DNA of 56,101 bases, taken from contig JABMNR010000138.1 in the NCBI GenBank assembly GCA_013203465.1, positions 1-56,101 of the forward strand, given 5' to 3'. Below, piece after piece: positions 1-56,101 of the stretch; the first letter of the stretch is position 1; every line of letters starts with the position of its first letter. This DNA is from Alphaproteobacteria bacterium (GTDB lineage: Bacteria; Pseudomonadota; Alphaproteobacteria; Thalassobaculales; Thalassobaculaceae). The notes under the pieces are model-generated. The model ran no database searches and had not been told where the DNA came from. It saw only the letters and a list, made by a program, of their open reading frames with translations. The translations under genes were made by a program, and so were the position numbers.

Positions 1-230
1 GCGGCGCACCTTAACTTAATACTAAATTCGATAGATTGACGTAACCCGGTGCAGGCGTATCTGGCTCAATGGTCGTGTCTGCGGGCGAGTCAACAGATGC
101 GGAAGCAAAGCTTGCCTGCATATTGACATTGATATTTCGCGGCGCGAAAAAGAAACCACCGACACCGGTCCTAGACGCGGTGGGTTGTAGAGATTCGACC
201 CGCCCCCGGTGCTGCGACTTGTCGCGTTCA
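1..230. other. Non-coding left edge of the integrated element
   Basis: No convincing gene is seen. The first 60 bases are AT-richer than the rest. A near-perfect DNA palindrome (TTTCGCG-G-CGCGAAA) lies at 135-149, which could be an operator. The only open frame here has no plausible ribosome binding site and low-complexity composition. No copy of the tRNA-Ser 3' end was recognised, so the left attachment site is probably outside the window. Confidence 0.4.
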
Positions 231-506
231 TCAGGCCGTTCCCATCGGCTCGGTTTTCAGCTCGATCATTCGGCGGTTGGCGACCTCGAAGATCCGATCG
301 ACGACCAGCCGGACCACCCGCTTGGCATCCGCCGGGGACAAGCCGTGTGCTGCGGCGACGGGGGATAGCTCTTCGATCAATTCGGCATAGGCTTTGTCGA
401 TTTCCGCCTCTACTGCAGCCTTCGACCCGTTGATATGCGGGGCAACCAAGGCAAGGCGTTCGCCTAACAAAATGCCTGTTTGGTCTATGGTTTGTGGTTC
501 GAGCAT
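231..506 (-). CDS. Small hypothetical protein downstream of the capsid protease
   Basis: A 91-residue protein of unknown function. Its ATG overlaps the stop codon of the S49 protease gene in a TAATG arrangement, so it is very likely translated by coupling and belongs to the capsid gene block. The sequence is mostly predicted helix with alternating acidic and hydrophobic residues and a central stretch (about residues 55-75) rich in Arg and Val; there are no transmembrane segments or cysteines. Position after MCP and protease would suit a small structural or head-completion protein, but this is inference from order only. I do not recognise the family. Confidence 0.6.
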   Translation of the reverse strand: MLEPQTIDQTGILLGERLALVAPHINGSKAAVEAEIDKAYAELIEELSPVAAAHGLSPADAKRVVRLVVDRIFEVANRRMIELKTEPMGTA

Positions 507-1510
507 TAGCCGCGCTCCAATTGTTGGATCAGCCGTTCGCGCTCGGCGGCGGCGGCCGATCGGGGGTTGGATTGAATCCGTAGATCAAGGGCGGCGATTT
601 CTGATTCGAATTGTTCGACCTGGGCACGGCGGCGGGCGCCGGAGCCGCTTGCACCATGGGCGGCCAGGGTTTGATCCAGCGTGCCGATCCGGTCGGCCAG
701 GCCAAGCCGCACGGCATCCACGGCCCCGGCGACCCGACCTTGACCGAAGCCACCACGAACTTGCGCGGGTGTGATCGTGCGGTCGGTTGCTTTTGATCGA
801 CCCGCCGCAACGGCGCTGACGAACATCGAGTAATACTCATCGACCCGGGCTTGGATCGCGCCACGGGCCTCGTCATCCAATGGGGCAAACGGGTTGCCCT
901 CGGTCTTGTACTTCCCGGCCGAGATGTAGGTCCGTTTCACGCCCATGGCCTCGGCGCGGGCGCTGATGTCCTCGTGCACCGTGTAGACACCGATCGATCC
1001 CGCCTCACCGCCGGGGGTGATGACGATCTCCGAGGCTTGAGAGGCGATCCAATACGCCGCCGAGGCCGCGAGGCTGTTGACCTGGGCGGTGATCTTGATC
1101 GGGCCACGGGCCATCCGGGCGATCTCGGCTGCCAGCTCGGCCACGCCATAGACAGAACCGCCCGGGGAATCGATATCGAGAATCAACCGATCGACACCGG
1201 GCATGGCGGCGACCTCGCGAAGCTGCCGGCCGACGATCTCGGTCGATGTTCCACCACCGCCGGAGACGTCGTCGAGCATGTTGGCGCGCTGGGCAATGAC
1301 ACCCCGAATTGGAATAACCGCCGTCGACCGACCCTGAGTTTGTGGGGCGCGGTCAGGATGTGAAGCGGCACCGATCCGGGCCTCGATCTCGGAAGCCGGG
1401 TACTTAATCCCGGCGGATTGGTCGCCGAGGAATGCAACGATCGCAGCCAGTTTTTCCGGCATGATCGCTAAGGGCATCGAGGCGATTTCAGCTATGAGGC
1501 GGTGATACAT
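506..1510 (-). CDS. S49 family (SppA-like) capsid maturation protease
   Basis: About 334 residues. The core from residue 63 to about 280 is an SppA/ClpP-fold serine protease: the DIDSPGG motif is at 112-118, the likely nucleophile is Ser150 in NSLAASAAYW, and the likely general base is Lys202 in GKYKTEGNP. Members of this family in phages cleave scaffold and capsid N-termini during prohead maturation. There is no signal peptide or membrane anchor, unlike housekeeping SppA. The C-terminal 40 residues are charged and predicted coiled coil, possibly a scaffold-like tail. I chose the ATG at 1510 because GAGG lies seven bases upstream; the frame stays open to 1594 without a better start. It follows the capsid gene by 115 bases and overlaps the next gene by stop/start. 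In most phages the protease gene precedes the MCP gene; here the order is reversed. Confidence 0.9.
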   Translation of the reverse strand: MYHRLIAEIASMPLAIMPEKLAAIVAFLGDQSAGIKYPASEIEARIGAASHPDRAPQTQGRSTAVIPIRGVIAQRANMLDDVSGGGGTSTEIVGRQLREVAAMPGVDRLILDIDSPGGSVYGVAELAAEIARMARGPIKITAQVNSLAASAAYWIASQASEIVITPGGEAGSIGVYTVHEDISARAEAMGVKRTYISAGKYKTEGNPFAPLDDEARGAIQARVDEYYSMFVSAVAAGRSKATDRTITPAQVRGGFGQGRVAGAVDAVRLGLADRIGTLDQTLAAHGASGSGARRRAQVEQFESEIAALDLRIQSNPRSAAAAERERLIQQLERG

Positions 1511-1625
1511 CAGCCTACCTCGGGAAGTAGAACCGGGGGGTGAAGTGCAACGACCTTCACCCCCCGGCCGGAGCCGACGCGGCGGGGTATCCATGACGAA
1601 CCCATCATGCGTCGGAACCTGGTGA

Positions 1626-2672
1626 TCATGCGCGCACCGCCAAGGTCACGAACGGGCTTTGCGTCGCGGCGGCGTTTTTCGGCGTGATCGTTGACGCCCA
1701 AGCGGGCTGACCATCGAGGCGCACGCTGAAACGAAACGCGTTTTCATCGGTGAGAAACTTGACGTGGATCGAGGACTCGGCACGCACCGATCGCTCGCCA
1801 ACGATGTATTGGCTCGGATCGCATAAGATGATGTCGCCGACCGTACCAAGGCTTGGACATTGTTCCAAAGGCACCACTGGGCGGCCCATCAAGTGCATTC
1901 CGCCGTCCTGAAACGTGACCAGCTCGGCCAAGGCGGTTCCGGTGGCCAGCTTGGCTTGCGCGAGTTGACTTTCCGCATCGTCAGTAACCAGCCAAACGGC
2001 GCGGCGGCGGGAGGCGCTCCAAAGGCGTGACCACATGGCGAGAATGTTCTCGGCAACGATCGTCGCGGCGGCTTGACCAGATTCTTTCGCGATTTCGATC
2101 GTTGCCGGGGAAACGAGTATGCCAAGCGGGCCGCGTGTACCTTCGCCGTCGATGATCTCTTGCTCGATGCGGTGAACGGATTCGAGCGTGAAGAACCGGC
2201 GCAAGATCGCTTCAAGCGCGGGGACATCTTCCCACAATTCGGATGTTGAATACGTCAGTCCGGCAAGGCGCCGAGTGTTGAACTGGACGGCGCGAAAGCC
2301 GGGTTTTGTGGCGGTGATCTCATCGCCTGCGCCAAGCCAAGACATCGACAAGCCACCGAAACGGCTGCCGTCAGCGCGATCGGTGTCGCCAATCGCCGGG
2401 ATTTTGAGTGTGGAGGATTTCATCTCGATGCGGTCGCACAAGCCGAGCAACGCGCCGGTTGAGAAAAGCGGCTCCCACAATGAGTCCGCGAACTCGACGG
2501 GAACCGCGAAACCGCCCTCGGACGGGATGGCTTGATTCGATCCGGTCGCAACCGCCTCATAGGCCGGCTGCGGGCGGTATAACTGCCGCAAGCGGTCATC
2601 CATCCCGCCGGGATGTTCCTCGGCGGCAGCGACGGCAACCAAGTAATCGCCGAATGATTCAAAGTATTTCAT
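1626..2672 (-). CDS. HK97-fold phage major capsid protein
   Basis: About 348 residues, matching HK97-type major capsid proteins from the ATGSNQAIPSEGGFAVPVEF segment (residues about 44-62) onward: this resembles the junction at which the mature N-terminus begins in the family, followed by the SLWEPLF and E-loop/A-domain regions and the closing beta-rich P-domain segment. Only about 45 residues precede that junction, so the classical long delta (scaffolding) domain of about 100 residues is reduced. The ATG at 2672 has GGAG upstream and overlaps the stop of the upstream coiled-coil gene as ATGA, implying coupled translation. It forms the icosahedral shell of a virion or satellite particle. A longer frame to 2717 exists but lacks support. 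Confidence 0.9.
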   Translation of the reverse strand: MKYFESFGDYLVAVAAAEEHPGGMDDRLRQLYRPQPAYEAVATGSNQAIPSEGGFAVPVEFADSLWEPLFSTGALLGLCDRIEMKSSTLKIPAIGDTDRADGSRFGGLSMSWLGAGDEITATKPGFRAVQFNTRRLAGLTYSTSELWEDVPALEAILRRFFTLESVHRIEQEIIDGEGTRGPLGILVSPATIEIAKESGQAAATIVAENILAMWSRLWSASRRRAVWLVTDDAESQLAQAKLATGTALAELVTFQDGGMHLMGRPVVPLEQCPSLGTVGDIILCDPSQYIVGERSVRAESSIHVKFLTDENAFRFSVRLDGQPAWASTITPKNAAATQSPFVTLAVRA

Positions 2673-3280
2673 TGATTGTTCTCCAAAACACCGGCCTGTT
2701 TGGCGCGGCGAAACCATCCGGCCATCGGCGAATGCAACTCATCCTTGGTTCCGATGACGACAAATGACAGATCGGGCAAAGGACTGACGAGTACTCCAGT
2801 ATTTTGTACTCGGTTCCTGATCTCGGCTTCTTGCAAGATCGCGCTATTCAACTCGGTCAAGGCGTCGCCGATACGCTGGGCGGCGGTGAAGTACTCTTTT
2901 TTGAGTGTCAGAACTTCGCGGCTGCGGGCGGACTGACGGAGAAGCTCGACCCGGCCGCGTTGGTCGACGAGGCGCGCGCGGAGCTTTGGCTCTTCGACAA
3001 GCGCATCCTCCATTTCATGAAAGGCGCGATGTTCGGGGAAATTGAAATACGGTTTGGCTCGCTCGTAGGCGGCGGGTGCGACACGATCAAAATCGGCGGG
3101 GCTGAGGCTCCGCATCGACGGCGCGGCGGTAAGGCCAGCGATCTTGTCGCGGAGCGCGGCGTGAGCAGCTTCCAGCTCGGCAAGCTCGACCTCGGCTTGG
3201 GCGAGATGATCTTCGGGTGTTTCGATCTCGGCGGCGGCGGCCATCGCGGCGCTCCTTTGTTGTGGGGTATTATCCGCCAT
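2669..3280 (-). CDS. Coiled-coil protein coupled to the capsid gene (possible scaffold)
   Basis: About 203 residues, not recognised as a named family. Residues 15-55 are Ala/Glu/Leu-rich and strongly predicted coiled coil; residues about 115-160 form a second helical region; the C-terminal 45 residues look globular (LSFVVIGTKDELHSPMAGW). It precedes the major capsid gene with ATGA overlap. Because the capsid protein has a shortened N-terminal region, a separate scaffold or detached delta-domain function is plausible, but it is inference from size, coiled coil and position. The start may be the GTG at 3283 or the ATG at 3280; both overlap the upstream gene's TGA. Confidence 0.65.
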   Translation of the reverse strand: MADNTPQQRSAAMAAAAEIETPEDHLAQAEVELAELEAAHAALRDKIAGLTAAPSMRSLSPADFDRVAPAAYERAKPYFNFPEHRAFHEMEDALVEEPKLRARLVDQRGRVELLRQSARSREVLTLKKEYFTAAQRIGDALTELNSAILQEAEIRNRVQNTGVLVSPLPDLSFVVIGTKDELHSPMAGWFRRAKQAGVLENNQ

Positions 3281-3732
3281 CACCGACGGCGGTGCAAAAA
3301 GCCGCTGGCCATTTTTTCGCTATTAAACCAACAACTTAACTCGGCGCGCACAATTGAGCTGGCCACGAAAGATCCAGTTGAGCGGAGTATTCGCCAGCAC
3401 GCCGCCTCGGCGATCGTCAGGCTATCGGGTGCAGTCGGTTGAAGCCGATCACGCGGCCACCGCTCCGCCTCATACCGCTGGCCGACGGTTGACACGATGT
3501 CGGCCAGCGCCCGCAAACTGGTGCATCGATGGGCGTATTGTTCGGCGATGATGGCAAGCAAGCGCGGGCGATCACGTAGCGCGGAGGCGTGAGCGGCCGA
3601 ACCCCGAGGCGGCGGTGTCAGCAAAGCTTCCAGCGCGCGGTCGAGGCGTTCGTCATGGGCGGCCCGGCGGAGGCGGTCGATCTCACGGGCGGCGGCGTCG
3701 ATGCATTCGGCGATGGTCGAGGCGCTGGTCAT
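3280..3732 (-). CDS. Hypothetical element protein between origin-like repeats and capsid genes
   Basis: A 150-residue basic protein of unknown function. The N-terminal 50 residues are helical and Arg-rich. The middle (about residues 65-120) ends in SLTIAEAACWRILRSTG, which has a helix-turn-helix flavour, and the C-terminus is Arg/His-rich. It is the first gene after the repeat block at 3769-3989 and its stop overlaps the start of the coiled-coil gene, so it opens the packaging/capsid transcription unit. A small-terminase-like or regulatory DNA-binding role is possible given location and charge, but no diagnostic motif is visible. Confidence 0.55.
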   Translation of the reverse strand: MTSASTIAECIDAAAREIDRLRRAAHDERLDRALEALLTPPPRGSAAHASALRDRPRLLAIIAEQYAHRCTSLRALADIVSTVGQRYEAERWPRDRLQPTAPDSLTIAEAACWRILRSTGSFVASSIVRAELSCWFNSEKMASGFLHRRR

Positions 3733-3768
3733 CGGGCCAACACCCCGGAAACACTGGCGATTTTGGGG

Positions 3769-3802
3769 TGTAGCAATCTGTAGCAGGGTGTAGCAATGCT
3801 AC
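3769..3802. repeat. Three helically phased TGTAGCA repeats ending in a palindrome
   Basis: TGTAGCA starts at 3769, 3779 and 3789, exactly ten bases apart, and the last copy forms a palindrome GTAGCA-A-TGCTAC at 3790-3802. Regular one-turn phasing puts all copies on the same DNA face, typical of iterons or cooperative protein binding sites. Confidence 0.8.
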
Positions 3803-3817
3803 GGTGTGATACGGCGC

Positions 3818-3846
3818 TGCGACACCTTGTAAGGTGACGTGTCGCA
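3818..3846. repeat. Nested inverted repeats in the origin-like region
   Basis: An outer inverted repeat with perfect 8-bp arms (TGCGACAC at 3818-3825, GTGTCGCA at 3839-3846) contains an overlapping inner one (CACCTT-GT-AAGGTG at 3823-3836). The two hairpins share bases and could not both form fully. Two tandem GGTGGAGC octamers follow at 3848-3863, and TGTGATAC occurs at 3805 and 3866. Confidence 0.75.
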
Positions 3847-3906
3847 GGGTGGAGCGGTGGAGCGTTGTGATACTGCCTCATCGGCAACTGGCGCATCCCG
3901 CAACCG

Positions 3907-3989
3907 GCAACCACCCCTATATGGTGGTGGTTGCGTGGTTGCGTGGGCCTTGCGCGGCAACTGGTTGCGACTGGTTGCGGGTGGTTGCG
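3907..3989. repeat. TGGTTGCG iterons, candidate replication origin
   Basis: TGGTTGCG occurs at 3928, 3936, 3962, 3972 and 3982; the last three are exactly ten bases apart. Inverted relatives occur at 3899-3905 and 3907-3913, and a hairpin with 9-bp arms is formed by 3907-3915 (GCAACCACC) and 3926-3934. The block directly abuts the stop codon of the primase-helicase gene. Satellites and plasmids commonly place iterated initiator sites beside the replication gene; origin function here is inference. Confidence 0.65.
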
Positions 3990-3991
3990 CA

Positions 3992-5902
3992 TCACTCGAC
4001 CAACCAGACATAGTCCTTGGTAACCCCAAGTAATTGCTTGCCTTTCAGTTTTGTGAGGTAGCTTTGAATATTGGCGCTGATTCGGTTGCTGGCGGCTGCG
4101 CCGTCGACGATTCCGCCTTGAATCAACCGGTTGCGAAGGTGGTTGCGAGCGACCGCAATAACGGGGCTCATTCCCCTCTCTGGAACGACTGTTTCGCCGT
4201 TGTCGGTCAGGGCGGTTTTGACCTCCCGCATGAAGGCCCGCTGTTCGTCCGACAGCTTGATAGATGCCCTTGCTGAAGATGACGCGGCGACGTCCATGAC
4301 CACACAACTTGTGATCGGCATGCCGCGATCGTTCGCGCCGAGCTCGACGGGTTCGAGCCGGTAGCCGAAACGGCCGGTGCATTCTAGGTCGCGTTGTTTG
4401 CGCACCTTGGCGGTCCCGACCTTCTCGCCTTCGGGCCGCTGCACCTCAATCTCCGTGTCAACAGCCGCTCGAAGGAGGCTGTGACCGCGCGCGCCCTTCG
4501 AAGTATCCTTGCCGCTGTGGTGGACCAGCATCACGTGAACGCCGGTTTGGGCTCGTATTTGGTCTATGTTGGAGACTAGGGCGCCCATATCGGCGCTACT
4601 GTTTTCATCGCCTCCGGCAAGCGCTCGGCTGAGGGTGTCGACCACCACCATCTTAACTAAATAGCCCGTTGCAGCCTGTAGGTCCGCGATCGCCTCGACC
4701 ACGGCGCCCGCATCTCCATCATTATCATTGTTTAGGAGGTCAATCGTCGTGGGGGCGACGGCGAACGGCGCGGTTGTAACGTCATGCCTCGACCTAAAGG
4801 CCGCTATCCGATTCCGAACACCAAACCCACCCTCCGCCGCGATGTACAGCACGGCGCCCCTTTCAATCTGACGGTCGCGCCATTTCCAGCCCAGGGCGAC
4901 GTGCAGGGCTATGTCGGTCGCGAAAAACGTTTTTCCGGTTCCAGACTCGCCATAGAGAAGGCTGAGTTGGCCATCCAGCAAAAGCCCTTCGACAAAATCA
5001 CTCGTGTTTAATGCAGGCTCGATAGAGTCCAGCAGATCAAACCGAAGCCTGCCGACCTTCGCAACCGGTTGCGGCTCATCTTCCTGCTCGTGTGGTAGAT
5101 CGGCGATATCCACCGCCCGCGCATCCGCCAAAGCGTCGTTGATGTCTTCAGCGGAACGGCCGGGAGCATCCAGCCAGTCCGAAACGTCGCCCTTTTCAGG
5201 CAGGCCGATCAGGTCGAGCCACATCATGTATTGCGGTCCGCTTCCCAGGGTGAGGGCTACGGTGCGCATGTGTGATCGTCCGGCCTTATCATTGTCCGGC
5301 ACCAGGACAACGCGCGCGCCGCGAAAGTATTGGGCGAAAGACGCGGGCCACTTACCCGCCCCGCCGGGATTACAGGTGGCTGTCACGCCTGTGGCCGCGA
5401 GCCTGTCGGCGTCCTTCTCGCCCTCCACGACTAAAACTTCTTTTCCTTCGTCGACGGCCTTTAAAAGCTGCGGAAGCCGATACGGGATCGGTTCGACCCC
5501 TTTTACCGACCAAACCCACCCGCCCCGGCCGTCTGGTCGACGTTGGCGAAAGTCTTTGGGGTCGAAGCGACAAACCTGCATCACGACTGCGCCGGATTTG
5601 TCATGATAGTCGTACGTTTCAACAATGCACGGCCGCTTAGTGGGGCTTAGAGTTTCAGCCACCTGGATGCCTAACTCATCGTTAAGCCACCGGACCGCGT
5701 CACCGTTGGCGCACCCTGTTTCGCGGGCCACGAGATCAAGCACTCCGCCGCCGACGTTAAGCTCGTGGTCGAACCACGTGGCCTTTTTTAGGTCGACCGA
5801 CAGGCTTCCATGCGAGCCGTAGCGCAATTCGGTTTTTGACGACGACGTTGGCTTTCCAAGCAGGCGCCGGGCAACGACCTCAATGTGCGGGGTTAGGTCC
5901 AT
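3992..5902 (-). CDS. Toprim primase / RecA-like helicase (satellite or phage replication protein)
   Basis: About 636 residues. Residues 1-90 form a primase-associated N-terminal region without a CHC2 zinc motif. Residues about 140-260 are a Toprim domain, with the catalytic Glu160 in VLVVEGEKDAD and Asp203/Asp205 in VPDNDKAG. Residues about 300-520 are a RepA/AAA_25 RecA-like helicase: Walker A GESGTGKT at 318-325, Walker B VVVDT at 419-423, and the LVHHSGKD motif at about 459. The C-terminus (about 560-636) looks like a winged-helix DNA-binding segment. Together these would give origin binding, unwinding and priming in one protein, as in P4 alpha or phage primase-helicases. ATG at 5902 overlaps the upstream TGA as TGATG. 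A longer frame to 5977 adds only basic low-complexity residues and is rejected. Its 3' end touches the iteron block. Confidence 0.9.
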   Translation of the reverse strand: MDLTPHIEVVARRLLGKPTSSSKTELRYGSHGSLSVDLKKATWFDHELNVGGGVLDLVARETGCANGDAVRWLNDELGIQVAETLSPTKRPCIVETYDYHDKSGAVVMQVCRFDPKDFRQRRPDGRGGWVWSVKGVEPIPYRLPQLLKAVDEGKEVLVVEGEKDADRLAATGVTATCNPGGAGKWPASFAQYFRGARVVLVPDNDKAGRSHMRTVALTLGSGPQYMMWLDLIGLPEKGDVSDWLDAPGRSAEDINDALADARAVDIADLPHEQEDEPQPVAKVGRLRFDLLDSIEPALNTSDFVEGLLLDGQLSLLYGESGTGKTFFATDIALHVALGWKWRDRQIERGAVLYIAAEGGFGVRNRIAAFRSRHDVTTAPFAVAPTTIDLLNNDNDGDAGAVVEAIADLQAATGYLVKMVVVDTLSRALAGGDENSSADMGALVSNIDQIRAQTGVHVMLVHHSGKDTSKGARGHSLLRAAVDTEIEVQRPEGEKVGTAKVRKQRDLECTGRFGYRLEPVELGANDRGMPITSCVVMDVAASSSARASIKLSDEQRAFMREVKTALTDNGETVVPERGMSPVIAVARNHLRNRLIQGGIVDGAAASNRISANIQSYLTKLKGKQLLGVTKDYVWLVE

Positions 5903-6105
5903 CAACGCCCCCTGCGCCGGGCGACGTGCTTGCGATGCAGAAACGCCTCGGCGTCGCGTTGGACGCGGGCGCGCCAATCGTCGACGGCGTTGACATTTAG
6001 GGCCGGTGTGGTACTATCTTCGGAGTTTCGACCGCCAGCTCGAACATCCCTTGAAGCCCCGCGATCCTTACGGACGGCGGGGTTTCGCTTTTCGGGCGGG
6101 CGCAT
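5902..6105 (-). CDS. Small basic protein coupled to the primase
   Basis: A 67-residue, Arg-rich protein with no recognised domain. It starts three bases after the AlpA stop and ends in a TGATG overlap with the primase start, so it fits the gene chain well. The C-terminal third (DDWRARVQRDAEAFLHRKHV) is predicted helix. Weak GAAG precedes the ATG. It may be a nucleic-acid-binding accessory of replication or just a coupling peptide. The coordinates and coupling are the main evidence. Confidence 0.5.
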   Translation of the reverse strand: MRPPEKRNPAVRKDRGASRDVRAGGRNSEDSTTPALNVNAVDDWRARVQRDAEAFLHRKHVARRRGR

Positions 6106-6108
6106 TCT

Positions 6109-6294
6109 TCACGCGGCCCCCTTCAACGACTCGATCCACTCGCGCGGATGCGTCGAGATGATCCGGCGGTTCCCGAACTTCGCGGTTTCAAGATCGCCGG
6201 AGGTGATCAGTTCGTAGGTTGAGGACCGGGAAATGCCGGCGGCGGCAGACCAATCGTTCACCGACCAGCCATATCGTTCCGTGTTTTTGTCCAT
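6109..6294 (-). CDS. AlpA/MerR-like helix-turn-helix excisionase or regulator
   Basis: 61 residues. WSVNDWSAAAGISRSSTYEL (about residues 10-29) is a winged helix-turn-helix of the AlpA/HTH_17 type, followed by the RRIISTHPREWIESL wing and helix characteristic of these short proteins. In P4-like satellites and PICIs the AlpA homologue activates or repressed-balances integrase/excision genes and can act as recombination directionality factor. It lies between the integrase side and the replication genes, 102 bases downstream of the preceding gene, so the upstream gap may hold its promoter. Confidence 0.85.
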   Translation of the reverse strand: MDKNTERYGWSVNDWSAAAGISRSSTYELITSGDLETAKFGNRRIISTHPREWIESLKGAA

Positions 6295-6396
6295 ACGTAT
6301 CCACTCCTAATCCGTTGTGGATACCGATCCTTCACATTTAAACCGCCGCCGTCTTGCCGGGAAATTTGGGATTTTTCCGGCAAAGTATTGAGGGTC

Positions 6397-6927
6397 CTAT
6401 AAATCGTCTTGACTTGGCGGCCCATAGCGGCGGCGGCCCTCATAATACATTTCGTTCGCGATCGTCTTGCTCAACCCAAATTTAGAGCCAAGGTCTTCGA
6501 AAAAATCGTCGTCAATAGTTGACTGTTTGTCGGCAAGTATCCTTTTCCCCTCTAAGTAAACTGCGATTGGCAGCACTCGTGAGCGCCGGGCTGTATTGAG
6601 ATGCTTTCCTTTTGGGTAAGGTCGACCAAAGGCGTCATCCCACGATCCAGCGCGGGCATTTAGCACTTTGTCATATGAGTTGATAAACGCCTGAGCAACC
6701 CACTCAGGCATAACTAAGGCGTGGTTGGCACAGACCCGAACAGCGGCCAACACCACAAAACCGGAGCCATCAAGCTGATACTCTTCTTCTAGATCCCGCA
6801 GTCGGTGTAGTGCGTTCCATCTATAGATCGGGAGCCCTGGCCCCTCCGGCTGCCCTTCAGCCTTCGCCCGCTCATGCTCCCTGAGAACACGATCGATTGA
6901 CCAATTAATCTCAACCACGAGCAACAC
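6397..6927 (-). CDS. Hypothetical element protein downstream of integrase
   Basis: About 176 residues, not recognised. It is noticeably less GC-rich than the chromosome. The protein is soluble, with an N-terminal helix, a central hydrophobic stretch (FVVLAAVRVCANHALVMPEW, about 58-77) that is too polar for a membrane segment, and a C-terminal part (residues about 145-176) with LGSKFGLSKTIANEMYYEGR, which resembles a helix-turn-helix. GTG at 6927 is preceded by a G-rich stretch but TTG at 6924 is also possible. It overlaps the integrase stop by about 17 bases, implying cotranscription. A regulatory role is a guess from the HTH-like end. Confidence 0.6.
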   Translation of the reverse strand: MLLVVEINWSIDRVLREHERAKAEGQPEGPGLPIYRWNALHRLRDLEEEYQLDGSGFVVLAAVRVCANHALVMPEWVAQAFINSYDKVLNARAGSWDDAFGRPYPKGKHLNTARRSRVLPIAVYLEGKRILADKQSTIDDDFFEDLGSKFGLSKTIANEMYYEGRRRYGPPSQDDL

Positions 6928-8158
6928 CCCCGTTGATTGAAATCACATCCGCCCCGGTCTTGCTTCCGCCTATGCAGAATCCCGCCCACGCATCCATCAA
7001 CGCGCGGCGTTTATCGAACAGATCACCGCGTTGGTAGGCGGCAACAACCTTGTCACTCAGGGTGTGAGCCAATGCGGCTTCAGCGACGGCATCGGGGAAT
7101 CGCGTCGTCTCGGCAACCCACGTCCTGAAGGTGCTCCGAAACCCGTGCGCTGTTGCCGGAACCTTCATCCGACGCAAGACCATGGTCATGGCCATGTTGC
7201 TTAGCGGGCGCCCCTTGGACTGGCCTTCAAATACAAGCTCACAACCCGTTCGCCGCACCTCCCGCAACCGCCGTAGCAAGTCGCCAGCCGGATCGCTGAT
7301 CGGCACCCGATGCTCGACCTTCACTTTCATCCGGTGGGCGGGAACGGTCCACATTTTCGTTTCAAGATCGATCTCCGTCCAGGCCGCGCCGAGCACTTCG
7401 CCCGTTCGTCCAGCCGTCAAGATCGCCAATTCCAACGCACGAGCGCCCAAGCCCTGCTGTGCCTGTAGTGATTGCCAAAACGCTGGCATCTCCGCGTAGG
7501 GCAGGGCGGGATGATGCTGCACCTGCATCACATCCGATTTTGCCGGGAGAATGTGGTCGAGGTGCCCACGCCATCGCGCGGGATTCTCACCATCCCGATA
7601 TCCGCGCACCTTGGCGTAGTTCAAAACCGATTCAATCCGGCCGCGAAGCCGGCTTGCGGTTTCCGTCTTGGTATTCCACAGCGGCTCCAACACCTGGACC
7701 ACCAGGTTCGTGTCTACACTGCCGACCGGCAGCGCACCGATCGTCGGAAAGGCGTAGGTTTCCAGTGTCGCGGTCCATTGGCCGGCGTGCTTTTCACTTT
7801 TCCACCCTGAACGCATCGCTTCAATGTAGGCACTTGCGCATTGCTGGAATGTCATCGTGCGCGCGATCTCGACGGCTTGCGCCGCAGCAACGGAACGCCT
7901 CGCTTCGATGGGGTCGATCCCGGCCACCACCCGCTTTTTAGCGTCGAGCGCCTTTTGACGAGCCTCCGCGAGTGTCACGATGCCAGCGGAGCCGAGACCC
8001 ATGTCACGACGCTTGCCGTCCATAGTGAAGCGGAAAACCCACGTTTTCCCTCCGCTCCGAGTGATTTGGAGATACAGCCCGTTGCCGTCCGCGAACATGC
8101 CCGGGCGCTTCATTGTCTGCACTTGTCTCGCGCTCAATCCTGCGGCTCGCTTTGGCAT
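6911..8158 (-). CDS. int: Tyrosine site-specific integrase
   Basis: About 415 residues. Residues 1-90 are the DUF4102 arm-binding domain (DGNGLYLQITRSGGKTW...MGLGS), 95-190 the SAM-like core-binding domain, and 205-400 the catalytic domain. The catalytic set is visible: Arg251 in TAGRTGEVLG, His338-x-x-Arg341 in HGFRSTFR, His365 in LAHTLSD, and nucleophile Tyr375 in AAYQRGD. These P4-type integrases insert elements into the 3' end of tRNA genes, matching the tRNA-Ser 240 bases away. ATG at 8158 has GAGGTG six bases upstream; an alternative start at 8182 is less good. The gene is transcribed away from the tRNA, leading the element's transcription. Confidence 0.95.
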   Translation of the reverse strand: MPKRAAGLSARQVQTMKRPGMFADGNGLYLQITRSGGKTWVFRFTMDGKRRDMGLGSAGIVTLAEARQKALDAKKRVVAGIDPIEARRSVAAAQAVEIARTMTFQQCASAYIEAMRSGWKSEKHAGQWTATLETYAFPTIGALPVGSVDTNLVVQVLEPLWNTKTETASRLRGRIESVLNYAKVRGYRDGENPARWRGHLDHILPAKSDVMQVQHHPALPYAEMPAFWQSLQAQQGLGARALELAILTAGRTGEVLGAAWTEIDLETKMWTVPAHRMKVKVEHRVPISDPAGDLLRRLREVRRTGCELVFEGQSKGRPLSNMAMTMVLRRMKVPATAHGFRSTFRTWVAETTRFPDAVAEAALAHTLSDKVVAAYQRGDLFDKRRALMDAWAGFCIGGSKTGADVISINGGVARG

Positions 8159-8172
8159 CGGCACCTCGTCAA

Positions 8173-8225
8173 ACCTACCCATTCCGCATGATGGGTAGGT
8201 CGATGGGTGGGATGATGGGTGGCGA
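8173..8225. repeat. Inverted repeat and 12-bp tandem repeats upstream of the integrase
   Basis: Perfect 10-bp arms ACCTACCCAT (8173-8182) and ATGGGTAGGT (8191-8200) flank an 8-base loop. The right arm overlaps three tandem 12-bp units beginning GATGGGT at 8190, 8202 and 8214. A related CTACCCAT is at 8263-8270. Such arrays beside int are candidate arm-type integrase sites or an AlpA/repressor operator. Confidence 0.7.
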
Positions 8226-8311
8226 TCGAGCCAGCAGCTTGCGGATCGGTCGGAATTGGCCTCTACCCATCAACCTATCCATCATTAAACATTGGATTGC
8301 GGCGGTCAAGT

Positions 8312-8388
8312 GTGGACGTGTATGGATGTCGATTGTTGATAAAGCCCCGATATCCGGGGTTTTTCTGGACTAATGTGGACGTACATGG
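8312..8388. repeat. Direct repeat pair near the tRNA junction
   Basis: GTGGACGTGTATGG at 8312-8325 and GTGGACGTACATGG at 8375-8388 match at 12 of 14 positions and bracket a hairpin. They lie within 90 bases of the tRNA-Ser 3' end and could be arm-type recombinase sites. Confidence 0.6.
8341..8366. terminator. Intrinsic terminator hairpin next to tRNA-Ser
   Basis: CCCCG and CGGGG arms, flanked by AAA/TTT that extend the stem, with a five-base loop and a T-run on the + strand. On the - strand the tail is shorter (CTTTATC). It could end the tRNA-Ser transcript or block read-through into tRNA from the element. Confidence 0.6.
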
Positions 8389-8397
8389 AAGGGGAAT

Positions 8398-8489
8398 TGG
8401 CGGAGGGGATGGGATTCGAACCCACGATACCAGTTTCCTAGTATAACGGTTTAGCAAACCGCCGCCTTCAGCCACTCGGCCACCCCTCC
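8398..8489 (-). tRNA. tRNA-Ser (anticodon GCT)
   Basis: 92 bases including encoded CCA. Acceptor GGAGGGG pairs with CCCCTCC, the anticodon loop TTGCTAA carries GCT, a long type II variable arm is present, and the T-arm has GGTTCGAATCC. It reads AGC/AGT codons. Its 3' end faces the integrated element and is the probable attachment site. Confidence 0.97.
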
Positions 8490-8968
8490 GCCGGGAGGAC
8501 GCTTGGTCCCGAGACTACCCTAGGGCCGCACGGCGCATGCGCGCTCCTTCTACGGGCACCGCGCGGGACGGTCAAGGCACGCGTCGACGTCTCGGTTCTC
8601 GGGTCAGCCAGATAAATGCCGCATGGGTTCGCGGCGTTAATTCTTTCGAAACATTCGAATGATAAAACCCGCTCGTCGATCGAAATTTCCGGGGTTTCCG
8701 ATGGCTCGAAAATACATGCGTTTCGCCTTCTCAAAGCTTATCCTCGTCACCTCCGCCTACGCTGCGTTCCTGGTGATTGGTGTCGGCGGAATGGACGCCA
8801 TGGCGGCTCAAGACCAGACCGCTGTACTGTCGGTTGGGAGTGGCCTGGTGGTTCTTGGCGTCAGTTTCTTCCCGGGGCATTGACCGCGGCATGGATGACG
8901 GGCGATCGGCGGCGGTCCGGCACGGGCACTGAACGCGCAGGATGACCATCGTGATGGTGGGGGAGTGA
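8490..8968. other. Intergenic region with one doubtful small frame
   Basis: 479 bases between tRNA-Ser and the histidine kinase. The tRNA promoter should lie just right of 8489. Apart from the small possible membrane-protein frame described separately, I see no gene, repeat or strong hairpin. Confidence 0.5.
8701..8883 (+). CDS. Possible small secreted or membrane protein
   Basis: A 60-residue frame (74 if started at 8659) beginning MARKYMRFAFSK, with a hydrophobic segment at about residues 10-28 resembling a signal peptide and a second hydrophobic segment near the C-terminus. No good ribosome binding site precedes either ATG and no family is recognised. It sits upstream of the kinase on the same strand. 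Treat as tentative. Confidence 0.3.
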   Translation: MARKYMRFAFSKLILVTSAYAAFLVIGVGGMDAMAAQDQTAVLSVGSGLVVLGVSFFPGH

Positions 8969-10465
8969 ATGCCACGGGCAGACGAGGACATGTTCGAGGA
9001 CAATGCCCATCTCGGCGTGGACTGGATATGGGAAACCGGACCGGACATGCGCTTCACCTATCTGTCGGACCATTTCGAAGCGGTCACGGGCATCCCACCG
9101 GAGCCGTTCATTGGCCGCTCGCGGGTCGACGTAATCGACACCAGTCATGATCCCGGTTTCGTCGATCATGCCGCCGATCTTGAGGCGCGGCGACCGTTCC
9201 GGAATTTCGAATACCTGTTTCGAACCCCTGACGGCGAGGACCGGATTTTCCGGGTCAGCGGCCAACCTTTGTTTGATGAAAACGGTGTCTTCCGTGGCTA
9301 TCGTGGCTCGTCCAGCGATGTCACCCGTGAAGTCAGTGCGCGCCGTGAAGCAGCGGACAAGCAACGGTTGCTCGAGACGGTGTTCGAGAGCCTGGATCAG
9401 GGGATCAGCGTGTTCGATGCCGACCTTCGCGTCGTTGGCTTCAATGACAGGGTACTGGAGCTGCTCGATCTTCCCGTCGGACTGTTCTCGATCGGCGATT
9501 CCTTCGAGAAGCTCATCCGCTACAACGCCGAGCGCGGCGAATACGGCGACGGTGATGTTGACGAGATCGTGGCCGAGCGAGTGACGCTGGCGCGCCGGTT
9601 CGAGCCGCACCTGTTCGAACGGACGCGTCCCGACGGCACGGTAATCGAGGTCCGGGGGCGTCCGCTGCCTGAGGGCGGGTTCGTGACCACCTATACCGAC
9701 GTGACCGCCCGAGTCCGTGCCGAGCATGAAACGCTTGCCGCCAAGGAGGCGGCCGAGGCCGCCAACGTGGCCAAGAGCGATTTCCTCGCCAGCATCAGCC
9801 ATGAGGTCCGTACCCCGCTCAACGCCATTCTCGGCTTCTCCAACTGCATCGCCAATGGTTTATTCGGGCCGCTGCATGAGCGCTATATCGAGTACGCCAA
9901 CGACATCCAAAGCAGCGGGTTTCATCTATTGGCGGTGATTGATGACGTCTTGGATATCGTGCAAGTCGAGGCTGGACGCATCGGATTGGCTGAGCAGCCG
10001 GTCGATCTGCACGAGATCGCCGACTCCAGCGTAATGCTGTTGGAGCACCGCGCGGCCTTGAACGGGATTGTGCTGGAGAACACGGTCACGCCCGATGGTC
10101 CCACCTTGATCGGGGATCGCAAGCGGATGCGTCAGATCATGCTGAACCTGATCGGCAACGCGATCAAATTCTCGCTGCCTGGCGGGCGGGTGCGGATCGA
10201 GGATGCGCGGCAGGGTGAGGAGACAGGCTTCGCTGTGGTCGACCATGGGATCGGCATGGATGGCGACGATGTGGCGCGGGCGTTCGAGTCTTTCACTCAA
10301 CTCGATCATGGCGATGGTCTGAAGCGCGAGGGCATTGGACTTGGGCTTTCCCTCGTCCGCCGCTTCGTGGAATTGCATGATGGCCGGGTCGACGTCGACA
10401 GCGCCCTCGGCCGCGGTACGCGTGTGGCCGTCCTGTTCCCGCCCAGACGGTTCACCCCGGAGTAG
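8969..10465 (+). CDS. PAS-domain sensor histidine kinase
   Basis: 498 residues, soluble (no transmembrane segment). Residues about 15-125 are a PAS domain with PAC tail, about 135-250 a second PAS_7-type domain (DQGISVFDADLRVVGFNDR), then a short coiled coil (AAKEAAEAANVAKSDFLA) leading to HisKA with the phosphoacceptor His278 in SHEVRTPLN, and a HATPase_c domain with N box (LNLIGNAIKF), G1 (DHGIGM) and G2 (GIGLGLSLV). It should autophosphorylate in response to a cytoplasmic signal. GGGGGAG precedes the ATG. No partner regulator is adjacent; the lone receiver at 13961-14368 is 3.5 kb away. The twin-PAS, soluble layout resembles alphaproteobacterial PleC/DivJ-like or hybrid-derived kinases, but the signal is unknown. 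Confidence 0.92.
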   Translation: MPRADEDMFEDNAHLGVDWIWETGPDMRFTYLSDHFEAVTGIPPEPFIGRSRVDVIDTSHDPGFVDHAADLEARRPFRNFEYLFRTPDGEDRIFRVSGQPLFDENGVFRGYRGSSSDVTREVSARREAADKQRLLETVFESLDQGISVFDADLRVVGFNDRVLELLDLPVGLFSIGDSFEKLIRYNAERGEYGDGDVDEIVAERVTLARRFEPHLFERTRPDGTVIEVRGRPLPEGGFVTTYTDVTARVRAEHETLAAKEAAEAANVAKSDFLASISHEVRTPLNAILGFSNCIANGLFGPLHERYIEYANDIQSSGFHLLAVIDDVLDIVQVEAGRIGLAEQPVDLHEIADSSVMLLEHRAALNGIVLENTVTPDGPTLIGDRKRMRQIMLNLIGNAIKFSLPGGRVRIEDARQGEETGFAVVDHGIGMDGDDVARAFESFTQLDHGDGLKREGIGLGLSLVRRFVELHDGRVDVDSALGRGTRVAVLFPPRRFTPE

Positions 10466-10470
10466 GGGCC

Positions 10471-10701
10471 TTATCGTTCGTTGGCGCGAAGGAAGGCAAT
10501 GCCCGCCGGAGTGGCCGACACCATCGGTATGCCCCCGCCGTTCACGGTTCGCTGGACAAATCCGCGATCGACGGCGTCCTCCCAGACCGGCAGCCGGGGG
10601 CACGAGGTGCGCCAAGCGTCCATCACCTCGGCATAGGAACGCGGCGTGGCGGCGACCCATGCGACCAGGTCGAGGATCAGGGGTTCAGGCGTATCGGACA
10701 T
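10471..10701 (-). CDS. Small winged-helix-like conserved protein
   Basis: 76 residues, MSDTPEPLILDLVAWVA start, then a helical region, a conserved TSCPRLPVWEDAVDRG segment and a C-terminal VSATPAGIAFL helix. The pattern resembles a family of small alphaproteobacterial proteins with a winged-helix-like fold, usually labelled hypothetical. A strong AGGAGGAG ribosome binding site precedes the ATG. Convergent with the kinase, five bases between stops. Function is not known. Confidence 0.75.
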   Translation of the reverse strand: MSDTPEPLILDLVAWVAATPRSYAEVMDAWRTSCPRLPVWEDAVDRGFVQRTVNGGGIPMVSATPAGIAFLRANER

Positions 10702-10743
10702 GATGCTCCTCCTGCTGTCGGCGTGTCGGCATTCGCTTTGGCG

Positions 10744-11487
10744 TCACGCAAGCACCACCAAATAGGTTCCATGCATGGCGTAGTACGCTGAAATCCCGGT
10801 GATCAGACGGCCACCCCAACAGCGATACTGCGTGTCGCTCATGCGCTCGAGAACCGTCTTGGACAACATCGTGCCGATCATCGAGGCAACAATCGCCACA
10901 CCGGCGAGTATGGGATCAACCGCCGCCGCCTGATCGATGATCGCACCGAAATACAACAGTTTCACCCCGTGGCCGAAAAGCTGGCACATCCCCTTGGTCG
11001 CCACGATCTGCCGGCGGTCCAAACCACCGGTGAGAAAGAACTGATCCAGAATCGGTCCGGCGACACCGGTTAGCAGCATGAGCGTCATGCAGAGCGCTCC
11101 ATACCCCACACCGTCGCGAAAGCGTTCCGGGTTGGCGCGCCGGTCCGACGGGATCAAGCGGTTGACGAACGGCAATGTTCCCAGGAGCAGCAGGGCCAGC
11201 CCCTTGCTCGGGACGTAGAGCCAGACCGACCAGACAAGCAACGCGCCCCCGCATCCGATCATATAAGCACCGACGATTGGCCAGCGGACGAGCCGCCACC
11301 AGAACATCGCCCGCCAGCCGTTGGACGCCATTTGGGTAATCGCATGCAACGCCATCGCCAGGGGCAGTGGCATGATTGCGAGCAGCACCCCAACCAGCAC
11401 GAGGCCACCCGCCATGCCGAAGATTCCCGACAGAAACGAGGTGGCGATCATGGTGGCACTAATAAAGATTATGATAACTGGCGTCAT
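10744..11487 (-). CDS. TauE/SafE (TSUP) family membrane permease
   Basis: 247 residues with about seven to eight hydrophobic segments and the family's Gly-rich first helix pair (SFLSGIFGMAGGLVLVGVLL). TSUP proteins export or import sulfite, sulfoacetate or other small organosulfur/organic anions across the inner membrane. It is divergent from the LysR regulator with 84 bases between starts, which suggests LysR-controlled expression. Which substrate is moved cannot be read from sequence. Confidence 0.88.
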   Translation of the reverse strand: MTPVIIIFISATMIATSFLSGIFGMAGGLVLVGVLLAIMPLPLAMALHAITQMASNGWRAMFWWRLVRWPIVGAYMIGCGGALLVWSVWLYVPSKGLALLLLGTLPFVNRLIPSDRRANPERFRDGVGYGALCMTLMLLTGVAGPILDQFFLTGGLDRRQIVATKGMCQLFGHGVKLLYFGAIIDQAAAVDPILAGVAIVASMIGTMLSKTVLERMSDTQYRCWGGRLITGISAYYAMHGTYLVVLA

Positions 11488-11546
11488 CGAGGTTCCTTCT
11501 CATGCTGGTTTTGTGCCTATTGCATGGAAGAAGCAAACAGAGTTAT

Positions 11547-11556
11547 TTATCGATAA
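11547..11556. promoter_or_regulatory. Palindrome in the permease/LysR divergent region
   Basis: TTATCGATAA is a perfect 10-bp palindrome 16 bases upstream of the LysR start, inside an 84-base divergent gap. Operator or overlapping promoter role is inference; no textbook T-N11-A box was assigned. Confidence 0.3.
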
Positions 11557-11571
11557 GAATCAGGTTTTTTA

Positions 11572-12447
11572 ATGGTAGAAATGCGCCAATTGCCGTTCTT
11601 GAACGGGATCAAAGCGTTTGAGGCCGCCGCCCGGCATGGAAGCTTGGCCAAGGCGGCGGCGGAGCTTCACGTGACCCCCGCCGCCGTCAGCCGCATGGTC
11701 CGGTTACTCGAGCAACGGCTTGGGGTCGCGCTGTTCCGCCGTACGGCCAACCGGCTCTCGCCGACCGCGGCTGGGCGGCTTTATCAGGCGGGCCTGGCCC
11801 GGATCTTCGACCAACTCGTTGACTTGACCGATCAGGTGACCCGGCTTACCGAACGTCATGTGCTGACGGTGGGGGTTGGACCGACCTTCGCCACCCGCTG
11901 GTTGATCCCGCGCCTCGCCGCGTTTCGCAAGGTGGCGCCGGAGGTCGAGGTTCGGATCACCACCGGCGGCGTTGCCGCGCCGTTCGCCGATGATTGGAGC
12001 TGCGGGATCACGTTGGGCGATGGCGCCTGGCCCGGCCTTGAGGCGGAGGCGTTGTTCGACGCGGACCTGACCCCGGTGTGCACACCGGCGATTGGGCGCG
12101 GTTTGCGGGTGCCTGACGATCTCGCGGCCGTCGACCTGCTCCGCGTGTCGCACGCACCCGAGGATTGGCCGTCGTGGTTGGGAGCGGCGGATGTGCCCGG
12201 TGTTCAGGCCGAAGGGCCGATGTTCGAATATTACGGCCAGGCACTACAGGCGGCGGTCGACGGGCTCGGCGTCGCCATGGGGGTCCGTCCCTATATCGAC
12301 GACGATGTGACGGCCGGTCGCTTGGTGGTCCCTTTCGCGCTCTCGGTGCCCAAGGGCAGGCGCTGGTTTCTGGTGTACCGGCAGCGGCGGGTCGACGATG
12401 CGGCCTTCACGGCGTTTCGTCGCTGGATACAGGGTGAGATCGGCTGA
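11572..12447 (+). CDS. LysR-family transcriptional regulator (GcvA-like)
   Basis: 291 residues. Residues about 8-66 are the LysR HTH (GIKAFEAAARHGSLAKAAAE, TPAAVSRMVRLLEQRLG, LFRR), and about 90-290 the periplasmic-binding-like effector domain. The N-terminus and FEAAARHGS pattern resemble the GcvA subgroup. By position it most likely controls the divergent TauE/SafE permease; it is also convergent with pcaGH, so a pca role (PcaQ-like) is possible but the sequence is not obviously PcaQ. ATG at 11572 chosen; an internal ATG at 11581 is the alternative. Confidence 0.92.
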   Translation: MVEMRQLPFLNGIKAFEAAARHGSLAKAAAELHVTPAAVSRMVRLLEQRLGVALFRRTANRLSPTAAGRLYQAGLARIFDQLVDLTDQVTRLTERHVLTVGVGPTFATRWLIPRLAAFRKVAPEVEVRITTGGVAAPFADDWSCGITLGDGAWPGLEAEALFDADLTPVCTPAIGRGLRVPDDLAAVDLLRVSHAPEDWPSWLGAADVPGVQAEGPMFEYYGQALQAAVDGLGVAMGVRPYIDDDVTAGRLVVPFALSVPKGRRWFLVYRQRRVDDAAFTAFRRWIQGEIG

Positions 12448-12515
12448 GCCGGTCTTCCGTTCGCATTCAGACCGACTGTAGCCATCCGGCGATCCGCTTC
12501 TTGCGGCAAACAACC

Positions 12516-13121
12516 TCAGACGTTGAAGAACACGGTCTCGTGCGGACCCTGCATATGGATGTCGAAGCGGTAGACGATGCCGCTTGGCCCAATGTGCCGC
12601 TCGGCGATCAGGGTGGTGCGTCGATTTGCGGGCACGGCGTTCAATATCGGGTCGGTGGTGTTCGCTTCGACCTCGTCGTCGAAATAAAGCCGGGTATAGG
12701 CGTGGGACAGCAGGCCGCGCATGAACACGATGATGTTGATGTGCGGCGCTTGACCATCGACCGTGGTCCCGGGTTTTACCGTGTCGAAGAGGAACCGATT
12801 TTCGGGATCGGTGCCGGTACCAAACCGCCCGAAGCCGCGAAAGCCGGTGTTCGAACCGCGTGTATCGTGTGGGTGGGCGTAGTGGCCTTGGAAGTCGGCC
12901 TGCCATATCTCGATCATGGCGTCCGAGATCGGCGCGCCATGGCCGTCGATCACGCGCCCCTCGATGCGGATGCGCTCACCCTCGGTGCCTTCCTCGACCA
13001 GTGTGCCGCCGGCGATGCTCTTCAGCGGGTAGCCGTATTGCTCCGGCGTGAGGCCATAGGCGAAGTAAGGGCCGACGGTTTGCGACGGCGTTTGGCCTCC
13101 GGATGATTTGGGGTTGTCCAC
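12516..13121 (-). CDS. pcaG: Protocatechuate 3,4-dioxygenase alpha subunit
   Basis: 201 residues. It has the intradiol dioxygenase alpha-chain signature: TPSQTVGPYFAYGL near the N-terminus, RIRIEGRVIDGHGAPISDAM beta strand, IEIWQADFQGHYAHP, and the closing HINIIVFMRGLLSHAYTRLYF. The iron site is in the beta subunit; this chain builds the (alpha-beta) protomer and contributes substrate-pocket residues. The complex opens protocatechuate to 3-carboxy-cis,cis-muconate. It begins three bases after the pcaH stop, so the two are cotranscribed. Confidence 0.96.
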   Translation of the reverse strand: MDNPKSSGGQTPSQTVGPYFAYGLTPEQYGYPLKSIAGGTLVEEGTEGERIRIEGRVIDGHGAPISDAMIEIWQADFQGHYAHPHDTRGSNTGFRGFGRFGTGTDPENRFLFDTVKPGTTVDGQAPHINIIVFMRGLLSHAYTRLYFDDEVEANTTDPILNAVPANRRTTLIAERHIGPSGIVYRFDIHMQGPHETVFFNV

Positions 13122-13124
13122 CGC

Positions 13125-13832
13125 TCAGCGCTCCATCGGGGTCGTGGCCGATCCGCGCAGCACGATGTTGAACACATAACCCAGTGCGAAATCCGGTTCG
13201 GTCACCTCCAGCGAGAAGTCGGCCACCAACCGGCCGCGCGCATGCTCCGGCGTGCCGAGAAAGATCGGATCCAGGTCCAGCAGCGGGTCGCCGGGGAAAT
13301 ACATCTGGGTCACCAGCCGGGTCAGATAGCTTGGCCCAAACAGCGAGAAGTGGATGTGGTTGGGTCGCCAGGCGTTGTGATGGTTGCCCCACGGATAGGC
13401 GCCGGGCTTGACCGTGGTGAACCGATAGACTCCTTCGGCGTCGGTCACGCAACGTCCGCCGCCAAAGAAGTTCGGATCCAGTGGGGCGTCGTGCTGGTCG
13501 ACCGCGTGGACGTAGCGGCCGGCGGCATTGGCCTGCCAGATTTCGATCAAGGTGTTCGGCACCGGCCGGCCGCGCTCGTCCTTCACCTGTCCGGTGACGA
13601 TGATGCGCTCGCCCAAGGGCTCACCGTTCCGAACACCGTTCTTGGTCAAATCGGCGTCCAACTCGTTGGCGCTGTCATGGCCGTAGACCGGGCCGGTGAT
13701 CTCGCCCAGGCCGGCGGGCAGGGGGATCAGTGGTTTCGAGGGACCGCGCAAGGCGGTCGATTTGTAATCGGGATGGACGTAGGGCGGGTGGCTGTGCCAG
13801 TCCCGGGGTGTGACGGTGGCGTCATCGGTCAT
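13125..13832 (-). CDS. pcaH: Protocatechuate 3,4-dioxygenase beta subunit
   Basis: 235 residues. It carries the catalytic Fe(III) ligands of intradiol enzymes: Tyr in GRYVHAVDQH, Tyr in KPGAYPWGNHH, and two His in RPNHIHFSLFG. The N-terminal HPPYVHPDYKSTALRGP segment is typical of PcaH. It catalyses intradiol cleavage of protocatechuate with PcaG, feeding the beta-ketoadipate pathway in the cytoplasm. First gene of the pcaHG unit; a 128-base gap separates it from the receiver gene upstream on the same strand. Confidence 0.97.
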   Translation of the reverse strand: MTDDATVTPRDWHSHPPYVHPDYKSTALRGPSKPLIPLPAGLGEITGPVYGHDSANELDADLTKNGVRNGEPLGERIIVTGQVKDERGRPVPNTLIEIWQANAAGRYVHAVDQHDAPLDPNFFGGGRCVTDAEGVYRFTTVKPGAYPWGNHHNAWRPNHIHFSLFGPSYLTRLVTQMYFPGDPLLDLDPIFLGTPEHARGRLVADFSLEVTEPDFALGYVFNIVLRGSATTPMER

Positions 13833-13960
13833 GAGGGGCTCCCCGATGGTGTCAGACCACGATCATGAACCGATCCGTCAAGCGCGCCAATGATTTCAGC
13901 CGGCGGCCAATGCCATTGCAAGGAACTCCAGACAGGACCGCCGTGCGGCAGGTCCTCGTC

Positions 13961-14368
13961 CTAAACCAAGGACATCAACTCCTCGTTGCGGAATGGCTTT
14001 TTAAGCGCACCGAGAACGCGGAGGCCTTTCTCTTGGGCGATTTCACGAAGCGCTACGAGATAGGCCGGATCGTACCCCGACACCAGGATGACCCCTCCTT
14101 GGAACCGTGAGTCGACCAAGGTTCTCACGACATCGAAGCCATCCAGTTGATCACCAAGAATGATGTCGATGATCACGACATCCTCAACCGTGGCGCGTTG
14201 TGCCATCCGCTCGACCGTACTATTCGTCGGTCGCACCCACTCCGCCAGATACCGGGCGCTCTTGTCGATTATGCTGGTCATCAATTCCACCGACAACGGA
14301 TCGTTCTCGACGATAAACGCCATGCCGTCGTGTTGGCCGACCATCTTGAGACGGGCGTGCGAGGACAT
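13961..14368 (-). CDS. Stand-alone response regulator receiver protein
   Basis: 135 residues with only a CheY-like receiver domain. Acidic Glu21-Asn22-Asp23 follow the first strand (AFIVENDP), the phosphorylation Asp is in VVIIDIILGD, the conserved Ser is in VILVSGYDP and Lys is in LGALKKPF. There is no output domain, so it acts by protein interaction or as a phosphate sink. A shorter start at 14323 (MAFIVEND) is possible. It is transcribed toward pcaHG. A link with the soluble PAS kinase at 8969 is possible but not shown. Confidence 0.88.
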   Translation of the reverse strand: MSSHARLKMVGQHDGMAFIVENDPLSVELMTSIIDKSARYLAEWVRPTNSTVERMAQRATVEDVVIIDIILGDQLDGFDVVRTLVDSRFQGGVILVSGYDPAYLVALREIAQEKGLRVLGALKKPFRNEELMSLV

Positions 14369-14626
14369 GCCTAATCTTTCCCGATCATTCGGAGCCCTGG
14401 AGTGGTGCTCAGTGGAGGTTGTCCAGTTTCAGAGCGAGGCTGAACGTTCGAACGGTTACCGGCCCAATCTGATTTTTCGTTTCTTACCAGATGCATATGC
14501 CACGTACAGACGCCTCATGGATGATTGGGACATAAGATTTTACACGAATTTGCGGTGAATGTTTCTTTTTTCGCGGACGAACAAGGGCGGATGAACAAGG
14601 AGCGAGGCGCGCAGGGCGTTTACCGT
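14369..14626. other. Gap between receiver gene and quinate/shikimate dehydrogenase gene
   Basis: 258 bases, somewhat less GC-rich than the flanks. It should contain the receiver gene's promoter. An open frame on the + strand ends at 14558 but starts inside the receiver start codon and lacks a ribosome binding site. No strong repeat seen. Confidence 0.4.
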
Positions 14627-15475
14627 TCATTCTTGGGCCCGGCTTTCGCCGAGAGCCGTACGCAATGCCGTCTCGTCGATGTTCTGGCCAGTGAAATGAT
14701 GAAAGGCGTGCAGCCCCTGATAGATGAATAGCTCGTAACCGGAAATCACCGTGGCGCCGGTCGCCGCCGCGCGGGTTAGAAATTCGGTGTCGATCGGGGT
14801 GTAGACCGCGTCGAACACCCAATGCGGTCGACCGATCGCGCTCTCTGGCAGGGGAAGACCGGGATGGTGATACATCCCGACCGGCGTGGCATTGACGATG
14901 CCGTCGACCTGGTGTGTCGCTTCTTCGGCCGAGTCACAAGCACGCACGGCCACCACATCATCTCGCAGTTCCGCCGCCACGCGGTGCGCGCGCTTGCTGT
15001 CCGTATCGTACACCCGCACCTCGGTGGCGCCCAGGGCGATCAACCCCGCGACGATCGGTCGGCCGACGCCGCCGGTGCCGATCACCGCGACCCGCCCGGG
15101 TGGGGTCGCGGGAAACCGCCGCTGATACGCCGCCATGAACCCGGAATGATCGGTGTTAAAGCCGGCCGCCGGCTCGCCATTGTCGAACAACACGGTGTTG
15201 ATCGAGCCGATGCGCCGCACGCGCGGGTCGCTCACCGGAACGAACGCCATGGCGCGCTCCTTATACGGGTGGGTGACGTTCACCCCGACGCGACCCTCCC
15301 AGCCGGCCGCACGCAAGGTTTTCTCGAACGTGTCGGGTTCTTGGCCCTCAAGATCGAACAACGGGTAGTCGGTTTGCCGTCCGATCATCGCGCCGGCGAT
15401 TTCGTGCAAGCGCGGTGCCGACGATCGCTGGATACCGTTGCCGATCAAGCCGAGACGTAGGGGGGGGCCGGTCAC
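14627..15475 (-). CDS. Shikimate/quinate dehydrogenase family protein
   Basis: About 282 residues. Residues 1-120 form the substrate domain (RLGLIGNGIQRSSAPRLHE, NVTHPYKE with the catalytic Lys, and INTVLFDNG), and 120-260 the NAD(P) Rossmann domain with GTGGVGRP. The NATPVGMY and GYELFIYQGLHAF motifs match the AroE family. Typical AroE has SxS in the first motif; here the SSAP variant and the location directly after pcaD and pcaC point to catabolic quinate/shikimate oxidation that leads to protocatechuate rather than aromatic biosynthesis. The start is uncertain: TTG at 15508 and GTG at 15502, 15484 and 15475 are all in frame; I chose 15475 because family homology begins there. Confidence 0.88.
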   Translation of the reverse strand: MTGPPLRLGLIGNGIQRSSAPRLHEIAGAMIGRQTDYPLFDLEGQEPDTFEKTLRAAGWEGRVGVNVTHPYKERAMAFVPVSDPRVRRIGSINTVLFDNGEPAAGFNTDHSGFMAAYQRRFPATPPGRVAVIGTGGVGRPIVAGLIALGATEVRVYDTDSKRAHRVAAELRDDVVAVRACDSAEEATHQVDGIVNATPVGMYHHPGLPLPESAIGRPHWVFDAVYTPIDTEFLTRAAATGATVISGYELFIYQGLHAFHHFTGQNIDETALRTALGESRAQE

Positions 15476-15548
15476 TGGGCTCACGCGCCGAACCGACCGC
15501 ACCGCCAAATCAGACCGCTAGATGGTGATTTACGGAAAGGTGCCTGAG

Positions 15549-15929
15549 TCATGAGGCATCCATCTCGGCGAAGGTCTGCTTGGCGATCGCGTGGGCGCGG
15601 TTGGCGGCGGGGATGCCAGCATAAACGGCGACGTGGAACAGCGCCTCCTTCAGCTCGTCCCGGGGCATGCCGGTGTTGGTCGAGGCGCGGACGTGCATGG
15701 CGAATTCCTCCCAATGGCCCAGGCTTGCGAGGATCACGAGAGTCAGCAGGCTGCGGGTCGGTTGCGGTAGGCCGGGTCGGGTCCACACCCCGTCCCACGC
15801 GGTCTCGGTGATCCAGCGCTGAAAATCGCCGTCGAAGTCGGTTTTGCCGCTCTCCGCCCGGTCGACGTGGGCGTCGCCCAACACGTGACGGCGGACCGCC
15901 ATGCCGGTCTCGAAACGATCATCGGACAA
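15549..15929 (-). CDS. pcaC: 4-carboxymuconolactone decarboxylase
   Basis: 126 residues, the usual PcaC length. It belongs to the CMD/AhpD-like fold: GMAVRRHVLGDAHVDRAE, the FQRWITETAWDGVWTRPGL loop, and LVILASLGHWEEFAMHVRA. It decarboxylates 4-carboxymuconolactone to 3-oxoadipate enol-lactone. I chose the TTG at 15929 because GGAGAA sits at the right spacing before it and the protein then begins SDDRFETGMAVRR as in relatives; the ATG at 15965 has no ribosome binding site. The start overlaps the end of pcaD by 11 bases, so translation is coupled. Confidence 0.93.
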   Translation of the reverse strand: MSDDRFETGMAVRRHVLGDAHVDRAESGKTDFDGDFQRWITETAWDGVWTRPGLPQPTRSLLTLVILASLGHWEEFAMHVRASTNTGMPRDELKEALFHVAVYAGIPAANRAHAIAKQTFAEMDAS

Positions 15930-16716
15930 AGCGGTTCTCCCGGAAAAAATCGACCATGGCGTCAACCAAGGCTTGGGGCTGCTCGATGCAGGGCAGGTGG
16001 CCGCACTGGTCGAGTTCGACGAACCGCGCGCCGGGGATCGAGGCGGCCAGGGCGCGCACGACCTCGGGCGGGGTGGCGCCGTCCTGAGCCCCGCCGACGC
16101 ACAGGGTCGGAACCGAAATGCGGGCGGCGTCGGCGCGCAAATCGGCGTCGCGGATCGCCGCGCAACAGGCCAGATAGCCGTCGAGCGGGGTGCGGATCAG
16201 CAGGTTGCGCCAAGCGGCGGTCTCCGCCGGCTTGCCGGAGCGGAAGGCCGGAGCGAACCAGCGCTCCAGAATTCCATCGGCGGCCGCGTCGAGGCCGTGC
16301 TTTCCGATGCCGTCGATCCTTTCCTGCCACATCTCCGGTGTGCCGATCTTCGAGGCGGTGTCGCACAGCACCAAGCCGCGCACACGGTCAGGGTGATCCT
16401 TGATGAGTTGCTGAGCGATCAGGCCGCCGATCGACAGCCCGCACAGCAAGGTCTCGCGGATACCGAGATGATCGAGCAGCCCGGCCAGATCGGCGGCCAG
16501 CCTCGTGATCGTGACCTCGGCGGCACCCCGGTCGGTCAGGCCATGGCCACGTGTGTCGTAGCGGACGCAGCGGAACCGGTCCGATAACCGCGCGATCACG
16601 GCGTCCCAGGTTCGGAGATCGGTACCAAGGGAATTGGAGAACACCAGAGCGGGCGCGTTCGGTGGTCCTTCGACGGCGACGTGTATGGTGATGTCGTCGA
16701 CGGTGGCGGCATGCAT
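15919..16716 (-). CDS. pcaD: 3-oxoadipate enol-lactonase
   Basis: 265 residues, alpha/beta hydrolase fold. Nucleophile Ser in LLCGLSIGGLIAQ, acid Asp in GGAQDGATPP, and His in DQCGHLPCIEQP; the N-terminal SNSLGTDLRTWD oxyanion motif is typical of PcaD. It hydrolyses 3-oxoadipate enol-lactone to 3-oxoadipate. GGAG precedes the ATG at 16716; a GTG at 16737 is less likely. It starts the pcaD-pcaC-dehydrogenase operon and is divergent from the ABC transporter, sharing a 163-base promoter region. Confidence 0.95.
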   Translation of the reverse strand: MHAATVDDITIHVAVEGPPNAPALVFSNSLGTDLRTWDAVIARLSDRFRCVRYDTRGHGLTDRGAAEVTITRLAADLAGLLDHLGIRETLLCGLSIGGLIAQQLIKDHPDRVRGLVLCDTASKIGTPEMWQERIDGIGKHGLDAAADGILERWFAPAFRSGKPAETAAWRNLLIRTPLDGYLACCAAIRDADLRADAARISVPTLCVGGAQDGATPPEVVRALAASIPGARFVELDQCGHLPCIEQPQALVDAMVDFFRENRFVR

Positions 16717-16879
16717 GGGAGGCTCCGGGAGCGTCACGAGGGGAGAACATTAAGCCGGTCAGTCGTCCCGACATGCAAGCCGTGGCCGGGCGCGCGGAAA
16801 TCTGCATGATAGCGGCCACGGCCAGCATGACTGGGACAGCATGCCGACAACAGAATTGGGACTCGGGAGGATTTGTATC
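16717..16879. promoter_or_regulatory. Divergent promoter region between pcaDC and the ABC importer
   Basis: 163 bases with two outward transcription units. No operator could be assigned with confidence. The shared region is the reason to infer that importer and catabolic genes respond to the same regulator. Confidence 0.45.
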
Positions 16880-17920
16880 ATGATCGACAGACTGTTTTCA
16901 CGGCGTCGTGTGGCGCATCTTTTGGGTGCGGCACTGTTCGCGGCGGCGGGTGCCACGGCCACGGCGCAGGCCGCGGAGAAGGTGACCATCGGCGCGTTGC
17001 GCTTCACCTCATCGGCGCCGTTGTTCGTCGCCTTCGAGCGCGGCTATTTCGCCGATGAGGGATTGGACGCCGAGTTCAGCTTCTTTCAGGCGGCACAGCC
17101 GGTGGCGGTCGCCATCGCCTCGGGCGACGTGGATTTCGGTGTGACGGCCTTGACCGGCGGCTTCTTCAATCTGGCGTCCAAGGGGGCGTTGAAAGTGATC
17201 GGCGGTCATTTCCACGAGGAGAAGGGGTATGACGGCTCGGCTATTCTCGTCTCCAACAAGGCGTACGAGGCCGGTTTCACCTCGGTCGACAAATTTCCGG
17301 GCCATTCGCTGGGCATGACCCAGGTCGGTTCGTCGTTCCACTATATGGCCGGCCGAATTGCCGAAGCCAAGGGCTTTCCACTCTCCGACATTACCCTGCT
17401 GCCACTACAGAAGGTCGGCGCGATCATCGCCGCGCTGAAGTCCGGGCAGGTCGATAGCATGATCATCGTGCCGCATATCGCTCGTCCGCTGGACCGCGGC
17501 GGCGCGGCCAAGATCATCGGTTGGGTGTACGACTACGCGCCGTACCAAGTGACCACGCTGTTCACCTCGACCAACAACACCGAGAGCAAGCCGGAGTTGG
17601 TGAAACGGTTCGTGAAGGCCTATCAGCGCGGTATCGCCGATTATCGGGCGGTCATGCTCAACCAGGCCAAGGACCCGGCGGCGACCGAGGAGATGACCAA
17701 GCTGATCCATAAATACGTCTATGCCGACCGGCCATACGAGAAGGCGGCGCCATCGATCAAGGCGGGGGCGATCTACGTCAACGAGAACGCCCGGCTCGAT
17801 GTTGGCGATGTCAAGGCGCAGCTCGAATGGTTCCAGGCCCAGGGCTTTGTACCCGGCGGGTTCGACTATCGGGCGATCGTCGACACCTCGTTTGTCGAGG
17901 CTTACAACTTGCCGAAATGA
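16880..17920 (+). CDS. ABC transporter substrate-binding protein (SsuA/TauA/THI5-like)
   Basis: 346 residues. A signal peptide (RRRVAHLLGAALFAAAGATA, cleavage near AQA-AE at about residue 33) sends it to the periplasm. The mature part has the NMT1/SsuA-like two-lobe fold (ITIGALRF-type first strand, VTALTGGFFNLASKG and LPLQKVGAIIAALKSGQVD). Family members bind sulfonates, nitrate, aromatic acids or thiamine precursors. Lying back-to-back with pcaDC, an aromatic or quinate-like acid is the most economical guess. ATG at 16880 is preceded by GGGAGG. First gene of a three-gene importer. Confidence 0.9.
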   Translation: MIDRLFSRRRVAHLLGAALFAAAGATATAQAAEKVTIGALRFTSSAPLFVAFERGYFADEGLDAEFSFFQAAQPVAVAIASGDVDFGVTALTGGFFNLASKGALKVIGGHFHEEKGYDGSAILVSNKAYEAGFTSVDKFPGHSLGMTQVGSSFHYMAGRIAEAKGFPLSDITLLPLQKVGAIIAALKSGQVDSMIIVPHIARPLDRGGAAKIIGWVYDYAPYQVTTLFTSTNNTESKPELVKRFVKAYQRGIADYRAVMLNQAKDPAATEEMTKLIHKYVYADRPYEKAAPSIKAGAIYVNENARLDVGDVKAQLEWFQAQGFVPGGFDYRAIVDTSFVEAYNLPK

Positions 17921-17966
17921 TGAGCCGGGCCGGTCTTTCGAGACTGGCCCAATCCAAGGGTTTTTG

Positions 17967-18734
17967 ATGGAACTTCGGCTCGACGGCATCACGCATCGTT
18001 ACGGTGCTGTGACGGTATTGGACGGTATCGACCTCGCGGTTGGCAGCGGCCAAGTCGTCTGTCTGGTCGGCCCGTCCGGCTGCGGCAAGTCGACCCTGTT
18101 GCGGATTATCGGTGGGTTGGAGATGCCGACCGGTGGTGCCGTTCATCTGATGGGCGAGCCGCCGGAAGGGTGTTTCAACCCGCTGACCTACGTATTTCAG
18201 GACTTCGCGCTGCTGCCCTGGCGCACGGCGGCGGACAACGTCTCATTGGTGCTGGAGGATCATCCGCTGTCGGCTGAGGCCCGATCGGCGGTCGTCGCCG
18301 ACGTGCTGGCACGAACCAAACTCACCGATTTCGCCAATGCCTGGCCAAGGCAGTTGTCCGGCGGCATGAAACAGCGGGTGGCGCTTGCCCGCGCGCTCGC
18401 GGTGCGGCCGGCGGTGATGCTGATGGATGAGCCGCTCTCGGCCCTCGACAGCCAGACCCGAGAGCTTCTGATGGAGGATCTGATCGGGTTGTGGGAGCGG
18501 GAACGTTTCACCGCGGTCTACGTCACTCACAATCTTCTTGAGGCCGTGCGGCTTGGCCATCGGGTTGTCGTGCTGTCCCGGCGCCCCGGCCGGATTAGCG
18601 AGCAGATGACGATCGATACGCCGCTGGCCGAGCGCGACATGGCGGATCCAATTCTCCTCGCCAAGGCCGAACGGCTGTGGGTCGCCATGCGAGACGAGGC
18701 GGCGGCCGCCGATCGGGAACTGCTGCATGTCTGA
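17967..18734 (+). CDS. ABC transporter ATP-binding protein (SsuB/TauB-like)
   Basis: 255 residues. Walker A GPSGCGKST, Q-loop in YVFQDFALLPWR, signature LSGGMKQRVALARAL, Walker B VMLMDEPLSALD and H-loop YVTHNLLEA are all present, so it should hydrolyse ATP to power import. It is of the nitrate/sulfonate/taurine subfamily. ATG at 17967; a longer open frame upstream overlaps the binding-protein gene and is rejected. It overlaps the permease start by eight bases. Confidence 0.95.
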   Translation: MELRLDGITHRYGAVTVLDGIDLAVGSGQVVCLVGPSGCGKSTLLRIIGGLEMPTGGAVHLMGEPPEGCFNPLTYVFQDFALLPWRTAADNVSLVLEDHPLSAEARSAVVADVLARTKLTDFANAWPRQLSGGMKQRVALARALAVRPAVMLMDEPLSALDSQTRELLMEDLIGLWERERFTAVYVTHNLLEAVRLGHRVVVLSRRPGRISEQMTIDTPLAERDMADPILLAKAERLWVAMRDEAAAADRELLHV

Positions 18735-19518
18735 GGTGCGCCCGGTTCCGTTTCGCGGTGGCGGCTTCCGGCCGCGATCGATCGGCGTGGTCGGCCCGAT
18801 CGTGTTCGTGGTGCTGATCAGCGCCTGGGAGGCGGCGTCGCGTCTTGGGCTGATCACCCCGCTGGTGCTGCCGGCTCCGTCCGAGGCGGCGGCGGCGTTC
18901 TGGGAATTGCTGGAGACCGGACGGCTGTGGCTGCATCTGTCGGCATCGTTGCAGCGGCTCGTGGTCGGCTGGACGTTGGGAACGCTGGTGGGGGTGTCGG
19001 CCGGGTTCGCGATCGGGTTGTTCTCGCTGGCCAGGGCGGGATTGATGCCGGTGGTCTCGGCGCTGTTCCCGATCCCCAAGATCGCGCTGTTGCCGCTGTT
19101 CATCATCTGGTTCGGCATCGGTGAGGGTTCGAAGGTCGCCACCCTGTTCTTCGGCACGTTCTTCCCGACGGTGATCGCCACCTATGCCGGGGTCGACGGG
19201 GTTGACCGCACATTGATCCGCATGGGTCAGTCGTTTGGGCTGACATGGTGGTCGATCGTGCGCAAGATCGTCCTGCCGGGGGCGTTGCCGGCGATCCTCT
19301 CGGGGTTTCGCATCTCGGCATCGATCGCGATCATCCTGCTGGTCGCCGCCGAGATGATCGGCGCCGAGTTCGGCATTGGCGCCTATGTCCTGTTGGCCGG
19401 GAACCTGATGGCCACGGACCAGTTGATCGCCGGGGTGGCGATGCTGTCGGTGATGGGACTGACCGTGGGGTTCCTGATCAGTCGGGCCGAGCGGTTGCTG
19501 CTACGCTGGCGCGGGTAG
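18727..19518 (+). CDS. ABC transporter permease (SsuC/TauC-like)
   Basis: 263 residues with six hydrophobic segments. The EAA loop is visible as IRMGQSFGLTWWSIVRKIVLPGALPAIL (residues about 160-186). It forms the inner-membrane channel of the importer with the ATPase encoded upstream. Its 3' end overlaps the convergent racemase gene by 18 bases. Confidence 0.93.
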   Translation: MSEVRPVPFRGGGFRPRSIGVVGPIVFVVLISAWEAASRLGLITPLVLPAPSEAAAAFWELLETGRLWLHLSASLQRLVVGWTLGTLVGVSAGFAIGLFSLARAGLMPVVSALFPIPKIALLPLFIIWFGIGEGSKVATLFFGTFFPTVIATYAGVDGVDRTLIRMGQSFGLTWWSIVRKIVLPGALPAILSGFRISASIAIILLVAAEMIGAEFGIGAYVLLAGNLMATDQLIAGVAMLSVMGLTVGFLISRAERLLLRWRG

Positions 19519-20235
19519 CGGCCGGGGATAACGCCGAGGCCGCATGCCGTCGTGCAGCCAATGCACCAACGTGTTGATATCGAACACCGGCAGGCCGAAG
19601 CGGTCGGCGATGTCGGTCGAGAACGGGGCGAGGTTGGTGCACTCGCTGACAATCGCGCCGATGCTCGGGGTTTGCGCGATCAACCGCTCGGCGGCGGCCA
19701 GCGCGTCCGCCCGCAGCACCTCGAACGGCACGGTGTCGTCGCCTTCGAGGATCGACCGGACGAAGCGCGAGGAGGCGCCGATGCCCTCGACCGGGGTATC
19801 GGCTGGCACCCCCGCGTCTTCGAGATACGCACCGATCAGCGCGTCACCGTCGAAGGTCAGGACGCCGACGCGGCGGCCCTCAGGAATCAACCGTTGGGCC
19901 AGCGGCACCTGCAGCAGCGCCGAGGTGGCGACCGGTATGCCAAGCGCCTCGACAAGCGCGTCCTGGAACACCGACAGAAACCCGCAGGTGGTGGTGATGC
20001 CGGCCACCCCTTCGGCGGCCAACTCGTGCCCCGCCGCGATGAACGGCTCCAGCAGCGCCTTGTCGTGCAGGCCGGTGACCCGCACGGGCCTGGCGTCCTC
20101 AATCACCCGATAGCGCACCGGAAACGGAAAGGTCTCGGGGTTGCCGATGTCGCCGGGCCAGCGGCGGAAGCGGGTGTTCAGCATCAGGATGCCGATGGTC
20201 ACCTCATTCCCGTCCTCGCCTGGATGATTCGTCAT
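19501..20235 (-). CDS. Aspartate/glutamate racemase family protein
   Basis: 244 residues. Two catalytic-type cysteines are in conserved settings: Cys in GITTTCGFLSVFQ and Cys in IVSECTNLAPFS, with a Rossmann-like two-domain arrangement, as in Asp/Glu/hydantoin racemases and arylmalonate decarboxylase-like proteins. The exact substrate is unknown. The ATG at 20235 lies one base after the flavodoxin-like gene's stop, so both are cotranscribed. The gene end overlaps the ABC permease on the other strand. Confidence 0.85.
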   Translation of the reverse strand: MTNHPGEDGNEVTIGILMLNTRFRRWPGDIGNPETFPFPVRYRVIEDARPVRVTGLHDKALLEPFIAAGHELAAEGVAGITTTCGFLSVFQDALVEALGIPVATSALLQVPLAQRLIPEGRRVGVLTFDGDALIGAYLEDAGVPADTPVEGIGASSRFVRSILEGDDTVPFEVLRADALAAAERLIAQTPSIGAIVSECTNLAPFSTDIADRFGLPVFDINTLVHWLHDGMRPRRYPRPLPAPA

Positions 20236-20236
20236 C

Positions 20237-20704
20237 TCAGAACACCCCCGCTTCCAGACCGGCCGCGACCAGCATACCCAGCTCCTCGCATTGGCCGACG
20301 AACGCCTCGTCGAAGCCGCCACGGCAGATCAACGGTTCACGCACCGCCTTCCAGCGCAGTCCAGTGATTATCGTCTCGACCCCGCGCCGGGTGCCGGTGC
20401 CGTCCATCCCAGCGCGGATGTAGAGCGCGTAGGGCAAGCCCTGGGTGTCTTCCAGGCAGGGGTAGTAGCTGCGATCGAAGAAATCCTTTAGGGCACCGCT
20501 CATGTAACCGAGGTTCTCAGTGGTGCCGAGAATCACCGCGTCGGCGGCTTTCACGTCGTCCGGACCGGCCTCGAACGGGGACTTGGAAACCAGCTCGACG
20601 CCGCTGATGTCCTGGTGCCGCGCGCCGGCCACCACGGCATCACGCAGGCGCGCCGTGTTGGGCGAGGGGGCATGGGCGACGATCAGAAGGCGCTTCACGG
20701 CCAC
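20237..20704 (-). CDS. Flavodoxin-like NAD(P)H-dependent oxidoreductase
   Basis: 155 residues. KRLLIVAHAPSPNTARLRDA is the FMN phosphate-binding loop of flavodoxin-fold proteins; ILGTTENLGYMSGALKDFFDR is the second flavin-binding loop (WrbA/flavodoxin-like). It likely reduces quinones or other acceptors with FMN. GTG at 20704 has GAGGA at good spacing; another GTG lies at 20698. Upstream partner of the racemase gene in a two-gene operon, divergent from the rRNA methyltransferase. Confidence 0.85.
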   Translation of the reverse strand: MAVKRLLIVAHAPSPNTARLRDAVVAGARHQDISGVELVSKSPFEAGPDDVKAADAVILGTTENLGYMSGALKDFFDRSYYPCLEDTQGLPYALYIRAGMDGTGTRRGVETIITGLRWKAVREPLICRGGFDEAFVGQCEELGMLVAAGLEAGVF

Positions 20705-20832
20705 CGGTATTCCTCTTCGCTGTTGACGGATCGGTTCAAAGCCGCGTCCGCTTGTGGCACAACGCGGCTTCCCGGCCGGGCATCTTCGACGCCGCGCGCC
20801 GGACGAGCAACCCATCGCGGGGGGAGGACGGC

Positions 20833-21765
20833 GTGCCGAACGGCCCGCATCACGGCATCGACACGACGGGCACCACCACCTTGGTGGCGCGGCCATGGCC
20901 GGATTATGCGCTGCTGGACAGTGGTGGCGGTCGTAAGCTGGAGCGGTTGGGCGGCCGTGTGCTCGACCGGCCCGACAGCCAGGCGTTGTGGCGCCGGTCC
21001 CTGGACCCGGCCGCATGGGCGCAGGCGGATGCCACGTTCGTCTCCGGAAGCGGGGCCGGCGGTGACGAGGACGGCAAGGGCCGGTGGGAGTTGCGCCGCG
21101 AGGGCGTCGACCGGCCCTGGGCCGTACGCTATGGCGCGGCCACGGTGGAAGCTCAGCTTACCGGCTTCCGGCATCTCGGCATCTTTCCCGAGCAGCGGGT
21201 GCATTGGGATCACGCGGTGGCCGCGATCGAACGGCGGGCGGCGGATGTCTCGCTGCTGAACCTGTTCGGTTATACCGGCATGGCCTCGCTGCTGCCGGCG
21301 GCGGCGGGGGCGTCGGTCACCCATGTTGACGCCTCGAAAAAAGCGATCAGCTGGGCGCGCGCCAACCAAGAGCGCTCGGGCCTGAGCGACAAGCCGATCC
21401 GTTGGCTCTGTGATGACGCGGCCCGGTTCGTCGCCCGTGAGGTCCGGCGCGGCAACCGCTACGACGCGATCGTGCTCGACCCGCCAAAATACGGCCGTGG
21501 CCCGAAGAACGAAATCTGGCGGCTGGAGGAACAACTGCCGGCGTTACTGAACGATTGCCGGGCGTTACTGGACCGAAAATCGGCGTTCCTGACGCTAACC
21601 ATCTACGCCACGCATCTCTCGGTGCTCACGTTGGTCCGGCTGGTAGAGGACGCGTTTGCCGATCTGGAGGGCGATATCGCGTTTGGTGAGATGGCGTTGG
21701 CCGAGGCGGACAGCGGGCGTCTGCTGCCGACCTCGCTCTATGTCCGGTGGAGCCGTGATGACTGA
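20833..21765 (+). CDS. Class I SAM-dependent methyltransferase, RlmI/RlmK-like
   Basis: 310 residues. The methyltransferase core has motif I LLNLFGYTGMASL, acidic residue in VTHVDASKKAISWA, and motif IV VLDPPKYGRGPKNE, the DPP(K/S) signature of 23S rRNA cytosine-5 methyltransferases of the RlmI/YccW group. The PUA domain usual in RlmI is not obvious; the first 90 residues are a different N-terminal region. GTG at 20833 is preceded by GGGGAGG. Its stop overlaps the start of the SpoU methyltransferase gene. Confidence 0.88.
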   Translation: MPNGPHHGIDTTGTTTLVARPWPDYALLDSGGGRKLERLGGRVLDRPDSQALWRRSLDPAAWAQADATFVSGSGAGGDEDGKGRWELRREGVDRPWAVRYGAATVEAQLTGFRHLGIFPEQRVHWDHAVAAIERRAADVSLLNLFGYTGMASLLPAAAGASVTHVDASKKAISWARANQERSGLSDKPIRWLCDDAARFVAREVRRGNRYDAIVLDPPKYGRGPKNEIWRLEEQLPALLNDCRALLDRKSAFLTLTIYATHLSVLTLVRLVEDAFADLEGDIAFGEMALAEADSGRLLPTSLYVRWSRDD

Positions 21766-22567
21766 TGTGGTGATCACCAGTGCCGGCAACACCGAGATCA
21801 AGGCGATCCGGGCGCTCGCCACCAAGAAGGGGCGGAGCCAGCGGAACGCGTTTCTGTCCGAGGGGTTGCGCCATGTGGTGGAGGCGGCGCGCGCCGGGTG
21901 GCGGATCAAGCGTCTGGTGTTGGCCGAGGGGCACGCGGCCTCGCCGTTGCTAGACGAAGTGCGGCAAGCCTGTCTCGGCGAGGGTGGCCGGGTGCTGACG
22001 GTCACCGATGAGCTGATGACCCGGGTCGCCCGGCGCGACAACGCGCAGTCGGTGATCGCGGTGATCGAACAGCGCTGGGCCGCCCTCGATCAAGTTAAGG
22101 CCGAACAACGGGCGTTGTGGCTAGCGCTGGAGGAGGTGCGTGATCCGGGCAATCTGGGCTCGATCCTGCGCACCGCCGATGCCTTCGCCGTCAAGGGCGT
22201 GATCCTGATCGGCAACACGGTTGATCCATTCTCGGTGGAGGCGGTGCGGGCGTCCATGGGCGCGATCGTCAACGTGCCGTTGACCCCGGTCGAGCGCGAC
22301 GCGTTCCTAACGTGGCGATTGGGATGGACCGGGCGGATGATCGCGACCCATCTCGACGGCACGGCGGGGCCGGAAGGGCTGCGCGGCGCGGCGCCGACGA
22401 TTCTGGTCATGGGTAACGAGCAGAGCGGGATCAGCGACACCATGGCGGCGGCCTGCGACACCCTGGTGCGGATTCCGATGCGGCCGGGGGCCGATTCACT
22501 CAACCTCGCGGCGGCGACGGCGATCATGGTGCACGCGCTATGGCCGGGCGGGGGTGCGGGTCAGTAG
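21758..22567 (+). CDS. SpoU/TrmH family RNA 2'-O-methyltransferase
   Basis: 269 residues. An N-terminal substrate-binding domain (about 1-100) is followed by the SPOUT knot: LEEVRDPGNLGSILRTADAF (motif 1), ILVMGNEQSGIS (motif 2) and VRIPMRPGADSLNLAAATAI (motif 3). It should methylate a ribose in rRNA or tRNA; the length and N-terminal domain resemble RlmB/TsnR-like members. Overlaps the upstream methyltransferase and the convergent MBL gene (by seven bases). Confidence 0.93.
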   Translation: MTDVVITSAGNTEIKAIRALATKKGRSQRNAFLSEGLRHVVEAARAGWRIKRLVLAEGHAASPLLDEVRQACLGEGGRVLTVTDELMTRVARRDNAQSVIAVIEQRWAALDQVKAEQRALWLALEEVRDPGNLGSILRTADAFAVKGVILIGNTVDPFSVEAVRASMGAIVNVPLTPVERDAFLTWRLGWTGRMIATHLDGTAGPEGLRGAAPTILVMGNEQSGISDTMAAACDTLVRIPMRPGADSLNLAAATAIMVHALWPGGGAGQ

Positions 22568-23430
22568 CCGATCACCCCATCGCGATAGCGTACCGACCGC
22601 GCCGCCACATCGATCGTCATCAGATCCTCGCCGACCAGGATCGGCCCCGCGAAATCCGCCCGTACCTCGGCCAGCAGCGCGTACTTGTCGAACCGGGTCG
22701 GCACGAAATGGGTCAACGCCAACGCGCTCACCCCGGCCTCCGCCGCGACCTTGCCGACCTCCGAGGACAGGGTGTGATAACCGGCGACGGCGGCGACCGT
22801 CTCGGCCGAACGCACGCCCGGCACCGGCTGCATCTCGGCGTGCACGAAGCATTCATGCAGCAACAGATCGGCGCCCCGCGCCGCCTCGATCAACGCCGGG
22901 CAGTAACGGGTATCACCGCTGATCGCCAGTTTGCGGCCCGCCTGCTCGACGATGAAGCCGAGGGCATAGGGGATCGGTTGGTGATCCACCTGAACGGCCC
23001 GCAAGGTGGTGGTGCCGAGGTTGGTGCTCCAGCCATCCTCGATCTCCTCGACCTCGACGGTGAGCGCAATGGTCGAAGGCCGGCGTTCGTGCGCGATGCG
23101 CAATTCCCGTTCCTCGCGCCACAGCGCCATGGTCGCGTCGACAAAGGCCCGGGTTCCGGGTGGACCGACGATCCGTTGCGGCCGCTCCCGCCCCTGGTGC
23201 CAGGACGAGACGATCAACTGATACAGGTCGATCACATGATCGGAATGCAGATGGGTCAGCAGCACCAGATCGAGCGCGGCGCCCTTGGTCCCGGCGGAGG
23301 CCAGCCGTTGCGTCACGCCCGAGCCGACGTCGATCAACAGCGCCGCGTCATCGGTGCGGACAAGGGCCGCCGGGCCGAACCGGTCGGGGTCGACCTGTGG
23401 ACAACCGGTGCCGAGAAGGGTGAGATGCAT
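22561..23430 (-). CDS. MBL-fold metallo-hydrolase, RNase Z-like
   Basis: 289 residues. Metal site HLHSDHVIDLYQ (HxHxDH), DVGSGVTQRL start, and later ISGDTRYCPALIEAA and ALTHFVPTRF match the RNase Z/arylsulfatase-like beta-lactamase branch. It may process tRNA 3' ends or act as a phosphodiesterase/hydrolase on small molecules; which one cannot be settled from sequence. ATG at 23430 matches the family's LTLLGTGCP opening. Confidence 0.85.
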   Translation of the reverse strand: MHLTLLGTGCPQVDPDRFGPAALVRTDDAALLIDVGSGVTQRLASAGTKGAALDLVLLTHLHSDHVIDLYQLIVSSWHQGRERPQRIVGPPGTRAFVDATMALWREERELRIAHERRPSTIALTVEVEEIEDGWSTNLGTTTLRAVQVDHQPIPYALGFIVEQAGRKLAISGDTRYCPALIEAARGADLLLHECFVHAEMQPVPGVRSAETVAAVAGYHTLSSEVGKVAAEAGVSALALTHFVPTRFDKYALLAEVRADFAGPILVGEDLMTIDVAARSVRYRDGVIGY

Positions 23431-23532
23431 GGCGCGCCGTTCTGTGGTTTGTTGCCGCGATCCTAGCCCCGCCAAGGGCCGACGCAATACCATCGCCGCA
23501 TACCATCCTGGTCGTTTCATTCACGAGCCGTC

Positions 23533-24507
23533 ATGCCCCGCCACCAACACCCATCGCAAAAACGCCAGCGTGGCATCTTCATCGCGCGTGCCGCCGCCGT
23601 TTGGGGCGCCAACCCAGCCGAGGCCGAGCGGCGGATGACCGGCGAGCTGTGGTCGAGCGTGCGGATCAACCCATTGCGCGAGCGGTCGGTCGCGGCGATC
23701 CGGGCCGATTTGGAGGCCATGACGTCGGTCGAGCCGATCGCGTGGTGCCCGGATGCCTTTCACATTACCGGCGACAAACGGGCGGTGACTGAGAGCGCGC
23801 CGCACGCGGCGGGAGAGCTGTATGTGATGAACGCGTCGTCGTTGATCCCGGCGCTGGCGCTCGATCCCAAGCCGGGGGAGGCGATCCTGGATGTCTGTGC
23901 CGCACCCGGTGGTAAATCGGCGCATATCGCGGCGCTGACCGGCAATCAGGCCCGTCTCCATCTCAACGACAGCATAAAGTCACGCCTTAGAAAACTTCAA
24001 GAAGTTACTGATTTATTGAATATTCATGTAACGAATCTAACCGATATTCAGGGTCAGTATCTGGATAAATTCATCGATACGTCCTTCGATCGCATTCTGT
24101 TGGATGCCCAATGCTCCGGTGAGGGAATGGTCGACCTCGGTCGGTCCGATGCGCTGCGCTATTGGGATCTGGAGCGGGTCGAGAAGATGGGCCGCCTGCA
24201 ACAGCGGATGCTGGTGGCGGCGTTCAAACGGCTGCGGCCGGGTGGGGTGCTGGTCTATTCCACCTGCACGATCGCGCCCGAGGAGAACGAGGCACCGGTT
24301 GACCACCTGCTGCGCCACAACTCGAGTGCGGTAGCGGAACCGATCGACATCGCAACTCATGGGGCGATCCAAGGGGCGATGCCTGGATTGGCCAAGTGGG
24401 AGGGGCGCAGCTATCACCCGGACCTCAGGCACGCGCTACGAGTGATGCCGAGCCGGTTCATGGAGGCGTTCTTCGTCTGCCGCATCACCAAGAGGGCCGA
24501 GGCATGA
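23533..24507 (+). CDS. NSUN/RsmB-type RNA cytosine-C5 methyltransferase
   Basis: 324 residues. Motif I DVCAAPGGKSAH (120-131), motif IV LLDAQCSGEGM with Cys194, and motif VI VYSTCTIAPEENE with the nucleophile Cys245. Family consensus at motif IV is PC; here it reads QC, keeping the releasing cysteine. An AT-rich stretch of about 120 bases (about 23962-24085, residues 144-184) contrasts with GC-rich flanks. It should form m5C in rRNA or tRNA. Its stop overlaps the rsmI start as ATGA. Confidence 0.92.
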   Translation: MPRHQHPSQKRQRGIFIARAAAVWGANPAEAERRMTGELWSSVRINPLRERSVAAIRADLEAMTSVEPIAWCPDAFHITGDKRAVTESAPHAAGELYVMNASSLIPALALDPKPGEAILDVCAAPGGKSAHIAALTGNQARLHLNDSIKSRLRKLQEVTDLLNIHVTNLTDIQGQYLDKFIDTSFDRILLDAQCSGEGMVDLGRSDALRYWDLERVEKMGRLQQRMLVAAFKRLRPGGVLVYSTCTIAPEENEAPVDHLLRHNSSAVAEPIDIATHGAIQGAMPGLAKWEGRSYHPDLRHALRVMPSRFMEAFFVCRITKRAEA

Positions 24508-25220
24508 TCGAGTTGGTGGCCACGCCGATCGGCAATCTGGAGGATTTGCCGTCACGCGCGAAGGCGGCGTTCGCCGCCGCCGATGTGGTCGCTTGCGAGG
24601 ACACCCGTCGCACCGGTCGGCTGCTGCAGGCCGCCGGGGTCAAGGCCGCGAAGATGGTTGCCTACCACGAGCACAACGAACGCACGATGGCCGGGACCCT
24701 GGTGCGTTGGGCGGCCGAGGGCAAGCGCGTGGCGGTGGCGACCGATGGTGGCTCGCCGGGGATCAGTGATCCGGGGTTCAGTCTGGTGCGGGCGGCGATC
24801 AAGGCCGGGGTGACGGTCTCCATGGTGCCGGGACCGGCGGCCTTCGTGATGGCGGCCGTGCTGTCCGGCCTGCCGGTGCACGGCATCACCTTTCGCGGCT
24901 TTCCGCCGAAGAAATCCGGCCAACGCAAACGCTTCCTGGCGGTCGACGCCGAAAGCCCGCACACGCTCGTGATCTACGAGAGCCCGTACCGGATCACCAA
25001 GCTGATCGATGATGCGATCGAGGTGTTGGGTGATCGTCCGGCGGCGTTGGCGCGTGAGCTGACCAAGCTGCACGAGGAGGTGCTGCGTGGCCGGTTGTCC
25101 GAGATCAAGGCGGCGCTGGACAGCCGGGGCAGCCAGCCGATCGGCGAGTGCTGCGTGGTGATCGCCGGCGCCGACGTGGCGGCTGATTGGTTCGAGGATA
25201 AAGACGCTGAGGAGGAGTGA
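24504..25220 (+). CDS. rsmI: 16S rRNA 2'-O-ribose C1402 methyltransferase
   Basis: 238 residues, tetrapyrrole methylase fold. LVATPIGNLEDLPSRA, ACEDTRRTGRLL, ATDGGSPGISDPG and FRGFPPKKSGQR are the RsmI signatures. It methylates the 2'-OH of C1402 in the 30S P site. The ATG at 24504 overlaps the upstream NSUN gene stop. Ends a pair of RNA methylases; a GTCGGC-TCGC-GCCGAC hairpin follows at 25234-25249. Confidence 0.96.
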   Translation: MIELVATPIGNLEDLPSRAKAAFAAADVVACEDTRRTGRLLQAAGVKAAKMVAYHEHNERTMAGTLVRWAAEGKRVAVATDGGSPGISDPGFSLVRAAIKAGVTVSMVPGPAAFVMAAVLSGLPVHGITFRGFPPKKSGQRKRFLAVDAESPHTLVIYESPYRITKLIDDAIEVLGDRPAALARELTKLHEEVLRGRLSEIKAALDSRGSQPIGECCVVIAGADVAADWFEDKDAEEE

Positions 25221-25233
25221 CTTACTTCGCCGC

Positions 25234-25249
25234 GTCGGCTCGCGCCGAC
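25234..25249. terminator. Hairpin after rsmI
   Basis: GTCGGC and GCCGAC arms with a TCGC loop, 14 bases after the rsmI stop. It lacks a T-run, so factor-independent termination is uncertain. Confidence 0.35.
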
Positions 25250-25304
25250 AGGCGTGCCAACGGCTGGCTTCCGCCAGAACTCGTGCCCACCTAGACTGAA
25301 AGCG

Positions 25305-26552
25305 ATGCATACACCCCCACGAGCCTCGGGCGGTTTGGCCGCCCTTGGCGTTCTCGCCCTGTGTTTCCTGATGAACGCGCTCGCCCGGGGGGTGGGCGAA
25401 ACCTATGCGGTGTTCCTGCTGCCGATCGGCGGCGAAACAGGCTGGGATCGGGGGGCGTTGACCTCGGTCTATTCGATCTACATGGCGGCGACCGGGCTGG
25501 CCTCGCCGTTTGTCGGGCTGGCGTTCGACCGGTTCGGGCCGCGTGTGCTGTATTTGTTCGGTTTGTTGTCGCTAGGTGGGGGCTTCGCGCTGGCAAGCGG
25601 CATGACACATCTGTGGCAGTTATACCTCAGTGTGGGACTGATGGGCGGGCTGGGCATCGCCGCGCTCGGCATGATCCCGGCCTCGGCGCTGATCAGCCGC
25701 TGGTTCGACGTACGGCTGGCGAGCGCGATGGCGGTGGCGTCCGCCGGACTGGGGACCGGAACCTTGGCCCTGGCGCCGGTCGCACAGCTGCTGGTGGAGC
25801 ATCAGGGCTGGCGCGAGGCTTATGTGTTCCTTGGCGGTGGTGTCCTGCTGCTGGCGGTGCCGACGGCGCTGCTACCATGGCGGCGGATCGAGAAAGGCCG
25901 CGTGGCGCACCAGACGATACAACCGGTTTCGGGATCGATCGGTCGCGGGGGCCCGATGCTGGCTCAAGCAATCCGCACCCGGCCGTTCTGGGCATTGTTC
26001 GGGGTGTATTTCTTCACGGCGGTCGGCGTGTTCGCGGTGTCGCTGCAGTCGGTCGCTTATTTGGTCGAGCACGGCTTCGCGCCGTTGCAAGCGGCGGGAG
26101 CCTTCGGGTTCACCGGCATGCTGTCGATCGTCGGCATGCTGGTGACCGGGGCGGCGGCCGATCGTTACGGCAACCGGATCACCGCGACGATCAGCTACCT
26201 CTGCACGTTGACCGGAATCGCCGCGCTGTTCCTGGTGCAGGCAGTGCCGGGTTTCGCGTTGGTCGTGGTGTTCGTGCTGTTCTTCGGGGTTAGCATGGGC
26301 GCGCGCGGACCGATCGTCTCGACGGTCTCGGCAACGCTGTTCGCCGGACGCGGCATGGGGGCGATCTTCGGCACCATCGCCACCGGGCAGGGGCTCGGGG
26401 CGGCGCTCGGCTCATGGTTGGCCGGTCGGCTGCATGACGCGACGGGTGGTTACGATGTGGGTTTCTTGATGTCGTCCGGCTTCGTGCTGGTCGCCATCAC
26501 CCTGTTTTGGACGGTGCCGGAGTTGAAAGCGCGGCGGGAGCGACACGCATGA
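25305..26552 (+). CDS. MFS transporter
   Basis: 415 residues with twelve hydrophobic segments. The loop 2-3 motif appears as GLAFDRFGPRVLY and repeats in the second half as GAAADRYGNRITA. It resembles monocarboxylate/oxalate-formate-like MFS permeases. Substrate unknown. Its stop overlaps the start of the isochorismatase-family gene (ATGA), so the two probably serve one small pathway. Confidence 0.9.
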   Translation: MHTPPRASGGLAALGVLALCFLMNALARGVGETYAVFLLPIGGETGWDRGALTSVYSIYMAATGLASPFVGLAFDRFGPRVLYLFGLLSLGGGFALASGMTHLWQLYLSVGLMGGLGIAALGMIPASALISRWFDVRLASAMAVASAGLGTGTLALAPVAQLLVEHQGWREAYVFLGGGVLLLAVPTALLPWRRIEKGRVAHQTIQPVSGSIGRGGPMLAQAIRTRPFWALFGVYFFTAVGVFAVSLQSVAYLVEHGFAPLQAAGAFGFTGMLSIVGMLVTGAAADRYGNRITATISYLCTLTGIAALFLVQAVPGFALVVVFVLFFGVSMGARGPIVSTVSATLFAGRGMGAIFGTIATGQGLGAALGSWLAGRLHDATGGYDVGFLMSSGFVLVAITLFWTVPELKARRERHA

Positions 26553-27151
26553 ACGACACGCTGCCGTTCGGACCGATCGAGGGACCGGTGCTGCACGCGG
26601 CGATCGATATGCAGGTCATGTTCGATCATGGCACCGAATGGGCCAGCCCGGCGGTTCGTCAAGCGTTACCCGGAGCCATGGCGTTGACCCAAGCCCGGCC
26701 GCGCCAGACGGTGCTGACCCGGTTCCTGCCGCCTCACCGCCCGGACGCGGCGCCGGGCCGTTGGCGTTTTTACTATGAGCGCTGGCGCGATATCTGCCTG
26801 GACAAGATGGACCCATCGCTGGCGGCGGTGGTGACGCCACTGGCGGCGGTTGGCTGCCCGATCTTGGACAAGGCGGGGCATTCGGCGTTCGACGCGCCTT
26901 CTTTTCGACGCCGCGTAGAGGGTATCGAAACACTCATTCTCTCGGGTGTGGAAACCGATGTCTGCGTGCTGGCGACCGCGCTGGACGCAGTCGATGCCGG
27001 GCTTCGGGTCATTGTCGCCGCCGATGCGGTGGCCAGTGCGTCGGAAGCGGGCCATCGCGCGACCCTGGACGCGGTGTTGTCGCGTTTCGATCGGCAGGTT
27101 GAAATCGCGACGGTGGCGGCGATCCTGGACGGCTGGTTCGCTCAATCGTAG
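26549..27151 (+). CDS. Isochorismatase-like cysteine hydrolase
   Basis: 200 residues. The catalytic triad of this family is visible: Asp in HAAIDMQVMF, Lys in ILDKAGHSAF, and Cys in LSGVETDVCVLATALDA. Relatives hydrolyse isochorismate, nicotinamide, biuret, N-carbamoyl compounds or other small amides. Coupled to an MFS transporter upstream, suggesting uptake or export of its substrate or product. Ten-base convergent overlap with the PAS gene. Confidence 0.9.
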   Translation: MNDTLPFGPIEGPVLHAAIDMQVMFDHGTEWASPAVRQALPGAMALTQARPRQTVLTRFLPPHRPDAAPGRWRFYYERWRDICLDKMDPSLAAVVTPLAAVGCPILDKAGHSAFDAPSFRRRVEGIETLILSGVETDVCVLATALDAVDAGLRVIVAADAVASASEAGHRATLDAVLSRFDRQVEIATVAAILDGWFAQS

Positions 27152-27609
27152 ACCGACACCCCCATGAGCATGTCCACCCGGCGGCCGTCCTCGGCTAGGG
27201 GCAGAAGCAAGGACTGATAATCCAGGAAGCCCTTGCCGGTGATGCCGAGATTGCCGCGCAGGATCCGGGGATGACCGTCGGCGACCACCGGGTCCAACGT
27301 TCCACGCAGCTTTCGTATCGTGGCTTGGTCATACAGGTCATCGAACCACCGGCCGGTGCCGTCGCGTTGCCGCATGTCGACGATACCGGTGCCGACCAAA
27401 CGGTGGCGGTAGCGCAGGCCGCTGGCCTCGCGATGCACCTCGATCAGATTGATCCACGGCAGCAGCCGGGGGATATCGGCTGGGTCGATGTGCGAACGCG
27501 CGGGCAAGCTCTGGGCGCGTGCCCGAAGCGACAGCCAATAGGCGTAGGCCGCTTCATGGATCGGGTGTTCCAGTTTTTCTTCTATGGGTTCCATGAAGTC
27601 GACAGTCAT
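27142..27609 (-). CDS. PAS_5-type domain protein
   Basis: About 155 residues. The order of PARSHIDPADIPRLLPWINL, RYRHRLVGTGIVDMRQRDGTG and YQSLLLPLAEDGRRVDMLMG is the pattern of single-domain PAS_5 proteins common in alphaproteobacteria. Role not known; such proteins may sense a ligand. A start at 27648 is possible but the extra residues are not typical. Confidence 0.8.
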   Translation of the reverse strand: MTVDFMEPIEEKLEHPIHEAAYAYWLSLRARAQSLPARSHIDPADIPRLLPWINLIEVHREASGLRYRHRLVGTGIVDMRQRDGTGRWFDDLYDQATIRKLRGTLDPVVADGHPRILRGNLGITGKGFLDYQSLLLPLAEDGRRVDMLMGVSVYD

Positions 27610-27790
27610 TTGAGCATCCAATGTCCGTGCCAGAACGAGTATAATCATATGCTAATTTTATTCGTTATGGAAGCGCACCGATGTTTTTGTTCGTTTTGCG
27701 TGAATCAGCGGAATTGGCCGCCTCGGCTGACGTTGATCGTGACCTCGGTCTGGGTCACGCTTCGTACCGTCCACTGGAGAGGAAACTGGT

Positions 27791-29245
27791 ATGAGCGATC
27801 TTGCCTTTGAAAGCGCGCATGTCCTGGCGCGCCGTTTGCACGACCGAGAGATCGGCTGTCTTGAGTTGTTGGAACACTACATCGCGCGGGCCGATCGCTA
27901 CGACGGCACGCTGAACGCTCTGATCGTGCGCGACGACGACCGCGCCCGCGTGCGCGCCCGCGAGGCCGATGCCGCCTTGGTGCGGGGCGAGGTTTGGGGG
28001 CCGCTGCACGGTGTGCCGATGACGATCAAGGAGAGCTACGACATCGCCGGATTGCCGACCACCTGGGGGCTGGAGCATCTGCGCGGCAACATCGCGGTGA
28101 AGAATTCGGTGGTGGTCGATCGTATGCTGGCGGCGGGCGTGACGCTCTTCGCCAAGTCGAACGTGCCGGTGCTGCTGGCGGACTGGCAGAGCTACAATCC
28201 GATCTACGGCAGCACCTCAAATCCATGGGATACCGGACGAACCCCCGGCGGCTCCAGCGGTGGCGGGGCAGCGGCGTTGGCGGCGGGCATGACGGCGCTG
28301 GAGTCCGGCTCGGACATCGGGGCATCGATCCGCAACCCGGCGCATTACTGCGGGGTGTTCGGACACAAGCCGACCTGGGGGATCGTGCCGCCGCGCGGCC
28401 ACGCCACCCCAGGGGTCATCGCGCCCGCCGATATCTCGGCGGTCGGCCCGCTCGCCCGCTCGGCCGAGGATCTGGAGATCGCGCTCGACGCCATGGCGGG
28501 GCCGTACGGTCTTGATGCGAACTGCTGGCGGCTGGAGCTGCCGCCGTCGACCAAGACCGAGGCAAAGGATTTCAAGGTCGCGGTCATGTTGTCCGACCCG
28601 AATTGTGCGCAGGACGATGCCATGACCGAGGTGCTGGAGGCCGCTGTCGCGACGCTGGCGCGGGCCGGCGTCCGGGTTGACGGCAAGGCCCGTCCGGCGA
28701 TCGACACGACCGAGGCGCACCGGGTCTATATTCAACTGCTGCGCGCCGCCACCTCGGCCCGGCAATCGGATGAGGACATGGACCGTCAGCGGGCAATCCT
28801 GGCCGAGGCCGCTCCCGACGACGAAAGCTACGTGGTCGCCGCCGCGCGGGGCAATACCCTGTCGCACCGTGATTGGATTCACCTGAACGAAAAGCGCACC
28901 CACATGCGTGAGGCGTGGGGGGCGTTCTTCGAGGAGTATGATCTGCTGCTCTGTCCGGTGGCGGCGTCAACCGCCTTCCCGCATGACCAGGAGGGCGAGC
29001 GCCATACGCGGACCATCCTGATCAACAACGTGCCGGTACCGACCACCGATCAGTTGTTCTGGGCCGGATACTCCGGCGCCGTGCTGCTGCCGAGCAGTGT
29101 GGCACCGGCTGGGCTTGCCCAGGGCCTGCCCTGTGGTTTGCAGATCGTTGCCGCCCACGGCCATGACAAGACCGCGCTTGCGTTCGCCAAGCTGATGGAG
29201 CGCGAGGTTGGCGGCTTTGTTCCGCCGCCGGGTTATGACGGCTGA
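27791..29245 (+). CDS. Amidase (amidase signature family)
   Basis: 484 residues. The Ser-cisSer-Lys triad is Lys80 (MTIKESYD), Ser155 (GGSSGGGAAAL) and nucleophile Ser179 (SDIGASIRNPA), with the 24-residue spacing typical of this family. It hydrolyses an amide bond of an unspecified substrate; GatA-like function is unlikely because it is a lone gene with no gatC/gatB. Twelve bases before an enolase-superfamily gene, implying one operon. Confidence 0.94.
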   Translation: MSDLAFESAHVLARRLHDREIGCLELLEHYIARADRYDGTLNALIVRDDDRARVRAREADAALVRGEVWGPLHGVPMTIKESYDIAGLPTTWGLEHLRGNIAVKNSVVVDRMLAAGVTLFAKSNVPVLLADWQSYNPIYGSTSNPWDTGRTPGGSSGGGAAALAAGMTALESGSDIGASIRNPAHYCGVFGHKPTWGIVPPRGHATPGVIAPADISAVGPLARSAEDLEIALDAMAGPYGLDANCWRLELPPSTKTEAKDFKVAVMLSDPNCAQDDAMTEVLEAAVATLARAGVRVDGKARPAIDTTEAHRVYIQLLRAATSARQSDEDMDRQRAILAEAAPDDESYVVAAARGNTLSHRDWIHLNEKRTHMREAWGAFFEEYDLLLCPVAASTAFPHDQEGERHTRTILINNVPVPTTDQLFWAGYSGAVLLPSSVAPAGLAQGLPCGLQIVAAHGHDKTALAFAKLMEREVGGFVPPPGYDG

Positions 29246-29257
29246 GGAGGCCGGCCA

Positions 29258-30436
29258 ATGACCAAGATCACCCGGGTTGAGGTGCATGAATTCGGCTTCG
29301 ATGCGACCAATCTCGACCGTTCCGCCGAGGGCGGCAGTATCGGCGGCTTCTCCTACGCCAAGGGGGCAACTACCCGGATCAGCAAATACGCCGTCCGGAT
29401 CGAGACCGCCGATGGCTGCCGGGGCGAGTACGTCACCCATTGGGTGGCGTCACCGTCGGCGTTCGGCCAGACGCTGATGCTGGCACCGCTGCTGCTGGGG
29501 CGCGAGGCCGAACGGCGCGAGGGCATCTGGGACGACCTCAAGCGCGAGGCCCGGCAGTTCGACCATATGGGCCATGGTCCGCTCGACATCGCGCTGTGGG
29601 ATTGGACCGGCAAGCAGTTGGGCTGCTCCGTGTCCACACTGCTCGGCGCCCATCGGCAGCGGCTGCCGGCCTATGCCTCGACCTATCACGGCGACCGCAA
29701 CGGCGGCCTCGACAGCCCGGAGGCGTTCGGCGAATTCGCCATCCAGTGCCGGGAGATGGGCTATCGCGCCTTCAAGGTGCATGGCTGGCACGAGGGCGAT
29801 ACCCGCGAGGAGGCGGCCAACGTGCTGAAAGTAAGGGAGATGGCGGGCAAGGACATGACCTTGATGCTCGACCCGGCCTGCGAGCTGCGCACCTTCGCCG
29901 ACGCGCTCTATGTCGGCCGCGCCTGCGACGAAGCGGATTATTTCTGGTACGAGGATCCGTTCCGGGATTCCGGCGTTTCGGCCTTCGCTCACAAGAAACT
30001 GCGGCAGATGATCCGCACGCCGATCCTGCAGACCGAGCACATTCGCGGGGTCGAACCCAAGGCCGATTTCCTGATCGCCGGCGGCACCGACTTCCTGCGC
30101 TCCGATCCAGAATACGACATGGGCATCACCGGGGCGATGAAGATCCACCATCTGGCCGAGGCGTTCGGGATCGATGTCGAAGTGCACGCCTGCGGCCCGG
30201 CGCACCGGCATGTGATGGCGGCGACGCGAAACTCGAACTTCTACGAGGTGGCGCTGGTCGGCCCGGATTGCCCGAACGCGGTGCCGCCGGTCTACACCTG
30301 CGGCTACACGGATCAGCTCGACTGCATCGCCGCCGACGGCACCGTGCCGGTGCCGACCGGCCCGGGGCTCGGCGTGACCTACGACTGGGATTTCATTGAA
30401 GTGAACCGCACCCGGCTGGAGGTCTTCGACGCTTAG
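29258..30436 (+). CDS. Mandelate racemase/muconate lactonizing enzyme family protein
   Basis: 392 residues, enolase superfamily. Catalytic base region FKVHGW (Lys173-x-His175), metal ligands Asp205 (LMLDPAC), Glu232 (FWYEDP) and Glu260 (LQTEHI), and a C-terminal His in EVHACGPAHRHV. It should abstract the alpha-proton of a carboxylate; whether it is a dehydratase, racemase or cycloisomerase is undecided. GGAGG precedes the ATG, and the amidase upstream may generate its substrate. Confidence 0.92.
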   Translation: MTKITRVEVHEFGFDATNLDRSAEGGSIGGFSYAKGATTRISKYAVRIETADGCRGEYVTHWVASPSAFGQTLMLAPLLLGREAERREGIWDDLKREARQFDHMGHGPLDIALWDWTGKQLGCSVSTLLGAHRQRLPAYASTYHGDRNGGLDSPEAFGEFAIQCREMGYRAFKVHGWHEGDTREEAANVLKVREMAGKDMTLMLDPACELRTFADALYVGRACDEADYFWYEDPFRDSGVSAFAHKKLRQMIRTPILQTEHIRGVEPKADFLIAGGTDFLRSDPEYDMGITGAMKIHHLAEAFGIDVEVHACGPAHRHVMAATRNSNFYEVALVGPDCPNAVPPVYTCGYTDQLDCIAADGTVPVPTGPGLGVTYDWDFIEVNRTRLEVFDA

Positions 30437-30449
30437 GCGCGCTCGTTGG

Positions 30450-30764
30450 TCACTCGACCGCGCGCAGCACCCGCCGCACTTGGAACACGGCACCGTCGGG
30501 GCCGGGCTCAACCAAAGCGCCGACGGCTTTACGAAACAACGCGTAGTGCGGCGTGTTGTGGTGGAAGGCGTAGGCGGTGGTGTCGTCATACACCTCGTAC
30601 AGCACGATGGTTGTCGGCGCTTCGGTATTTTGGGTGACATCGAACACTTGGCATCCGGGTTCCTTCCGGCTCGCCGCCGCGTGCGCACGCAGCAGTGCGG
30701 CGAAATCGTCGAGCCGGTCGGGGCGCGCCGTGAACCGCACCAAGACGACGTAGGGGGAGGGCAT
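30450..30764 (-). CDS. Antibiotic biosynthesis monooxygenase-fold (ABM) protein
   Basis: 104 residues, one ABM ferredoxin-like domain: YVVLVRFTARPDRLDDFAAL, EPGCQVFDVTQNTEAPTTIV, and YDDTTAYAFHHNTPHYALF. Similar small dimeric proteins include quinol monooxygenases and LsrG isomerases. The start is 12 bases after the sulfhydrylase fusion gene's end, so it is probably its last operon member. Exact role unknown. Confidence 0.85.
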   Translation of the reverse strand: MPSPYVVLVRFTARPDRLDDFAALLRAHAAASRKEPGCQVFDVTQNTEAPTTIVLYEVYDDTTAYAFHHNTPHYALFRKAVGALVEPGPDGAVFQVRRVLRAVE

Positions 30765-30776
30765 GGTCTGGCTCGA

Positions 30777-32606
30777 CTATCCCAACGCCCGTTCCAGATC
30801 GGCGATGATGTCGACCGTGCTTTCCAGGCCAATCGATAGCCGGATCACGTCGTCGCCGGCGCCGGCGGTGGCGCGTTGCTCCTCGGTAAGCTGCCGGTGG
30901 GTGGTGCTGGCCGGGTGCAGGATCAGCGACCGGGTGTCGCCGATGTTGGCGAGGTGGGACAGCAGGCGGCAGCGCTCGACCATCCGCACGCCGGCGTCGA
31001 ACCCGCCCTTGATGCCGCAGGTGAAGACCGACCCCGCGCCCTTCGGCAGGTAGCGCTGGGCCAGCGCGTGATACCGGCTCGACGGCAGACCGGCGTAACT
31101 GACCCAGGAAATTTTCGGATGCGCGTCGAGCCATTCGGCCACCACCTGGGCGTTGGCGACGTGACGCTCCATGCGCAGCGGCAGGGTCTCGATCCCGGTG
31201 ATGGTCAAATAGGCGTTCAACGGCGCCATGGTCGGCCCGAGATCGCGCAACCCGACCGCGTGGCCGTAGGTGGTGTAGGCCAGATCGCCGAAGGTCTCGA
31301 AGAAGGTCAGGCCGTGATAGGCCGGCTCCGGCTGGCTCAACGATGGGAACTTGTCGTTCTGCGCCCAGTCGAACGTGCCGCTGTCGACCACCGCCCCGCC
31401 CATGGCGTTGCCGTGGCCGGACAGGAATTTGGTGGTGGAGTGGATGACGATGTCGGCGCCATGCTCCATCGGCCGGCACAGGTAGGGGGTGGCCATGGTG
31501 TTGTCGATCATCAGCGGCACACCGGCTTCCCCCGCGATTTGCGCCAGCGCGGCGATATCGGTGATCACCCCGCCGGGATTGGCGAGGGATTCCGCGAAGA
31601 TCGCCTTGCACCGCGGATGCGATGCCGCCTCGCGCACCGCGTCCAAATTCTCCACATCGACGAAGTCGCAATGCCAGTCGAATTTCTTGAACGTGCGGCC
31701 GAACTGGGTGATCGACCCGCCGTAGAGCTTCGTGGAGGCGACGAACCGGTCGCCCGGTCCCATCACCGCGAACAGCGCCAGCATCTGCGCCGAATGGCCG
31801 GACGCCGTGCAGGTGGTACCGTGTCCGCCCTCCAGGGCGGCGATGCGTTCTTCCAGCACCGCCGTCGTCGGGTTGGACAGCCGCGCGTAGATGTTGCCGA
31901 AGGTCTGCAGGTTGAACAGCGAGGCGGCGTGGTCGACGTCGTCGAATACATAGGCCGTGGTCTGATAGATCGGCGTGCCGCGCGCGCCGGTAGTGGGATC
32001 CGGCGCGGCACCCGCGTGCACCGCTAGGGTTTCGAATCCCTTGGGAATGAACCCGTCACCGACATCCGATCCCGGCGCCACCGCGTCGGAATTTCCCGGC
32101 GTCCGCCGTTTGGAGGAGATCATCCGGCTGTTGAAGCCGTGCCAGCCCAGCTCGCCGAACAGCCGGCTGAACTCGATCTTCGGGCAGCGGTTCATGACCA
32201 CGGTCAGCCCGGCATCCTCCGCTCGTTTCGCCGCCGCATCGTTTCGCACGCCGAGCTGCATCCACACCACCTTCGCACCATGCGCGATGGCGGCGTCGGA
32301 GATCGGACCGGCGGCCTCGGAATTGCGGAACACGTCGACCATATCGACGGTTTCCGGCAAGTCGGACAGGTCGGCATAGACCGTCTCGCCGAGGATCTCG
32401 CCGCCGGCCGCCGCCACCTTCGGGTTCACCGGAAAGACCCGATAACCCTTCCGCTGCAGGTACTTCATGGCGAAATAGGATGGTCGGTTCCAGTTGTCCG
32501 ACGCCCCGACCATGGCGATGGTCTTCACCCCGCGCAGGATGTCGCGGATGACATCGTCGTCATAGGCGTCGTGGGCGCTCGGGATTTTGGGATCGATCTC
32601 GGCCAC
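30777..32606 (-). CDS. metY: CoA-binding domain fused to O-acetylhomoserine sulfhydrylase
   Basis: 609 residues. Residues 1-155 are a CoA-binding (YccU/succinyl-CoA ligase alpha-like) Rossmann domain, with [20 protein letters not shown] at 29-48 and MNRCPKIEF at 138-146. After a linker (156-185) come 424 residues of a Cys/Met PLP enzyme: [27 protein letters not shown] and PLP Lys393 in [13 protein letters not shown]. The enzyme part should make homocysteine from O-acetylhomoserine and sulfide. In many alphaproteobacteria the CoA-binding protein is a separate neighbour; here they are one chain. GTG at 32606 has AGGA seven bases upstream and overlaps the upstream TAG. Confidence 0.93.
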
Positions 32607-32956
32607 TATTCTGTCCTTTCAGAGGGGAGATAATCTAAAAGTCCAGCCAAAAGAGGGTTTTTGGCTTTCCTATAATCGTGAATCCACTCCCAAGCCAAAT
32701 GCGGTAAGATTCCATCGATATTTTCTTCACTAACTTCTGCGACAATAAATTTTGGGCTTTCATTTGGTCCATCATGAAAAAACGCTTTAAGCATACTTGA
32801 TATAAAGTTGGCATTTTCGTCAGATATCACAAAAAAAGACCCTGAAAAATAAAACCCCCATGCTTTTATATGTTTATTAAATTTAATGTATTCCATTATT
32901 GTTCTCGGTCTTAAGGATGAGTTGTTTGAATCATATGAAATTAAATATAATTTCAT
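32606..32956 (-). CDS. AT-rich Cas2/SinR-like small protein
   Basis: 116 residues from strikingly AT-rich DNA. It opens with MKLYLISYD, then an alpha helix, KAWGFYFSGSFFVIS and a helix (NANFISSMLKAFF) before KFIVAEVS. That beta-alpha-beta-beta-alpha-beta pattern and the YLISYD strand are characteristic of Cas2-like/SinR-VapD ferredoxin-fold proteins. No Cas1 is near, so adaptation is unlikely; VapD-like nuclease or toxin roles are known in the fold. It starts in a TAATG overlap with the membrane gene and its TAG overlaps the sulfhydrylase GTG, so it is locked into the operon. Family call is from pattern only. Confidence 0.65.
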   Translation of the reverse strand: MKLYLISYDSNNSSLRPRTIMEYIKFNKHIKAWGFYFSGSFFVISDENANFISSMLKAFFHDGPNESPKFIVAEVSEENIDGILPHLAWEWIHDYRKAKNPLLAGLLDYLPSERTE

Positions 32957-33354
32957 TATTTTTTTCCTTCAACAGTGTCGCCTTTTATAAGGTTTTGGTA
33001 ATCTTGAGGCCTTACAAAATTTTGGGACGCTGGTGTAGATTCAATAATCTCGATGGGATTTTCAGAATTAATGTTTTTTTGCGACATAATTTGCATTCTT
33101 TGAATATGAGTAAGGTATTCTTCAGATTGGAGACGATCAGGACTGCTTTTCGCAAATTTACCAAAGTAAAAAATTACGGAAAACATTGGGATACTGCCAA
33201 GCGTACCAAAAAAGTAGACCGAATCGCCTCCGACATATGCTACAGTCACAAAAGAGCTAACTGAAAAAATTGCTGTTAACCAAAGCAGCGGATTTAATGC
33301 ACTTCGCGTTGCAACCTTTCCAATCGCCCTCTCAAACGACGGAAAATCAAACAA
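32956..33354 (-). CDS. AT-rich two-helix membrane protein
   Basis: 132 residues. Two transmembrane segments: about residues 22-42 (LLWLTAIFSVSSFVTVAYV) and about 47-66 (YFFGTLGSIPMFSVIFYF). A cytosolic tail of about 60 residues is polar and helix-rich. The TTG at 33354 is supported by a perfect GGAGGGGGGAG ribosome binding site formed by the end of the upstream hydratase gene. It is coupled to the Cas2/SinR-like gene by TAATG. Unknown function; composition suggests recent acquisition. Confidence 0.7.
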   Translation of the reverse strand: MFDFPSFERAIGKVATRSALNPLLWLTAIFSVSSFVTVAYVGGDSVYFFGTLGSIPMFSVIFYFGKFAKSSPDRLQSEEYLTHIQRMQIMSQKNINSENPIEIIESTPASQNFVRPQDYQNLIKGDTVEGKK

Positions 33355-33357
33355 AAT

Positions 33358-34158
33358 CTACTCCCCCCTCCAGACCGGCGCGCGCTTTTCGATGAAGGCG
33401 TCGATGCCTTCCTTGGCGTCGCGCGCCAGCATGTTCTGCGTCATCACGGCACTGGCATAGGCGTAGGCATCGGCCACCGGCATCTCGACCTGGCGATAGA
33501 ACGCCTCCTTGCCGATGGCCAGGGTCAACGGCGATTTCGCGGTGATGGCCTCGGCGTAGTCCGCCACCTTGGCGTCCAAGGCGTCGGCCGGCACCACGGC
33601 GTTCACCAGCCCCGCCGCCTCGGCCTCCGCCGCCGTGAGTGGCGCGCCGGTGACCAGCATCTCCATCATCTTCTTGCGTCCGACATTGCGGCTGACCGCC
33701 ACCATCGGGGTCGAACAGAACAGGCCGATATGCACTCCCGGCGTGGCGAACACCGCCCCCTCGGCCGCGACCGCGAGGTCACAGCTCGCCACCAACTGAC
33801 AGCCGGCGGCGGTGGCGGTGGCGTGTACCTTGGCGATGACGATCTGCGGGATGCGGGTGATCGTCAGCATCAAGGCCGAGCACTGTTCGAACAACGCCTT
33901 GAAAAACGCCTCGTCCTCGCGGCTGCGGACCTCGCGCAGGTCATGTCCGGCGCAGAACACCGGACCCGCGCCCTGGATCACCACCACCCGCACCGTCTTG
34001 TCGGCGCCGATCGCCTCAAGCGCATCCTGTAACTCGGTCATCAGTTCGGTCGACAGGGCGTTGCGCTGCCGGGGCCGGTTCAGGGTGAGGGTGGCGACCC
34101 CACCGGCATCGTCGCGCAGCAGGATCGGGTCGTCTTTGTTTTCGGCCGCCAGAGCCAT
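33358..34158 (-). CDS. Enoyl-CoA hydratase/isomerase family protein
   Basis: 266 residues. Crotonase fold: GVATLTLNRPRQRNALS opening, oxyanion-hole strand GPVFCAGHDLREV, and second element ASCDLAVAAEGAVFATPGVHIG. It hydrates or isomerises an acyl-CoA; substrate not determined. Starts a run of - strand genes (hydratase, membrane protein, Cas2/SinR-like, sulfhydrylase fusion, ABM) with overlapping or near-touching ends. Its last codons supply the ribosome binding site for the AT-rich gene. Confidence 0.93.
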   Translation of the reverse strand: MALAAENKDDPILLRDDAGGVATLTLNRPRQRNALSTELMTELQDALEAIGADKTVRVVVIQGAGPVFCAGHDLREVRSREDEAFFKALFEQCSALMLTITRIPQIVIAKVHATATAAGCQLVASCDLAVAAEGAVFATPGVHIGLFCSTPMVAVSRNVGRKKMMEMLVTGAPLTAAEAEAAGLVNAVVPADALDAKVADYAEAITAKSPLTLAIGKEAFYRQVEMPVADAYAYASAVMTQNMLARDAKEGIDAFIEKRAPVWRGE

Positions 34159-34208
34159 GACACACTCTCCGGGCTACGGTCATTCCGTGTGAGTGTCAGT
34201 GTGGCGTG

Positions 34209-35147
34209 TCACCGCACTTGCAGCAAGGCCAGCACGCCTGTCACCGTGGCGAACGACAGCCCGGTCGAGATCAGGATGGCGGTCGCGGCCGGAGCGATAC
34301 CGGATTGATAGCGCTCGGCCATCAGGTAGACGTTCACGCCGACCGGCAGGGCGGCCAGGATCACCGCCACGTCGCGCCACAGGGGATCAACCGTGAACAC
34401 ATGGGTGGCCAGGAGCCAGACGAACAGCGGGTGCGCGACCAGCTTGAGCATGACGCCGGTCGACGCCGGGCCGATCGCCCCCATCACCCGGTAGCCGGCG
34501 ATCGAGGCACCCATGGCGAACACCGCGCAAGGCAGGGCGGCGCGGCCCAGGGTTTCGGTCAGGGTATCGGCGATCTTGGGCAATTCGAACCCCACGAGGT
34601 TGAACAGCACACCGCCGAGCAACGCCAGGATGATCGGGTTGCTTGTCAGGCTCTTGAGCACGTTCACCGGCAGATGCCGCATCTCGTTCCGGGCGCCGAG
34701 CCCGATCTCGGCTTGGACCGTCACCACCGATAGCAATTGCCAGGAATGGCAGGCGATGATCAGGAACAACGGCAGGGTGGCGGCCTCGCCGAAGGTCGTC
34801 AGCACCAAAGGCACGCCCAGCAGAACGGTGTTGGAGAACGCCGCCGTCATGCCGGCCAACGCCGGCTCCGCCCCGGTTTGACGAAACCCGAACCGGCCGA
34901 TCAGGCTTGCCAGGATCCAGACCAGATAACCGCCGCCGTAATACGAGATCAGATAACCCCACGCGATGACCTCCGGCAGCTCGGTGGTGGCCATGGTGCG
35001 GAACAGCAGCGCCGGAATCGCGAAATTGAACACGAACCGCGACAGCCCCTTGGTCGCTTCCGCCGAGAACCAGCCGAGTCGCACGGCGCCGTAGCCGAGG
35101 CCGACGATGCCGAACACCGGCACCACGATGTCGAGAAGGATTTCCAT
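34209..35147 (-). CDS. AEC family (auxin efflux carrier) transporter
   Basis: 312 residues with about ten hydrophobic segments, opening with ILLDIVVPVFGIVGLGYGAV and a second repeat beginning near KSLTSNPIILALLGGVLFNL. These duplicated five-helix permeases move malonate, malate or other organic anions. Substrate unknown. Divergent from the alpha/beta hydrolase with a 142-base gap. Confidence 0.9.
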   Translation of the reverse strand: MEILLDIVVPVFGIVGLGYGAVRLGWFSAEATKGLSRFVFNFAIPALLFRTMATTELPEVIAWGYLISYYGGGYLVWILASLIGRFGFRQTGAEPALAGMTAAFSNTVLLGVPLVLTTFGEAATLPLFLIIACHSWQLLSVVTVQAEIGLGARNEMRHLPVNVLKSLTSNPIILALLGGVLFNLVGFELPKIADTLTETLGRAALPCAVFAMGASIAGYRVMGAIGPASTGVMLKLVAHPLFVWLLATHVFTVDPLWRDVAVILAALPVGVNVYLMAERYQSGIAPAATAILISTGLSFATVTGVLALLQVR

Positions 35148-35289
35148 GACCAGCGCTTAGGCCGACGCATCAGCCGAAGCAATGGTGTATGACAGCAAGC
35201 CTTCTCATTGGTTAAAGACGCGCCGTACAGCCGATTGACGCGGTGCCGCCGTCGTCGTACCGACGTGTGATCAAACCCGGAGACGGCCC

Positions 35290-36096
35290 ATGCCACATCT
35301 CGATATCGCCGATGGCGAAAGCCTGTACTACGAATACGATGCCCCGGGCGCCACGGGGAAGACCGTCATTTTCGTCAACGCGCTGACCGGCAACTACGCC
35401 ATGTGGCAGGCGGAAATCGCCCCGGCCCTACGCGCCGCCGGCTACGGCACCCTGGTCTACAATTTTCGCTGTCAGGCGGAGAGCCGCACGGCGACGACCA
35501 ACCGGCCGACACCGAGCCAAATCGTCGACGACCTGCACCGGCTGTGCGCCGCGATCGCGCCGCCGCGGCCGATCCTGGTCGGCCTATCGATCGGCGGGCT
35601 GTTCGCCGCCCAGGCGCATGCCAAGGGAACCGAGGCCATCGGGCTGGTGCTGATCAACACCTTGCGCAAGCCGTCGGCCCGGCTCAACTGGATCAACACC
35701 GCCATGGTGCACGGGGTCGCGGCCGGTGGATTCCGGTTGATCATGGAGCTGTCGCTGCCGATGCTGGTGAACCCGGATCAACTCGACGCCATGCGGGCGC
35801 AGATCCAGACCGGTGAGCCGTTCGAGCCGTTGGACCCGAGCGATGGCGGGTTCCGCCTGATGCAGGAATCCACGGCCACCGATTGGGATTTTCCATGGCA
35901 GGGCATCGACGTGCCGGTGCTGTTGCCGACCGGTGCGCATGATCGGGTGTTTTATGTCGCGGACGATGTGGACGAGTTGGCGGCGCGCATCCCGAACGCC
36001 ACGCGGGTCGACTTTCCCGACGCCGGTCACCTGATTCCGATGGAACGGCCGACGGCGTTTACCGAGGCCCTGCGCGCGTTCGCCGACCCGCTCTGA
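35290..36096 (+). CDS. Alpha/beta hydrolase
   Basis: 268 residues. Nucleophile Ser in VGLSIGGLFAAQ, acid Asp in PTGAHDRVFYV, and His in FPDAGHLIPMERP, with NALTGNYAMW as the oxyanion region. It resembles small esterases/lactonases of the PcaD-like branch. Substrate unknown. Eight bases before the first HAD gene, so possibly cotranscribed. Confidence 0.9.
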   Translation: MPHLDIADGESLYYEYDAPGATGKTVIFVNALTGNYAMWQAEIAPALRAAGYGTLVYNFRCQAESRTATTNRPTPSQIVDDLHRLCAAIAPPRPILVGLSIGGLFAAQAHAKGTEAIGLVLINTLRKPSARLNWINTAMVHGVAAGGFRLIMELSLPMLVNPDQLDAMRAQIQTGEPFEPLDPSDGGFRLMQESTATDWDFPWQGIDVPVLLPTGAHDRVFYVADDVDELAARIPNATRVDFPDAGHLIPMERPTAFTEALRAFADPL

Positions 36097-36103
36097 GAGT
36101 CTT

Positions 36104-36781
36104 GTGACAACCGCCTTGAAAAACTGGTCGCCGGCCTTGGTGATCTTCGACTGCGACGGGGTGCTGGTCGACAGCGAGCCGATCGCCAACCGCATCATCG
36201 CCGAGGCCCTTACCAAGGTTGGGCTGGAGCTAACCGGCGAGCAGGCGCTGGGGTATTTTCTCGGTGGTAAGCTGTCGCGCATCAAGCTCAAGGTTGAGGC
36301 CGATCTGGGCATCGATCTGGGTGACGATTGGCTCGATGGCGTCTACCAGCGGGAGTTCACCGCGTTCCGCGCCGAACTCAAGCTGATCCCCGGCATCGAG
36401 GGCGTGCTGGATGATTTGGACCGGGCCGGTGTGCCGTATTGCGTCGGCTCCAACGGCCCGCTGTACAAGATGCGGGTGTCGCTCGGCGTGACCGGGCTGT
36501 ACGAGCGGCTGGAGAGCCGGATCTTCTCGGCCGACATGGTGCCGGAGCCGAAACCGGCGCCCGATTTGTTCCTGCACGCCGCCGCCGCCTTCGACATTCC
36601 GCCGGAGGATGTGGCGGTGGTCGAGGACAGCCCCACCGGGGTGCGTGCCGGGGTCGCGGCCGGCATGCGGGTGTTCGGCTATGGCCATGATTCGGGGGAG
36701 GCATCCCTGGCCGAGGTAGGGGCGACCGTGACCTTCTCCGACATGTCGGCGCTGCCGCGGTTGCTTGGGCTTGTCCAATGA
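36104..36781 (+). CDS. HAD family phosphatase (copy 1)
   Basis: 225 residues. Motif I VIFDCDGVLVDSE gives the nucleophile and acid Asp pair; motif II is YCVGSNGPLY; motif III Lys is in PEPKPAPD, and motif IV is VAVVEDSPTGVRAG. Its closest visible relative is the next gene. Beta-phosphoglucomutase/phosphoglycolate-phosphatase-like. GTG start. Its end overlaps the second copy's start by four bases. Confidence 0.92.
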   Translation: MTTALKNWSPALVIFDCDGVLVDSEPIANRIIAEALTKVGLELTGEQALGYFLGGKLSRIKLKVEADLGIDLGDDWLDGVYQREFTAFRAELKLIPGIEGVLDDLDRAGVPYCVGSNGPLYKMRVSLGVTGLYERLESRIFSADMVPEPKPAPDLFLHAAAAFDIPPEDVAVVEDSPTGVRAGVAAGMRVFGYGHDSGEASLAEVGATVTFSDMSALPRLLGLVQ

Positions 36782-37449
36782 GCCGGCCCGGGATGATCCG
36801 GCCCGAGGCGGTGATCTTCGATTGCGATGGCGTGCTGATCGACAGCGAGCGGGTCGCCAACCGCATCCTGGCCGAGGATTTGCGCGCGGTCGGGTTGAGC
36901 TTGACCGGCGAGGAAGCGCATCGCCGGTTCACCGGAACCTCGCTGAGTCAGATCGAACGGGTGATGCTCGCCGAGACCGGCCGCGCCATGCCCGACGGTT
37001 GGATCGATCGCCACCATCAAGCGCTCTACCACGCCTTCGAAACCGAGCTGGTGGCGATCCCCGGCGTGGTCGCGGTGTTGGACACATTGGACACCATTGG
37101 CATGCCTTGGGGCGTGGCCAGCCAGAGCGCGCCGGAGTATCTGGAACACACGCTGAGCCGGGTCGGGATCTGGCACCGGGCGCTGGGGCGGGTCGCCTCG
37201 GCCAAGCAGGTGTCCAACCCGAAGCCGGCGCCGGACGTCTATCTGTTGGCCTGTGCGCGGGTCGGCTGCGATCCGGCGCGCAGCGTGGTGATCGAGGACA
37301 GCCCCACCGGTGTCCAAGCCGGGGTGGCGGCGGGCGCACACGTCATCGGGTACGCCGCCGACCGCCCGGCCGAGGATCTGCTGGCGGCGGGGGCGGCCGC
37401 GACATTTACCGATATGACGGCGCTGCCGGCGCTGCTGGGGTTGAGCTGA
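36778..37449 (+). CDS. HAD family phosphatase (copy 2)
   Basis: 223 residues. Motif I VIFDCDGVLIDSE, motif II WGVASQSAPEY, motif III VSNPKPAPD, motif IV SVVIEDSPTGVQAG. The two adjacent HAD genes align throughout and share the order of motifs, so this is a tandem duplication that has diverged. Coupled to copy 1 by ATGAG. Small sugar phosphate or phosphoglycolate substrates are typical. Confidence 0.92.
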   Translation: MSRPGMIRPEAVIFDCDGVLIDSERVANRILAEDLRAVGLSLTGEEAHRRFTGTSLSQIERVMLAETGRAMPDGWIDRHHQALYHAFETELVAIPGVVAVLDTLDTIGMPWGVASQSAPEYLEHTLSRVGIWHRALGRVASAKQVSNPKPAPDVYLLACARVGCDPARSVVIEDSPTGVQAGVAAGAHVIGYAADRPAEDLLAAGAAATFTDMTALPALLGLS

Positions 37450-37482
37450 GCGGCAAGGCTCCAAGGCCGGATTATCGCCCGC

Positions 37483-38355
37483 CTATCCCCGAGCCAGCGG
37501 CCGGGTCAGACAGGTCGGACCGCCGCAGCCGGGAGCGGAGATGTGGCGGCCCTGATAGAGGTGAACCTCGCAGCCGGCGGCGTCCAGCCGACGGCGGGTT
37601 TTGGGATTGCCATCGAGGGCGACGCAGACCCCGGGTCGCACCGCCAACACGTTGCAACCCATGCTGTCGTACTCCTCGTCCGGCACTTCAATCAGCCGCA
37701 GGCCGGCGTCGAGCAGCCGGTTGCGGAACGGCACCGGCATCATCCGGGAATAGACCAGCGCGATATCCGGGGCGATCGGGCTGATGAACGACATGATGTG
37801 CAGCACGTCGTCCGGTCCGTTCCAGTGCGGCAGCGGCACGGTGATGACCTCGCGCACATCCGCGCCCACCAGGGCGGTAAACTGGCGTATGCCCTCGGCG
37901 TTGGTGCGGTAGCCGTCGGCGATCGCCACCGTGCCGTCGTCGAGCCAGACCACGTCGCCGCCCTCGACCCTGCCCGTGCCCTTGATGGCGCCGAGGATCG
38001 GTACGCCCGCCGCTTTCAAGGCACCTCGAAGAGCCGCCGGTTCCGACGATCGCGCGGCCTTGCCCATGTTGCACAGCACCGCGCCGCGCGGGGTAACCAC
38101 CACCGGGTCGTGGACGTAGATCGAGTCCGGCCCCACCGACCGGTCGGCCGGTGCCGTGTCGACCGAACAGCCCAACCGCTGCAGCAACTCGATGAAGGCG
38201 TCGGATTCCCGGCACGCCTCCGCGAAGTTCGGCCGCGCGAGGTAGTTCAAGGTCCGCCAACTGGCGTCCAGCGTCGGCTGGTCGACGAAGGCGTCGCGGG
38301 CATGCTTGACCATCACGCGGCTGAGCGCGGCGGTCTCCGAGGCGGTGCCGGCCAT
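37483..38355 (-). CDS. Amidinotransferase-family hydrolase (DDAH-like)
   Basis: 290 residues. The pentein fold is visible: GRVEGGDVVWLDDGTVAI contains the conserved Glu-Gly-Gly-Asp, PDDVLHIMSF carries the His, and the catalytic Cys282 is in GGPTCLTRPL near the C-terminus. It probably hydrolyses a guanidino compound such as dimethylarginine or arginine. It follows the old-yellow-enzyme gene by ten bases and is likely in one operon. Confidence 0.88.
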   Translation of the reverse strand: MAGTASETAALSRVMVKHARDAFVDQPTLDASWRTLNYLARPNFAEACRESDAFIELLQRLGCSVDTAPADRSVGPDSIYVHDPVVVTPRGAVLCNMGKAARSSEPAALRGALKAAGVPILGAIKGTGRVEGGDVVWLDDGTVAIADGYRTNAEGIRQFTALVGADVREVITVPLPHWNGPDDVLHIMSFISPIAPDIALVYSRMMPVPFRNRLLDAGLRLIEVPDEEYDSMGCNVLAVRPGVCVALDGNPKTRRRLDAAGCEVHLYQGRHISAPGCGGPTCLTRPLARG

Positions 38356-38365
38356 GGCCCCCGCT

Positions 38366-39472
38366 CTACCGCGCCGCCGCGTACACGTCCGGCGCCGCGC
38401 GCCAGACGTCGGGGCGGCAACGGACGTATTGGTCCGGGTACTCGGTCTCGACCCCCAGCGCCCGGGCGGCGTGCCAGGCCCAGCGCGGATCGTCCATGAT
38501 GCCGCGGGCGATCGCCACCATGTCGATCTTGCCCGAGGCGACGATATCCTCGGCCTGTTGCGGCTCGGTGATCATGCCGACGGCCATCACCGGGATGCCG
38601 GCGTCGCGCCGAATCTGCTCGGCCAACGGCACCTGATAGCCGGGGCCGAGCGTAATCTTTTGGTTCGGGTCCATGCCGCCCGAGGTCACGTCGATGAAGT
38701 CGCAGCTCTTGTCCTTTAGCGCCTTGGCGACCTCGACGACCTCCTCGACCGTCAACCCGCCCTCGACCCAATCGGTGGCGGACAGCCGCACCCCCATCGG
38801 CTTGGCTTCCGGCCAGACCGCGCGGCAGGCCTCGAACACCTCTAGCGGGAAGCGCATCCGCCCCTCGATCGAGCCGCCGTACCCGTCGTTGCGGACGTTG
38901 GCGAGCGGCGAGAGAAACTCATGCATCAGGTAGCCGTGGCCGGCGTGGAATTCGACCACGTCGAAGCCGATCCGATTCGAGCGTTCGGTCGCCTCGACGA
39001 ACTGCGCCTTGACCAGGGCGAGGCCGTCATCGTCCAGCATTCGCGGTGCCGGCCAGTCGCCATAGCCGACATCGGACGGGCCAACCGTCCGCCACGGGTT
39101 TTCATCGGGTGCCAGCGGGCCGCCGCCGTTCAGCGGGGTGCGGTTCGACGCCTTGCGGCCGGCGTGGGCGAGCTGGATGCCCATCTTGGCGATGCCGTGG
39201 GCGTTGCAGAAGTCGATCGCCCGCTTCAGCGTCGCCTCGTTCTTGTCGGAATACAGGCCAAGGCAGCCATGGGTGATTCGCCCCTCGGGCGACACATGGG
39301 TCGCTTCGGTGAACACCAACCCGCCGGCGCCCATGGCGAACTGTCCAAGATGCATCAGGTGCCAATCGTTGGCGTTTCCGTCCTCGGAAATGTATTGGCA
39401 CATCGGCGAGACGACGATGCGGTTGGGGATCGTCACATCGCGCAGGGTGATCGGGGTAAACAACTGGCTCAT
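38366..39472 (-). CDS. NADH:flavin oxidoreductase (old yellow enzyme, YqjM-like)
   Basis: 368 residues. TIM barrel with VVSPMCQYISEDG (active Cys region, YqjM type), IQLAHAGRKAS, EFHAGHGYLMHEFLSP (catalytic His pair) and DPRWAWHAA at the end. It should reduce activated alkenes using FMN. ATG at 39472 fits the family's QLFTPITLRDVTIPNRI start. Divergent from the thioesterase gene with a 71-base gap. Confidence 0.94.
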   Translation of the reverse strand: MSQLFTPITLRDVTIPNRIVVSPMCQYISEDGNANDWHLMHLGQFAMGAGGLVFTEATHVSPEGRITHGCLGLYSDKNEATLKRAIDFCNAHGIAKMGIQLAHAGRKASNRTPLNGGGPLAPDENPWRTVGPSDVGYGDWPAPRMLDDDGLALVKAQFVEATERSNRIGFDVVEFHAGHGYLMHEFLSPLANVRNDGYGGSIEGRMRFPLEVFEACRAVWPEAKPMGVRLSATDWVEGGLTVEEVVEVAKALKDKSCDFIDVTSGGMDPNQKITLGPGYQVPLAEQIRRDAGIPVMAVGMITEPQQAEDIVASGKIDMVAIARGIMDDPRWAWHAARALGVETEYPDQYVRCRPDVWRAAPDVYAAAR

Positions 39473-39543
39473 CGGGTGGCACTCTCCGGTCGGCGAATTT
39501 GGTGGCGGGACGGTAGCGGTCCGACCACGGGAGGGAAAGTGCC

Positions 39544-39972
39544 ATGACGGCAAGGGTGTCGGTCGAGGAAATGAATCGGGTGATGATCGAGGAGCTGACC
39601 CTGATGGGCGACCTCGGCGCCCGGTTCGAAAGTGTCGGGAACGGCCGGGCCGTGGCGCGGCTGCCCTATGCCGAGACCCTGCTGCGGCCCGGCGGCACCA
39701 TCAGCGGCCCGGCGATGATGGGGCTGGCCGACGCGGCGCTGTACGGTGCGGTGCTGTCGCGCATCGGCCTGGTCAAGCTGGCGGTGACCACCAGCCTGAC
39801 CACCAATTTCCTGCGCCGGCCGCGCCCGGCCGACGTGATCGCCGTGGCGACGTTGATCAAATGCGGCAAGCGGCTGGCCTATGGCGAGGTGACGATCACC
39901 ACCTCGGCCGAGCCCGACGACCCGGTGGCGCACGTCACCGGCACCTACTCGATTCCGCCGAGCGGTCGGTGA
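39544..39972 (+). CDS. PaaI-like hotdog thioesterase
   Basis: 142 residues. The hotdog core is RLPYAETLLRPGGTISGPAM, the SLTTNFLRRPRPADVIAVA strand and the GTYSIP end. It likely hydrolyses an acyl-CoA. GGGAGG precedes the ATG. Its TGA overlaps the epimerase ATG as TGATG. Confidence 0.88.
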   Translation: MTARVSVEEMNRVMIEELTLMGDLGARFESVGNGRAVARLPYAETLLRPGGTISGPAMMGLADAALYGAVLSRIGLVKLAVTTSLTTNFLRRPRPADVIAVATLIKCGKRLAYGEVTITTSAEPDDPVAHVTGTYSIPPSGR

Positions 39973-40862
39973 TGGGCGGTCCGATCACCCTGGTCGCCGG
40001 CGCCTGCGAGGCGGTGGTCGAGCCGGGCTATGGCGGGCGGATCACCGCGTTCCGCCACGGCGGGGTGGATCTGTTCGTGCCGATCGCCGATGGCTCGCGC
40101 GACCTTGGGGTGTCGCTGTCCGGCGGCTGTTTTCCCCTGGTGCCGTGGTCGAACCGCCTGCGCGACGGAGCGCTGTCGGCCGGCGATCGAACGATCCGGC
40201 TGCCGGCGACCGAGGACGGCAGACCGCATGCGATTCACGGCCATGGGTGGCGGCGGTGTTGGACAGTTCTGGACAGAGGTGAGGGGTATCTCGCCATGGC
40301 TTTCGCCCACCCCGCCGGGGAGGAGGGGTGGCCCTGGACCTACGCCGCTGAGCAAAGGGTTACTCTGTCGCCGGATGGCCTTGCGATCGCGCTGTCGGTC
40401 ACCAACCGTGGCGACACACCCATGCCGGTGGGACTGGGCCTGCATCCGTATCTGCCGCGCGCCGCCGACACCTGGATCACCTTCGAGGCCGCCACCGCCT
40501 GGCCGCCGGTCGAGGCCGCGATATTCCCCACCGGCGCCGCGCCGCTCCCGGCCGGCCTCGACGCCCGTGACGGCATCCCGCTGCCTTTGGGGCTGGATCA
40601 AGGCTTCGGCGGCTGGGGCGGGGTGGCACGGGTCGACTGGCCGGACCGGGGGCGGGCCCTGACCGTCACGGCCGACCCGGCGTTGCGCCATCTGATTGTC
40701 TACACGCCGCCGGACCGGCCGTTTTTCTGTGTCGAGCCGGTCAGCCACGCGATCGACGCCGCCAACCTGGCGGCGCGCGGCGTTTCCGGCACCGGCCACC
40801 GGACGCTGGCGGCGGGAGAAACCCTGGCGGTCACGGCGCGGTACAAGGTAGAGGTATTATAA
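39972..40862 (+). CDS. Aldose 1-epimerase family protein
   Basis: 296 residues. Galactose mutarotase-like fold: GGRITAFRHGGVDLF, GGCFPLVPWSNRLRDG, IHGHGWRRCW with the catalytic His, GLGLHPYLPRA, and GFGGWGGVARVDWP. It interconverts sugar anomers, or acts on a related sugar. A larger frame reading through the thioesterase gene is a shadow. Cotranslated with the thioesterase by overlap. Confidence 0.9.
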   Translation: MGGPITLVAGACEAVVEPGYGGRITAFRHGGVDLFVPIADGSRDLGVSLSGGCFPLVPWSNRLRDGALSAGDRTIRLPATEDGRPHAIHGHGWRRCWTVLDRGEGYLAMAFAHPAGEEGWPWTYAAEQRVTLSPDGLAIALSVTNRGDTPMPVGLGLHPYLPRAADTWITFEAATAWPPVEAAIFPTGAAPLPAGLDARDGIPLPLGLDQGFGGWGGVARVDWPDRGRALTVTADPALRHLIVYTPPDRPFFCVEPVSHAIDAANLAARGVSGTGHRTLAAGETLAVTARYKVEVL

Positions 40863-41005
40863 TACCGCACTCATAACATCCATGATTTCATACCGCTTTT
40901 CCGCTTGACCCGGCGCCGAAGTGACGGCATACCCCGCCGCGTCGCCGGTGCCCAGGTGCCGGCCGTCCTATTCGTAGACCCTGTAGAGATCGGAAAGGGA
41001 CCGTC

Positions 41006-41464
41006 ATGCGGACCTACTCGGCCAAGCCGAGCGATATCGAGAAGAAGTGGTTGATCGTCGACGCCGAGGGATTGGTGTTGGGTCGGCTCGCCTCGATCAT
41101 CGCCATGCGGCTGCGCGGCAAGCACAAGCCGACCTTCACCCCGCACATGGATTGCGGTGACAACGTCATCGTGATCAACGCCGAGAAGGTGAAGCTGACC
41201 GGCAACAAGCTGACCCAGAAGCAGTATTACTGGCACACCGGCTATCCCGGCGGCATCAAGTCGCGCCGGGCCGACCATGTGCTGGCCGGCGCGCATCCCG
41301 AGCGCGTGCTCACCAAGGCGGTGCAGCGGATGATCGCCCGCGGCCCGCTCGGCCGGCAGCTGATGTCCAACCTGCGGGTCTATGCCGGCGCGGAGCATCC
41401 GCACGTGTCGCAGCAGCCCGAGGTGCTGGACGTCAAGGCCATGAACCCGAAGAACGCGAGGTAA
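41006..41464 (+). CDS. rplM: 50S ribosomal protein L13
   Basis: 152 residues of uL13: [52 protein letters not shown] and [20 protein letters not shown] are all canonical. It is an early-assembly 50S protein. Four bases before rpsI. The 143-base gap before it should contain the promoter. Confidence 0.99.
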
Positions 41465-41468
41465 CCCG

Positions 41469-41990
41469 ATGGCGATGGAAACAGAAACCGGCGCCGCCCC
41501 AGCGACCGGGGCCGAGGCCGCGGCACCGCAGGGTCTGGAAAAGCTCGCCGCGCTGCAGACCGAGGTGGTCGAGCAAGCCCCGGCCGAGCCGAAGATCGAC
41601 GCCCAGGGCCGCTCCTACGCCACCGGCAAGCGCAAGAACGCGATCGCCCGGGTCTGGCTCAAGCGCGGCCAGGGCCTGATCACCGTCAACGGCAAGCCCC
41701 GGAACGAGTACTTCGCCCGTCCGGTGCTGCAGATGATCATCGACCAGCCGATCCTGGCGGCCGACCGCGACGCGCAGTTCGACGTGATCTGCACCGTCAA
41801 GGGCGGCGGGCTGTCGGGGCAGGCCGGCGCGGTGCGCCACGGCATCTCGAAGGCGCTGCTGCTGTTCGAGCCGGATTTGCGTCCGGTGTTGAAGAAGGGT
41901 GGCTTCCTGACCCGCGACAGCCGCGTGGTCGAGCGCAAGAAGTACGGCAAGGCCAAGGCCCGCCGCAGCTTCCAGTTCTCCAAGCGCTAA
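41469..41990 (+). CDS. rpsI: 30S ribosomal protein S9
   Basis: 173 residues. The S9 core starts at about residue 43 ([19 protein letters not shown]) and ends in [14 protein letters not shown], the tail that reaches the P site. The first 42 residues are an Ala/Glu-rich extension typical of alphaproteobacterial S9. Followed by a good terminator. Confidence 0.99.
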
Positions 41991-42015
41991 CCGCGCGACA
42001 CCTTCGTCGGTTACG

Positions 42016-42043
42016 AAAGGGCTGCCTCCGGGCGGCCCTTTTT
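42016..42043 (+). terminator. rplM-rpsI intrinsic terminator
   Basis: AAAGGGC and GCCCTTT arms with an inner GCC/GGC stem and a T-run on the + strand, 26 bases after the rpsI stop. Confidence 0.88.
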
Positions 42044-42149
42044 CGTTGGGGTGTATTTAATTTTCAACGTGTGGAACTCTGTATAGAATATAAGTGAGTG
42101 AATTATAGAGAACTCGTCGAGTGGATTAAATTTCTGATAGGATTTCAAT

Positions 42150-42578
42150 ATGGAAGACCATCAGATTCAATTTTATATGGAAGAATATCGCTCTTTAAGA
42201 TCGGAAATTGAATATAGAATGAAAGCTGCTGAAAGAATAGAGTATGCTTCAGGTGTTGCTATTTTTATGATTTATGCTTGGTTTTCTCAACGCGAAATAC
42301 CTTACATTTTTTGGTGGATACCAGTTGCAGTTCCTTTACTCGGAATAGTTAGGCAAATCGGACTTCTCATTCGAACCATGCAAATAGCTGACTATGTTCG
42401 TCAAATTGAAGCAAAAATATGCACCGAGAGTCCGAGTGGATGGGAGCATTTTTTGAGAGAGAAACGTCTGTCTCCAACAGGTTACCCAGTCAGTGTGTCT
42501 GGTTATGCAATATGGGGATTTCTGTTGGTTGGCACGACGGCAATAGCCCTAAACGGAGGGCTTTCATTGCCGTTGTAA
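42150..42578 (+). CDS. AT-rich orphan membrane protein
   Basis: 142 residues from DNA far richer in AT than its neighbours. An amphipathic N-terminal helix (MEEYRSLRSEIEYRMKAAER) is followed by hydrophobic segments at about 31-46 (VAIFMIYAWFS), 52-72 (IFWWIPVAVPLLGIVRQIGL) and 118-135. AGGA lies seven bases before the ATG. No family recognised. It stands alone between the rpsI terminator and the cupin gene, which suggests insertion at a safe site. Low-GC small membrane proteins are common among defence or mobile genes, but no partner is adjacent here. Confidence 0.65.
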   Translation: MEDHQIQFYMEEYRSLRSEIEYRMKAAERIEYASGVAIFMIYAWFSQREIPYIFWWIPVAVPLLGIVRQIGLLIRTMQIADYVRQIEAKICTESPSGWEHFLREKRLSPTGYPVSVSGYAIWGFLLVGTTAIALNGGLSLPL

Positions 42579-42605
42579 CCCGCACAGCTAAAGTGCCACC
42601 CCCCC

Positions 42606-42974
42606 TCAATCGTAATTGATGATCGACGGGCCGATCCAGCCGGGGAGTTGGTCGGTGCGGGCGGGGGCGAAGATTTCGTAGTACTCGGCACCCTCGGGGC
42701 CGACGCCGGCCAGGCCGTGGCTGACGCCGGAGGGAAAGAACACCATGTCGCCCGGCTTGGCGGTGATGGTCTCGCCGCCGACGGTGAGCCGCGCCTCGCC
42801 CTTGAGCAGGATGAACAGCTGTTCGTGCTCGTGGTGGTGGGTACGGCCGTCGAACTGGGCGTCCGGCGCGGTGACGACCCGCACCGCCGACAGCCGCTCG
42901 GCGGCGATCGCCTTGCGCTCGGCCCCGGCGCGCATGCCCGGCGCCCCCGGCAAGATGTCCCAGTCGATCAGCAT
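42606..42974 (-). CDS. Cupin-domain protein
   Basis: 122 residues. Cupin motif 1 is HHHEHEQLFILLKGEARLTV (His/His/Glu metal ligands) and motif 2 is PGDMVFFPSGVSHGLAGVG. Single-domain cupins act as dioxygenases, isomerases or binding proteins. GGGGGAG precedes the ATG at 42974. Function unknown. Confidence 0.88.
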   Translation of the reverse strand: MLIDWDILPGAPGMRAGAERKAIAAERLSAVRVVTAPDAQFDGRTHHHEHEQLFILLKGEARLTVGGETITAKPGDMVFFPSGVSHGLAGVGPEGAEYYEIFAPARTDQLPGWIGPSIINYD

Positions 42975-43134
42975 GCCCTGTCTCCCCCTAATGGCGGCGG
43001 CCACCCCGGCCGCGTGTGCCGCGTCAGCGATAGCATAGTATTTTACCGCGTGGTTTTGCCATGCGGCCGACGGGTGCGGTGCGCTATACCGGGCGCTGTT
43101 CGCCCACCACCGATCACCTCACCGGAGCCCGCCG

Positions 43135-43656
43135 ATGCCCGCCCTGATCCGCCCGCACCATGGGGTGACGCCGACCGTTGCCGCCGACGCCTTCGTCGCC
43201 GAGACCGCCGTTCTCATTGGCGACGTCGAGATCGGGGCCGAGGCGTCGATCTGGTACGGCTGCGTGCTGCGCGGCGACCGGCACCGCATCCGGGTCGGCG
43301 CCCGCACCAACGTGCAGGACGGCACCATCGTGCACATCACCGCCGAGCGGTTCCCGTGCCTGATCGGCGCCGGCATCACCATCGGCCACGCGGCGGTGAT
43401 CCACGCCTGCACCCTGGAGGACGACTGTTTCATCGGCATGAGGGCGACGGTGATGGACGGGGCGGTGGTCGAGCGTCACGCCATGGTGGCGGCGGGGGCG
43501 CTGGTGACCCCGGGCAAGATCGTGCCGTCGGGCGAGCTGTGGGCCGGCTCGCCGGCCACGAAGATGCGGGAGTTGACCGAGGCCGACTTCGCCAACTTCC
43601 ACCGCTTGGCCGCGCACTACGTCGAGACGGCGAAGAGCTTCATGACGGATGGATAG
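43135..43656 (+). CDS. Gamma-carbonic anhydrase family (hexapeptide repeat) protein
   Basis: 173 residues of left-handed beta-helix repeats: AETAVLIGDVEIGAEASIWY, RIRVGARTNVQDGTIVHITA, ITIGHAAVIHACTLEDDCFI and GAVVERHAMVAAGALVTPG. It resembles PaaY/YrdA with His residues that can bind Zn (VHIT, GHAAVIHAC). Small-molecule acylation or carbonic anhydrase activity possible. GGAG precedes the ATG. Confidence 0.92.
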   Translation: MPALIRPHHGVTPTVAADAFVAETAVLIGDVEIGAEASIWYGCVLRGDRHRIRVGARTNVQDGTIVHITAERFPCLIGAGITIGHAAVIHACTLEDDCFIGMRATVMDGAVVERHAMVAAGALVTPGKIVPSGELWAGSPATKMRELTEADFANFHRLAAHYVETAKSFMTDG

Positions 43657-43728
43657 CGGCCCGCCCGGCCTTGATGCTGCTCGACCCGCTGTTGTCTCGC
43701 AGCGGGTCTCTATCCGTGAACCTTGGTA

Positions 43729-44121
43729 TTACATGTAGATTTCGACAACTTTCTTGAGTTCGCTGATGTTGACGGGTTTCTCAAGAAACACGTTAATCCC
43801 GGCTTTCTCGCACGCGTGCCGGTTCTCGCGGCTGGTGTCCGCGGTTACGGCAACGATCGGGATATTCTTGGGCGGATCGCCCTGGGCGTGGCGAATCTCG
43901 ACCGTCGCCTCGACGCCGGACTTAACCGGCATATGGATATCCATAAGGATAAGGGTGTATCGAGAGGCGTCGTTCTCCACAGCCTTAATGCATTCGTCGC
44001 CATTTCCAACAACATCGCAATCTCAACCAAACATTAAGCAAACTTCAGACATGAATTTTTGGTTACTACGTTGATCATCCGCGATCAGAATTCTAGGATG
44101 GTTTACGATTTTATTATTCAT
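43729..44121 (-). pseudogene. Receiver-domain response regulator interrupted by an in-frame TGA
   Basis: Read through the TGA at 44023-44025 (codon 33), the gene gives 130 codons of a CheY-like receiver. Before the stop come RILIADDQRSNQKF with the acidic pair Asp15-Asp16; after it DCDVVGNGDECIKAVE, LILMDIHMPVKSG with the phosphorylation Asp, and VFLEKPVN with the Lys. The frame is continuous, so one base explains the break. It begins 43 bases after the MASE1 kinase gene and would be its partner. An internal ATG at 43980 could make an 83-residue fragment lacking the acidic pocket, which should not be phosphorylated properly. Recent loss, a polymorphism or sequencing error are all possible. 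Confidence 0.85.
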
Positions 44122-44164
44122 TTTATTTGTCCAAAAATCTATTTATATAATAAAAGCCGTACTC

Positions 44165-45760
44165 CTAATTCAACGGTAGGTAAAGCGTAAACGTCGATCC
44201 GACGCCGACCGTGCTGTCGACCGTCAACCGGCCACCCAGCAACGCCGCCAACTTCGTCGAAATGGCCAGGCCGAGACCGGTACCACCATGGACGCGGGTG
44301 CTGCTGCTGTCGGACTGAGTGAACCGGTCGAAGATTCGCTCAAGATCGTCTTTCGGGATGCCGCATCCCGTATCGTGCACGGAAAAGTCCAACCCTTTCT
44401 CGTCGCCACGAGTCCGATCGCGGGGCTTCACCCCAATCCGAATGCTGCCGACGTCGGTGAACTTCACCGCGTTGTTGATGAGGTTCGTCATGATCTGGGT
44501 CAGGCGATCGGGATCCGTGACAATCTCGCCGCCGATGTTGCCGTCGATATGGGTTTCGATCCGCAGCGGCGCACCATGCCTGACCACGGCCGCTTCCGCG
44601 AAGCCGCGCCACCGATCAACCAGATCACGAATATTACATGGTTGCGGAAACACACTGACCGCCAGCGCTTCGATGCGTGCAAGATCCAGGATGTCGGTAA
44701 GCTGAGCATAAAGCTGATCGGCCGCATCGGAAGCCATCCGAACCTGGCGTTGCTGGGCGGCCGATAAGGAGCCCAGCGCCAAGAGCTGAAGCATGCCCAT
44801 GACTCCGTTCAGCGGGGTCCGAATCTCGTGGCTCATATTGGCCAGGAACTCGGACTTGGCCCGGTTCGCCTCCTGGGCTTGGAGAACGGCGGTCTCGCGT
44901 TCCTCCATCATCACCGCGATGACGAAGGCGGGAAGGGTGTTGACCAATAGAAAGATTTGGATGTCGATGGTTGGATCGGTGATACTGCTGAACTTGCTGA
45001 TTGCGGTGTCTCGCAGGAAGCTTTCAGCGAGAACCGCGACCAAGGTGGCGCCAGAGGCGCCGGCGACGCCAACCACGCCAAAATACAGCGTGATCCCAAT
45101 CATCAGCGGCGTCAGCAAGAAAAGATAGCCATGGGTGCCGCTTGACAGGCCGATTGCCAGGAACGCCGCGGCACCTGTCGCTGCGACGACGATCGTCACA
45201 CCGGGCGTGAAAGCGGTGCTGGCGGCAAACCGGTGGTCGTTCCGCCACAAGGCGATCCCCACGAGGACAAGCGGCGTCAAGAGGCAATATCCAACGGCGT
45301 CCGCAATGTACCATTGCTGGAAAACACCCGCCCAGTTCGCCCCGTAAGACAAGGAGACGACGGTTGCGCCGACCATGGCACCCAAAACCGGTGACATGGC
45401 CGATGGTCCAAGAATCAACGCCAGATAGTCACGCACCGATCTCAGGGGCGGTCGATTGGCGAGGAAATGCTTGTAGAGAATGACGGCGCCGAGAATCTCG
45501 ACATAGTTCGCAAGCGCCAGTCCAAGGGCCGTTATGGCCGGGTCGCCATAGATTAAATTAGCGATCAGGGCGCCTGAAACGGCCATCAGCGAGGAGAGGG
45601 TCACAGCCCGCATTGGCCTGTCGACCAACAACGCCACGAGTACCGCGTTCGGAAGCCAAACCACCGCGATACCGGTTCCTTGGCGGGTCAACTCAATGCT
45701 CAGGAAAGCGAGCACGGTATAGGTGGCGACCAGTGCCGTGTGTTGAATTAATGGTTTCAT
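44165..45760 (-). CDS. MASE1-type membrane sensor histidine kinase
   Basis: 531 residues. Residues about 1-280 contain eight or so hydrophobic segments of MASE1 type ([20 protein letters not shown] near the start is characteristic). Then a coiled coil ([19 protein letters not shown]), HisKA with His311 in [11 protein letters not shown], and HATPase_c with N box [15 protein letters not shown] and GTGLGLAIS. It senses a membrane or periplasmic signal and would phosphorylate the downstream receiver, which is broken. GC is lower than in the flanking metabolic genes. Confidence 0.93.
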
Positions 45761-45769
45761 CTAAGTTTC

Positions 45770-45784
45770 GTACACTAGGTGTAC
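45770..45784. promoter_or_regulatory. Palindrome upstream of the MASE1 kinase gene
   Basis: GTACAC-TAG-GTGTAC at 45770-45784, nine bases upstream of the kinase start, between it and a very AT-rich stretch with two TATTAATA octamers (near 45803-45825). It looks like an operator in a promoter region; the regulator is unknown. Confidence 0.5.
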
Positions 45785-45855
45785 GGTACAGTCTATACGA
45801 GAAAAGTATTAATAGTAAAATATTAATAAAATTTTATCTTTTAGCATAACGGCGC

Positions 45856-45945
45856 CTAAACAACGCCGCTCGGCGGACCGCCGGCCTTGAGCAACGCCAT
45901 CGTCTCGGCAAGCGGTGAAATGTCGCGCACGATAAGCGCCGACAA
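45856..45945 (-). other. In-frame open tail after phaC (possible 29-residue ORF)
   Basis: Directly after the phaC TGA the same frame stays open for 29 codons (beginning TTG) to a TAG at 45856. The residues look protein-like (LIVRDISPLAETMALLKAGG). It could be a gene remnant, a micro-ORF or chance. No ribosome binding site specific to it is evident. Confidence 0.25.
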
Positions 45946-47754
45946 TCACACATCCGTCAGCGTCTTGACCTTCACAAAGCTGCCGGGGGCGTCCTCGATC
46001 GGTGTGAGTTTGCCGTCACCGGGGGTGCGGGCGGGGGCCGTGCCGCCGCTATGGCGGTCGAGCCACGCCTTCCATTCCGGCCACCAGCTGCCGTCGTGGT
46101 GGATGGCGCCGTCGAGCCATTTGTCGGGAGTTTTCGGCGCCTTGCCGGCCTTGGTCCAGTAGCCGTATTTCGGCTTGTCCGAGGGCGGGTTGATGACACC
46201 GGCGATGTGGCCGGAGCTGGCGAGGCAGAACGTCACCGGGCCTTTGTAGATTTGCGTCGCGGCGTAGGTCGACTTCCAGGGGGCGATATGATCCTCCTTG
46301 GTCGACAGGAAGAAGGTCGGCAGCTTGACCGTGCCGAGGTCGATCGGCACGCCGTCCAGGGTGATCGCCCCCGGCTCGACCAGCTTGTTCTCCTGGTACA
46401 TGCGGCGCAGGTAGAAGCTGTGCATGGCGGCCGGCATGCGGGTGGAATCCGAGTTCCAATACAACAGGTCGAAGGGAAACGGCTCCTTTCCCATCAGGTA
46501 GTTGTTGACCACGAACGACCAGATCAGATCGTTGGCGCGCAGCATGTTGAAGGTCGTCGCCATGGCCCGGCCGTCGAGGAAGCCGTCCTTGTCCATCCGT
46601 GCTTCCAGCGCGGCCAGCTGCTCCTCGTCGATGAACACCGACAACTCGCCGGCCTCGGTGAAATCGACCATGGTGGTGAAGAAGGTGATCGACTTGATGC
46701 GGTCGTCGCCCTTGGCTTTCATATAGGCCAGGGTCGCGGCCATCAGGGTGCCGCCGATGCAGTAGCCGATGGCGTTGATCTCACGCTCACCGGTCGCCGC
46801 CTCGATCGCCGCCAGCGCCGCCAGCGGGCCCTCCAGCATATAGTCCTCGAAGGTCTTGGCGGCGAGCGCCCCGTCCGGGTTGACCCAGGAGACGACGAAC
46901 ACGGTGAGGCCCTGATCGACCGCCCATTTGATGAACGAGTTCTTCGGCCGCAGATCCAGGATGTAGAACTTGTTGATCCACGGCGGCACGATCAGCAGCG
47001 GCCGCTTGTGCACCGTTTCGGTGGCCGGACTGTACTGGATGAGTTGCATCAGCTCGTTCTGATAGACCACCTTGCCCGGAGAGGTCGCCACGTTGCCGCC
47101 GACGTCGAAGGCGTCGGGGTCGGTCATCTTGATCGACAGCTTGCCCTTGCCGCGCTCCAGGTCGTCGAGCAGGTTCTTCAGGCCGTTCACCAGATTCTCG
47201 CCGCCGCTCTCGATGGTCGCGCGCAGCACTTCGGGATTGGTCATCACGAAGTTCGACGGCGCCATCGCGTCGGCGAACTGGCGGGTGTAGAAATCGACTT
47301 TCTGCTTGGTCTTATCGTCCAGCCCGTCGACCTCGTTGACCGTCTGCTGCATCCATTTGGCGGTCAGCAGGTAGCTCTGCTTGATGTAGTCGTAGACGAC
47401 GTTCTCGTCCCAGGCCGAATCCTTGAACCGGCGGTCGCCCTGTTCCGGCGCGGCGACCGGTGCCGTGCCGCCGCCAAGCATCCGCGCCGCCGTCGACTGC
47501 CACAGCCCCATATAGCTCTGCCACAGCGCCATTTGCGCCTGCACCATCTTGCTTGGGTCGGCCATCAGCTTGGACGTCATCTCCAGAAAGGTGGCGCCGA
47601 TGTTCATCGGGTCCGACATGCCGAGCGCGTTCGGATCCTGATGGGCTAGAAAATTCTTGATCAATCGTTGGCTTTGCTCGGCGATGTGAGTCATCGAATG
47701 CGACAATTCGACCGAATCGGGGGCCTTCAGATTACTGTCTTGCGGGTCGGCCAT
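45946..47754 (-). CDS. phaC: Class I poly(3-hydroxyalkanoate) synthase
   Basis: 602 residues. The lipase-like box GYCIGG holds the nucleophile Cys332; the catalytic Asp is in STKEDHIAPW and His in ASSGHIAGV. The PWINKFYILDL and YWNSDSTRMP segments are class I hallmarks. It polymerises (R)-3-hydroxyacyl-CoA on storage granules. ATG at 47754; a longer frame running to 48228 overlaps the divergent lipoprotein gene and is not used. Single copy in this window; no phaA/phaB or phasin is adjacent. Confidence 0.96.
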   Translation of the reverse strand: MADPQDSNLKAPDSVELSHSMTHIAEQSQRLIKNFLAHQDPNALGMSDPMNIGATFLEMTSKLMADPSKMVQAQMALWQSYMGLWQSTAARMLGGGTAPVAAPEQGDRRFKDSAWDENVVYDYIKQSYLLTAKWMQQTVNEVDGLDDKTKQKVDFYTRQFADAMAPSNFVMTNPEVLRATIESGGENLVNGLKNLLDDLERGKGKLSIKMTDPDAFDVGGNVATSPGKVVYQNELMQLIQYSPATETVHKRPLLIVPPWINKFYILDLRPKNSFIKWAVDQGLTVFVVSWVNPDGALAAKTFEDYMLEGPLAALAAIEAATGEREINAIGYCIGGTLMAATLAYMKAKGDDRIKSITFFTTMVDFTEAGELSVFIDEEQLAALEARMDKDGFLDGRAMATTFNMLRANDLIWSFVVNNYLMGKEPFPFDLLYWNSDSTRMPAAMHSFYLRRMYQENKLVEPGAITLDGVPIDLGTVKLPTFFLSTKEDHIAPWKSTYAATQIYKGPVTFCLASSGHIAGVINPPSDKPKYGYWTKAGKAPKTPDKWLDGAIHHDGSWWPEWKAWLDRHSGGTAPARTPGDGKLTPIEDAPGSFVKVKTLTDV

Positions 47755-48037
47755 GGGGCGGGTCCTTGAGTTGGAACGGCTCTGCCGTAGTGTTGGTTCG
47801 TTTGTAGCAGCTTTCAGACCTTTGGTTCCAACCATGCGATACGATTGTGCGGCGGCCATGTCGATATCGTGGAAATCATGGTATTTTCGCGCCGTGACGG
47901 TTATCGAAGAGGCCGTCATGGCTGGTCGCCGGTTGACGGCGCGGATATCGATGGGATGGGATCGTGTGGTGATGCGGAGCAGCGTAATGCAGGATACGGG
48001 ATCCAAGGCTTCGGAAGAGCGCCGGAGCCGGAGGACG
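47755..48037. promoter_or_regulatory. Divergent region between phaC and the OmpA-family lipoprotein
   Basis: 283 bases. Frames remain open through it but have poor starts. It should contain promoters for both genes. A PhaR-type operator was looked for but not assigned. Confidence 0.4.
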
Positions 48038-49210
48038 ATGGCGATCCGGCCGACATACCGCCGGCGCATCGCGGCGCTTGCGGCGGCGGTGGCGCTGCTG
48101 GGGCTCGCCGGCTGTTCATCGATACCGGACGCGTTGAACCCGGTCGAATGGTACGAAGGGGCTACCAGCACCGTCGGGGGCTGGTTCTCCGATGACGATG
48201 AGGACACGTCGTCGACCGACGGTGACAATGCTTATCCGAATTTGGCGACCGTTCCGGACAGGCCGACACCGTCGACGACCGAAGCCGAGCGCAAGGATCT
48301 GACCTCGGGCCTGATCGCGGATCGCGCGAACGCCCGCTACGCCGAAGACCCGAAGCGTCCGTCGCCGAGCCAACCGGCCGCGCAAGGGGACGCCGCCTCC
48401 AGCGCCACCGCGGCGAGTGCTGCTGTAACGAGCGCAGCCGTGGCGAGTGCGGCGGCGCCGAGCGTTGCCGCGCCGAGTGCCGCCGTTGCATCGCCGCCGC
48501 CGGCCGTCGCGCAGGCGCCCTCCGATGGTCGGCGATCGTCGCTGTGGCCAAATCGTCCGATCCCGGACGGCGGCAGTGCGCGAAACGTGACCTCGGCCAA
48601 GGTTGGCGATCATCCTCCCCGGTCGCCCGAACCGAAGGTGCGCGCCGAGGCTGTTCAACGACCGGCACCGCCGCCTCCGCCGCCAGCATCCACAGCGCAA
48701 GTTGCGGCGGCACCGCCTCCGCCGGCACCCGCGACGACTCGATTCGATTCGGCCAACCAAGGAGCCGCGGCCACACCCGCGCCGTCGGATCAGTCGGGCT
48801 CGGTGATCACCGATGGGCCGAGCTTGGCGCAGTACGAGCGTAATCTGAGCGGCGAGGTCTATCTCGCCGGCACGGTGTATTTTAACCATTCGTCGGCGGC
48901 GTTGACCGGTGCCGAGCGGCAAATGATCGCCGAGATCGCCCGTGCGGCGCTCGATAGCAATGCCATGGTCAAAGTGGTGGGGCACGCGTCGGCGCGCACG
49001 GCGGAGATGAACCTTGCGGACCACGAGTTTGCCAATTTCAGCATTTCGCTGAGCCGTTCCGAGGCGGTGGCCCGGGCATTGGTCGACGGTGGCTTGCCGG
49101 TCGAACGGATTATGATCGAGGCGTTGAGCGACAACCAACCACTCTATTATGAGAGCATGCCTTCGGGAGAGGCGGGCAACCGCCGCGCCGAAATCCTGTT
49201 GCTCTACTAA
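48038..49210 (+). CDS. OmpA-family peptidoglycan-associated lipoprotein
   Basis: 390 residues. A lipoprotein signal ends in the lipobox LLGLAGC at about residues 20-26. A low-complexity Ala/Pro/Ser region (about 110-250) bridges to a C-terminal OmpA/Pal-like domain: YLAGTVYFNHSSAALTGAER, VVGHASARTAEM and RSEAVARALVDGGLPVERI, with the conserved NRRAEI. It should anchor the outer membrane to peptidoglycan. ATG at 48038 preceded by GGAGG. Upstream alternative starts at 47988 exist. Confidence 0.88.
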   Translation: MAIRPTYRRRIAALAAAVALLGLAGCSSIPDALNPVEWYEGATSTVGGWFSDDDEDTSSTDGDNAYPNLATVPDRPTPSTTEAERKDLTSGLIADRANARYAEDPKRPSPSQPAAQGDAASSATAASAAVTSAAVASAAAPSVAAPSAAVASPPPAVAQAPSDGRRSSLWPNRPIPDGGSARNVTSAKVGDHPPRSPEPKVRAEAVQRPAPPPPPPASTAQVAAAPPPPAPATTRFDSANQGAAATPAPSDQSGSVITDGPSLAQYERNLSGEVYLAGTVYFNHSSAALTGAERQMIAEIARAALDSNAMVKVVGHASARTAEMNLADHEFANFSISLSRSEAVARALVDGGLPVERIMIEALSDNQPLYYESMPSGEAGNRRAEILLLY

Positions 49211-49281
49211 TGGAAAATCTCGATAAACGTCACTAAAACAGATTATTAGTCCGTGTCTTTAAAGTGATTTATGAGGCTGCT

Positions 49282-50574
49282 ATGGGTGAGACGTTGCGGG
49301 TCGGCGTCGCCGGTCTTGGGACTGTCGGCGCGGAGACGGCGCGACTGCTGATCGAACGGGCCGATGCGTTGGCCGCGCATGCGGGCCGTCCGATCGCGGT
49401 GACGGCGGTGTCGGCGCGCGACCGGACCCGTGACCGCGGGGTCGATCTATCGCGTGTGGCTTGGGAAGAGGACGCGACGGCGCTGGCGGCGCGCGACGAC
49501 GTGGATTTGGTGTGCGAGCTGATCGGCGGCTCCGACGGTGTCGCCAAAATCCTGGTCGAGCGGGCGTTGGCGGCCGGCAAGCACGTCGTTACCGCCAACA
49601 AGGCGTTGCTGGCGCATCACGGCACGGTGTTGGCCAGGATCGGCGAGGCGCATGGCGTCACCCTGGCCTATGAATCGGCGGTGGCCGGCGGTATTCCGAT
49701 CATCCGCGCCCTGCGCGAGGGGCTGGTGGTCAACCGCGTGACCCGGGTCTACGGCATCCTGAACGGCACCTGTAACTACATCCTGTCGGCCATGCGCGAG
49801 AGCGGGCGCGACTTCGCCGATGTGTTGGCTGAGGCGCAGGCGCTGGGCTATGCCGAAGCCGATCCCGCCTTCGACGTCGATGGCGTCGATGCCGCTCATA
49901 AGCTGGCGTTGCTGGCGGCGCTGGCCTATGGCCGGGAGGTGGATTTCGACACGGTGCACATTGAGGGTATCCGCCCGATCTCGCCGATCGACATCGCCTA
50001 CGCCGATGAGTTCGGCTTCCGCATCAAGCTGCTCGGCATCGCCGAGGAGACCGAGGCGGGGGTACGCCAGCGGGTGCATCCGTGCCTGGTGCGGCAGGAC
50101 GCGCCGATCGCCCAGGTCGAGGGGGTGTTCAACGCCGTGGTGGTCGAGGGTGACGCCGTTGGCACCACCCTGCACTACGGCCGGGGGGCGGGCGCCGGTC
50201 CCACCGCCTCGGCGGTGATCGGTGACGTGGTCGACGTGGCGGCCGGGCGGCGGGCGCCGGTGTTCGGGCGTCCGGCCTCGGCGCTGCTGCCGGCCAATCC
50301 GGCGGCGATGGAGACGCTGGAGAGCGGATACTACGTCCGTCTGATGGTGACTGACCGGCCGGGGGTGCTGGCCGACGTGACCGCCATCCTGCGCGATGAG
50401 CACGTGTCCATGGAATCGATGCTGCAACGCGGCCGCGACCCGATGGAGACCGTCCCGGTGGCGCTGACCACCCACGAGGTCGACGAGGCGTCGATGCGCC
50501 GGGCGCTGGCGAAAATCGCCAAACTCGAGGCGGTGCGCGAGGCCCCGGCGATGTTGCGCATCGTCGAATTCTAA
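49282..50574 (+). CDS. hom: Homoserine dehydrogenase with ACT domain
   Basis: 430 residues. NAD-binding GVAGLGTVGAETARLL, substrate part with VVTANKALLAHHG and GGIPIIRALREGL, NGTCNYIL, and DVDGVDAAHKLALLAALAYG with the catalytic Lys. A C-terminal ACT domain (about 350-430; MVTDRPGVLADVTAIL) suggests threonine feedback. It makes homoserine for threonine and methionine, upstream of the metY step encoded at 30777-32606. ATG at 49282 has GAGG five bases upstream; GTG at 49264 is weaker. Confidence 0.96.
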   Translation: MGETLRVGVAGLGTVGAETARLLIERADALAAHAGRPIAVTAVSARDRTRDRGVDLSRVAWEEDATALAARDDVDLVCELIGGSDGVAKILVERALAAGKHVVTANKALLAHHGTVLARIGEAHGVTLAYESAVAGGIPIIRALREGLVVNRVTRVYGILNGTCNYILSAMRESGRDFADVLAEAQALGYAEADPAFDVDGVDAAHKLALLAALAYGREVDFDTVHIEGIRPISPIDIAYADEFGFRIKLLGIAEETEAGVRQRVHPCLVRQDAPIAQVEGVFNAVVVEGDAVGTTLHYGRGAGAGPTASAVIGDVVDVAAGRRAPVFGRPASALLPANPAAMETLESGYYVRLMVTDRPGVLADVTAILRDEHVSMESMLQRGRDPMETVPVALTTHEVDEASMRRALAKIAKLEAVREAPAMLRIVEF

Positions 50575-50618
50575 ACGCCGTGACGGCAATCGGTGGCGAG
50601 CCTGGACGGGGTATGGAT

Positions 50619-50657
50619 TCCGGGCTCGCGACGCCAGCCCGGATCGGCTAAAAGCCG
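50619..50657. repeat. Twin intergenic hairpins between hom and glpX
   Basis: TCCGGGCT (50619-50626) pairs with AGCCCGGA (50636-50643), followed at once by CGGCT-AAA-AGCCG (50645-50657). There is no T-run. Such double hairpins resemble dispersed extragenic palindromes. Confidence 0.5.
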
Positions 50658-50739
50658 GAGTCCGAACGGAGCGCCGGGTTCCGCCGCGAGCCTCGGCACC
50701 GCCGCAAGAAACGTCATAACGAGGGATCGGAAGCGACCG

Positions 50740-51726
50740 ATGTCGGACAAGCCCATCGAGCATTTCACCATGGACCGCAATCTGGCGCTGGAGGCGGTCC
50801 GCGTGACCGAGGCGGCGGCGCTGGCGGCGTCGCGTCTGATGGGGCGCGGTGACGAGAAGGCCGCCGACCAAGCGGCGGTGGACGCCATGCGCACGGCGCT
50901 CAACAACCTGGAAATCGACGGCACCGTCGTCATCGGCGAGGGCGAGCGCGACGAGGCGCCGATGCTCTTCATCGGCGAGAAGGTGGGCAGCGGCGGCCCG
51001 AAGATCGACATCGCGCTCGATCCGCTGGAAGGCACGACCATCACCGCCAAGGGCGGCGCGAATGCCCTGGCGGTGGTCGCGCTGGCGTCGGAGGGCGGGT
51101 TTCTCAACGCGCCGGATGTCTACATGGACAAGATCGCGGTCGGCGGCGGCCTGCCGGCGGATGTGGTCGACCTCGACGCGCCGGTGCGGGAAAATCTCGG
51201 CAATCTGGCCAAGGCCAAGGGCCTGGACGTGTCCGACGTGGTGGCCTGCATCCTCGATCGCCCGCGCCACGCCGAGCTGATCGCCAAGGTGCGCGAGGCC
51301 GGTGCCCGGATCATGTTAATTTCCGACGGTGATGTGTCGGGGGTGATCGCCACCTCGCAGCCGACCAGCGGCGTGGACATCTATATCGGCTCCGGCGGCG
51401 CGCCCGAGGGCGTGCTGGCGGCGGCGGCGCTGCGCTGTATCGGCGGGCAGATTCAAGGCCGGCTGCTGTTCCGCAACGACGACGAGAAGGGGCGCGCCAA
51501 ACGCTGGGGCATCGAGGATTTGAACCGCAAATACGGTCTGATGGAGCTGGCCGGCGGCGACGTGATGTTCGCGGCCACCGGGGTGACCGGCGGCACCATG
51601 CTCAAGGGTGTGCGCCGCTACGCCGGCGGGGCGACCACCCATTCGATCATCATGCGCTCGAAGACCGGCACCGTCCGCGTGATCGAGGCGACGCACGACT
51701 TCACCCGCAAGCCGTTCGAGGATTGA
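50740..51726 (+). CDS. glpX: Class II fructose-1,6-bisphosphatase
   Basis: 328 residues. MDRNLALEAVRVTEAAALAA opening, GEGERDEAPMLFIGE and DIALDPLEGTTITAKG metal/phosphate-binding motifs, and GGAPEGVLAAAAL and ATGVTGGTMLKGV later. It hydrolyses fructose-1,6-bisphosphate in gluconeogenesis. The hom-glpX-recJ order is common in alphaproteobacteria. ATG at 50740 chosen; longer frame upstream covers the hairpins. Confidence 0.97.
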   Translation: MSDKPIEHFTMDRNLALEAVRVTEAAALAASRLMGRGDEKAADQAAVDAMRTALNNLEIDGTVVIGEGERDEAPMLFIGEKVGSGGPKIDIALDPLEGTTITAKGGANALAVVALASEGGFLNAPDVYMDKIAVGGGLPADVVDLDAPVRENLGNLAKAKGLDVSDVVACILDRPRHAELIAKVREAGARIMLISDGDVSGVIATSQPTSGVDIYIGSGGAPEGVLAAAALRCIGGQIQGRLLFRNDDEKGRAKRWGIEDLNRKYGLMELAGGDVMFAATGVTGGTMLKGVRRYAGGATTHSIIMRSKTGTVRVIEATHDFTRKPFED

Positions 51727-51748
51727 GCCGCGCGCGGCAGGTAAGGCG

Positions 51749-53539
51749 ATGACCGCGACGGTCCTCGGGGTCGACCGCTCGGTCACCGGGCGCCGCTGGG
51801 TCGCGCGCAACGGCGGGTCGTCCGACACCGACCGTCTGGGGTTGGCGATCGCCCAACGTTTCGGGCTGCCGGAAAATGTCGGCCGCCTGGTCGCCGACCG
51901 CGGTATCGATTTGGACGGGGTGGAGCGGTTTCTTGATCCGACCCTCAAGGCCGAACTGCCGGACCCGAGCATCCTCAAGGACATGGACACGGCGGCCGGC
52001 CGTCTCGCCGACGCGGTGGAGCGGGGCGAGGTCGTCGGGCTGTTCGCCGATTACGACGTGGACGGCGCCACCTCGGCGGCGTCGATGACGCGGTATCTCC
52101 GCGCCGCCGGGGCGCGGGCGGTTCTGCATGTGCCGGACCGCATCGACGAAGGCTATGGCCCGAACCTGCCGGCGCTCCTGGGCCTGGTGTCGCGGGGGGC
52201 CGGGCCGGTGGTCTGTCTCGATTGCGGGATTCTGGCGGTCGATATCCTAGGCGCCGCGCGGGACGCCGGGGTCGAGGTGCTGGTGGTCGATCATCACCTG
52301 GCCGAGCCGGATCTGCCGCCGGCGGTGGCGGTGGTGAACCCGAACCGGCTGGACCAGGCGCCGGGGCTCGGTCATCTGGCGGCGTGCGGGGTGACCTTCC
52401 TGGTTCTGGTGGCGCTGAACCGCGAGCTGCGGCGGCGCGGCTGGTTCGCGAGCCGGGCCGAGCCCGATCTGCGCTCGATCCTGGACCTAACCGCCTTGGG
52501 CACGGTGTGCGACGTGGTGCCGCTGCACGGCCTCAACCGCGCCTTCGTGGCCCAGGGGCTCAAGATCATGGCCGGGCGGGGCAACATCGGTCTGACGGCG
52601 TTGGGCGATGTGGCCGGGCTCGACCGGAAGCCGGACCCCTATCACCTCGGCTTCGTGCTCGGCCCGCGGATCAACGCCGGTGGCCGGGTCGGGCGGGCCG
52701 ATCTCGGCGCCCGGCTGCTGGCGACCGAGGACACCGAGGAGGCCCGCGCCATCGCCTCCGAGCTCGACCGGCACAACGACGAGCGCCGGCGGATCGAGGC
52801 GGAGGTGCTGCAAGCCGCGATCGCCCAGGCCGAGGACATGGCGGCCGAGGCGACCAGCGGTGACGCGCCGGTGCTGGTGGTGGCGGGTGAGGGCTGGCAC
52901 CCCGGGGTGGTCGGCATCATCGCCAGCCGGCTGAAGGATCGCTTTGGCCGCCCAACCTGCGTGATCGGGGTCGCGAATGGCGTCGGCAAGGGCTCGGGCC
53001 GCTCGGTCTCCGGCGTCGATCTCGGCGGGGCGGTGATCGCCGCGTATCAGGCGGGAATCCTGGATAAGGGCGGCGGGCACGCCATGGCCGCCGGGTTCAC
53101 GGTGGCGGCCGAGCGGATCGACGCGTTTCGCGATTTCCTCACCGAGCGGGTGCGCTCGACGCAAGAAAGCGGCCCGCTGGTGCCGACCCTGTCGATCGAC
53201 GGCACCGTGGCGCCGATGGGGGCCAACGCCGAGTTGGTGCGCACGGTCGACCGCATCGGCCCGTTCGGGACCGGGAATGCGGAGCCGCGCTTCGCGCTGG
53301 CCGATGTCCGGGTGGTCGGCGCCGCCGTGGCGGGGGAGAACCATGTGCGCTGTACCCTCAACGGCGCCGATGGCGGGCGCCTCAAGGGCATCGCCTTCCG
53401 CGCCATGGAAAGTGACCTCGGCCCGGCGTTGCTGCAAGCCGGAAGCTTACCGATGCACGTGGCGGGGCACCTGCGGGCCGATTATTTTCGCGGCGGCGAC
53501 GCGGTGCAGTTGGTGATCGACGACGCGGCGGTGAGCTGA
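51749..53539 (+). CDS. recJ: Single-stranded-DNA-specific exonuclease RecJ
   Basis: 596 residues. DHH phosphoesterase motif I DYDVDGATSA (Asp101, 103, 105), motif II in CLDCGIL (Asp158), motif III VVDHHLAEP (181-183) and VVNPNR; DHHA1 part holds GGGHAMAAGFTV. A C-terminal OB-like domain follows. It degrades ssDNA 5' to 3' in recombination and mismatch repair. Twenty-two bases after glpX. Confidence 0.97.
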   Translation: MTATVLGVDRSVTGRRWVARNGGSSDTDRLGLAIAQRFGLPENVGRLVADRGIDLDGVERFLDPTLKAELPDPSILKDMDTAAGRLADAVERGEVVGLFADYDVDGATSAASMTRYLRAAGARAVLHVPDRIDEGYGPNLPALLGLVSRGAGPVVCLDCGILAVDILGAARDAGVEVLVVDHHLAEPDLPPAVAVVNPNRLDQAPGLGHLAACGVTFLVLVALNRELRRRGWFASRAEPDLRSILDLTALGTVCDVVPLHGLNRAFVAQGLKIMAGRGNIGLTALGDVAGLDRKPDPYHLGFVLGPRINAGGRVGRADLGARLLATEDTEEARAIASELDRHNDERRRIEAEVLQAAIAQAEDMAAEATSGDAPVLVVAGEGWHPGVVGIIASRLKDRFGRPTCVIGVANGVGKGSGRSVSGVDLGGAVIAAYQAGILDKGGGHAMAAGFTVAAERIDAFRDFLTERVRSTQESGPLVPTLSIDGTVAPMGANAELVRTVDRIGPFGTGNAEPRFALADVRVVGAAVAGENHVRCTLNGADGGRLKGIAFRAMESDLGPALLQAGSLPMHVAGHLRADYFRGGDAVQLVIDDAAVS

Positions 53540-53542
53540 GCG

Positions 53543-54607
53543 TTAAACGGCTCCAGCCGTCATCTCCGCCGCCACCTCGTCGAAATGCCCGCGCACCGTC
53601 GCGGCGTCCAGCTCGCGGGCGATAAAGACGATGCGCGAGCGGCGATCGCCGTCCGGCCAGCCGGGCAGGCGCACCGGCGGGTGGAACACGTGATGCACGC
53701 CGTGGATCGCCACCGGCAGATCCTCGCCGCGCAGAGACAGAATGCCCTTCACCCGCAGCAACTGCTCGCCATAGGCGTGGCGCAGCCCGGCCAGCCAGAG
53801 ATTAACCTGATCCCAGTCCAGCGGCGCGTCGAAGCTCAGGGCGAAGGCGGCGATGCCGCCGTCGTGCCGGTTCACGTCGTGGTGATGGTGGCCATGGCCA
53901 TGCCCGTCGTCCGACAGCGCCTCGTCGCGCAGCCAGCGGGCGACATCGGGCGATTTGGTGGCGGGATCGTACCAGCCGGCGTCGAACAACTGGCCGGCGC
54001 TCACCGCCCCCATCACCGCCTCGATCCGCGCGGCGGTCGGGTTCAAGGCGGCGAGACGCCGATGCAGGGCGCCGACCACCGCCGGTTCGGCCAGGTCGGT
54101 CTTGGTCAGGATCAGCCGGTCGGCCATGGCCGCCTGCTTCACGCTCTCGGGCTGGGCGTCGAGCTGGCGGGCGCCATGCACCGTGTCGACCGTCGCCAGC
54201 ACCGCGTCCAGCCGGAAAAAGCCGACGACCAGCGGGTTGTTCAGCAGCATCTGGGCGATCGGCGCCGGATCGGCCAGCCCGGTGGTCTCGACGACCACGC
54301 GGGCGAACGGCGGGATCTCGCCCTCGCGCGCCCGGCCCAGCAGATCGCGCAGGGTGCTCTCCAAATCCGAGCGGATGGTGCAGCAGATGCAGCCTGACGC
54401 CATCACCACCAACTCGCCGTCGATCGCCTCCATCATGAGGTGATCGAGCCCGACCTCGCCGAACTCGTTGACGATGACGGCGGTGTCGGCCAGCGCCGGG
54501 TCGCGCAGCAGTCGGTTCAGCACCGTGGTCTTGCCGCTGCCGAGGAACCCGGTCAGCACCGAGACCGGAATGCGCTCGGCGGAGGGATCGCGGGCGAACA
54601 GGCTCAT
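53543..54607 (-). CDS. CobW/COG0523-family GTPase metallochaperone
   Basis: 354 residues. Walker A GFLGSGKTT at 20-28, the metal-binding CxCC motif at Cys73-x-Cys75-Cys76 in SGCICCTIR, and GTP-specificity ILTKTDLAE. A His-rich loop (GHGHGHHHHD) lies before the C-terminal CobW_C domain (about 255-350). These proteins use GTP to hand Zn or Co to client enzymes. AAGGAG precedes the ATG. Divergent from the cyclase-family metalloenzyme gene (227 bases), which might be a client; that is inference. Confidence 0.95.
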   Translation of the reverse strand: MSLFARDPSAERIPVSVLTGFLGSGKTTVLNRLLRDPALADTAVIVNEFGEVGLDHLMMEAIDGELVVMASGCICCTIRSDLESTLRDLLGRAREGEIPPFARVVVETTGLADPAPIAQMLLNNPLVVGFFRLDAVLATVDTVHGARQLDAQPESVKQAAMADRLILTKTDLAEPAVVGALHRRLAALNPTAARIEAVMGAVSAGQLFDAGWYDPATKSPDVARWLRDEALSDDGHGHGHHHHDVNRHDGGIAAFALSFDAPLDWDQVNLWLAGLRHAYGEQLLRVKGILSLRGEDLPVAIHGVHHVFHPPVRLPGWPDGDRRSRIVFIARELDAATVRGHFDEVAAEMTAGAV

Positions 54608-54833
54608 CGAGGGTCTCCTTGTGGTCTGATCGAGATGTTTGGTTCCCAAGCGTCTCGTGAACCGTCCACTAGAATGAATTTCCAGCTTGGCCGAACCGGG
54701 GGGCGGCCGGCAAGGCCCCCGGTGCGCTTGCGACGGCGACCGTTGCTTGACTTCGTTAACCAGTCCCCGCCACCATTCCAGGCAACGGGCCGCGCACAGC
54801 GTGTCGAGACGGCCCGCATCAGGGAGGCAGACC

Positions 54834-55901
54834 ATGCGCAAAAGCAAATTCGAAGCCGGCGACGGCAGCGACCATCCGACCCCCTCGCGGCGCGATTTCA
54901 TCAAAGGCGCGGCCCTCGGTACCGGCGCGGTCGCGGCCGGTGGCGGCACGTTGATGGGCGGGATCGGTGGCGATCAGCTGGCCCAGGCGGCGACCGGCGA
55001 GACCTGGTGGCCGTCGCGTTGGGGGGCGGAGGACCAGGCGGGTGCCTCGAACTGGATGACGCCGGAGAAGACCCTGGCGGCGGTCAAGAACATCAAGGAC
55101 GGCAAGGTCTACCGTATCGGCAAGGTGTACGAGGCCGGCATGCCGCTGTTCGGCGCGCGGGTGTTCGCGTTGCGCGTACCGGGCGCGCCGACCGGTGGGC
55201 CGTTCGGCGAGAACGCCTTGATCTATAACGATGAATTCCTGGCGACCGAAACCGGTCAGGTCGGCACGCAGTTCGACGGCCTGGGCCATATCGGCGTCTC
55301 GACCGGCGATGCCGGCAACAAGAACGAGCATCGCTACTACAACGGCTTCACCGGCGCCGAGATCGGCGGCGCCTACGGCCTCAACAAGATCGGCGTGGAG
55401 CACTGCAAGCCGTTCTTCACCACCGGCCATCTGGTCGACATTCTGGGTCTGAAAGGCGAAATGCCGGACGCCGGCGTCGAGATCACCATGCAGGACGTGA
55501 GCGACGCGCTGGCCAAGCAGGGGATGTCACCGGACGACGTGCAGCCGGGCGACGGCGTGTTTTTCAACACCGGCTGGGGCAGCCTGTGGATGAAGAACAA
55601 CGACCGGTTCAACTCCGGCTGTCCGGGCATCGGCCTGGAGGTGGCGAAGTGGTTGGTGTCCAAGGAAATCGCCATCACCGGTGCCGACACGTGGCCGACC
55701 GAGGTGGTGCCGAACCCGGATCCGAAACTGGCGTTCCCGGTGCATGCCGAGCTGATCACCAAGAACGGCATCTTCAACCACGAGAACTTGACCTTCGACG
55801 CGCTGATCGCCGACGGCAAACACCGCTTCGTCTACATCTTCAACCCGGTGCCGATCAAGGGCGCCACCGGCTCGATGGGCAGCCCGATCGCGGTCACCTG
55901 A
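54834..55901 (+). CDS. Tat-exported cyclase-family (kynurenine formamidase-like) enzyme
   Basis: 355 residues. The twin-arginine signal is SRRDFIKG at 18-25 followed by a hydrophobic Gly/Ala stretch and a cleavage site near AQA at about 50. The mature part has the cyclase/KFase metal motif as GTQFDGLGHIG (the family's HxGTHxDxxxH with Gln in place of one His), plus GDGVFFNTGW and the closing GSMGSPI. It likely binds a divalent metal and hydrolyses an amide or lactone in the periplasm. AGGGAGG precedes the ATG. Confidence 0.9.
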   Translation: MRKSKFEAGDGSDHPTPSRRDFIKGAALGTGAVAAGGGTLMGGIGGDQLAQAATGETWWPSRWGAEDQAGASNWMTPEKTLAAVKNIKDGKVYRIGKVYEAGMPLFGARVFALRVPGAPTGGPFGENALIYNDEFLATETGQVGTQFDGLGHIGVSTGDAGNKNEHRYYNGFTGAEIGGAYGLNKIGVEHCKPFFTTGHLVDILGLKGEMPDAGVEITMQDVSDALAKQGMSPDDVQPGDGVFFNTGWGSLWMKNNDRFNSGCPGIGLEVAKWLVSKEIAITGADTWPTEVVPNPDPKLAFPVHAELITKNGIFNHENLTFDALIADGKHRFVYIFNPVPIKGATGSMGSPIAVT

Positions 55902-55924
55902 ACAGCCCTCGCCGTGTGAACAGT

Positions 55925-55962
55925 CGTCGCCGGGCGGCGGGCGGTTCCGCCGCCCGGCGACG
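55925..55962. terminator. 16-bp perfect hairpin after the cyclase gene
   Basis: Arms 55925-55940 and 55947-55962 match perfectly with a GCGGTT loop. It starts 24 bases past the stop. GC is extreme and no T-run follows; it may stop transcripts or protect the 3' end. Confidence 0.55.
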
Positions 55963-56026
55963 TTCCGGCTCAGCCGCGTGGCGGGCTTGATTTATCCGGG
56001 CCGGCCTTGTACATCCGTCCGCCGAC

Positions 56027-56101
56027 GACCCCTTCGTCTAGAGGCCTAGGACACAGCCCTATCACGGCGGCAACACGGGTTCGAATCCCGTAGGGGACGC
56101 C
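56027..56101 (+). tRNA. tRNA-Glu-like gene with anticodon ATC and two helix mismatches
   Basis: Partial: the final A of CCA is outside the window. D-arm (TCTAGAGGCCTAGGA) and T-arm (CGGGTTCGAATCCCG) are those of alphaproteobacterial tRNA-Glu. The acceptor arm GACCCCT against AGGGGAC leaves A2 opposite A71. The anticodon stem CAGCC/GGCGG has A28 opposite G42. The loop CTATCAC gives anticodon ATC (56061-56063) where tRNA-Glu has TTC. Three departures from the expected tRNA suggest a decayed duplicate or base errors at the window edge; as written it would read GAT. Confidence 0.75.

Follow-up and report, generated by a model that had tools for sequence, protein, structure and literature searches.

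A probable cos-type PICI-like satellite carrying its own capsid protein and S49 protease at a tRNA-Ser(GCT) gene

P4-like satellites comprise an integrase, an AlpA/Vis-type regulator, a primase, a cos site and distal accessory genes, which in P4 lie between cos and att. In SaPIbov5, the capsid protein Ccm replaces the helper capsid protein at pentamers to make small shells and retains an 87-residue delta domain, and SaPIbov5 itself is devoid of a protease gene (PMC8569155); besides reducing capsid size, Ccm blocks phage 12 (PMC5052747). The Gram-negative PICIs EcCICFT073 and PmCI172 provide precedents for capsid protein homologues, the former having two working cos sites (PMC6092414), and TG93, a satellite-plasmid (PISP) from Vibrio, encodes a capsid protein, a protease and TerS (PMC13230959). 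Capsid-forming PICIs (cf-PICIs) encode capsid genes plus a portal, head-tail connectors, HNH and both terminase subunits (PMC10690885). The element described here is best read as a cos-type, capsid-carrying PICI-like satellite and not as a demonstrated cf-PICI. As such, it would occupy a middle ground, given that classical cos PICIs remodel the heads of their helpers and cf-PICIs build entire heads of their own.

This integrated mobile element occupies positions 1–8398 of the window, that is, of the entire stretch of 56,101 bp analysed (contig C133 of a genome of 4.48 Mb in 238 contigs). It resides at a tRNA-Ser(GCT) gene (8398–8489, minus strand; ARAGORN, Rfam RF00005), its integration target, and its left end is cut by the contig end at position 1, as had been recognized before; no contig of the genome overlaps positions 1–231. 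All named genes lie on the minus strand, and the leftward chain proposed in the first-pass annotation was recovered with every named part in its place and orientation. The att core on the integrase side is CATCCCCTCCGCCAAT (8396–8411, minus strand), and four arm-type integrase sites, GATGGGTRG, lie within 8190–8271 (at 8190, 8202 and 8214 on the plus strand and at 8263 on the minus strand). Then follow the tyrosine integrase (6911–8182; Pfam Arm-DNA-bind_3, PF13356; Phage_int_M, PF22022; Phage_integrase, PF00589), ORF176 (6397–6927), an AlpA/excisionase-like HTH regulator (6109–6294), the putative gene of a small basic protein (ORF67, 5902–6105, an open reading frame without family match), and a Toprim/RecA-type primase-helicase (3992–5977; AAA_25, E 5e-43; phrog_239 primase/helicase, E 6e-45; phrog_2850). 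The pair of AlpA-type activator and primase that characterizes Gram-negative cos-PICIs is hence present, the primase with strong matches and the activator with weak ones below the cutoffs (HTH_17, 21.3 bits versus 27; TIGR01764, 16.5 versus 28.8). A PADLOC defence scan likewise yielded weak matches, confined to the primase and the HTH protein, and neither was accepted as a defence gene. Between the primase gene and ORF150, at 3733–3991, iterons mark a candidate replication origin: CGCAACCA occurs five times and TGCTACA three times, where shuffled sequence would give 0.004 and 0.01 occurrences, respectively.

The remaining genes are ORF150 (3280–3732), ORF204 (2669–3283, 204 residues), the HK97-fold major capsid protein (MCP; 1626–2672, 348 residues; PF05065, E 2e-35; TIGR01554, E 3e-41), the S49 head maturation protease (506–1594; phrog_53, E 3e-79; PF01343) and ORF91 (231–506). 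We consider these five, beginning with ORF150, to constitute a single compact head operon, since ATGA, GTGA or TAATG overlaps connect three of the four junctions (ORF150/ORF204, ORF204/MCP and S49/ORF91) and a gap of merely 31 bp separates the MCP and S49 genes. The Pfam, PHROGs and NCBIfam scans returned zero significant family matches for ORF176, ORF150, ORF204 and ORF91. From its position, it is tempting to speculate that ORF91 is a TerS/Rpp-like adaptor.

The AlphaFold model of the MCP is HK97-like, Foldseek matching it, among others, to structures from a gene transfer agent, from phages and from the cf-PICI EcCI2, and the protein is devoid of the delta (scaffold) domain. Such a domain, comprising ∼70–170 N-terminal residues, is carried by 21 of 22 aligned MCP relatives, the single exception being a second, short MCP copy in the viral contig L006; consistently, TIGR01554 aligns to the MCP of the window only from model position 91 onward. 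The MCP starts with the ATG at 2672, which overlaps the ORF204 stop; the missing domain did not figure in the earlier reading. For ORF204, AlphaFold predicts an extended bundle of helices, one of them 80 residues long, with pLDDT above 90 in the helical parts, so that, by position and shape, the protein may possibly serve as a separate scaffold. ORF204 was rejected as a detached delta domain at the sequence level, its score against delta domains being no better than that of shuffled sequence. Comparison with solved structures gave no convincing match, and a search for homologues in 385 same-class genomes, viral contigs and plasmids yielded none apart from one weak match with 26% identity (G413). 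As a variant of the reading that we prefer, the delta-less MCP might be an interference protein that enters and blocks helper shells rather than building its own. Ccm of SaPIbov5, which shrinks capsids and blocks phage 12 (PMC5052747), is a precedent for this, as is L006, where the copy without delta lies beside a full one; the neighbouring protease, however, suggests shell maturation and not poisoning alone, and we regard interference as quite unlikely.

ORF91 adjoins a site at 133–206 (minus strand), which, like the integrase arm sites, was not part of the first-pass annotation. We read it as an HK97-type cos, because its 17-mer GGGGCGGGTCGAATCTC holds the cos position of HK97-like phages, with HNH upstream and TerL downstream: 32 IMG/VR viral contigs contain the 17-mer, of which 21 carry a same-strand TerL no farther than 4.5 kb downstream and 18 an HNH-type LCxxCH motif upstream, several of the remaining contigs being cut by contig ends. 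In HK97-like phages, the TerS binding site is 15–29 bp away from the cut, and cleavage is stimulated by HNH (PMC11331095). The site recurs once in the genome, on contig C149 (11096–11169, 89% identity), and seven of the eight mismatches sit in a 15-bp spacer between identical blocks of 17 bp and ∼39 bp, a pattern as would be expected for a protein-binding site. An RNA or terminator was rejected, since folding over the 74 nt is no better than that of shuffles and Rfam gives no match. In the phage contigs with GGGGCGGGTCGAATCTC, a TerS-like gene, where present after cos, typically starts ∼50–150 bp past the 17-mer; here, no HNH precedes cos within the element and no TerS start is found in the 132 bp (1–132, minus strand) between cos and the contig end. 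A helper-type cos located downstream of the head genes in this manner points to a cos-type satellite that would use the terminase of a helper. The site also offers a direct handle for finding that helper phage. Our searches revealed none with a matching cos, and a prophage on contig C41 was rejected as helper because the stretch tested, its first 20 kb, contains no similar cos.

Contig C149 also provides the second attachment site to which the first-pass annotation had proposed to extend the element. An exact second copy of the 14-mer att core CATCCCCTCCGCCA, corresponding to the tRNA-Ser(GCT) 3' end, is located at C149 10864–10877 (minus strand), the sole one among the matches, and two further GATGGGTRG sites 12 bp apart lie at 10927–10947. 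Within the window, this motif is confined to the four copies beside the integrase gene, and no further pair 12 bp apart occurs in ∼1.36 Mb of other contigs of the genome. Core copy and adjoining arm-site pair together identify a distal att on C149 for this integrase specificity. The integrase thus has a specific att with flanking repeats, namely tRNA-Ser(GCT), the 14-bp core and the arm sites; the distal end has been located and its join to window position 1 is absent from the assembly. On C149, cos is 217 bp from att with no gene in between, and a large serine recombinase lies past att. In one related genome (G169), a recombinase of this kind likewise runs up to the 3' end of a tRNA-Ser gene, and in another (G026), sequence similar to the C149 flank comes after tRNA-Ser(GCT). 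From these two genomes and C149, the far side of the locus is known, the stretch from window position 1 to C149 13750 being unassembled.

It is possible, albeit not the extent we favour, that a single larger element comprises window 1–8397, a gap, and C149 10880–13750, with a pair of cos sites and, close to the distal att, a RelE/HTH toxin-antitoxin-like module. The question is one of extent, and such an element is compatible both with our preferred reading and with the cf-PICI alternative discussed below. The matching att, arm sites and cos on C149 speak for it, and accessory genes located between cos and att are familiar from P4. EcCICFT073, moreover, has two functional cos sites (PMC6092414). 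However, a genome with two intact cos sites would be cut in two, satellites inserted in tandem at a single tRNA gene are equally possible, and the C149 end falls in a repeat that recurs in 12 other contigs, so that continuity with the window is at best presumed. To judge from the sequence, one element with two cos sites and two tandem satellites would both fit.

The earlier proposal that the element has the layout of a capsid-forming PICI has to be divided. That the element is a satellite bringing capsid genes of its own has good support. The cf-PICI part is supported only in part: MCP and head protease are both encoded as in cf-PICIs; portal, connectors, HNH and terminase are not visible. In agreement with the first-pass annotation, neither the ORFs nor the Pfam, PHROGs and NCBIfam scans of 1–8398 revealed tail, lysis, portal or terminase genes up to the contig end at 1. 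The region contains no portal-sized ORF or portal match and no connectors, and TerS, TerL and HNH are found neither in 1–8398 as a whole nor before cos, past which the sequence ends after 132 bp. The same general scans gave no match to a P4-type Sid/Delta/Psu set. What a complete cf-PICI looks like in this genome, and that our search would have detected one, is shown by contig C44: its region 16168–31125, bounded by a 20-bp repeat at tRNA-Arg(CCG), contains integrase, primase/DUF927, portal, an S78 protease fused to MCP, HNH, a TerS-like ORF and TerL, with TerS/TerL coming after the HNH gene and the cos region. The one HK97-type portal (PF04860) and the one TerL (PF03354) in the whole genome are both on C44, beyond which ∼1.36 Mb of other contigs hold no piece of TerL, portal or MCP.

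A true cf-PICI would require portal, connectors, HNH and terminase to be encoded to the left of position 1, where the assembly is missing, so that complete heads are the element's own and only tails are borrowed. This we consider unlikely. It is consistent with the contig being cut at 1 and with the integrase, which shares 49% identity with its counterpart in L130, a viral contig carrying the entire cf-PICI gene set (MCP-protease-portal-HNH-TerS-TerL); also, L130 and C44 bear HNH, cos region and terminase at the integrase-distal end. However, (i) in L130 and C44, portal and HNH precede TerS/TerL, whereas MCP, S49 and ORF91 here run into cos without either, (ii) no TerS starts within the 132 bp past cos, (iii) whole-genome searches gave no second HK97 TerL or portal, and (iv) the stretch between cos and att on C149 is gene-free. 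We do not claim membership in the cf-PICIs, since our search of the visible part brought up neither portal nor connectors, and a terminase set may or may not follow past the contig end.

Database searches with MCP, protease and primase place the parts in diverse contexts. Relatives of the MCP and protease are mostly ordinary siphophages (∼32–44% identity for the MCP) with the order TerS-TerL-portal-protease-MCP, and the sole MCP relative among 36 same-family and 385 same-class genomes lies in a siphophage-like region (G280). Exceptions are L034, L032 and L019. L034, an 11.6-kb island of a Desulfovibrionales MAG bounded by a 17-bp tRNA-Leu repeat, contains integrase, primase, a cos-like site at 8563, protease, MCP and a 155-residue protein, and neither TerL nor portal; L032, from the same MAG, has a cos-like site, protease and MCP beside tRNA-Pro. 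The 12-kb contig L019 encodes an AlpA-like protein, a primase, a TerS-like ORF, protease, a tape-measure-like protein and MCP, again without TerL and portal. In the MCP tree, L034 and L032 fall inside a Desulfovibrio phage group with the window apart, suggesting that the capsid genes were captured separately; nor does the window group with C44 or L130. Two primase/integrase relatives (C65, 46%; C117, 50%) were rejected as satellites on account of their contexts, and nothing closely related to the element as a whole turned up.

The first-pass annotation held that a satellite would be refuted if close relatives were ordinary full prophages, or if a complete tail and lysis module were present. 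Ordinary phages do make up most of the capsid relatives, though with identities that do not exceed 44%, and the visible part, 1–8398, contains no tail and lysis module. A decayed prophage, reduced to its early region and two head genes, is a highly unlikely alternative. The siphophage origin of most MCP and protease relatives agrees with such decay. However, all genes are open and overlapping, the MCP-then-protease order is the reverse of that in phages, and the MCP lacks delta. The origin repeats, the cos site, the att core and the arm sites show no damage, remnants of tail or lysis genes are missing, and L034 has the same gene set inside its own att sites.

We thus favour, with a probability of about 0.58, an integrated cos-type PICI-like satellite with its own MCP and S49 protease that takes terminase, portal and tail from a helper. 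This reading is supported by the gene content, the packed operon, the cos in phage position, the same cos together with a distal att on C149, the location of the sole HK97 portal and TerL elsewhere, the delta-less MCP, the gene set of L034, and the precedents SaPIbov5 Ccm, PmCI172, EcCICFT073 and TG93. Against it stands that the left end is cut, so that TerS/TerL or other genes could follow cos, as TerS/TerL do in the C44 cf-PICI, and that our searches gave neither a helper with this cos nor a near relative of the complete element. Doubt stems above all from the missing left junction. As we picture it, a helper phage would induce the satellite, which would be excised by its own integrase and replicated from the iterons by its own primase-helicase. 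The capsid protein and the S49 protease would then be made, possibly along with ORF204 as separate scaffold; a shell consisting partly or wholly of the satellite capsid protein would be built on the helper portal, matured by S49 and joined to a helper tail, and a helper HK97/HNH-type terminase would cut at the satellite cos and package the DNA. The satellite capsid protein probably steers assembly toward a smaller shell, as does Ccm of SaPIbov5, the parallel that has been studied most thoroughly.

One may tentatively, and with some doubt, envisage a 'shell-only' satellite design that has arisen repeatedly, by convergence, in two or more bacterial phyla, and in which cos, MCP and protease are owned and terminase, portal and tail are borrowed, the MCP of the window having lost its built-in scaffold and ORF204 supplying that role. 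The element suggests stepwise, independent uptake of capsid genes by satellites, and its combination of delta-less MCP and own protease would allow one to probe how HK97-type shells form and acquire a fixed size with scaffold and portal supplied from outside.

Compared with the known systems, the element shares integrase, AlpA/Vis-type regulator, primase, cos and distal accessory genes with P4-like satellites; P4, however, has the size-determination scaffold Sid and not a capsid protein or protease. With the cf-PICI on C44 it has in common integrase, primase, HK97 capsid protein and protease, and with L130 a related integrase and the same MCP-then-protease order, but it lacks visible portal, connectors, HNH and terminase, and its MCP is not fused to the protease as in C44, where the latter is of type S78. 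Like TG93, it combines a capsid protein with a head maturation protease in the absence of portal and TerL (PMC13230959), whereas TG93 is a plasmid without integrase, has a capsid protein of E type and encodes TerS. In gene content, the Gram-negative PICIs EcCICFT073 and PmCI172 are similar in integrase, AlpA-type regulator, primase, cos (EcCICFT073) and capsid homologue (PMC6092414), and differ in that the S49 protease, the helical ORF204 and the iteron block are peculiar to the present element. SaPIbov5-type cos SaPIs, finally, are likewise integrated, carry an HNH/HK97-type phage cos and their own HK97-fold capsid protein, and encode neither terminase nor portal; they belong to another phylum and have another regulator, and Ccm possesses delta without an accompanying protease, whereas the present element lacks delta and has S49. 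A capsid homologue of the SaPIbov5 kind, with HK97 fold, is thus present, and by analogy it may co-assemble with the helper capsid protein.

The source genome, G000, holds a complete capsid-forming PICI of 15 kb on its contig C44 (16168-31125; loci L071 and L072), which is bounded by 20-bp att repeats at tRNA-Arg(CCG) and encodes an integrase, a primase/DUF927 protein, a portal protein, an S78 protease-major capsid protein (MCP) fusion, an HNH protein, a TerS-like ORF and the large terminase subunit (TerL). On contig C65 of this genome (L193, 511-7381), a primase 46% identical to that of the window has both a terminase-like gene and a serine recombinase in its vicinity. Contig C149 (L035), which carries the distal att site, bears an element with VirD4/TraG that terminates in a large serine recombinase at the 3' end of a tRNA-Ser; 21-mers at the contig end are common to 12 other contigs and represent a dispersed repeat.

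Two islands of one Desulfovibrionales MAG (L034, 1277-12894, flanked by a tRNA-Leu repeat, and L032, 205-3548) each comprise a cos-like site, a protease and an MCP, and both are devoid of TerL and portal. Phage contig L006 features an adjacent pair of MCP genes (6302-9481), only one of which includes the delta domain. Finally, viral contig L019, devoid of TerL and portal, encodes an AlpA-like protein, a primase, a TerS-like ORF, a protease, a tape-measure-like protein and an MCP, an odd mix that is unusual for a satellite.
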